Source: CBDUXP01 sp965371225 [NCBI: uncultured bacterium] (lineage in GTDB: Bacteria > Abyssobacteria > SURF-5 > CBDUXP01). Taken from it: a DNA stretch of 29,328 bases. Within the stretch, counting starts at the first letter, position 1, and each line of letters opens with the position of its first letter. Under the pieces are notes generated by a model. That model was not told the DNA's origin. It saw nothing but the letters and a program-made list of their open reading frames with translations, and searched no databases. Position numbers and translations under genes: made by a program. The stretch is taken from assembly GCA_965371225.1 (NCBI GenBank), contig CBDUXP010000050.1, positions 1 through 29,328 on the forward strand, in the 5' to 3' direction. Below, one piece after another: positions 1 through 29,328 of this stretch.

Positions 1-417
1 CAGTTCAGCGGCGAGTGCCGCGGCGTCCTCCGCGTCCATGGCCGCGACCATCGGGTCCGCGTCGGTGTGCAGCGGCGGGGTGGCGGCTCTGCCACCGAGC
101 AGCAACACTAGGCCGGCCAGGGCGGCGGCGGCGGCGGTCGGTTGCAGCCATTGCCCGAGCACGCCGCGGCGCGCGGTGCCGTGCTCCCGCGTGTGCGCGA
201 GGACGCGGGCTTCGAACACGTCCCAGTTGGGCGCGTCCGGCGCGCCGCCAGGCAGAGGAGCGGCCGCGATCGCCGCCCGCAGTTGCTCGCAGTGCGCCAG
301 TTCGGTGCGGCAGGCCGCGCAGGCGGCCACGTGGGCGCGCACGCGGGCGGCGGCCGGGGCCCGCAGTTCGCCTTCGAGGTACTCGAAGAGGCGGGGGCTA
401 CACTGCGCGCACTGCAC
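1..417 (-). CDS. Zinc-finger anti-sigma factor, partial (C-terminus beyond window)
   Basis: The frame is open from a GTG at 417 to the window edge (139 codons), so the C-terminus is missing. The N-terminus starts VQCAQC and has a zf-HC2/ZAS-type zinc-binding motif, HVAACAAC (H-x3-C-x2-C), near residues 31-38. Near residues 96-112 an Ala/Leu/Gly-rich hydrophobic stretch (TAAAAALAGLVLLLGG) is a likely single membrane segment. Proteins of this family hold their cognate ECF sigma factor inactive at the membrane. The start overlaps the end of the sigma gene by 20 bp, and GGGAG lies just upstream of the GTG, which is the usual translationally coupled sigma/anti-sigma arrangement. The stress sensed cannot be told from the sequence. 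Confidence 0.8.
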   Translation of the reverse strand, partial: MQCAQCSPRLFEYLEGELRAPAAARVRAHVAACAACRTELAHCEQLRAAIAAAPLPGGAPDAPNWDVFEARVLAHTREHGTARRGVLGQWLQPTAAAAALAGLVLLLGGRAATPPLHTDADPMVAAMDAEDAAALAAEL

Positions 418-958
418 GATCCGGTTCTCCCTGTTGGTCCAACAGCGCGCGGAGGCGCCGAATGCCGTGAAAGTAATTCACCTTGGCGGCGTTGACGGTG
501 CAGTCCATGGCGTGCGCGACTTCCTTGAAGGAGAAGTCTTCGCACAATCGCAGCGTCACGGTCAACCGCTGCTTCGGGGGCAGCGTTTGGATCTGGTCGG
601 TAATCGTGCCGAGGGCTTCTTGCGTGGCGAGGCGCGACCGGGGGCCGGCCTCGCGGGTGGGCACCCGGTCGAAGTCCAGCTCTGCTGTCGGCCGCTGGCG
701 CCGCAGGTGGTCGTAGCACGCGTTGGTGGTGACGCGGTAGAGCCAAGTGCTCAGCCGGCTGTCGCCGCGAAACGTGTGGAGCTTCCGGTGCATGGTGATG
801 AAAACCTGTTGGGCGATGTCCTCCGCCGTTTCGTGCGTGCCGACGACCCGGCGCGCGACCCGGTAGACGCGGTCCCGATGCTCCCGCATCAGGGCGGCGA
901 AGGCCCCTTCGTCCCCCCGGGCCGCGTCGCGGATCAGGGCACGTTCACTCCTGTCCAC
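398..958 (-). CDS. ECF-type RNA polymerase sigma factor
   Basis: The protein is 186 residues from the GTG at 958. Region 2 (about residues 12-88) carries the family pattern around AEDIAQQVFITMHRKL and the FRGDSRLSTWLYRVTTNAC block. Region 4 (about 120-175) has LPPKQRLTVTLRLCEDFSFKEVA followed by the recognition helix. No region 1 or 3 is present, so it is an ECF (group IV) sigma. A GTG at 973 would add five residues but has no ribosome binding site. The GTG at 958 has AAGGA at 966-970 with 7-nt spacing, and the candidate promoter puts transcription start near 973, so I prefer 958. It is followed by an overlapping zinc-finger anti-sigma gene, its probable regulator. The target regulon is unknown. 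Confidence 0.9.
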   Translation of the reverse strand: MDRSERALIRDAARGDEGAFAALMREHRDRVYRVARRVVGTHETAEDIAQQVFITMHRKLHTFRGDSRLSTWLYRVTTNACYDHLRRQRPTAELDFDRVPTREAGPRSRLATQEALGTITDQIQTLPPKQRLTVTLRLCEDFSFKEVAHAMDCTVNAAKVNYFHGIRRLRALLDQQGEPDRAVRAV

Positions 959-980
959 GCGCCGTTCCTTCACTGAGTAT

Positions 981-1007
981 GACGGCCGGCCCCGGGGGAA
1001 AAGTTAC
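981..1007 (-). promoter_or_regulatory. Candidate ECF-type promoter for the sigma/anti-sigma operon
   Basis: On the minus strand GTAAC followed by TTTT (1007-1003 onward) and CGTC (984-981) are separated by 18 nt. This resembles the common ECF promoter plan of an AAC-containing -35 and a CGTC -10. Predicted transcription start is about 973, giving a leader of about 15 nt with AAGGA before the GTG at 958. This would fit autoregulation by the ECF sigma itself. It was found by eye, without statistics. Confidence 0.4.
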
Positions 1008-1125
1008 ATGCCGCGCGCATGGGGTGGTGGGTGGCTGGACACACCATCGCGCTCGCCACGGCCAGGGGTGCGAGGGTGGGGTGCATGGGGGCGGTGGGAT
1101 GGATCGGGCTCCGGCAATCCTGCTC

Positions 1126-1134
1126 TATATATAG
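1126..1134 (+). promoter_or_regulatory. AT-rich TATATATAG, possible -10 for the 1159 gene
   Basis: This is the only AT-rich patch in the 974-1158 intergenic region. It lies 25-33 bp before the GTG at 1159, where a -10 element would be expected. I see no good -35 at the matching distance. The core is palindromic, so it could serve either strand. Confidence 0.22.
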
Positions 1135-1158
1135 TAGGCGCTCCGTGGGAGTTGGGCT

Positions 1159-1779
1159 GTGCCGCAGATAGAGCCGTTCTCCGCCGAGGAGTTCGATGCG
1201 CTCGCCGATACGCGCTTTTTCGCCCTCAAGGGGACCGCGACCACGCGCATCCGCAGCAGTTTTGCGGCATTGCGGGAGGCGCTCCGGCCCGAGGTGGCGG
1301 GGGACGGGTGGCTCTGCGCGGGGGCCGTCGATGTGACGGCCGGCCAGTTGACCGGTGGCGAGGACTATCGCGGTCTCCCCTACGTGGTGCTGGACTTCCC
1401 CCGGCACTTCAGCCGTGAGGAGTTTCTGGCCATGCGCACGCTGTTTTGGTGGGGGCACTACGTGGTTTATGCGCTCATCCTGAAAGGCCCGTGGCTTTCG
1501 CAGGTGCGGGACCGGCTCGCCACGGCGCTGCCGGCGCTGGAGGCGGCCGGGGTCGAGGCCACCCTCGCGGCGGACCCGTGGGACTGGCGGCGGGGGGGCG
1601 GGTGGACGCGCCCGCTTCGCGACGATGCGGACACGCGCGCGTGGCTGGGGGCGGCGCCCTTTCTCAAATTGATGCGCTTTTTGCCGCTCGCGCCGGCCCC
1701 CTTTACGCCGGAGCGCATCGTGGCCGAAGGCCTGGAGAGTTGGGTGCTGTACCGGCCGTTTACGCGCCGGGACGCATGA
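1159..1779 (+). CDS. Conserved-looking hypothetical protein, 206 aa
   Basis: I do not recognise this protein. The GTG start at 1159 is preceded by GGGAG (1147-1151, 7-nt spacing). It is soluble-looking, mixed alpha/beta, with no signal peptide and no clear membrane segment. Features include an N-terminal FFALKGTATTRIRSSFAAL stretch, an aromatic block FWWGHYVVYALILKGPWL near residues 97-114, and a tryptophan/arginine-rich DPWDWRRGGGWTRPL segment near 139-153. The C-terminus is LESWVLYRPFTRRDA. It is transcribed divergently from the ECF sigma operon and convergently with fliS (19-bp gap), so context gives no function. It has the reading-frame quality and ribosome binding site of a real gene. 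Confidence 0.7.
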   Translation: MPQIEPFSAEEFDALADTRFFALKGTATTRIRSSFAALREALRPEVAGDGWLCAGAVDVTAGQLTGGEDYRGLPYVVLDFPRHFSREEFLAMRTLFWWGHYVVYALILKGPWLSQVRDRLATALPALEAAGVEATLAADPWDWRRGGGWTRPLRDDADTRAWLGAAPFLKLMRFLPLAPAPFTPERIVAEGLESWVLYRPFTRRDA

Positions 1780-1798
1780 GTAAGCGGCGGATTGCGCC

Positions 1799-2323
1799 TT
1801 AGGCGGTGAGCGAGATGCCCGACGTGGCGACGTCGCCGTTTCCGTTTCCGTTCGCGTCGTCCGTCTCGGGGGGGATCCCATCGCCGTTGCTCGGAAGCGG
1901 ATCGTCGACGAGTTCGCGCACCGCCGCTTGGAAATCAATCTCCGCCCACGTGTCGCGCAGGCCGGTCAGGACGTCGACCACGCCATCCAACATGGTGAGG
2001 TCCTTGCTGAAATTGACCTGGGTGACGCCATAGATGCAAAAGTCGTATAAGCGGCGCAGGTTGCGCACCGGTTCCACGTCCACGTCGGGGTTGAGGATCG
2101 AGAACAGCTCGGTCACGATGGCGCGGACCCGCACCAGCTTCTCGTAGCTCGTGGACACGTCATCCGCTTCGATGGCGGTGCGCGCTTCATCGCAAAAGCG
2201 GATCGCGCCGTCATACAGCATGAGGATGAGGTCCTTTTGGCTGAGGTTGTTCACCTGTTCTTCGCGGTAGCGCGCGACCGCGTGAGCGGAAACCGTGGGG
2301 GCGGGCAGGTCGTCGTGGGGCAT
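1799..2323 (-). CDS. fliS: Flagellin export chaperone FliS
   Basis: This is the cytoplasmic chaperone that binds the C-terminus of newly made flagellin, stops premature polymerisation and delivers it to the flagellar export gate. The protein is 174 residues. The family core runs from about residue 14 to 135: AVARYREEQVNNLSQKDLILMLYDGAIRFCDEA, then a helix with LVRVRAIVTELFSILN, then LRRLYDFCIYGVTQVN. The core resembles the usual 120-140 residue FliS; the extra 35-40 C-terminal residues are acidic and Asn/Gly-rich (NGNGNG) and probably disordered. It follows fliD by 19 bp and ends the flaG-fliD-fliS unit. A purine-rich GGAAAGGG precedes the ATG. Confidence 0.93.
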   Translation of the reverse strand: MPHDDLPAPTVSAHAVARYREEQVNNLSQKDLILMLYDGAIRFCDEARTAIEADDVSTSYEKLVRVRAIVTELFSILNPDVDVEPVRNLRRLYDFCIYGVTQVNFSKDLTMLDGVVDVLTGLRDTWAEIDFQAAVRELVDDPLPSNGDGIPPETDDANGNGNGDVATSGISLTA

Positions 2324-2342
2324 GGGGGCCGGTCCCTTTCCA

Positions 2343-4655
2343 CTAATTGTTGCTGTTGCGGTTGGTCAGCGTGTCGATGCGGGGGAGATTCGCCAGTTGC
2401 TGCACCAGCAGGTCGCCCTGGGAGGTGAGCTGGGAGAGCGACGCCTCCAGCCGGGCGAACTTGAGGAGCAGCGAGTCCCGCCGCAGGGCGAGCAGTTCCT
2501 CCTGACGTGCAATCTGCGCGCTGAGGTCATCGAGCACCGCGGTGATCGCGTCTTCCCGCCGGGAGATCCGGCCGTCCACTGCGTCGGTCAGGTTCGAGAG
2601 TTCGTCCCGCAGCTGACGCGCGATCCCCTCGGTGACCGAGACGGTGGCCTCGGGTCCGCCGGGATTGAGTTGGGCGCTGGACAGGAGCACCTGGATGGTG
2701 AGGCCGTCGGAGGTGGCGTTCCCGGCGTCGCCCGTCAGCAATTGCCCGCTGCCGGTCGCGGATTCACCGTTGATGGTGCCCGCCACATCGAAGCCCGCGA
2801 TGGCCGTGCCGCCCGTGAGGCCCAGGACGCCAAACGCGCTGTTGGCCGGGGCGGTGCCGAGGCGGACTTCGGAATTCGAGCCCAGCGTGCGGGAGGTGAG
2901 CACGAGCGCCCCGCCCGCGACCGACACGCCGATGTCCCGCGCGCCGAGGGTCGGATCCTGGTTGATCTGCGTCTCTAATTCGAGCGCGAGTTCCTGCGCC
3001 GTAGCGTACGACCGCGCGTCGAGGGTGACGACGCCGGATTCCTCGCCGTCCACGATGAGAACCACTTCGTTGTTCGTCCCGGTCAGCGTAATCGGAAACG
3101 CGCCGAGCGCGGTGCCCGTGAAGGTGCCTTGGGTCGCCGCTTGCGTGATATCGACTTCGAAGCCGCCGGCGATGGTGGCCGTCTTCGGGGTGCTGGACAC
3201 GATGCGGATATTGGCCGAACTGGAGGAGAAGCTGGTGGAGAAGATCGCTTCCACCGCGTTCAGATCGTCCTGGATCGCGCTACTCAGGATGGTGCTGTCC
3301 ACCTGCAGGCGGCCGGTTTCGATGTTCGTGGTGATGCCGATGGCCGACAGCCGGTTCAGGTTGCTCGGCAGGCCGGGCACCGTGTTCGTGACGAGCCGGC
3401 GCAGTCGATTCTGCACGCTGACCAAGACCGTATCGCCGAGGAGGATCCCGCCCGTCTCCCTCTCCGCGTCGAAGTCCAGTTGGGTATCGAGGAAGTCGAG
3501 CACGTCGTTGTATTGATCCACGAAGGCGTTGATCGCCGCGATGACCGACGCATCGTCGGCGCTCACCGTAATGTTGACCGCGCTGGCCGAGGCTTCGGTC
3601 AGGGTGAGGGTCACGCCGGGAATGAGGTCCGTGATGGTGTTTGACGCGCTCGCGATGGTGATTGGCGCGCCGCCGCCGCTTGCGGAGCCCAGCGTGACGG
3701 AGGCGTCGCGCGCCTGCTGCACCTGGGGCGTAAAGACATCGATGGTAAAGCGGTCGCCGGCCGTCAGGGTGCCGCTGTCCGTAAAGCTGACCGTGACGCC
3801 GTCCTGCAATGCGACGGGAATCGTGCTCGTGGTGAACCCCATGCCGCCGTTGTCGTCGAACGTTTGGCCGCCGTCCGCGCTGAAGCGGAACGTGGCGACG
3901 CCCACGCCACCGTCCCCGAGGATCTCGACGATGAACTTGGTGTTCTGGCCGCCGGTATACGTGCCGCCGCTCTGCGCGATCCCGGTGAATGCCGCGTTGT
4001 TATTCGCGTCCGCCTCCGCAGCGTCGATGACGGCATTGGTGAAGTCCGGAACTTGGAAGCCGCCGGTGAGACTCGTGGAGACCGAGATGCCGTTGGCCGC
4101 TCCGCTCTCGGTGCCGGACACGAGCAGGCGGAAGGGGTTCGTGCCGGACCCATCGTTGATGATGGTGGCGATGACATTGGCGTCGCTCTCGTTGATGGCG
4201 TCCCGGAGGCCGCTGAGCGTGTTGTTCGTACTGTCCAGGGTGACCGTGGTGATGGTCCCGCCGACGGTGAGTTCCACCGTCCCGGTCCCGACCGTGGTAT
4301 CGAGCGCGGCAATGCCCTGGCTCGCGACTTGCGCCGCCTGAGCCAGGGCATTAACCACGATCGATTGTGTACCTAAGGCCGCGTTTCCGGTGAGGGTTGC
4401 CGTAACGGCGGCAGAATTACTGCTCGTCGCCGCGCGCACATCGAAGTCTCCGGGGTCGGCCAGCGTGCCGGCCTGACTCTGAAGATTCACGAGCAACGCA
4501 TTGAAGGACTGGAGCGCCGCGAGCCGCACCGCCTGCTGGGCCTGCCGGGTGCGAATCAGATCGATCCGGCGGGATTCGAAGGCAACAACGGAATTCACGA
4601 GGGATTGAAAATCAATCCCCGTGCTCAGTCCACTGAACGAGAATCTGCCACCCAT
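2343..4655 (-). CDS. fliD: Flagellar filament cap protein FliD (HAP2)
   Basis: FliD forms the cap at the filament tip under which exported flagellin is inserted. At 770 residues it is longer than many family members. The N-terminal FliD_N region is clear (FSFSGLSTGIDFQSLVNSVV, then AAVTATLTGNAALGTQSIVV). The middle (about 300-470) has PQVQQARDASVTLGS and FVDQYNDVLDFLDTQL. The C-terminal part has the FliD_C pattern FDVAGTINGESATGSGQLLTG and a closing heptad-rich helix from about residue 700 (LSAQIARQEELLALRRDSLLLKF, quoted only as a landmark ending in LKF). Extra beta-rich Ser/Thr/Gly sequence accounts for the length. GGAGGAAG precedes the ATG. It lies 17 bp after flaG. It contains only three lysines. 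Confidence 0.94.
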   Translation of the reverse strand: MGGRFSFSGLSTGIDFQSLVNSVVAFESRRIDLIRTRQAQQAVRLAALQSFNALLVNLQSQAGTLADPGDFDVRAATSSNSAAVTATLTGNAALGTQSIVVNALAQAAQVASQGIAALDTTVGTGTVELTVGGTITTVTLDSTNNTLSGLRDAINESDANVIATIINDGSGTNPFRLLVSGTESGAANGISVSTSLTGGFQVPDFTNAVIDAAEADANNNAAFTGIAQSGGTYTGGQNTKFIVEILGDGGVGVATFRFSADGGQTFDDNGGMGFTTSTIPVALQDGVTVSFTDSGTLTAGDRFTIDVFTPQVQQARDASVTLGSASGGGAPITIASASNTITDLIPGVTLTLTEASASAVNITVSADDASVIAAINAFVDQYNDVLDFLDTQLDFDAERETGGILLGDTVLVSVQNRLRRLVTNTVPGLPSNLNRLSAIGITTNIETGRLQVDSTILSSAIQDDLNAVEAIFSTSFSSSSANIRIVSSTPKTATIAGGFEVDITQAATQGTFTGTALGAFPITLTGTNNEVVLIVDGEESGVVTLDARSYATAQELALELETQINQDPTLGARDIGVSVAGGALVLTSRTLGSNSEVRLGTAPANSAFGVLGLTGGTAIAGFDVAGTINGESATGSGQLLTGDAGNATSDGLTIQVLLSSAQLNPGGPEATVSVTEGIARQLRDELSNLTDAVDGRISRREDAITAVLDDLSAQIARQEELLALRRDSLLLKFARLEASLSQLTSQGDLLVQQLANLPRIDTLTNRNSNN

Positions 4656-4672
4656 CGGTACTTCCTCCGCGG

Positions 4673-5059
4673 TCAGCCCGTCTCGTCCACGAGGACGCCG
4701 ACGATCTGACGTACGCGCGCAAACGCGTCTAACACCGCCTGAGGCGGTAACTGCCGGATCACTTTGCCTTCGGAGTTGCGGACAACGACCGCACTCCGGC
4801 CGCTGGCTTCATCGTGGATGACGTCCAGCGAGGTTTGGAGATCCTGCAGGTTTTGATTGATCTCCTCAATCGCGACCCGAAGGGCCTCGGTCGAGGGTAA
4901 AGCAGCCGCCTGAACGACGGGTGCCGGACCCACAGACGAAGCCTGTTGGGCCGCTGGCGGGCCGTGCGTTGGTCGACGGGGCGCACTCTGAGCAGACGCG
5001 CGCCCTGTAGACTCAGCGAGTCCCAGAGTCGCAGCCTGATCAAGTCGTATACCCATCAT
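4673..5059 (-). CDS. flaG: FlaG family flagellar protein
   Basis: The 128-residue protein has a low-complexity Ala/Pro/Ser N-terminal half and a conserved C-terminal half (about 58-128). The C-terminal half contains INQNLQDLQTSLDVIHDEAS, then VVVRNSEGKVIRQLPPQAVL, the typical FlaG core (I-R-Q-[IL]-P-P). FlaG proteins affect filament length and are commonly encoded between flagellin and fliD, exactly as here. GGGAGG lies just before the ATG at 5059; a second ATG follows immediately. It starts the flaG-fliD-fliS run, with 17 bp to fliD and 19 bp from fliD to fliS, after the fliC terminator. Confidence 0.9.
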   Translation of the reverse strand: MMGIRLDQAATLGLAESTGRASAQSAPRRPTHGPPAAQQASSVGPAPVVQAAALPSTEALRVAIEEINQNLQDLQTSLDVIHDEASGRSAVVVRNSEGKVIRQLPPQAVLDAFARVRQIVGVLVDETG

Positions 5060-5098
5060 GCCAACCTCCCGGTGGTAGCCCCCGCTGTAGCCGTACGC

Positions 5099-5125
5099 AG
5101 CTCGGCCGGTGGCTGAGTCGCGTTA
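5099..5125 (-). promoter_or_regulatory. Candidate weak sigma-28 promoter for flaG-fliD-fliS
   Basis: On the minus strand TAAC (5125-5122), a 15-nt spacer and GCCGAGCT (5106-5099) match the TAAA-N15-GCCGATAA plan in 8 of 12 positions. Predicted start is about 5091, roughly 30 nt before the flaG ATG. It is weaker than the two promoters upstream of fliC and merR. Read-through from fliC is the alternative source of flaG transcription. Confidence 0.35.
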
Positions 5126-5156
5126 TGGTGTTTCTACACACGGGTAAGCTTCCTAC

Positions 5157-5180
5157 CGAAAAGAAGTCGCGAGGCGACTT
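5157..5180 (-). terminator. Rho-independent terminator of fliC
   Basis: On the minus strand AAGTCGC, loop CTC and GCGACTT form a perfect 7-bp stem (5180-5164), followed by CTTTTC. The fliC stop codon TAA (5181-5179) overlaps the first two bases of the stem. The T-run is short, so some read-through into flaG is plausible. Confidence 0.65.
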
Positions 5181-6981
5181 AACCCAACAGCTGGAGCACC
5201 GTCTGCGGTATCGCATTGGCCTGCGCCAACACCGACACGCCCGCAGAGAGGAGGATCTGGTTTCGGGTGAACTCGGTGATCTCCTTGGAGATATCCACGT
5301 CCCGAATCGTCGATTCGGAGGCGGCGAGGTTCTCCGACGTGATCCGCAAGGCCTGCAGGTTCGATTCCAGCGTGTTCTTCTGGAATGCCCCCAGCGTGGC
5401 CCGCAACGAGGTCACCTCATTAATGGCCGCGTCAATCAGCCCGATGGCATCATTGGCACCCTGGGTCGACGTAATGTCGATCTCCGCCAAATTTCTGAAG
5501 TTTGACGTGTTCTGGATGCCCAAGGCCAGCGTATCCGCGCTGATGTCCCGGATCGCGATGTTCACCGTCTGGTTCGCATTCGCGCCCACCTGGAACTGCA
5601 GCGAGTTGTCTACGGCTGTCAGGCTGATGGTGGTCGCCGCCGTCGGGATATTGAAGGCCCCGAAGGTGATGTCCACCGTGCCGAGTTGCGTGCCGTTCGC
5701 ACTAGTGCCGGCGGACACGGTGTGTGTCTCGTCGGCGTCGAACCGCACAATCGACCCGCTGCCAAGCTGCACGTCAAACGTGGCGGAGGTCACCACCACA
5801 TTCAGCGTGCTGGCATCGAAGTCGCTCTGGAACGCGGCAGCGCCGACTTCCAGACTGAGCACCAGCGACCCGCCTGCCTGATCCGACAGGACGAAGGTCG
5901 CGTCCAGCGGATCCAGGTCGATGAAGTCGCCGTCGTCCAGCCGCACCCGGGCGTTCAAGCCCGAGATGTCGGTCGCCTGCGTGGCGCTGCCGGAGAACCC
6001 GAACGAGTTCGCCGTGAGCACATCCACGAAGGCGACGGTCAGCGTCTGCCCGGCCCCGAGGGAGGTGTTGGCCGAATCGATGACCACGGAGAAGGTGCCA
6101 TCGCCGTTGTTGATCGCTTGCAGCTGATCAGCCCCGAGCGTGGCCTCCGCGTCGTCATTGATCTCCGCGACCACATTCGCCACGGTGTTGCTCACGGTCG
6201 AATCGAACGTGACAACCAGCGGGCCGGAAGCGGTCGCAATCGCGAAGGTGGTACCCATCGCGATGGTCCCGATGCCGTCAAGCGTCGTCGAATCAGACGA
6301 CGACACGCGTGCGCCAGTGGCGCCCACGACGGTGATCGTATGATTCCCACTTGACAGACCATCCGGCTGTCCGGGCGGGTTCACCAAGTCGTCGTACAGC
6401 CCCACGTTGGTGGTGGGTGCTGTGGACGTAATGGTGGCCGTGGCCTGAACGATGTTTGTAATCGCCAGGTTGAAGGTCCCGGTTCGCAGGTTCGAATTTT
6501 GGAGCGCCGTGATGCCGACCAGATCCGCAGCACTGGACGTGACGACGTTCGCATTCGAGCCGTCGAGCACGGTCCGGATCCCGAACTGGGTGTTGTCCGA
6601 GATCCGCGTGATGGTCTGGATGGCGTTGGACACCTCCGCCTGGTCAGCCGCCAGCGAATTGGCATCCTGCACGCCGGAGTTGGCGGCATCCAGAGCCAGT
6701 TCGCGGATGCTGATCAAGAGGGAGTTGACCTCATTCAGCGCACCTTCCGCGGTTTGTACAAGGTTGATCGCCCGTTCCGAGTTGACAATCGCGGCGTTCA
6801 ACCCCGCAATCTGCGCACGGAGCTGCTCACTGATCGCCAATCCGGCTGGACTGTCGGCGGAGCTGTTGATCTTCAGACCTGAAGACAACCGCTGAACCGA
6901 CCGAAACAACCGATTGTCGGAGTTCGCCAGATTCCGTTGCGCGTTGATCGCGGTAATGTTGGTGTTAATACGCAAGCCCAT
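5179..6981 (-). CDS. fliC: Flagellin (filament subunit)
   Basis: The 600-residue protein has classic flagellin ends. The N-terminal D0/D1 helices (MGLRINTNITAINAQRNL, then QRLSSGLKINSSADSPAGLA, then SIRELALDAANSG) span about residues 1-140. The C-terminal D1/D0 (about 505-600) has LRATLGAFQKNTLESNL and ends in LAQANAIPQTVLQLLG. A flagellin_IN-like block, FQVGANANQTVNIAI, lies near 460-475. Residues about 150-450 are a Thr/Ser/Asn/Val-rich beta insert, the surface-exposed variable region and the likely site of any O-glycosylation. The whole protein has three lysines, one tyrosine and no cysteine or tryptophan. GGAGG (6991-6995) precedes the ATG. It has its own terminator and a sigma-28-like promoter about 300 bp upstream. 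Confidence 0.97.
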   Translation of the reverse strand: MGLRINTNITAINAQRNLANSDNRLFRSVQRLSSGLKINSSADSPAGLAISEQLRAQIAGLNAAIVNSERAINLVQTAEGALNEVNSLLISIRELALDAANSGVQDANSLAADQAEVSNAIQTITRISDNTQFGIRTVLDGSNANVVTSSAADLVGITALQNSNLRTGTFNLAITNIVQATATITSTAPTTNVGLYDDLVNPPGQPDGLSSGNHTITVVGATGARVSSSDSTTLDGIGTIAMGTTFAIATASGPLVVTFDSTVSNTVANVVAEINDDAEATLGADQLQAINNGDGTFSVVIDSANTSLGAGQTLTVAFVDVLTANSFGFSGSATQATDISGLNARVRLDDGDFIDLDPLDATFVLSDQAGGSLVLSLEVGAAAFQSDFDASTLNVVVTSATFDVQLGSGSIVRFDADETHTVSAGTSANGTQLGTVDITFGAFNIPTAATTISLTAVDNSLQFQVGANANQTVNIAIRDISADTLALGIQNTSNFRNLAEIDITSTQGANDAIGLIDAAINEVTSLRATLGAFQKNTLESNLQALRITSENLAASESTIRDVDISKEITEFTRNQILLSAGVSVLAQANAIPQTVLQLLG

Positions 6982-6987
6982 GAATTA

Positions 6988-6999
6988 CATCCTCCATGA
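6988..6999 (-). promoter_or_regulatory. fliC ribosome binding site overlapping a CsrA-like GGA motif
   Basis: The minus-strand sequence is ATGGAGGATGTA followed by ATTC and the start codon. It gives a strong Shine-Dalgarno (GGAGG) and at the same time AGGATGT, matching the core of the known CsrA/RsmA site (A-R-G-G-A-U-G-U). A bound CsrA dimer here would block ribosome entry, as at BS2 of the Bacillus subtilis hag leader. The regulation is inferred. Confidence 0.5.
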
Positions 7000-7005
7000 T
7001 GTGAA

Positions 7006-7026
7006 CCGGCGTATGGCATACGCCGG
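7006..7026. repeat. Perfect 10-bp inverted repeat in the fliC leader
   Basis: CCGGCGTATG, one G, then CATACGCCGG: a perfect palindrome with a single central base. As RNA it can fold as an 8-bp stem with a 5-nt loop just upstream of the fliC Shine-Dalgarno. As DNA it could be an operator for a dimeric regulator. Nothing in the sequence decides between these. Confidence 0.7.
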
Positions 7027-7039
7027 CCAGTGGGTTTGC

Positions 7040-7057
7040 CGCGGCATCCATGCCGCG
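7040..7057 (-). promoter_or_regulatory. fliC leader hairpin with GGA in the loop (candidate CsrA site 1)
   Basis: In the fliC mRNA sense, CGCGGC, loop AUGGAU and GCCGCG form a 6-bp GC stem with a hexaloop that presents GGA. This is the form of high-affinity CsrA/RsmA sites. The loop GGA (7047-7049) lies about 55 nt before the GGA motif over the Shine-Dalgarno, a distance one CsrA dimer might bridge. Confidence 0.5.
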
Positions 7058-7288
7058 TTGCTTCCGTGGGAAAGGCCGGAAGCCGCCCCTGCGCCCCAGA
7101 AAAGATTCGGGGGGGCGCCATGCCCGAAGCGCCGGCCTGCGCCGCTGCCACCCGGCTGCCGCCACCGCCCCTGGGCGCACGCTCCCCTCGTGGACGCGGG
7201 GTTTGGACACCCGGTTCCCGGTGGGAAGCGCACCCCTGATGGCGCGTGGCGATAACTCAACCTGACAGAGCACATAACGGCTCTATCA

Positions 7289-7315
7289 CTATCGGCATAT
7301 CGTGGGGGGCCTTTA
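7289..7315 (-). promoter_or_regulatory. Sigma-28 (FliA/SigD-type) promoter of fliC
   Basis: On the minus strand TAAA (7315-7312), exactly 15 nt, then GCCGATAG (7296-7289). This matches the enterobacterial consensus TAAA-N15-GCCGATAA at 11 of 12 positions. Predicted start near 7282 gives a leader of about 300 nt, long for a flagellin gene. The sigma factor gene is not in this window. Confidence 0.82.
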
Positions 7316-7395
7316 GCCCGGAATGCCCGCCAGACCTGGCCCTCGGCGCCGCGGGCTCTCAGAATCCTATTACTGCCAAAGGCTGTGCGGAAAGC

Positions 7396-7410
7396 TGAGG
7401 CGCGGCCTCA
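7396..7410. repeat. Inverted repeat at the -35 of the merR-like promoter
   Basis: TGAGGC, GCG, GCCTCA: a perfect 6-bp inverted repeat that overlaps the -35 element (7408-7411) of the rightward promoter. It is a possible operator for the downstream MerR-type protein or another dimeric regulator. Short repeats of this kind also arise by chance in GC-rich DNA. Confidence 0.4.
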
Positions 7411-7434
7411 AGTTTCCCCACGCGCCGCCGATAG
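7408..7434 (+). promoter_or_regulatory. Sigma-28-type promoter for the merR-like gene and glycosyltransferase operon
   Basis: TCAAGTTT (7408-7415), 11 nt, then GCCGATAG (7427-7434), against the extended consensus TAAAGTTT-N11-GCCGATAA (14 of 16 positions). Predicted start near 7441 leaves a leader of about 25 nt with GGAAAGG (7451-7457) before the GTG at 7467. It is on the opposite strand to the fliC promoter and of the same class, so both units should be read by the same flagellar sigma factor. Confidence 0.75.
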
Positions 7435-7466
7435 TTAGGGCAATCACCCCGGAAAGGCCTAGCATC

Positions 7467-7892
7467 GTGGACGAGCCGTCAACAACCCGTTACAGCATTC
7501 GCGAGGTCAGCGAGCTGACCGGTGTGCCGGCGCACACACTCCGCTTCTGGGAAAAAGCCCTTCAGCCGATGCTGCAGCCTTACAGAACCCCAGGCGGACA
7601 AAGGCGTTACGACGACGGGCACCTGTCCGTGATCCGCGAGGTACACCGCCGCGTCTCTGAGGAGCATCAGAGCCTGGCCGCGGTGCGGCACACGCTCATC
7701 CGCCGCCAGGCCGGCGCGGACGCGGGCCAGGCGCTCAGCGGGAAGTTGCTGGAAGATCCCACCATTCAGCAGGCCCTCGACGATATCGCCGAGGCGCTCA
7801 AGCTCCGGGTGTTGCGCCTGCTGGACGCCGTCCCCGCCGATGCCTCAGGCGCGGCGCCGGCAGGATCGCCGGGGCAGGAAATTTCTCTGTGA
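7467..7892 (+). CDS. Small MerR-family regulator
   Basis: The 141-residue protein has an N-terminal MerR winged helix-turn-helix: YSIREVSELTGVPAHTLRFW, then the wing YRTPGGQRRYDDGHL (about residues 10-55). A helix (VIREVHRRVSEEHQSLAAVRHTL) and a second helical stretch near 100-125 follow. There are no cysteines for metal or redox sensing and no room for a ligand domain, so the effector is unclear. I place the start at the GTG at 7467 because GGAAAGG lies 9 nt upstream and the sigma-28 promoter starts transcription near 7441; an upstream ATG at 7323 in the same frame would precede that start. It is 54 bp before the first glycosyltransferase gene with no terminator between. It may control fliC, its own operon, or both. 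Confidence 0.82.
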   Translation: MDEPSTTRYSIREVSELTGVPAHTLRFWEKALQPMLQPYRTPGGQRRYDDGHLSVIREVHRRVSEEHQSLAAVRHTLIRRQAGADAGQALSGKLLEDPTIQQALDDIAEALKLRVLRLLDAVPADASGAAPAGSPGQEISL

Positions 7893-7946
7893 TCCCTCCC
7901 ATGTGCCGGCCAACTCACCCGAGCCCCGACCCCAAGGACTAGCCCC

Positions 7947-10900
7947 ATGCCCGCCTCCCACACCCCGCCCGAACATCCTGGTCGTATCCGCTCCCGCACC
8001 GTCGCGCCGCACGAGAAGCCCGTCTCGATCGTGCCGCCCCAGGAGTTGGCGTACTACGAAGGGCAGAGTCCCGACTTCACGTTGGATCTCGTGCCCGAGT
8101 CCGCGGCGCGCGTGTTGGACGTGGGCTGCGGCCGCGGGTGGCTCGGCCGCAAGTTGAAAGAACGGGGTGCGTGTGAGGTCGTCGGGATCGAGCACTTCGC
8201 CCCCGCGGCGGACCAGGCGCGCGAGGTGCTGGACGTGGTGTACACGGGCGACGTGGAAGCCGTGGCGTTCGACTATCCGGCCGGCTACTTCGACTGCATC
8301 GTGTATTCCGGCGTGCTCGAGCACATGCGCGACCCGTGGTTCGTGTTGTACGACCATCGCGCCATGCTGGCGGACGACGGGACCGTGGTGGCGCTGCTCC
8401 CCAACGTGCAGCACTACAGCGTGCTCCTGGACCTCTTGCAGGGCCGCTGGGAATACCAGGCCTCCGGCCAGCTCGACGCGACCCACTACCGGTTCTTCAC
8501 GCGCGGCGAGATCGTGCGCATGTTTGAAGCAACCGGCTTCCGCGTGGGCACCCTGCGCGGGCACAAGTTCTGGGATACCCCCGCCGAGGTGCTGCGTATG
8601 CGGCAGGCGCTGCAGGACACCGGCCTCGCCACGCCGGAATTCCTGGCGGACTTGGAGATGTACATCTGGACGCTGCGGGTGGACAAGATCGCCGCGTGGA
8701 CGCCGCCCGAGCGGACAGTGAAGCCGGTTCGCATCGCCGGGGTCGGCACCCTGGCCCCATCCGCCGCCGCCGCACCGGCGCCCGCTCCGGCGGCGGCCGT
8801 CGCGGCCGCGACGGAGGACACGGCCGCGCCCGAGACCAGCATCATCATTGTGAGCTACAACTCCCGCGCCGACCTTGAGCCCTGCCTGGATTCCATCGCG
8901 GCCCACTCCCGCACGCGGTACGAGATCATCGTCATCGACAACGACTCGACCGACGGGACGCCGGATTGGCTGCGCGGGCGGACGGACGTGCAGTCCATCT
9001 ACAACGACTCGAACCGCGGCTATAGCGTGGCCGCGAATCAGGGGCTTCGGGAGGCGCGTGGCACGTACTGCATCCTGCTCAACCCGGACACCGTCGTGAC
9101 CGACGGGTGGGACGCGCGCCTGATCGCCCAGGCCTCGGAGCCGGCCGTCGGCGCCGTGGGTCCGGTGGCGAATGGCGCCTCCTGCTGCGGCTGGCAGCGC
9201 CTGGAAATGTGGCTGAAGGAGAAGCTGACGGGCGAGCAGCAAGTGGGGGACATCGCGCGCAAGATGGCCGCGTGGTACCCCGGCCAGAGCCGCGAGACGA
9301 AATTGCTCACCGGGTTCTGTCTGTGCGTGCCCAAGCGCGTGTTCGATGAAGTGGGCCTGCTGGATGAAGACCTGTTCATCGGCAACGATGACGTGGATTT
9401 CTCGCTGCGCCTGCAGTGGGCCGGCTACCGGTTGCTCGTGGCGCTCGACACGTTCGTCTTGCACAAGGGCATGCAGAGTTTCAAGACGCTGTCCGACGCG
9501 GTGCGGGCGCGCTACATTCAGGAAAGCACGGACGTGCTCTACGCGAAATTGGAAGCGCGCTTTGGCAAGGGCCAGGTGCCCACGTGGCCGGAACTCATCG
9601 AGCTGCCCTGGCACCTGCCCTCACAGTTTCGCGAAGACGAATTCACCGGCGAACGGGCCAATCCCCACTCGCCGAACATGCGGCAGGACATTATGGTCGA
9701 GCATTGGGCGCGGTACGAACTGGCGCAACCGTACGCCCGGGGCAAGCGCGTGCTCGACGCCGCCTGCGGGACCGGCTACGGCAGCGCGCACTTGGCGGAG
9801 GTCGCGGCGCTGGTGACCGGGTGGGACATTGACGGCGCGACCGCCGCCTACGCCCAGACCAAGGCGCCGCACGGGAACCTGCACTTTGGGGTCGGGGACG
9901 TGCGCACCCTGCCCCTGGCCGACCGGTCGTTCGACCTCATCACCAGCTTCGAGACCATCGAACACGTGGTCGAGGGCCGACAGGTGCTCGCCGAGTTCCA
10001 GCGGCTCTTGACGCCCGACGGGACGCTGCTCATCTCTACCCCCCTCGGCAGCGAAGACGGTAACCCCTACCACTTCGCCCACTACAACCGCGCCGATTTC
10101 GGTCCCATGTTGGGAGAGTTTTTCGACAGTGTGGAAATGCAATACCAGCGGGGCGGCTCGTTTAGCGAAACAACGAACGTCCCGATGGTGCTCGACCGGT
10201 TCGCCGACGAGTACGCGCTGGCCATCTGCCGCAAGCCGAAGCCGCTCAACGGCCAAGCCCGGCCCGAGGCCGACGCCGTCCAGCCCGAACCGCAGGAGGT
10301 GGAAATGCGTCACCCCAGCAACGGCACCAGCGCGCCGGTCCCCCAGCCGGTCCCCGCGCGGAACGGCGACGCCCGCGTGGCCCGGCCGACCGTCAGCGTC
10401 ATCATTCCCGTCTGGAATCAGTTGCACTACACCCAGCTGTGCGTGCAGAGCGTGCGCGAACGCACCCCGGAATCCGTGGAGTTGATCGTGGTGGATAACG
10501 GCAGCACGGACGGCACCGGCGAGTGGTTGGCCGCCCAAGCGGATGTCCACACCATCACCAATCCGGAAAATCTCGGCTTCGGCCCCGCGTGCAATCAGGG
10601 CATGGCCGCTGCCAGTGGGGACTACCTGGTCCTGCTGAACAACGACACGGTTGTGACCCCGGGCTGGACGACTCCCCTCATCGCGGCCCTCACCACGCAT
10701 TCCGAGGTGGGGCTGGTGGGCCCCTTGGCCAATCGCGTCGGCGGGTGGCAGATGGACGGCGGCTGCACGTACACCGACGACGAGGGTCTGCGGGCGCATG
10801 CCGCGGCTCGCGCCGCCGAGCGGCCGGGCGCGTGCGAGGATCTCCCCATCCTCTCCGGCTTCTGCTGGATGCTGACGCGTGCGACCTACGACCTGATCGG

Positions 10901-11864
10901 GCCGATGGACGAGCGGTTCGGTATCGGCATGTTCGAGGACAACGACTACTGCAAGCGCGTGGCCATGGCCGGCTTGCGGCTGCTTGCGGTGCACGATGTG
11001 GTGATCCACCACCAGTGCAGTGTCACCTTCCGAGCCGCCGGCATCGACTACACCGCGCAGATGGACACGAATCGCGAGGTGTTCAAACAGAAATGGGCGG
11101 ACGATGCCACGTGCCAAGGTATCGAGGCGTTCCAGGTCGGAGACTTCGACGGCGCAATCGCCCACTTCGAACGCGCGATTGCGGAGAACCCGCAGTATTC
11201 CGATCCCTACTCGAACCTGGCGGTGACCCTCGGGCGCGTGCGGCGCTGGGCGGACACGGCGCGCGTGCTCGAACAGTTGTGCGAACTCCGGCCGCTCCAC
11301 TGGCGGTCCCACCTCCAGTTGGCCAACGTGTACCATCGGCTCGAACGTCCGATGGACGCCGGCCGCCAGGTGGAGTTCCTGCTGAACCAGCCGTTCCTGC
11401 CCGACGGGGTCCGCGAGATGGTCCTCGTGCTCGCCGGCGAACTGGCCGTGTGCGTGCAGGAATGGGACACGGCGGTGAACGCGTTTCGGTCCGCCCTCAG
11501 CATTCGCGATGACGTGGCGGGCGCGTGGAACGGATTGGGCCTGGTTGCCCATCACCTGGGCCACACGGAAGAAGCGCGCACGTCCTTCGAGCGCGCCAGC
11601 ACCCTGGACGAACAGGCCGCCGATCCGCACAGCAACCTGGGCGTGTTGGCCTGGGAAGCCGGAGAGGTGGATGCCGCCCTCGGCTGCTTCACCGCGGCGC
11701 TCGATCGCGACCCACTGCACGCGGACGCGCTGGAGAACTACGTCGCGGCGGCCGTGCCCGAGGGCAAGGCGCGCGGCGCGCGGGAGCGGGTCGAAGCCGC
11801 GCTCGCGCTCCATCCCGCGTGGGAAGCGGGACAGCAGCTCCTCGCCATGTGCGAGGCCGAATAG
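7947..11864 (+). CDS. Methyltransferase-GT2-methyltransferase-GT2-TPR fusion protein
   Basis: The 1305-residue modular protein has five parts. Methyltransferase 1 (about 30-270) has SAM motif VLDVGCGRGW and FDCIVYSGVLEH. An Ala/Pro linker precedes GT2 domain 1 (about 297-540), with SIIIVSYNSR, DNDSTDGT, a metal site LLNPDTVV and a late IGNDDVDFSLR. Methyltransferase 2 (about 560-770) has VLDAACGTGYG and FDLITSFETIEHV. GT2 domain 2 (about 813-1045) has VSVIIPVWNQ, DNGSTDGT, LLNNDTVV and FEDNDYCKR. TPRs run from about 1050 to the end. Both GT2 domains use N-P/N-D where DXD is usual, as in rhamnosyltransferase-like GT2s. AAGGA (7934-7938) precedes the ATG. There is no signal or membrane segment, so it acts in the cytoplasm. 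Large GT/methyltransferase fusions beside flagellin genes (for example Pseudomonas Fgt proteins) glycosylate flagellin; that role is inferred here. Confidence 0.9.
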   Translation: MPASHTPPEHPGRIRSRTVAPHEKPVSIVPPQELAYYEGQSPDFTLDLVPESAARVLDVGCGRGWLGRKLKERGACEVVGIEHFAPAADQAREVLDVVYTGDVEAVAFDYPAGYFDCIVYSGVLEHMRDPWFVLYDHRAMLADDGTVVALLPNVQHYSVLLDLLQGRWEYQASGQLDATHYRFFTRGEIVRMFEATGFRVGTLRGHKFWDTPAEVLRMRQALQDTGLATPEFLADLEMYIWTLRVDKIAAWTPPERTVKPVRIAGVGTLAPSAAAAPAPAPAAAVAAATEDTAAPETSIIIVSYNSRADLEPCLDSIAAHSRTRYEIIVIDNDSTDGTPDWLRGRTDVQSIYNDSNRGYSVAANQGLREARGTYCILLNPDTVVTDGWDARLIAQASEPAVGAVGPVANGASCCGWQRLEMWLKEKLTGEQQVGDIARKMAAWYPGQSRETKLLTGFCLCVPKRVFDEVGLLDEDLFIGNDDVDFSLRLQWAGYRLLVALDTFVLHKGMQSFKTLSDAVRARYIQESTDVLYAKLEARFGKGQVPTWPELIELPWHLPSQFREDEFTGERANPHSPNMRQDIMVEHWARYELAQPYARGKRVLDAACGTGYGSAHLAEVAALVTGWDIDGATAAYAQTKAPHGNLHFGVGDVRTLPLADRSFDLITSFETIEHVVEGRQVLAEFQRLLTPDGTLLISTPLGSEDGNPYHFAHYNRADFGPMLGEFFDSVEMQYQRGGSFSETTNVPMVLDRFADEYALAICRKPKPLNGQARPEADAVQPEPQEVEMRHPSNGTSAPVPQPVPARNGDARVARPTVSVIIPVWNQLHYTQLCVQSVRERTPESVELIVVDNGSTDGTGEWLAAQADVHTITNPENLGFGPACNQGMAAASGDYLVLLNNDTVVTPGWTTPLIAALTTHSEVGLVGPLANRVGGWQMDGGCTYTDDEGLRAHAAARAAERPGACEDLPILSGFCWMLTRATYDLIGPMDERFGIGMFEDNDYCKRVAMAGLRLLAVHDVVIHHQCSVTFRAAGIDYTAQMDTNREVFKQKWADDATCQGIEAFQVGDFDGAIAHFERAIAENPQYSDPYSNLAVTLGRVRRWADTARVLEQLCELRPLHWRSHLQLANVYHRLERPMDAGRQVEFLLNQPFLPDGVREMVLVLAGELAVCVQEWDTAVNAFRSALSIRDDVAGAWNGLGLVAHHLGHTEEARTSFERASTLDEQAADPHSNLGVLAWEAGEVDAALGCFTAALDRDPLHADALENYVAAAVPEGKARGARERVEAALALHPAWEAGQQLLAMCEAE

Positions 11865-11898
11865 CAAGCCACCGATGCCACCCGCCAAGGAGCCCGCC

Positions 11899-14800
11899 AT
11901 GGCCGACGCCCCCCCGCTCAGCCTCTGCATGATCGTGAAGAACGAGGCCGCGTGCCTCGGGCGCTGTCTCACAAGCGTGCGCGACCTCGTCGACGAGATG
12001 GTGATCGTGGACACCGGCTCCACCGACGACACGGTCGCCATCGCGAAGTCCTTCGGGGCGCGCGTTCTGCACGAGCCCTGGACGGACGACTACAGCGCGC
12101 CGCGGAACATGAGTCTGGCCGCGGCCACGGGCCACTGGCTGCTCGTGCTCGACGCGGATGAAGTGCTCAGTCCGCAGGATCACGGTGCGATCCGCGACGC
12201 CATGACGGACGCCCGGGTGACCGGCTTTCGCATGCGCACGCGCAATTACGTGGCCGACCTCTCCATGGCCGACGCGGTGCAGAACCCGGACCCGCCGCCG
12301 GAAGGAGAAGGTTTCCCCGCCTGGGTGCCGTCGGACAAGGTCCGCCTCTTCCGCGGCGTGCCGCACGTGCGTTTCCGCGGCGCGATTCACGAAGTGGTGG
12401 ACGCCAGCATCCGCGAGGGCGGTGGCCGGATCGAATTCCTTGACGTGCCCGTGCACCACTACGGGTTCGTCGAGCAGCAGGACACGGACGGGAGCAAGCT
12501 GGCTATGCAGCGGCGCGTGGCCGAACGCAAGGTGGCGGACGCGCCGGACGACTTCAAGGCCCACTACGAGTTGGCCGTCATCCTGCACTCCGGCGGCGAG
12601 TTCGCTGAGGCCCGGGTCGTCCTGGATCGGTCGCTCCAGTTGAAGGATGACTGGGCGCTCAGCCAGTACGAACTGGGGTTCGTGTGTGAACGGTTGGAGG
12701 ATTGGGCGGAAGCGATCGCGGCCTACCACCGCACCCTCGCGTTGGATCCGACGCACCTCAGCGCGGGCCTGAACCTGGGCGTGTTGGCCCTTCGCGCCGG
12801 CCGGCAGGACGAGGCCGAACGCGTCTTGCGCGCCGTCACCGAGCACCATCCGCGGGACGCGCGGGGCTGGAACAATCTCGGTGCGGTGTTCGGTCATGTC
12901 GGCCGGGACGCCGAGGCCGAAGCGGTGTGGCGCGAAGCCCTCCGCGTGGACCCCGCCAATGCCGAGGCGCGGCAGAATCTCGACCGCCTGGCCGAGCGCG
13001 CCGCGGCCGGCCCGACCGGTCCTCGCGTGTCGCTCTGCATGATCGTGCGGGACGAGGAAGCGAACCTGCACGCGGCGGTGGCGCCCCTCGTCCCCCTCGT
13101 GCACGAGATCGTGATCGTGGATACCGGCTCCACCGACGGGACCGTCGCCTTGGCCGAATCTCTCGGCGCCCAGGTCGTGGACTTTCCCTGGTGCGACGAT
13201 TTCGCGGCAGCCCGCAACGCCGGCCTCGAACGCGCGACCGGCGACTGGATTGTCTGGCTGGACGCGGACGACCGGCTTCCGGAAACCTCGCTGTCCGCCT
13301 TGGCGTCCGCGCTGCGGCAGCCGCCGGATCACGCGGTGCAGTGGTGCATCGAATCCCAGTCGGGCGCGCGCGAGCCCGTGCGCTTCCTGCAGCTGCGGCA
13401 GTTTCCCCGACGGGCGGACGTGCGGTGGACCGGCCGGATTCACGAAGAGGTCACGTCCGCCGTGCGGGCTGCAGGCCTCCCGATAGACGCCGCTGAGAAC
13501 GTGGTGGTGGTGCACACCGGCTATCGCGATGAGGTCACTCTCCAGCGCAAGCACGAACGGAACGTGCGCCTGTTGGAATTGGCGCGCGAGGACACGCCGG
13601 ACAGTGCCACCGTCTGGCATCACCTGTCGCAGATGTACGCCCTGCTCGGCCGGCGCGACGAGGCGGTCGCGGCATGCGAACGCCTCCTGGCGATGGAGCC
13701 CCTGGACGGCGACGAACGGTACTTTGGCCTCCAGGCGCGGGTCCGGCTCGCGCAACTGGCCGTGCGCGATGAGGACACGGCGCGGGCGACGGAGGTGCTG
13801 ACCGGGGCGCTGGCGATCGTGCCGCACTATCCGCCCGCCGAATACCTTCTTGGGGAGCTGTTGTGGCAAGCGGGCGATGTGCAAGCCGCCACGCCGTACC
13901 TGCACAACGTGGCGCGCGCCCACATGCCCCTGAGTGACATCCCCCTCCCCATGCCCGCGTTGCGCGCGGGCGCGTTAAACATTCTCGGTCGCATCGCCCA
14001 GTCGGCTGGCCAGCCCGCTCAGGCGCTCGCGTTTTTCGAACAGGCGCTGGAGGAGAGTCCCCACGTCGCGGTGATCCACGCCAACCAGGCGGATGCCCTG
14101 CTGGCGCTGGGCCGCGGGCCGGACGCCCAGCGGGCGGCGCGCCGCGCGCGGGAACTGGCGCCGGACGATTTGCAGATCGCCCAACGCACGCAGGCGGCTC
14201 TCGCGTCCGCGGACGCAACCGCCGACCCGGAGGTCCTGCTGTCCCTTTGCATGATCGTGCGCGATGAGGCGGAGAATCTCCGGCAGTTGTTGCCCCAGGT
14301 CGCGGACGTGGTGGACGAACTGGTGGTCGTCGACACGGGGTCCGTGGATGACACGGTGGCCGTTGCAGAGGCGCATGGCGCGCGGGTGCTGCACACGGAG
14401 TGGGCGGACGATTTCGCCGCCGCGCGCAACACCGGCCTTGCCGAATCCCGCGGCCGCTGGGTGTTGTGGCTGGATGCGGACGATCGCGTGGAGCCCGCCC
14501 CGCTGGCGGGCCTCCGGCGGGTACTGGCCGGCATGCCGCCGCAGGCCGTGCGCTTGCCGGTGTGCTCGACCCTCGCCGGCGGCGGGGTGACGGCGCTGTC
14601 CCTGCGCGTCTTCCCGGCGGGGCACGGCGTGCGGTGGCAGGGGCGCGTACATGAAGACTTGGTCGAGTCCTGCCACGCGGCGGCATTGCCCATCGTGGAT
14701 TGCTTCGATCTGGTCATCCAGCATCTTGGCTACGCGGACCCCAAAACGCTGGCACGCAAGCTCCACCGCAATCGGCGGCTGCTGGAACTCCAACTGGCGG

Positions 14801-15819
14801 AACACCCGGACGATGTCCGGTTGGAGCTGCAACTCGCGCAGAACGAACGGGCCCTGGACGACCGGGCTGCCGCGGACGCGCGCCTGGTTCGGCTCTTGTC
14901 GAGCGGCCTGACCGATGCTCTGCGCGCCCAGGCGTTGGCGTTCCGCACCTCGCTTGCCGAAGAAACCGGTCAGCCGCAGGCGTGGCTCGAGTTGGCGCGC
15001 GCGTGGTATGAGCAGGCGCCTGACGACGCGGCCGCCCGGGTGAGTTACGCGCACGCCCTCACCCACGTGGAACAGTGGGCCGAGGCGCTCGCGGTGCTCG
15101 AGGGGATTCTCACGGACACCGTGCGGCCCGGCGCGGTGCCGGTCAACTTGGAAGCCCTCGAACGGCGCCGGCGCTACCTGCTGGGGCTCTGCTACCGCCA
15201 CGCGGGCCGGCAGGGCGATGCGTTGCGCGAACTCGCTGCGGTGCTTCACGCCAGTCCGGAAGACCCGGACGCCCTGTTCGAGACGGCGAACGTCAACTGG
15301 GACGCGGGCCAGTTCGCCGCGGCCGACGCCGGGTACGCGCGCGTCTTGGACGCGCACCCGCACTACGTACCGGCCCTGGTTCAACGCGGCAACATCGCGT
15401 TCAACCAGCAGCGGTTCGACGCGGCCGACACGTTTTACACCGCAGCGCTCGACGTGGACCCGAGTTTTCGTCCGGCGCAGGAGAACGCGTGTGCGGTTGC
15501 GATGGCCCGGGATGACCGACCGACCGCACGGGCACGCCTCGACACCGCGCTGGCCGCGTATCCGGACGCAGCGAACTTGCGCGTGTATCTCGCCGACCTC
15601 CAGTTCGCCGAAGCAGAGTACGGCCCCGCGCTGGACAGCTACCGGCGCTTTCTCACGGAACAGCCCGACGACGTGAAGGCCCTCACGCGACTCGGGGATT
15701 GCCTGCGTCTGCTGGGACATCCCGCCGAGGCGGGCCGCGCGTACGACGTGGCCCTGCACCTGGACCCCGCCTTCACCGGCGCCCGGCAGGGCCACGCGGC
15801 GCTCGCCGGGACGGCATGA
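11899..15819 (+). CDS. Triple GT2-TPR glycosyltransferase
   Basis: The 1306-residue protein is three consecutive GT2-plus-TPR modules. GT2 domains begin near residues 6, 375 and 778. Each has the same signature: SLCMIV[KR][ND]E, then VDTGS[TV]D[DG]TVA, a W-x-DD(Y/F) and RN motif, then a DAD metal site (VLDADEVL, WLDADDRL, WLDADDRV). TPR blocks lie at about 220-365, 560-770 and 960-1306. The CMIVKNE/DTGSTD signature is shared with WaaE/KdtX-like and SunS-like transferases, the latter acting on peptides. I start at the ATG at 11899 because AAGGAG lies 6 nt upstream; an in-frame ATG at 11875 would add eight residues. All three DAD sites are intact, so three active centres are likely. It follows the previous gene by 34 bp and overlaps the next by ATGA. 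Confidence 0.9.
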   Translation: MADAPPLSLCMIVKNEAACLGRCLTSVRDLVDEMVIVDTGSTDDTVAIAKSFGARVLHEPWTDDYSAPRNMSLAAATGHWLLVLDADEVLSPQDHGAIRDAMTDARVTGFRMRTRNYVADLSMADAVQNPDPPPEGEGFPAWVPSDKVRLFRGVPHVRFRGAIHEVVDASIREGGGRIEFLDVPVHHYGFVEQQDTDGSKLAMQRRVAERKVADAPDDFKAHYELAVILHSGGEFAEARVVLDRSLQLKDDWALSQYELGFVCERLEDWAEAIAAYHRTLALDPTHLSAGLNLGVLALRAGRQDEAERVLRAVTEHHPRDARGWNNLGAVFGHVGRDAEAEAVWREALRVDPANAEARQNLDRLAERAAAGPTGPRVSLCMIVRDEEANLHAAVAPLVPLVHEIVIVDTGSTDGTVALAESLGAQVVDFPWCDDFAAARNAGLERATGDWIVWLDADDRLPETSLSALASALRQPPDHAVQWCIESQSGAREPVRFLQLRQFPRRADVRWTGRIHEEVTSAVRAAGLPIDAAENVVVVHTGYRDEVTLQRKHERNVRLLELAREDTPDSATVWHHLSQMYALLGRRDEAVAACERLLAMEPLDGDERYFGLQARVRLAQLAVRDEDTARATEVLTGALAIVPHYPPAEYLLGELLWQAGDVQAATPYLHNVARAHMPLSDIPLPMPALRAGALNILGRIAQSAGQPAQALAFFEQALEESPHVAVIHANQADALLALGRGPDAQRAARRARELAPDDLQIAQRTQAALASADATADPEVLLSLCMIVRDEAENLRQLLPQVADVVDELVVVDTGSVDDTVAVAEAHGARVLHTEWADDFAAARNTGLAESRGRWVLWLDADDRVEPAPLAGLRRVLAGMPPQAVRLPVCSTLAGGGVTALSLRVFPAGHGVRWQGRVHEDLVESCHAAALPIVDCFDLVIQHLGYADPKTLARKLHRNRRLLELQLAEHPDDVRLELQLAQNERALDDRAAADARLVRLLSSGLTDALRAQALAFRTSLAEETGQPQAWLELARAWYEQAPDDAAARVSYAHALTHVEQWAEALAVLEGILTDTVRPGAVPVNLEALERRRRYLLGLCYRHAGRQGDALRELAAVLHASPEDPDALFETANVNWDAGQFAAADAGYARVLDAHPHYVPALVQRGNIAFNQQRFDAADTFYTAALDVDPSFRPAQENACAVAMARDDRPTARARLDTALAAYPDAANLRVYLADLQFAEAEYGPALDSYRRFLTEQPDDVKALTRLGDCLRLLGHPAEAGRAYDVALHLDPAFTGARQGHAALAGTA

Positions 15820-18419
15820 GTCGGAAGCGGAAGAAGCAGCGCACGCAGCGCCGCGGCCGGGCAAAGAACCGGACGGCGGCGGCACGCCTGCGGTTGAGCG
15901 CGTGTCTGATCGTGAAGGATGAAGCCGACTGTCTGGGCGACTGCCTGGCCAGCCTGCGCGGGCTGGCGGATGAGGTGGTGGTGTTGGACACGGGCTCGGC
16001 GGATGAGACGGTCGCCATCGCGCAAGCAGCCGGGGCTCGGGTCGAGCACATGGCGTGGCCGAACAGCTTCAGCACGGCGCGGAACGCGTCCCTCGAAGCG
16101 GCGACGGGAGACTGGATCCTGATTCTCGACGCGGACGAGGTCATTGCCGCCCGCGACCACGCCGCCATCCGGAGATTGCTCAGCGCGCCGCCGGACGTGT
16201 GGGGGTACATCCTCATCCAGCGCAACTACACCGCGGATCAGACCACGGCCCAGTGGCAGCGCACCGAACCCGCCTGTCCCGAAGCGCGCGGCGTGCCGGG
16301 ATGGTTCCCCGCACGGATTACGCGCCTGTTCCGCCGCGATGCGCGCATCCGGTTCGATGGCGAAGTGCACGAGGCGGTGGACGAGAGCATTCACGCGCAC
16401 GGCGGGCGAATCGAGGAGACGGCCATTTCGATCCACCATTACGGCAAGCTGCGCGATGACGACCGGATGGCGGCCAAGGCGGACCTGTATCGCACGCTTG
16501 GCGAACGCAAGCGCGCGCGCACCGGCTCGGCGGTCGCCCATTACGAACTCGGCCTGCAGTATGCGGAACTCGGCCTGCTCGACCAGGCGGAAGCGGAGCT
16601 GACGCTGGCCGTCGAGGCCGATGCGGCGCTCGTGAAGGGGTGGAGCGATCTCGGCGCAGTGATCGAGCGCCGCGACCGCGTGCCCGAGGCGGAAACGGCG
16701 TACCGTCGGGCGTTGGCTCTGGATCCCGCGTACCTGCCGGCGCTTGTCAACCTCGGCGCCGCGTTGGTCAAACTGGATCGCCCGGCGGATGCGGCCGCAG
16801 CGTTCGAAGCGGCGCGGCGGTTGAATCCCGAGAACCCGGTGATCTTGAACAACTTGGCCGCGCACCTGGCGCAGAGCGGAGATTTGCGCGGCGCGGAAGC
16901 GCTGTATCGCCAGGCGATCGCGGTCAACCCCGACTACGTGCAGGCGCACGTGAATCTGGGCAACCTGCTGGAGCGCGCCAGGCAGTACCCCGCGGCGCAG
17001 GCGCAACTGGAAGCGGCCTGCGCGCGCTTTCCACAGCACGCACCGGCCCACGCCGCGCTGGCGCTGGTGCACCTGCGGGCGCAGAACTGGACCGGGGCGG
17101 CCGAGTGTGGGGAGCGCGCGACGGCGCTCTACGACGGGGACGCGATCGTGTGGACCAACCTGGGGGTGGCGCGGTACCAGTTGGGCCAGATCGAGCCGGC
17201 GCTGGCCGCCACGTACGGCGCGGTCCAGGCGGATCCGGAGTACGCGCCCGGCGCGCGCAACTGGGAGCAACTCTCCGCGACGTATCCCGACATCGCCGCG
17301 CGCGTGACCCGCCCCGAGCCTGCGCGCATCGAGGTCGCGTCGGGACCGCACGTGGCATTCTTCCATCAGGGCGTACCCTTTACGGGCGCGACGCTGCGCG
17401 AGCGGGGGCTTGGGGGCACGGAGTCCGCGGTGGTGTACGTGGCGGAGGCGCTGGCCCGCCGGGGATGCCGGGTGACGGTGTTCAATCGCTGCGACGCCCC
17501 AGGTGACGAGCACGGCGTGCAGTATCGTCCGGTGGGTGCCTGCGCGGCCGCATTGGCCGAGGCGCCGCCCACCGCCCTGGTCGCCGTGCGCGCGTGGAGC
17601 GGGCTGGCGCTGGCGCCGGAAGGCACCCAGCGGGTGTACTGGGCGCAAGACGCGGCGGACCAGCCGGCGGTGCAGGGGCTGGCCGATCCGGCGGCGCGCG
17701 CGAACATCGATCGCTACCTGGGGATCAGCGCGTGGCAGGTGAACCTGTACGTGAAGACGTTCGGCATCGCGGAGCATTTGTGGACGCAGACGCGGAACGG
17801 GGTAGACCCGTCGCTCTTCGCAACTCCGCGGGCGGATCGCGACCGGTACAAACTCGTCTACACGAGCACGCCGTTCCGTGGGTTGGATGTGTTGCTCGAC
17901 CTGTTTCCGCGCATTCGTGCGGCCGTGCCGGAGGCGACCCTGGACCTGTACACGAGCATGGCGGTGTACGGCGTGGCCGGCGATGCGGACCGCGCGGAAT
18001 ACGGTCCGCTCTATGCCAAGGCGGATCAGCCCGGCGTGCGCCTGCTCGGCAGCGTGCCGAAGGCGGCGCTCGCCGAAGCCCTGCTCGGCGCGGGGCTGCT
18101 CGCGTATCCGAATCATTTCGCCGAGACCAGCTGCATCGCCGCGCTCGAGGCGCAGGCGGCCGGCTGTCCGGTGGTGACCAGCGCGCTGGGCGCCCTGCCG
18201 GAGACGGTGCGCCACGGGGAAGCGGGGTGGTGCCTGCCCGGTGACGCGCACAGTCCGGCGTATCAAGCGGCGTTCGTCGATGCGGTGGTGGGGTTGCTGT
18301 GCGACGAGGTGCAGTGGCAGACGTTCAGCGAGCAGGCGCGCGCGCGCGTACTGACCGAGTACGCATGGGATCGCATCGCCGGCGAGTGGCTGGACCTGTT
18401 CGCTGCGGTGGCCGTCTGA
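15816..18419 (+). CDS. GT2-TPR-GT4 bifunctional glycosyltransferase
   Basis: The 867-residue protein starts at the ATG in the ATGA overlap with the previous stop. A very basic N-terminus (MSRKRKKQRTQRRGR) is followed by a GT2 domain (about 28-215: SACLIVKDEADCL, LDTGSADETVAIA, ILDADEVIAARD). A long TPR array follows (about 225-495). The last third (about 508-867) is a GT-B fold of the GT4 type: HVAFFHQGVPF and GLGGTESAVVYVAEAL form the N-lobe. YTSTPFRGLDVLLDLFP and the donor-binding ETSCIAALEAQAAGCPVVTS form the C-lobe, with the conserved E-x7-E spacing blurred. A GT-A and a GT-B enzyme in one chain suggest two successive sugar additions. No membrane segment is visible. It overlaps the next gene by one base (TGATG). 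Confidence 0.9.
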   Translation: MSRKRKKQRTQRRGRAKNRTAAARLRLSACLIVKDEADCLGDCLASLRGLADEVVVLDTGSADETVAIAQAAGARVEHMAWPNSFSTARNASLEAATGDWILILDADEVIAARDHAAIRRLLSAPPDVWGYILIQRNYTADQTTAQWQRTEPACPEARGVPGWFPARITRLFRRDARIRFDGEVHEAVDESIHAHGGRIEETAISIHHYGKLRDDDRMAAKADLYRTLGERKRARTGSAVAHYELGLQYAELGLLDQAEAELTLAVEADAALVKGWSDLGAVIERRDRVPEAETAYRRALALDPAYLPALVNLGAALVKLDRPADAAAAFEAARRLNPENPVILNNLAAHLAQSGDLRGAEALYRQAIAVNPDYVQAHVNLGNLLERARQYPAAQAQLEAACARFPQHAPAHAALALVHLRAQNWTGAAECGERATALYDGDAIVWTNLGVARYQLGQIEPALAATYGAVQADPEYAPGARNWEQLSATYPDIAARVTRPEPARIEVASGPHVAFFHQGVPFTGATLRERGLGGTESAVVYVAEALARRGCRVTVFNRCDAPGDEHGVQYRPVGACAAALAEAPPTALVAVRAWSGLALAPEGTQRVYWAQDAADQPAVQGLADPAARANIDRYLGISAWQVNLYVKTFGIAEHLWTQTRNGVDPSLFATPRADRDRYKLVYTSTPFRGLDVLLDLFPRIRAAVPEATLDLYTSMAVYGVAGDADRAEYGPLYAKADQPGVRLLGSVPKAALAEALLGAGLLAYPNHFAETSCIAALEAQAAGCPVVTSALGALPETVRHGEAGWCLPGDAHSPAYQAAFVDAVVGLLCDEVQWQTFSEQARARVLTEYAWDRIAGEWLDLFAAVAV

Positions 18420-19732
18420 TGTCCCGCGCGCCGCTGCCCATCTCCCTGTGCATGATCGTGCGGGACGGCGCGGAGGATTTGCAGGCGTGCCTGGCGTGCG
18501 TGGCCGGTTGGTTCGCGCAGATGGTGGTGGTCGACACGGGGTCCGTGGACCAGACGGCGGCCGTCGCCCGGGCCGCGGGCGCGGCGGTGTATGACTTCGC
18601 GTGGTGCGACGATTTCAGCGCGGCACGCAACGCGGCGCTCGCCTACGCGACGCACCCGTGGATCCTGGTGCTGGATGCGGACGAGCGGCTCGACGCCGAC
18701 GCCTATGACCACTTGGCCGCGTGCCTGCGCACGGACGCGGATGCGTTCGTGGTGCCGTACAGAAGTTACACGAACCACACGAGCGGCGGGGACTGGATTC
18801 CCAATGACGGCGTGGCCCCGGAAGGGCACGGTTGGAGCGGTTGGGTCCCGGGCCGCGTGGTGCGGCTGTTCCGCAACGGGCGGGGTTACCAGTTTGCCGG
18901 TCGCGTACACGAAACCGTGGACCAGTCCCTGCACGCCGCCGATGGGGCGATCGCGGATGCGCCCTTCTGCATTCACCACCTGCAAGAGCGGCACGGGTGG
19001 GAGCACGTGGCGGCCAAGCAGCGCCGGTATCTGCAGTTGATGGAGCAGGAGATCGCCGAAGGCCGCGCGACGGCGGAGCACCTGACGAACGTTGGAATCA
19101 TTCGCCGCGAATTCTGCGACGCCGCGGCCGAAGCGGTAGCGCCGTTGCGGCAGGCGCTGGACCTCGCCCCGGCCCATCAACCGGCGTGGCGGGAATTGAT
19201 GGCGACGTACCTGACGCTGGGCCGGCATGCGGAAGCGAAGCACCTGGGCGGCCAGATGGCGGCGCGCTGGCCGGACGACCCCCTGCCGCACTATGCGCTC
19301 GGCATGGTGTGTCACCAGGCGGGCGACCTGCCGGCGGCCGAAGCGGCCTTTCAGGCAGCGCTGCGGCTGGCGCCGATGCACGTGCATGCGCGGTTGCAGC
19401 TCGCCGGGGTGCAGCTCAAGCTGGGCAAACATCAGGAGGCACGGCCGTTGCTGGAGGGGCTGCACCGTGCCTATCCCGCGCACATGGGCATTTTGCGGCA
19501 ACTCAGCGCGGCGTATGCGTGCCTTCGCCTCAATGGGGAGGCCGCGGCAACGCTGGAGCGGGCCGCCGCGGCGGTACCGCCCGACGCGGTTTTGTGGAAC
19601 AATCTAGGGGTGATACGCGCCCAAGCCGGAGATCGCACCGGTGCGGCCGCGGCGTTCCGGCAGGTGCTCGCGCTTGAGCCGAGTCATGCGGACGCCCGGC
19701 GGAATCTTGCCGCGCTGGAGCACACCGGGTGA
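18419..19732 (+). CDS. GT2-TPR glycosyltransferase
   Basis: The 437-residue protein has a GT2 domain at about residues 8-215: ISLCMIVRDGAEDLQAC, VVDTGSVDQTAAVA, WCDDFSAARN and metal site LVLDADERLDAD. A C-terminal TPR array (about 220-437) ends in LWNNLGVIRAQAGDRTGAAAAF. It is the single-module version of the triple GT2-TPR protein two genes upstream and carries the same LCMIVRD start. The ATG at 18419 shares its A with the previous TGA. The stop overlaps the GTG start of the acetyltransferase by 4 bp. Together the overlaps argue for one polycistronic mRNA with translational coupling. The sugar and acceptor are unknown. Confidence 0.9.
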   Translation: MSRAPLPISLCMIVRDGAEDLQACLACVAGWFAQMVVVDTGSVDQTAAVARAAGAAVYDFAWCDDFSAARNAALAYATHPWILVLDADERLDADAYDHLAACLRTDADAFVVPYRSYTNHTSGGDWIPNDGVAPEGHGWSGWVPGRVVRLFRNGRGYQFAGRVHETVDQSLHAADGAIADAPFCIHHLQERHGWEHVAAKQRRYLQLMEQEIAEGRATAEHLTNVGIIRREFCDAAAEAVAPLRQALDLAPAHQPAWRELMATYLTLGRHAEAKHLGGQMAARWPDDPLPHYALGMVCHQAGDLPAAEAAFQAALRLAPMHVHARLQLAGVQLKLGKHQEARPLLEGLHRAYPAHMGILRQLSAAYACLRLNGEAAATLERAAAAVPPDAVLWNNLGVIRAQAGDRTGAAAAFRQVLALEPSHADARRNLAALEHTG

Positions 19733-20844
19733 TTCGCCATGCGGTGGTGGATGGGCCCCGCGCCGTCCGCCCCGCCGAGTTCGCCGAGACGCTCGCGCTC
19801 TGCAACCGCGTCCTGCGCCCCAACGGGCCGCCGACGATTGCGGAGGAGTATCCGCTCGTGCTCGCGTCGGCGAACGCCGCGCAGCTGTGGATCATGACGC
19901 TGGACGATCGCGTCGTCAGCCACGCCGGGACGTACGCGAGCGCGATGACCCTGGACGACCGCGTGACGCTTCGGTTGGGCGGCGTAAGTTCCGTCGCCAC
20001 GGAGCCGAACGCCCGCCATCGCGGCTACGCGTCGCGTCTCGTGGAGGCGTGTTGCGCCGATCTGCAGCGGCGCGGCTGCCACTTCGCCGTGCTGTGGACT
20101 GAAGTGCACGCGTTCTACCAGCGGTTGGGCTTCGCGTTGCTCGGGGCTGAACTGCTCTATCGCTTGTCCTCCCACTCTCTGAGGAGCGGCGGTGCCGGTG
20201 CGGAAACTGCGGCCTACACGCCGGCGGACCTGGACGAAGTGGCCACCTTGCGCGCGGCGGTGCGGCCGTACACGCACCGGTCGCGCGCCGAGTGGCAGGC
20301 GCTCCTCGGCATTCCCAAAATGCAGGTGTGGGTGGCGCGTCGCGGCGGCCGGTGCGTCGCCTACATCGTGGTGGGGAAGGGCGAGGACTTTCGCAACTGT
20401 TGTCACGAGTGGGCTGGCGACGCGGACGACGTGATTCGCCTGCTGGAACACGCGGCCGTGCAGTCGCGACGCCGGGAGGTCATCCTGCTCACTCCCGATG
20501 ATGCGGGGCCGCTCAACACGACGCTGCAAGAGCGGGGGGCGCCGCACATTCGCACGGACCTGGGGATGTTCCGGTGCCTGGATCCGGTGGGTACCCTCGA
20601 CGCCGTGCGGCCGATGGTGGAACCGCGACTCGGGTGCAGCGTAGGGCTGGAGCCGGCCGGGGAGGGATGGCTGCTGCACGTGGGCGAGACCACCGTGGGC
20701 CCCATCACCACGGGCGACTTCAGCGCGCTCCTGCTCGGCCCGCGCCGCGCGACCGAGCTGCTGGACGCGCCGCCGGCGGTGTGCGCCCAACTGGAGCGCG
20801 GTCTCCCGCTACCGCTCTTTATCTGGGGCCTGGACTCGGTGTAG
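19729..20844 (+). CDS. GNAT family N-acetyltransferase, two-domain (Eis-like plan)
   Basis: The 371-residue protein has an N-terminal GNAT domain (about 1-150). The acetyl-CoA motif is VSSVATEPNARHRGYASRLV (R-x-x-G-x-A at RHRGYA), and FYQRLGFALLG is motif B. The second half (about 165-371) looks like a divergent second GNAT domain plus a C-terminal segment ending LPLPLFIWGLDSV, as in Eis-like and two-domain GNAT proteins. The GTG start sits in a GTGA overlap with the previous stop. In sugar clusters such enzymes can acylate amino sugars, but the substrate here is not determined. The 3' end overlaps the convergent miaA by 26 bp, so the two mRNAs have complementary tails. Confidence 0.82.
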   Translation: MIRHAVVDGPRAVRPAEFAETLALCNRVLRPNGPPTIAEEYPLVLASANAAQLWIMTLDDRVVSHAGTYASAMTLDDRVTLRLGGVSSVATEPNARHRGYASRLVEACCADLQRRGCHFAVLWTEVHAFYQRLGFALLGAELLYRLSSHSLRSGGAGAETAAYTPADLDEVATLRAAVRPYTHRSRAEWQALLGIPKMQVWVARRGGRCVAYIVVGKGEDFRNCCHEWAGDADDVIRLLEHAAVQSRRREVILLTPDDAGPLNTTLQERGAPHIRTDLGMFRCLDPVGTLDAVRPMVEPRLGCSVGLEPAGEGWLLHVGETTVGPITTGDFSALLLGPRRATELLDAPPAVCAQLERGLPLPLFIWGLDSV

Positions 20845-21784
20845 CGCCGTGCGGCGCGCGCGCCGCGGCGGCGACTCGATCGCCCCACCGTTCGGCGGAT
20901 TCTCCGGGCGCCAGCTGCAGCCATTCCATGGCGTGTTGATTTCGGAACCAGGTTCCCTGCCGTTTCGCGAACTGCTGTGTGTGGACGATGGTGAGGGCTT
21001 CGGCCTCGCGCCGGGCGTCGGCCGTGCCCTGGGCCAAGGCGTCCACGATTTCCGTGTAGCCGAGCGGCCGCAGCCGCCGCAGGTCCGGCTCCGCGCCGGC
21101 GGCGCAGAGGGCGCGCACTTCGTCAACGAGTCCCGCGGCGAATATGGCACGAGTCCGCGCCGCAATGCGGGCGCGCACGTCTTCGCGCTCGCAGGCCACG
21201 CCGAACCAGCGGGTGTTGGCCCGCGCGGTACCCTGCGTGCGGGCTGCGTGGTGTTCGCTGATCGGGATACCCGTCAACCGGTAGACCTCGAGCGCGCGGA
21301 TGACACGGTGTTCATCGTTCTCCGCAATCCGTTCCGCAGCGGCGGCGTCCACGGCCGTGAGTTCGGCGTGCAGCGCCGGCACGCCCAGCAGCGCGGCGCG
21401 GGCTTGCAACTCCATGCGCAGCTCGGCGTCCCGGGGCGGGCCGGGGAAGAGGCCCTCGATGAGCGCGCGCAGGTACAGGCCCGACCCGCCGCAGACGACG
21501 GGCGACACACCTCGGGCAAGCAGGCGGTCGAGCACGGGATCCATATCCACCTTGAATGCGGCGGCCGAGTACTGGTCGGTCAGTGCCACGTGCCCGATGC
21601 CGTGGTGCGGCGCTCGCGCGAGCAGGGCCGCGCCGGGTTTGCCCGTGCCGATGTCCAGACCCCGGTACACCTGCATGGAGTCGGCGTTCACCACCTCGCT
21701 GCCCAAGTGCTGCGCCACGGCGGCGGCGAGGGCGCTCTTCCCCGTGGCGGTCGCGCCGCAGATGACGAGGATGGGGACGGGCAC
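20819..21784 (-). CDS. miaA: tRNA dimethylallyltransferase MiaA
   Basis: MiaA adds a dimethylallyl group to A37 of tRNAs that read codons starting with U. The protein is 321 residues, near the usual 300-320. Motifs: P-loop GATATGKSALA (10-20), NADSMQVYRGLDIGTGKP, SGLYLRALIEGLFPGP and the C-terminal QFAKRQGTWFRNQ. The GTG start at 21784 lies 3 bp after the mutL stop. No good Shine-Dalgarno is visible, so translation is probably coupled to mutL. mutL-miaA order is common in bacteria (in E. coli, mutL-miaA-hfq). Its tail runs 26 bp into the convergent acetyltransferase gene. Confidence 0.95.
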   Translation of the reverse strand: MPVPILVICGATATGKSALAAAVAQHLGSEVVNADSMQVYRGLDIGTGKPGAALLARAPHHGIGHVALTDQYSAAAFKVDMDPVLDRLLARGVSPVVCGGSGLYLRALIEGLFPGPPRDAELRMELQARAALLGVPALHAELTAVDAAAAERIAENDEHRVIRALEVYRLTGIPISEHHAARTQGTARANTRWFGVACEREDVRARIAARTRAIFAAGLVDEVRALCAAGAEPDLRRLRPLGYTEIVDALAQGTADARREAEALTIVHTQQFAKRQGTWFRNQHAMEWLQLAPGESAERWGDRVAAAARAPHGATPSPGPR

Positions 21785-21787
21785 GCG

Positions 21788-23644
21788 CTAGTGCACCGTG
21801 CCCAGCCGCCCGAAGCGCCGGTCCAGCTCCGTTTTGGAGATGGCCAGCACCAGCGGCCGCCCGTGCAGGCAGGTGGGCGGGGGCGGCAGCGCGCGCAGGC
21901 CGTCGATCAACACTTGGACCTCGGCCACCGCGAGACTCTGGCCGGCCTTGATGGCGTTCTTGCACGCGGACATGGTGAGCAGCCGGTCCAGAAGTTCCTG
22001 CGGCGCCCGCAGCGCGGCCCCCTGCCGCAGTTCCTCCACGCCGTCGCGCACCAGCCGTTCCAGGTAGGAGTCGCTGTGTAACTGGGAGACGGCGGTGATG
22101 GCGAAGGCGCGTTCGCCGAACGGTTCGATCTCGAGCCCGAGCCGGTGAAAGACGTCCAGGTGTTCGCCCAGTACCGCCGCGTGGTCCGGCGCAAACTCCA
22201 GCACGCGCGGCAGCAGCAGGCGCTGCGGTTGCCACTCTGCCTTCGCGACGCCTTCGACCAGCGCCTCGTACACCATGCGTTCGTGCAGCGCGTGTTGGTC
22301 GATGACCACGAGCTGCTCTTCGTAGGTGCACAACAGGTACGTCTGGAAAATTTGACTGAGGAACGTGTACGGGGGAATCTGCGCGGTGAAGTCCGCGTCT
22401 AGCTGCAGGGGCGCGCCGAGCTGGTCGCGAGGTGGGGGCATGGGGCCCCCCGGCTGGCCCATATCGCAGGCGGCGCGCGGCGGGGCGGGGGCGCCCGCCG
22501 GTTCCGGGTGCGGTCGGAGCGTCGCGCCCATGGGTCCGCCCGTCAAGCTGGGGAAGTCCCACGTCTCTGTGGCCGGCGGCGCGTCCGATGGACCGCTGGC
22601 GTGAGACGGCGCCGGCGTCGCGCCATCGAGGCGCGGCACGGGCGCCGGCCCGAGCGTGCCGAACGCCTCGCGAATCGCGTCGATGACGGCGCGGTGCACC
22701 GGTTCGCTGCGGCGGAAGCGGACTTCGCGCTTGGTGGGGTGCACATTCACGTCCACCAGCGTCGGGTCCATGGCCAGGAAGAGGAACACGACGGGATACC
22801 GCCCCACCATAAGGCGGCCGTGATACGCCTCGGAGATGGCGTGGGCAATGGTGGCGTTCGACACCGGGCGGCCGTTGATGAACACCAGTTGCAGGCTCCG
22901 GTTCGCGCGCGTGACGTCCGGTCCGGCCACGTAACCGCTCAGTTGAAAACCGATGCCGGTCGCCGCCACGGGGCGGAGGTGTTGCGCCATCTCCGCGCCC
23001 CAGAGTTGGCTCACGCGGGACAGGCGGTCGTCCGTCGCCGGCAGGTTCAGCGCGAGCCGCCCGTTATGATCCAGTTTGATGGCCACCCCGGGATGCGCCA
23101 GCGCCGCCTGCTGGGCGAGGGTCAGGCAGTGGCTCAGTTCGGTCTCGCGGCTTTTGAGAAACTTGGCGCGGGCGGGCACGTTGAAGAAGAGCTGGCGCAC
23201 CGCCATCGTGGTACCCGGCGGCGCGCCGATTTCGCTCACGTCCTGAATCGTCCCGCCCTCCACCAGCACGCGGGTCCCCGCGAGCGCGTCGCCCGGCCGG
23301 GTGACCAACTCCAGCTTGCTCACGGCGGCGATGCTGGGCAGCGCCTCGCCCCGGAACCCGAAGGTGCCGAGGCGTTCCAGGTCCTCGTGCACGGCGATCT
23401 TGCTCGTCGCGTGCCGTTCCAGACAGAGCAGCGCATCGTCCGGCGCCATGCCCGTGCCGTCGTCGGTGACGCGCACGAGGCGCCGGCCGCCCGCCTGCAA
23501 CGCCAGGGTCAGCCGCGTCGCCCCCGCGTCGAGCGCGTTCTCGATCAGCTCCTTGAGGACGGAGGCGGGGCGCTCGACCACCTCGCCGGCGGCGATCTTA
23601 TTGGCGAGCGCAGTGGGGAGGCGGCGGATCAGGGTGGCGGGCAT
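21788..23644 (-). CDS. mutL: DNA mismatch repair protein MutL
   Basis: MutL couples MutS mismatch recognition to strand incision. The 618-residue protein has the GHKL ATPase motifs in order: ENALDAGA, DDGTGM, RHATSKI and TFGFRGEALPSI, within residues 30-105. A long Pro/Ala-rich linker (about 345-425) leads to the C-terminal dimerisation domain. That domain has DQHALHERMVYE near residue 447, matching the D-Q-H-A-x2-E-x4-E metal-binding motif of endonuclease-active MutL. It also has ACKNAIKAG and CLHGRP near the end (CPHGRP is usual). This predicts a nicking MutL for a system without MutH. It is 42 bp downstream of cysNC with no terminator seen. No clear Shine-Dalgarno precedes the ATG. Confidence 0.96.
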   Translation of the reverse strand: MPATLIRRLPTALANKIAAGEVVERPASVLKELIENALDAGATRLTLALQAGGRRLVRVTDDGTGMAPDDALLCLERHATSKIAVHEDLERLGTFGFRGEALPSIAAVSKLELVTRPGDALAGTRVLVEGGTIQDVSEIGAPPGTTMAVRQLFFNVPARAKFLKSRETELSHCLTLAQQAALAHPGVAIKLDHNGRLALNLPATDDRLSRVSQLWGAEMAQHLRPVAATGIGFQLSGYVAGPDVTRANRSLQLVFINGRPVSNATIAHAISEAYHGRLMVGRYPVVFLFLAMDPTLVDVNVHPTKREVRFRRSEPVHRAVIDAIREAFGTLGPAPVPRLDGATPAPSHASGPSDAPPATETWDFPSLTGGPMGATLRPHPEPAGAPAPPRAACDMGQPGGPMPPPRDQLGAPLQLDADFTAQIPPYTFLSQIFQTYLLCTYEEQLVVIDQHALHERMVYEALVEGVAKAEWQPQRLLLPRVLEFAPDHAAVLGEHLDVFHRLGLEIEPFGERAFAITAVSQLHSDSYLERLVRDGVEELRQGAALRAPQELLDRLLTMSACKNAIKAGQSLAVAEVQVLIDGLRALPPPPTCLHGRPLVLAISKTELDRRFGRLGTVH

Positions 23645-23686
23645 GGGGCACGGCGGCGGCCGGGCGCGCAGCCGCGACCGCCAGCG

Positions 23687-25660
23687 CTAAATACTATAGT
23701 CCTCGCGGGGGCGTTCGGCGGAGAGCCAGCCCATGGCCTCCAGCACCGCCAGGATGCGGTCCACGCATTCGTCGACGGAGAGGGTGTCGGTGGGCAGGGT
23801 GAGCTGCGGATCGGGCGGTGGCTCGTAGGGCGCGGTGACGCCCGGGAAGTTGGGGTACACGCCCCGCTCCGCGCGCTCGTACATGCCCTGCGTATCGCGC
23901 GCCTTGCAGACCTCGAGCGGGGCGTCGAGGTACACCTCCATGAACCGCTCCTCGCCGATGAGTTCGCCGGCCCGTTTGCGGGCCTCCTTGCTGGGTGCCA
24001 CGAGGGCGGCGATGCACATCAGGCCGGCGTTATTCAGTGCCCGCGCGATCTCCGCGGCACGCCGCAGGTTCTCGGCGCGGTCCTCCGCGGAGAACCCCAG
24101 GTCCGTGTTAATGCCCTGGCGCAGGTTCTGGCCGTCGAGCACCGTGGTGGCGCGGCCGAGGTCAAAGAGCCGGCGCTCCACGGCGTACGCGATGGTGGTC
24201 TTCCCGGAGCCGGTGAGGCCGGTAAGCAGGATCGTGCCGGGGCGCTGTCCGTAGCGCGCCGAGCGCTCCTGCCGGTTGACGCGGCCGACGTCGCCTACGG
24301 GGGTGGCGGTGCGCACCGAGCCGTCCCAGTGATCCCAGGCGAAGGCGTCCTCGCGCCGGGTGGGATCGATGATCATGCCGGCGCCGACCGTGTTGTTGGT
24401 GAGCCGGTCGATGATGATGAAGCTGCCCGTCGCGCGGTTGCGCGTGTAGGGGTCGGAGGCGATCGTCTGGTTGAGCGCCACCGTGCAGCGCCCGATCTCG
24501 TTCAGCTCCAGCGTCGGCGCATGCGTGCGGTCCAGCGTATTGACGTCCACCCGATAGGTCAGGGTGGAAATCGTGCCGGGAATCAGGCGGGAGGTGTGCT
24601 TGAACAGGTAGGGTTTGCCGGGCAGCATGGGCTCCTCGGCCATCCAGACGACCATCGCCTCGATGGGGGTGGCCCACCGCGGCTGGTCGGTGGGGCTGAC
24701 CAGCAGGTCCCCGCGGCTGATGTCCAGTTCGTCTTCCAAGGTGACGGTCACCGCCATGGGGGCGAAGGCCTCGTCCAGGTCGCCGTCGTACGTGACGATG
24801 GACTGCACGCTGGTCCGCTTGCCCGACGGGAGCACCACGACCTCATCGCCGCGGCGGAGCACGCCCGAGGCGATGGTGCCGCTGTAGCCGCGGAAGTCCG
24901 CGCTGGGCCGTTGGACGAGCTGGACAGGGAAGCGCAGGTCGGTCAGGTTGCGGTCCGCCGCGATCTCGATGGCTTCTAACAGCTGCATGAGCGGCACGCC
25001 GGGATACCAGGGCATCCGGTCGCTCGGATCTACCACGTTGTCCCCGCGGAGCGCGGAGAGGGGAACGAACCGCAGATCGTGGACATCGAGTGGCCCCGCG
25101 AACGCGGTGTACTCCGCCACGATCGCGTCATAGGCGTCTTGCGCGTAGCCCACCAGGTCCATCTTGTTGACGGCGACGATCACGTGCCGGATCCCGAGGA
25201 GCGACACGATGAAGCTGTGGCGTTTGGTTTGGGTCGTAATGCCGTTCTGCGCGTCGATGAGGATGATCGCCAGGTCGCACGTGGAGGCCCCGGTGGCCAT
25301 GTTGCGGGTGTACTGTTCGTGCCCGGGCGTGTCCGCGATGATGAACTTGCGCTGGGCGGTGGAGAAGTAGCGGTAGGCCACGTCGATGGTGATCCCCTGC
25401 TCGCGCTCGGCCTTGAGGCCGTCCACCAGCAACGCCAAGTCCACGTCGCCGCCCGTGGTGCCCATCTTCTCGCTGTCGCGGATCACCGCCGCCAACTGGT
25501 CCTCGTAGATGAGCTTCGAGTCGTGCAACAGCCGGCCGATCAGCGTGCTCTTCCCGTCGTCCACGCTGCCGCACGTGAGGAACCGCAGCATTTCCTTCTG
25601 TTCGTGCTGCGCCAGGTAGGCATCGATATCGGTGCCGATGAGGGCCGACTGGTGGGACAC
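23687..25660 (-). CDS. cysNC: Bifunctional sulfate adenylyltransferase subunit 1 / adenylylsulfate kinase
   Basis: The 657-residue protein fuses CysN (GTPase that drives ATP sulfurylase) and CysC (APS to PAPS kinase), as in NodQ. CysN motifs: P-loop GSVDDGKST (31-39), DTPGHEQY (110-117), NKMD (165-168), then the EF-Tu-like beta-barrel domains. The CysC part starts near residue 470 with P-loop GLTGSGKTT. Where most APS kinases have LDGDN-V-R-H-G-L this protein has [10 protein letters not shown] near residue 506. I start at the GTG at 25660, 2 bp after the cysD stop, because VSHQ...MLRFLTCG aligns with known CysN N-termini; the longer open frame upstream lies inside cysD. GGAAGGG lies 11 nt upstream. 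Confidence 0.94.
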
Positions 25661-25662
25661 GC

Positions 25663-26583
25663 CTAAAAGTACCCTTCCCGCTTCTTCTCTTCCATGGACC
25701 CCGCCTCGTCGTAGTCGATGACGCGGCCCTCCCGTTCGGAATTCTTCGCGAGCAGCATTTCCTGGATGATCTCGGGCAGCGTGGTGGCGGTGGACGCGAT
25801 CGCGCCGGTCAGGGGATAACACCCTAGCGTCCGGAACCGGACGGTTTTCCACTCGGGCTCTTCCCCATCCAGGAGCCGCATGCGGTCATCGTCCACCATG
25901 ATGAGATTGCCGTCGCGGTGGACGACGGGGCGTTCGGCCGCGAGGTACAGCGGCACGATGGGGATGTTCTCCAGGTGGATGTACAGCCACACGTCCAGCT
26001 CGGTCCAGTTCGAGAGGGGAAAGACGCGGATGCTCTCGCCCGTGTTGAGGCGGCTGTTGTACAGATTCCACAATTCGGGCCGCTGGTTCTTCGGGTCCCA
26101 GCGGTGGAACCGATCGCGGAAGGAGTACACGCGTTCTTTCGCGCGGGATTTCTCCTCGTCCCGGCGCGCGCCGCCGAACGCCGCGTCGTAGCCGCCCTGG
26201 GTCAGCACTTGCAGCAGCGCCTCCGTCTTCATGATGTCCGTGTACTTCTTGCTGCCGTGATCGAAGGGGTTGATGTTCCGCGCCCGCCCGTCTTCATTCG
26301 TGTAGACGATCAGGTCCAGGCCATGTTCCGCGGTGAACTGGTCGCGGAAGGTGATCATCTCCTTGAATTTCCACGTGGTGTCCACGTGCAGCAGCGGGAA
26401 CGGCAGCGGGCCGGGGTGGAACGCTTTCATGGCCAGCCGCACCATGACGGACGAATCCTTCCCGATGGAGTACAGCATCACCGGATTCTCGAACTCCGCC
26501 GCGACCTCGCGGATGATGTGGATACTCTCCGCCTCCAGGGCCTGGAGGTGGGTCAACCGGCGTGTACTCACGGTGGGCGGCAT
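25663..26583 (-). CDS. cysD: Sulfate adenylyltransferase subunit 2 (CysD)
   Basis: CysD is the catalytic ATP sulfurylase subunit: sulfate plus ATP gives APS, with CysN. The protein is 306 residues (E. coli CysD has 302). Motifs: [20 protein letters not shown]-loop [63 protein letters not shown] and the C-terminal [11 protein letters not shown] place the start at the ATG at 26583. A longer open frame reaching 26655 overlaps cysH and has no family similarity in its extra residues. There is a 20-bp gap from cysH and 2 bp to cysNC. Confidence 0.95.
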
Positions 26584-26603
26584 GGAACGGTACAGCGTGG
26601 CGG

Positions 26604-27260
26604 TCAAGCCTGCGTGGGCTGCTCCCTGTCGAAGAAACCCGGGTGCAGACCGCACTCGCGCTTGTCCAGCACCTTCGTCGGGTCAAAGTAATCGGGCTCG
26701 TTCGGCAGGTCGTGCGCGCGGAGATACGCGTCCATGTCCGCCTCCGTCCAGTCGAGCACGGGGCACACTTTCACCGGGCTGCCGGGCTCCTGCGAGACGA
26801 TGTCGAGTCCCGCGCGGAACTCCGTCTGCTCGCGGCGCAGCGCGGTCACCCACACGGTGGGCTCGAGCGCGGCCAGCCCCCGGCGGAAGGGTTCCAGCTT
26901 CACCTCCTCGGTGAACGCCGCGTGCGCGTCCAAGTCCGTCAGGTCCGGGACGGGCCCGTCCACGGCGGTCCGGTGCGCCTCGGTGCGGCGGGGACCGAAG
27001 AGGTGCACGTTCAGGCGCAGCCGCGCGATCAGGTCCGCCGCGTGCCGGTACGTGGCCGCCGTGTTGTACCCGGTATCCACCCACAAGACGGGCATGTCCG
27101 GTTGCACCTGCATGCAGAGGTGGAGGATGACGGCCTCGTGCGGCCGGAAGTTGGTCGAGACCATGGCGCGCCCGTCCGCGTGGTCCACGGCCCAGCGCAC
27201 GATCTCCACGGGTTGCTTGTGGGCGAGCGCCGCGTTCGCGGCGGCCAGTTCACTCGTCAT
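26604..27260 (-). CDS. cysH: Phosphoadenylyl-sulfate (PAPS) reductase
   Basis: CysH reduces activated sulfate to sulfite with thioredoxin. The protein is 218 residues. Motifs: [15 protein letters not shown] (PP-loop region), [42 protein letters not shown] and the catalytic ECGLHPGF near the C-terminus. It has none of the CC...CxxC cysteines that hold the [4Fe-4S] cluster of APS reductases, so it should use PAPS, consistent with the CysC domain encoded downstream. The start is the ATG at 27260, with GAAGGAGG at about 8 nt. Its first codons overlap the end of the universal stress protein gene by 11 bp. Confidence 0.93.
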
Positions 27261-27762
27261 GCTGAATGCCTCCTTCGTCCGCCGGCGCGCCCCCCGGCGC
27301 GGCGTCGAACACGATGATCGGGCATGGCGCACAGTCTTGCAGGGCGTCCACGTCGGACCCCCGCACGAACCGGCGGAGTCGCGACCCGGGCCGGCGCGCC
27401 ACGAGCACGTGGGTCGGTTGCGCCTGGGCGATGTGCCCCAGCGCGATGTCCACGAACGAGCCCGTCGCGATGGTGCGCGAGACGACGCGGCCGCGGGCCA
27501 GGGCGGCGGCCTCCACGACGGCGAGCACCTCGCGTCCCCGCTGTTCGTAGCTATCCTGGATGGACGCGCACAGCGCTTCGCAGGTGGTCTCGGGCACGAA
27601 CCCCGTCTGCCCCACGGTGGTCGACACGCGCGCGGCCGCGTCCGGATCGATGATGTACACCGCGCACAGTTCGGCGTCGCTTTGCACCGCCAGGTCCAGC
27701 GCCTCGGCGAGGGCTGCGGGAGAATGGCGGTCCGGTGCGAGGAGGAGGAGTACCGTGCTCAC
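27250..27762 (-). CDS. Universal stress protein (UspA family)
   Basis: The 170-residue single-domain protein begins VSTVLLLLAPDRHSPAALAEALDLA and continues ELCAVYIIDP. The C-terminal nucleotide-binding pattern is HVLVARRPGSRLRRFVRGSD (split as a landmark), followed by CAPCPIIVF. This fits the G-x2-G-x9-G(S/T) region of ATP-binding Usp proteins, with the first glycine changed. The start is a GTG at 27762, overlapping the permease stop in a GTGA. A longer open frame in the same phase continues across the permease gene but is only an antiphase reading of it. Placement between a permease and cysH suggests it modulates sulfate uptake or assimilation; this is inference. Confidence 0.85.
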   Translation of the reverse strand: MSTVLLLLAPDRHSPAALAEALDLAVQSDAELCAVYIIDPDAAARVSTTVGQTGFVPETTCEALCASIQDSYEQRGREVLAVVEAAALARGRVVSRTIATGSFVDIALGHIAQAQPTHVLVARRPGSRLRRFVRGSDVDALQDCAPCPIIVFDAAPGGAPADEGGIQHDE

Positions 27763-29174
27763 GGACCGACCTCCAGGCCCAGCAGCGGCCAATACCATTT
27801 CGCCGCCGCGAGGAAGAGCGCCCAGGACACCACGTTGAGCACGAGGCCGGGCAGCACCACGTCCCGCAGCCGGAGGTAGCCGCTCGCGAACGCGATCGCG
27901 TTCGGCGGCGACCCCATGGGCAGGCAGAACGCGAGGCCGGCGGGCGTGGCGACGCTGAAGACAATGAGCGCCAACGGGACGCCCGCCTGGTCGCCCACCG
28001 TCAGCGCGATGGGCAGGAGCAGCGCCACGACGGCCGTGTTGCTGATCCCCTCGGTGAGCACTTTCGCCACCCCCGCCAGGGCGGCCAGCAGCAGGAACGG
28101 CGATAGGGTCGTGTGGCCCAACGCCCGCTCGACGAGCCACGCCGCCGCCCCGGTATCCGCGAGGGCGCTGCCGAGGGCGATCGCGCCGCCGTACATGAGG
28201 ATGATGCCCCAGTTCACGTACGCCTCCACCGATTCCCACGTGACCAACCGCAGGATGAACAACGCGACCACGCCGCCCAGGGCGATCTGCGCCAGACCGA
28301 TCTGATCCCCCAGCGTGATCCAGCAGAGGATGGTGCCCAGGAGGATGATCCCCACGCCCCGCTCGCGCCAGCCCATGGGCCCCCGTTTCCGGATGGCGTC
28401 GCGCAACGCCTGGCGCGCGGGCTCGGCGGTGGTGATCTCGCACGCGAACGCGCGCAACAGGGCGGCGGCCACGGCGAGCATGCCGAGGACTACGGGCAGC
28501 ACGGGCAGCATCCACCCCACGAAGCTGATGGTCTGCGGCGGCGCGTCGGCCGTCGCCGTGTAATCGTGCAGCACCGCGATGGCCAAGGGGGCACGGGCGC
28601 CGCCGAGCAACGTCGCGACGCCGCCGATGACTGCGCCCCACGCGAGGGCGAGGAACAGTTGGCGCGCGTAGGGTGACGCGCCGCGCCGCAGCTTCAGTGT
28701 CTGGGCGATTTGCAGCACGATCGGGAAGAGGATGGCGGCCACCGCGTGTTCCGGCATCCAGAAGCTGAGAAACGCCGCGCCGAGCAGAATGCCGAGCGTC
28801 AGGCGCTGCGGGGAGCCGCCCATGGCGGTGAGGATGCCCAGCGCTAGCCGTTCGCTCAGCCCGCTCTGCACCGTCGCCGACGCGAGCATGAACGCGCCGA
28901 GGATGAAGAGCACAGCCGGATTGCCCAGCACCGCGAACGCGTCGCCGGCGGGCACGATCTGGAGCAGCGGCAGGAGCACGAGCGCGAGGAGCCCGGTGAT
29001 CATCAACGGCAGCTGGTGCGTGACCCAGAGCACGACGCACACGACGAACACGCCGATGGCGCGCTGCCCCTCCGGCGTCAGGCCCGCGGGCGGGGGCGTT
29101 ACCGAGACGCGCCACAGCAGGAGCGCGAGCGCGCCGAACACTACCCAGCGCGCGGCGCGGCGGGCGATCGCCAT
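27759..29174 (-). CDS. SLC13/DASS-type anion permease, likely sulfate transporter
   Basis: The 471-residue integral membrane protein starts at the ATG at 29174, with about 11-12 hydrophobic segments. The C-terminal half keeps the family features: EGISNTAVVALLLPIAL and CLPMGSPPNAIAFASG. In the N-terminal half the matching places read FLSFWMPEHAVAAILFPI and VATLLGGARAPLAIAV, so the first SNT and P-P-N motifs are replaced. Being first in the usp-cysH-cysD-cysNC run, sulfate or another sulfur oxyanion is the likely substrate. The frame stays open to the window edge through a Pro/Gly-rich stretch (a GTG at 29252 is also in frame). No Shine-Dalgarno decides, but membrane segment 1 directly follows the ATG at 29174. 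Confidence 0.83.
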   Translation of the reverse strand: MAIARRAARWVVFGALALLLWRVSVTPPPAGLTPEGQRAIGVFVVCVVLWVTHQLPLMITGLLALVLLPLLQIVPAGDAFAVLGNPAVLFILGAFMLASATVQSGLSERLALGILTAMGGSPQRLTLGILLGAAFLSFWMPEHAVAAILFPIVLQIAQTLKLRRGASPYARQLFLALAWGAVIGGVATLLGGARAPLAIAVLHDYTATADAPPQTISFVGWMLPVLPVVLGMLAVAAALLRAFACEITTAEPARQALRDAIRKRGPMGWRERGVGIILLGTILCWITLGDQIGLAQIALGGVVALFILRLVTWESVEAYVNWGIILMYGGAIALGSALADTGAAAWLVERALGHTTLSPFLLLAALAGVAKVLTEGISNTAVVALLLPIALTVGDQAGVPLALIVFSVATPAGLAFCLPMGSPPNAIAFASGYLRLRDVVLPGLVLNVVSWALFLAAAKWYWPLLGLEVGP

Positions 29175-29220
29175 GGGCGCCGGCCGCCGCTCGCCGACCA
29201 CGGCGGGCGGCCGCGGCGGC

Positions 29221-29262
29221 GGCGCGCCCCCCGGGAGCGGGGGCGCGCCCACCGGGAGCGGG
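29221..29262. repeat. Tandem 21-bp repeat, two copies
   Basis: The unit GGCGCGCCC-(C/A)-CCGGGAGCGGG occurs twice end to end, differing at one base, and then decays into G-rich sequence up to the window edge. Read on the minus strand in the permease frame it encodes LP-x-GAPP repeats. It may be upstream non-coding sequence or a disordered N-terminal extension. Confidence 0.65.
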
Positions 29263-29328
29263 GGCGCGGGGGCGGCGGGGTGGGCCCCGGGGCTGGGGTG
29301 CCAGGGGGGCCTGGGGGTCGGTGCGGGG

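Follow-up and report, generated by a model that had tools for sequence, protein, structure and literature searches.

A candidate flagellin glycosylation operon with eight glycosyltransferase domains beside fliC

Our analysis covered a stretch of 29,328 nucleotides of DNA (the window), in which five forward-strand genes at positions 7947-20844, g1 to g5, encode seven GT2 domains, one GT4 domain, two methyltransferase (MT) domains, many TPR domains and one GNAT domain. This tally had been put forward in an original prediction made from the letters alone, and Pfam reproduced it with E-values far beyond chance. None of the five genes has an internal stop, and no Maf family is among the Pfam matches listed for them. 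The first, g1 (7947..11864, 1305 aa), reads MT-GT2-MT-GT2-TPR in Pfam. It is followed by g2 (11899..15819, 1306 aa), with three SunS/GmaR-type GT2 domains and TPRs after each (three stretches of PF00535, TIGR04195 and the GmaR structure 22ao); by g3 (15816..18419, 867 aa), with a GT2 domain of the same type, TPRs and a GT4 domain (Pfam and 22ao); by g4 (18419..19732, 437 aa), a minimal module of one SunS/GmaR-type GT2 domain and TPRs (Pfam, TIGR04195, a structural model and the SunS fold); and by g5 (19729..20844, 371 aa, GTG start), which encodes a GNAT-type protein (Acetyltransf_9, 1.6e-17 in Pfam). The suggestion that overlaps couple nearly all of these genes holds at three of the four junctions, with 4, 1 and 4 bp at g2-g3, g3-g4 and g4-g5; at g1-g2, a gap of 34 bp separates the genes. 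AAGGAG precedes the ATG of g2 at 11899; the alternative start, ATG 11875, would reduce the gap to 10 bp.

The co-directional run starts upstream of g1 with a MerR-type regulator gene that the original prediction had overlooked (7467..7892, forward strand, 141 aa, GTG start), likely the first gene of the operon. Its start was picked from the GGAAAGG ahead of GTG 7467, and its MerR_1 match (7.8e-14, Pfam) was obtained on the longer reading frame 7323-7892. On the other side lies fliC (5179..6981, reverse strand), which encodes a flagellin of 600 aa (Pfam Flagellin_N 2.8e-29, Flagellin_C 3e-22) and 61.5 kDa as translated, without cysteine, and the likely acceptor; flaG, fliD and fliS are found behind it. 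Only the MerR gene stands between fliC and g1-g4, so that the glycosyltransferase genes adjoin the flagellin gene, as in flagellin islands. The flagellin core had been called rich in serine and threonine, a clue that we discarded: their fraction is 0.230, against 0.234 in FliC of E. coli K-12.

The protein encoded by g1 is a fusion of methyltransferases and glycosyltransferases. Its first methyltransferase domain (8076..8546, aa 44-200) matches Methyltransf_23 in Pfam and has a solved relative in 3cc8 (1.3e-38); the second (9735..10181) matches Methyltransf_11 over aa 603-696, and its limits were widened by eye. The GT2 domains that alternate with them lie at 8835..9548 (about aa 297-534) and 10386..11105 (about aa 814-1053), and carry the motifs NPDT and NNDT, respectively. 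The other five GT2 domains have LDAD, and each of the seven retains an intact acid motif of the GT-A fold. The arrangement supports the earlier idea that such fusions methylate the glycan.

The five GT2 domains of g2, g3 and g4 (three, one and one) are members of the SunS/GmaR family. The solved GmaR chain 22ao matches g2 at 1.4e-23 and g3 at 8.3e-21, the GT2 domain of g4 is 33-43% identical to those of g2 and g3, and TPRs stand behind the GmaR-related catalytic domain, as in GmaR-type proteins. The predicted model of g4 (pLDDT 90), with its TPR part behind the GT domain, superposes on SunS (7msp_B) with a Z-score of 23.3 and an rmsd of 3.6 over 272 residues. The likeness to the peptide S-glycosyltransferases SunS and ThuS covers the fold of g4 and the sequence, in which g2 and g3 match SunS as well as GmaR, but the scores against TIGR04195 (169.4 bits over three stretches for g2, 38.9 bits for g4) stay under the curated cut-off of 350, which places g2 outside the SunS S-glycosyltransferases as that profile defines them, and the likely acceptor is a flagellin devoid of cysteine. 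GmaR is absent from the listed fold-search matches of the g4 model, possibly since the structure library ends in April 2026; its absence says nothing against kinship. In a tree of 63 GT2 domains, g2b groups with g2c, together with a Planctomyces domain; g2a pairs with g3, g4 falls near these two at weaker support, and an Aeromonas domain on a long branch stands among them. The tree does not set flagellin-linked members apart from the others, which counts against a dedicated flagellin function, as does the fact that the relative of the g3 GT2 domain in Aeromonas is far from the flagellin genes of its record. Relatives of the g3 GT4 domain in Azospirillum, Niveispirillum and Methylobacterium gave no tblastn match to the window flagellin within 18 kb on either side.

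Two sigma28-type promoter matches, the two best consensus matches in the window, diverge between fliC and the operon and form an inverted 33-nt pair. The operon site (7408..7434, forward strand), unnoticed in the original prediction, has two mismatches to TAAAGTTT-N11-GCCGATAA, is the window's best and ends 32 nt before the MerR gene. No other match with at most three mismatches occurs on either strand of the window; five of 100 shuffles had one, and no match with at most two mismatches arose in 300 random sequences. The fliC site (7289..7315, reverse strand) has four mismatches to the same consensus and is the sole match in the window to TAAA-N13,17-GCCGATA, a pattern that occurred in none of 100 shuffles. 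Between 6950 and 8000, we found no sigma70-type promoter or terminator.

The presence of a regulator gene behind a sigma28-type site, ahead of g1 and in the same direction, brings to mind Listeria monocytogenes, where GmaR is both the flagellin GlcNAc transferase and, by a C-terminal domain, the antirepressor of MogR. The MerR protein and one of the TPR-glycosyltransferases might similarly be a repressor and antirepressor that tie flagellin expression to glycosylation. The DNA-binding part of the MerR protein matches that of CarH, and the glycosyltransferase modules match GmaR. Against such a pair, no binding site was established, the promoter pair and short repeats being all that was found, and MogR is, to our knowledge, not a MerR-type protein. 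We regard this explanation as highly unlikely.

We surveyed 249 Bacillota genomes, a label that rests on the centre genome, G002, which is that of the Paenibacillus prosopidis locus. A match to the GT2 family occurred in 103 genomes; the survey is based on 150 listed matches in 73 of them, with at most 12 candidates scored per genome, and on the flagellin matches listed plus two of G002. These matches formed 99 clusters, 67 of which are in 47 genomes with a listed flagellin and could be scored; the other 32 were dropped for lack of one. Twenty of the 67 SunS/GmaR-family clusters have a flagellin gene among the matches listed at a distance of at most 4.6 kb (19 of 64 without G002), against 0.5 expected under uniform placement in genomes of 3 Mb. 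Of the 20 genomes with such a neighbourhood, 7 also have a g1-like protein no more than 10 kb from these flagellin genes, and fusions such as MT-GT2-GT4-GT2 are found beside Bacillota flagellin genes. This suggests that a GT2-TPR protein and an MT/GT2 fusion beside flagellin are a recurring combination. The family is nevertheless not specific to flagellin, which counts against our preferred reading: 47 of the 67 scorable clusters have no listed flagellin gene within 10 kb. The substrate could be another secreted or surface protein, or several proteins including flagellin. Members of the Bacillota family also occur in gene arrays, two of three examined loci are near FG-GAP and DUF6385 proteins, and one member adjoins the gene of a collagen-like protein. 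In the window, by contrast, the neighbours are fliC, flaG, fliD and fliS, the promoter match of the operon is of flagellar type, and there is no adjacent surface protein gene other than fliC, all of which make a different substrate unlikely. Relatives of g5 were found in 18 of the 249 genomes, and none of the six scorable ones is near a flagellin gene, which leaves the proposal that the GNAT protein acylates the glycan unsupported. Its profile search gave 2ozg (4.6e-13) and, more weakly, Eis2; folded alone, g5 gave a poor model (pLDDT 38) that we left unused.

Close relatives of the operon were not found, and a scan of genome contigs with g1 returned three distant loci only. The distant g1-like proteins on plasmids count against a flagellar function, since their clusters are of polysaccharide type and include rfbABCD, genes for a capsule or genes for ABC export. 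They fit an operon for the synthesis or decoration of a polysaccharide of the cell surface (LPS, capsule or exopolysaccharide) that came to lie beside fliC by chance or by genomic insertion. This is quite unlikely for an operon that bears a sigma28-type promoter match and TPR modules of SunS/GmaR type and resembles combinations adjoining Bacillota flagellin genes; nor did the scanned window genes include a lipid-linked initiating transferase, flippase, polymerase or ABC exporter above cut-off. A Wzy_C_2 match below the cut-off lies inside the TPR part of g2. As the original prediction had it, nucleotide-sugar synthesis genes are lacking nearby: Pfam showed none in those genes of the window to which it was applied. 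The absence of this hallmark of flagellin islands counts against flagellin glycosylation. In Enterobacteriaceae, the hallmark is no requirement, since most islands of the rhamnose type have their rmlB at another place in the genome (PMC4875605).

From what was observed, namely the domains with their family and fold, the layout of the genes, the promoter matches and the return of similar clusters next to flagellin genes in other genomes, we think it likely that the operon encodes a cytoplasmic flagellin O-glycosylation system timed by sigma28 along with fliC. The proposed link to flagellin has gained support from the sigma28-type operon match, the SunS/GmaR-type modules and the similar combination beside Bacillota flagellin genes, and the view of these enzymes as cytoplasmic glycosyltransferases with a protein acceptor is also supported. 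The mechanism that we infer, including transcription, acceptor, order of steps, sugars, the targets of methylation and any part played by the GNAT protein, could run as follows. Sigma28 would transcribe fliC one way and merR-g1-g2-g3-g4-g5 the other way, so that the enzymes appear along with their substrate. Flagellin monomers would be held in the cytoplasm by the superhelical TPR parts of g2, g3 and g4, whose SunS/GmaR-type GT2 domains would attach the first sugar, and perhaps more sugars, presumably to serine or threonine because the flagellin lacks cysteine. The chain would be extended by g1 and by the GT4 domain of g3, and the glycan methylated by g1 before export through the flagellar secretion system. 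A bolder version is a self-regulating assembly line, in which the succession of sugars and methyl groups on flagellin follows from the order of the modules, and the MerR protein senses the state of the machine via one TPR-glycosyltransferase and turns fliC on only when glycosylation enzymes are present. This would be a second, independently evolved coupling of the GmaR/MogR kind, and we consider it very improbable. If flagellin glycosylation is right, a single flagellar operon would contain the transferases for a methylated flagellin glycan, in five genes that together encode eight glycosyltransferase domains, and would provide a compact system to ask how module order encodes glycan sequence. 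Glycosylation in the style of GmaR would also extend to a genome with a GC content of about 60-72% that is probably outside the Bacillota. CysD, at 76% identity to Acinetobacter among records of a plasmid collection, gives no more than a hint of Gammaproteobacteria.

The operon most likely belongs to a known kind of system, of which it is an unusually large example. In the open-licence literature, we found no title or abstract opening describing such a domain set with a sigma28-type promoter. In Listeria, the gene of a 637-aa GT2 protein lies between the mot/che and flagellin genes. GmaR resembles our modules in having GT2 followed by TPRs and a gene in a flagellar region, but has one GT2 domain per protein, whereas in the window five such domains are spread over three proteins, in addition to the MT/GT2 and GT4 domains. 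Its activity is described as putting GlcNAc on flagellin (PMC9638930). In the portion of PMC5207246 used here, the type B system of Clostridioides difficile (GT1, GT2, GT3) is also beside fliC: GT1 adds GlcNAc, GT2, with a methyltransferase domain, adds two rhamnoses, and sequential addition was concluded from mutants. By domain make-up only, it shares with the window a GT2-family enzyme for initiation and another, with an MT domain, for extension; it differs by its biosynthesis genes and its product, a sulfonated peptidyl-amido sugar, and by the eight GT domains in four proteins, the GT4 domain and the MerR gene of the window. Islands of Enterobacteriaceae likewise have glycosyltransferases beside fliC and GT/MT fusions (GT41 enzymes and one GT2 enzyme), with one to three glycosyltransferases of a single family and, in many, sugar-synthesis genes, in the sections drawn on (PMC4875605). 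Those of Geobacillus have, like the window, GT2 and GT4 families beside fliC, with up to five glycosyltransferases and sugar-synthesis genes in many, in the part cited (PMC5109656). The window differs from both in its eight domains in four proteins and in having no sugar-synthesis gene seen nearby. FlmG of Caulobacter, whose TPR domain is described as binding flagellins, also links TPRs to a GT domain, but there the TPRs come first and a GT-B-type domain behind, while our modules have the SunS-like domain first (PMC7591256). Finally, Clostridium sporogenes, in the excerpt consulted, has GT2 and TPR repeats among its flagellin genes, as transferases unlike Maf that are so far a prediction; the window goes beyond them with its MT/GT2 fusions, its GT4 domain and the sigma28-type match at the operon promoter (PMC13317340).

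The five plus-strand genes at 7947-20844, g1 to g5, encode all the domains named in the original prediction. These are methyltransferase-GT2-methyltransferase-GT2-TPR in g1 (1305 aa), three GT2 domains with TPRs after each in g2 (1306 aa), GT2-TPR-GT4 in g3 (867 aa), GT2-TPR in g4 (437 aa) and a GNAT domain in g5 (371 aa), and the acid motif is intact in 7/7 GT2 domains. The expected coupling by overlaps holds at three junctions (4, 1 and 4 bp, the last between g4 and g5), but g1 and g2 are separated by a 34-bp gap (10 bp if the other start is used). Minus-strand genes flank the run on both sides: miaA, mutL, cysNC and cysD at its far end, and fliC (5179-6981), flaG, fliD and fliS on the other. 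The convergent g5 and miaA share 26 bp at their 3' ends (20819-20844). Further along (23687-29328, minus strand), cysNC, cysD, a universal stress domain and a sodium:sulfate symporter lie in a row, with no sulfotransferase among the proteins scanned. Beyond fliS, positions 1-973 encode an ECF-type sigma factor, then a zf-HC2 protein, likely a sigma/anti-sigma pair. Between the ECF gene and fliS, a 206-aa GTG-start ORF (1159-1779, plus strand) resembles a real protein and gave no match in a Pfam scan.

A MerR-type gene (7467-7892), overlooked in the first reading, separates g1 from fliC and shares the orientation of g1. Its longer ORF begins at 7323, but GTG 7467 is the better-fitting start, because GGAAAGG stands ahead of it. 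The protein then has 141 aa, and its DNA-binding part resembles CarH. We scored both strands of the window against the E. coli sigma28 consensus, and the sole match at three or fewer mismatches (TCAAGTTT-N11-GCCGATAG, 7408-7434, plus strand) ends 32 nt ahead of this gene. At this threshold, 5/100 shuffles had at least one match, and 300 random first-order sequences gave a mean of 0.003 per sequence, with none at two or fewer mismatches. The next best site (7289-7315, minus strand) lies ahead of fliC and has four mismatches, a level at which 0.23 matches are expected per window. It is also the single window match to the looser pattern TAAA-N13,17-GCCGATA, which occurred in 0/100 shuffles. The two sites form an inverted pair (33 nt, 73%), and both spacers contain CCCCACG (within 7288-7435), which gives the impression that one site is a copy of the other. 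Given these two promoter matches, a single sigma factor probably serves fliC and the operon (merR and g1 to g5) in opposite directions. The fliC leader, from promoter match to start codon (6982-7288), is long, at about 300 nt.

In g2, g3 and g4 the GT2 domains belong to a single family, with 33-48% mutual identity. With TPR matches set aside, the solved structures closest in sequence to g2 and g3 are those of GmaR (22ao; 1.4e-23 for g2, 8.3e-21 for g3) and SunS. For g4, a model assembled from modules of the window itself (mean pLDDT 90) matches SunS (Z 23.3, rmsd 3.6, 272 residues), and the TPR domain of O-GlcNAc transferase ranks level with it (Z 22.8). g1 carries GT2 domains of a different type: the two are 38% identical to one another, and their matches to the other five are short or weak (best 42 bits). 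SunS is an S-glycosyltransferase. Since the window flagellin has no cysteine, its acceptor residues are likely Ser/Thr, unlike in S-glycosylation by SunS. Flagellin is the GlcNAc acceptor described for GmaR (PMC9638930).

Among 249 genomes of Bacillota, the phylum of a Paenibacillus, 103 have the GT2-TPR family and 208 a flagellin gene. In the matches listed, 67 GT2-TPR clusters in 47 genomes were scorable, and 20 of them have a flagellin gene no more than 4.6 kb away (measured between starts), against 0.5 expected under uniform placement. A g1-like protein occurs in 11 of the 20 flagellin-linked genomes, and in 7 its distance from flagellin is 10 kb or less. One locus (L083) encodes a methyltransferase-GT2-GT4-GT2 fusion, with the fusion gene and flagellin pointing away from each other, the arrangement seen in the window; another (L085) encodes a methyltransferase with GT4 and three GT2 domains. 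At both loci, flagellin and a distinct GmaR-like gene lie close by. In a third (L075), among the 20 genomes but outside the 7, a single methyltransferase-GT2-GT2-TPR protein adjoins flagellin.

Among the matches listed, the other 47 of the 67 clusters have no listed flagellin gene close by, and flagellin-linked and other members are intermixed in a tree of 63 GT2 domains. The family alone is thus no proof of acceptor, and the case for flagellin rests mostly on gene position and the promoter match. Three-gene arrays of this SunS/GmaR-type family also recur in Bacillota away from listed flagellin genes (L071, 5517-10748; L073, 7447-12663; L072, 5790-12241; and L074, each in its own coordinates) and may be a second protein-glycosylation system. 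Ten flanking proteins were scanned over L071, L072 and L073: FG-GAP repeat and DUF6385 proteins occur near the arrays in L071 and L073, and were not seen in the two scanned at L072. In a Bacillus velezensis plasmid record (L025, 9998-13228), a SunS-like glycosyltransferase adjoins a collagen-like protein gene. The predicted acylation of the glycan by g5 was not supported: relatives of this GNAT occur in 18/249 Bacillota genomes, and 0/6 are near flagellin where scorable.

We propose that sigma28 would turn on the operon and fliC together, and that the TPR superhelices of g2 to g4 would hold flagellin, a role described for the TPR domain of FlmG (PMC7591256). The GT2 domains of g2 to g4 would start the glycan with its first sugar, chain extension would fall to g1 and to the GT4 of g3, and methylation to g1, with sugar donors supplied from elsewhere in the genome. 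In C. difficile type B, extension and methylation have been proposed for the GT2 enzyme (PMC5207246). The methyltransferase-GT2-methyltransferase-GT2 order in g1 may point to two methylated sugars.

Fusions of glycosyltransferases and methyltransferases in flagellin islands, as the original prediction noted, are already known. In the Enterobacteriaceae islands described in PMC4875605, methyltransferase domains are found on most enzymes of family GT41 and on a single GT2 enzyme, and each island has 1 to 3 glycosyltransferases, all of one family. Geobacillus islands have up to five, of the GT2 and GT4 families (PMC5109656), and in Clostridium GT2-TPR proteins among flagellin genes have a predicted transferase role (PMC13317340). 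Compared with this literature, and as far as we searched, what is new here is that four proteins together carry eight glycosyltransferase domains, five being of the SunS/GmaR type, in combination with a MerR-type gene and a sigma28-type promoter match.
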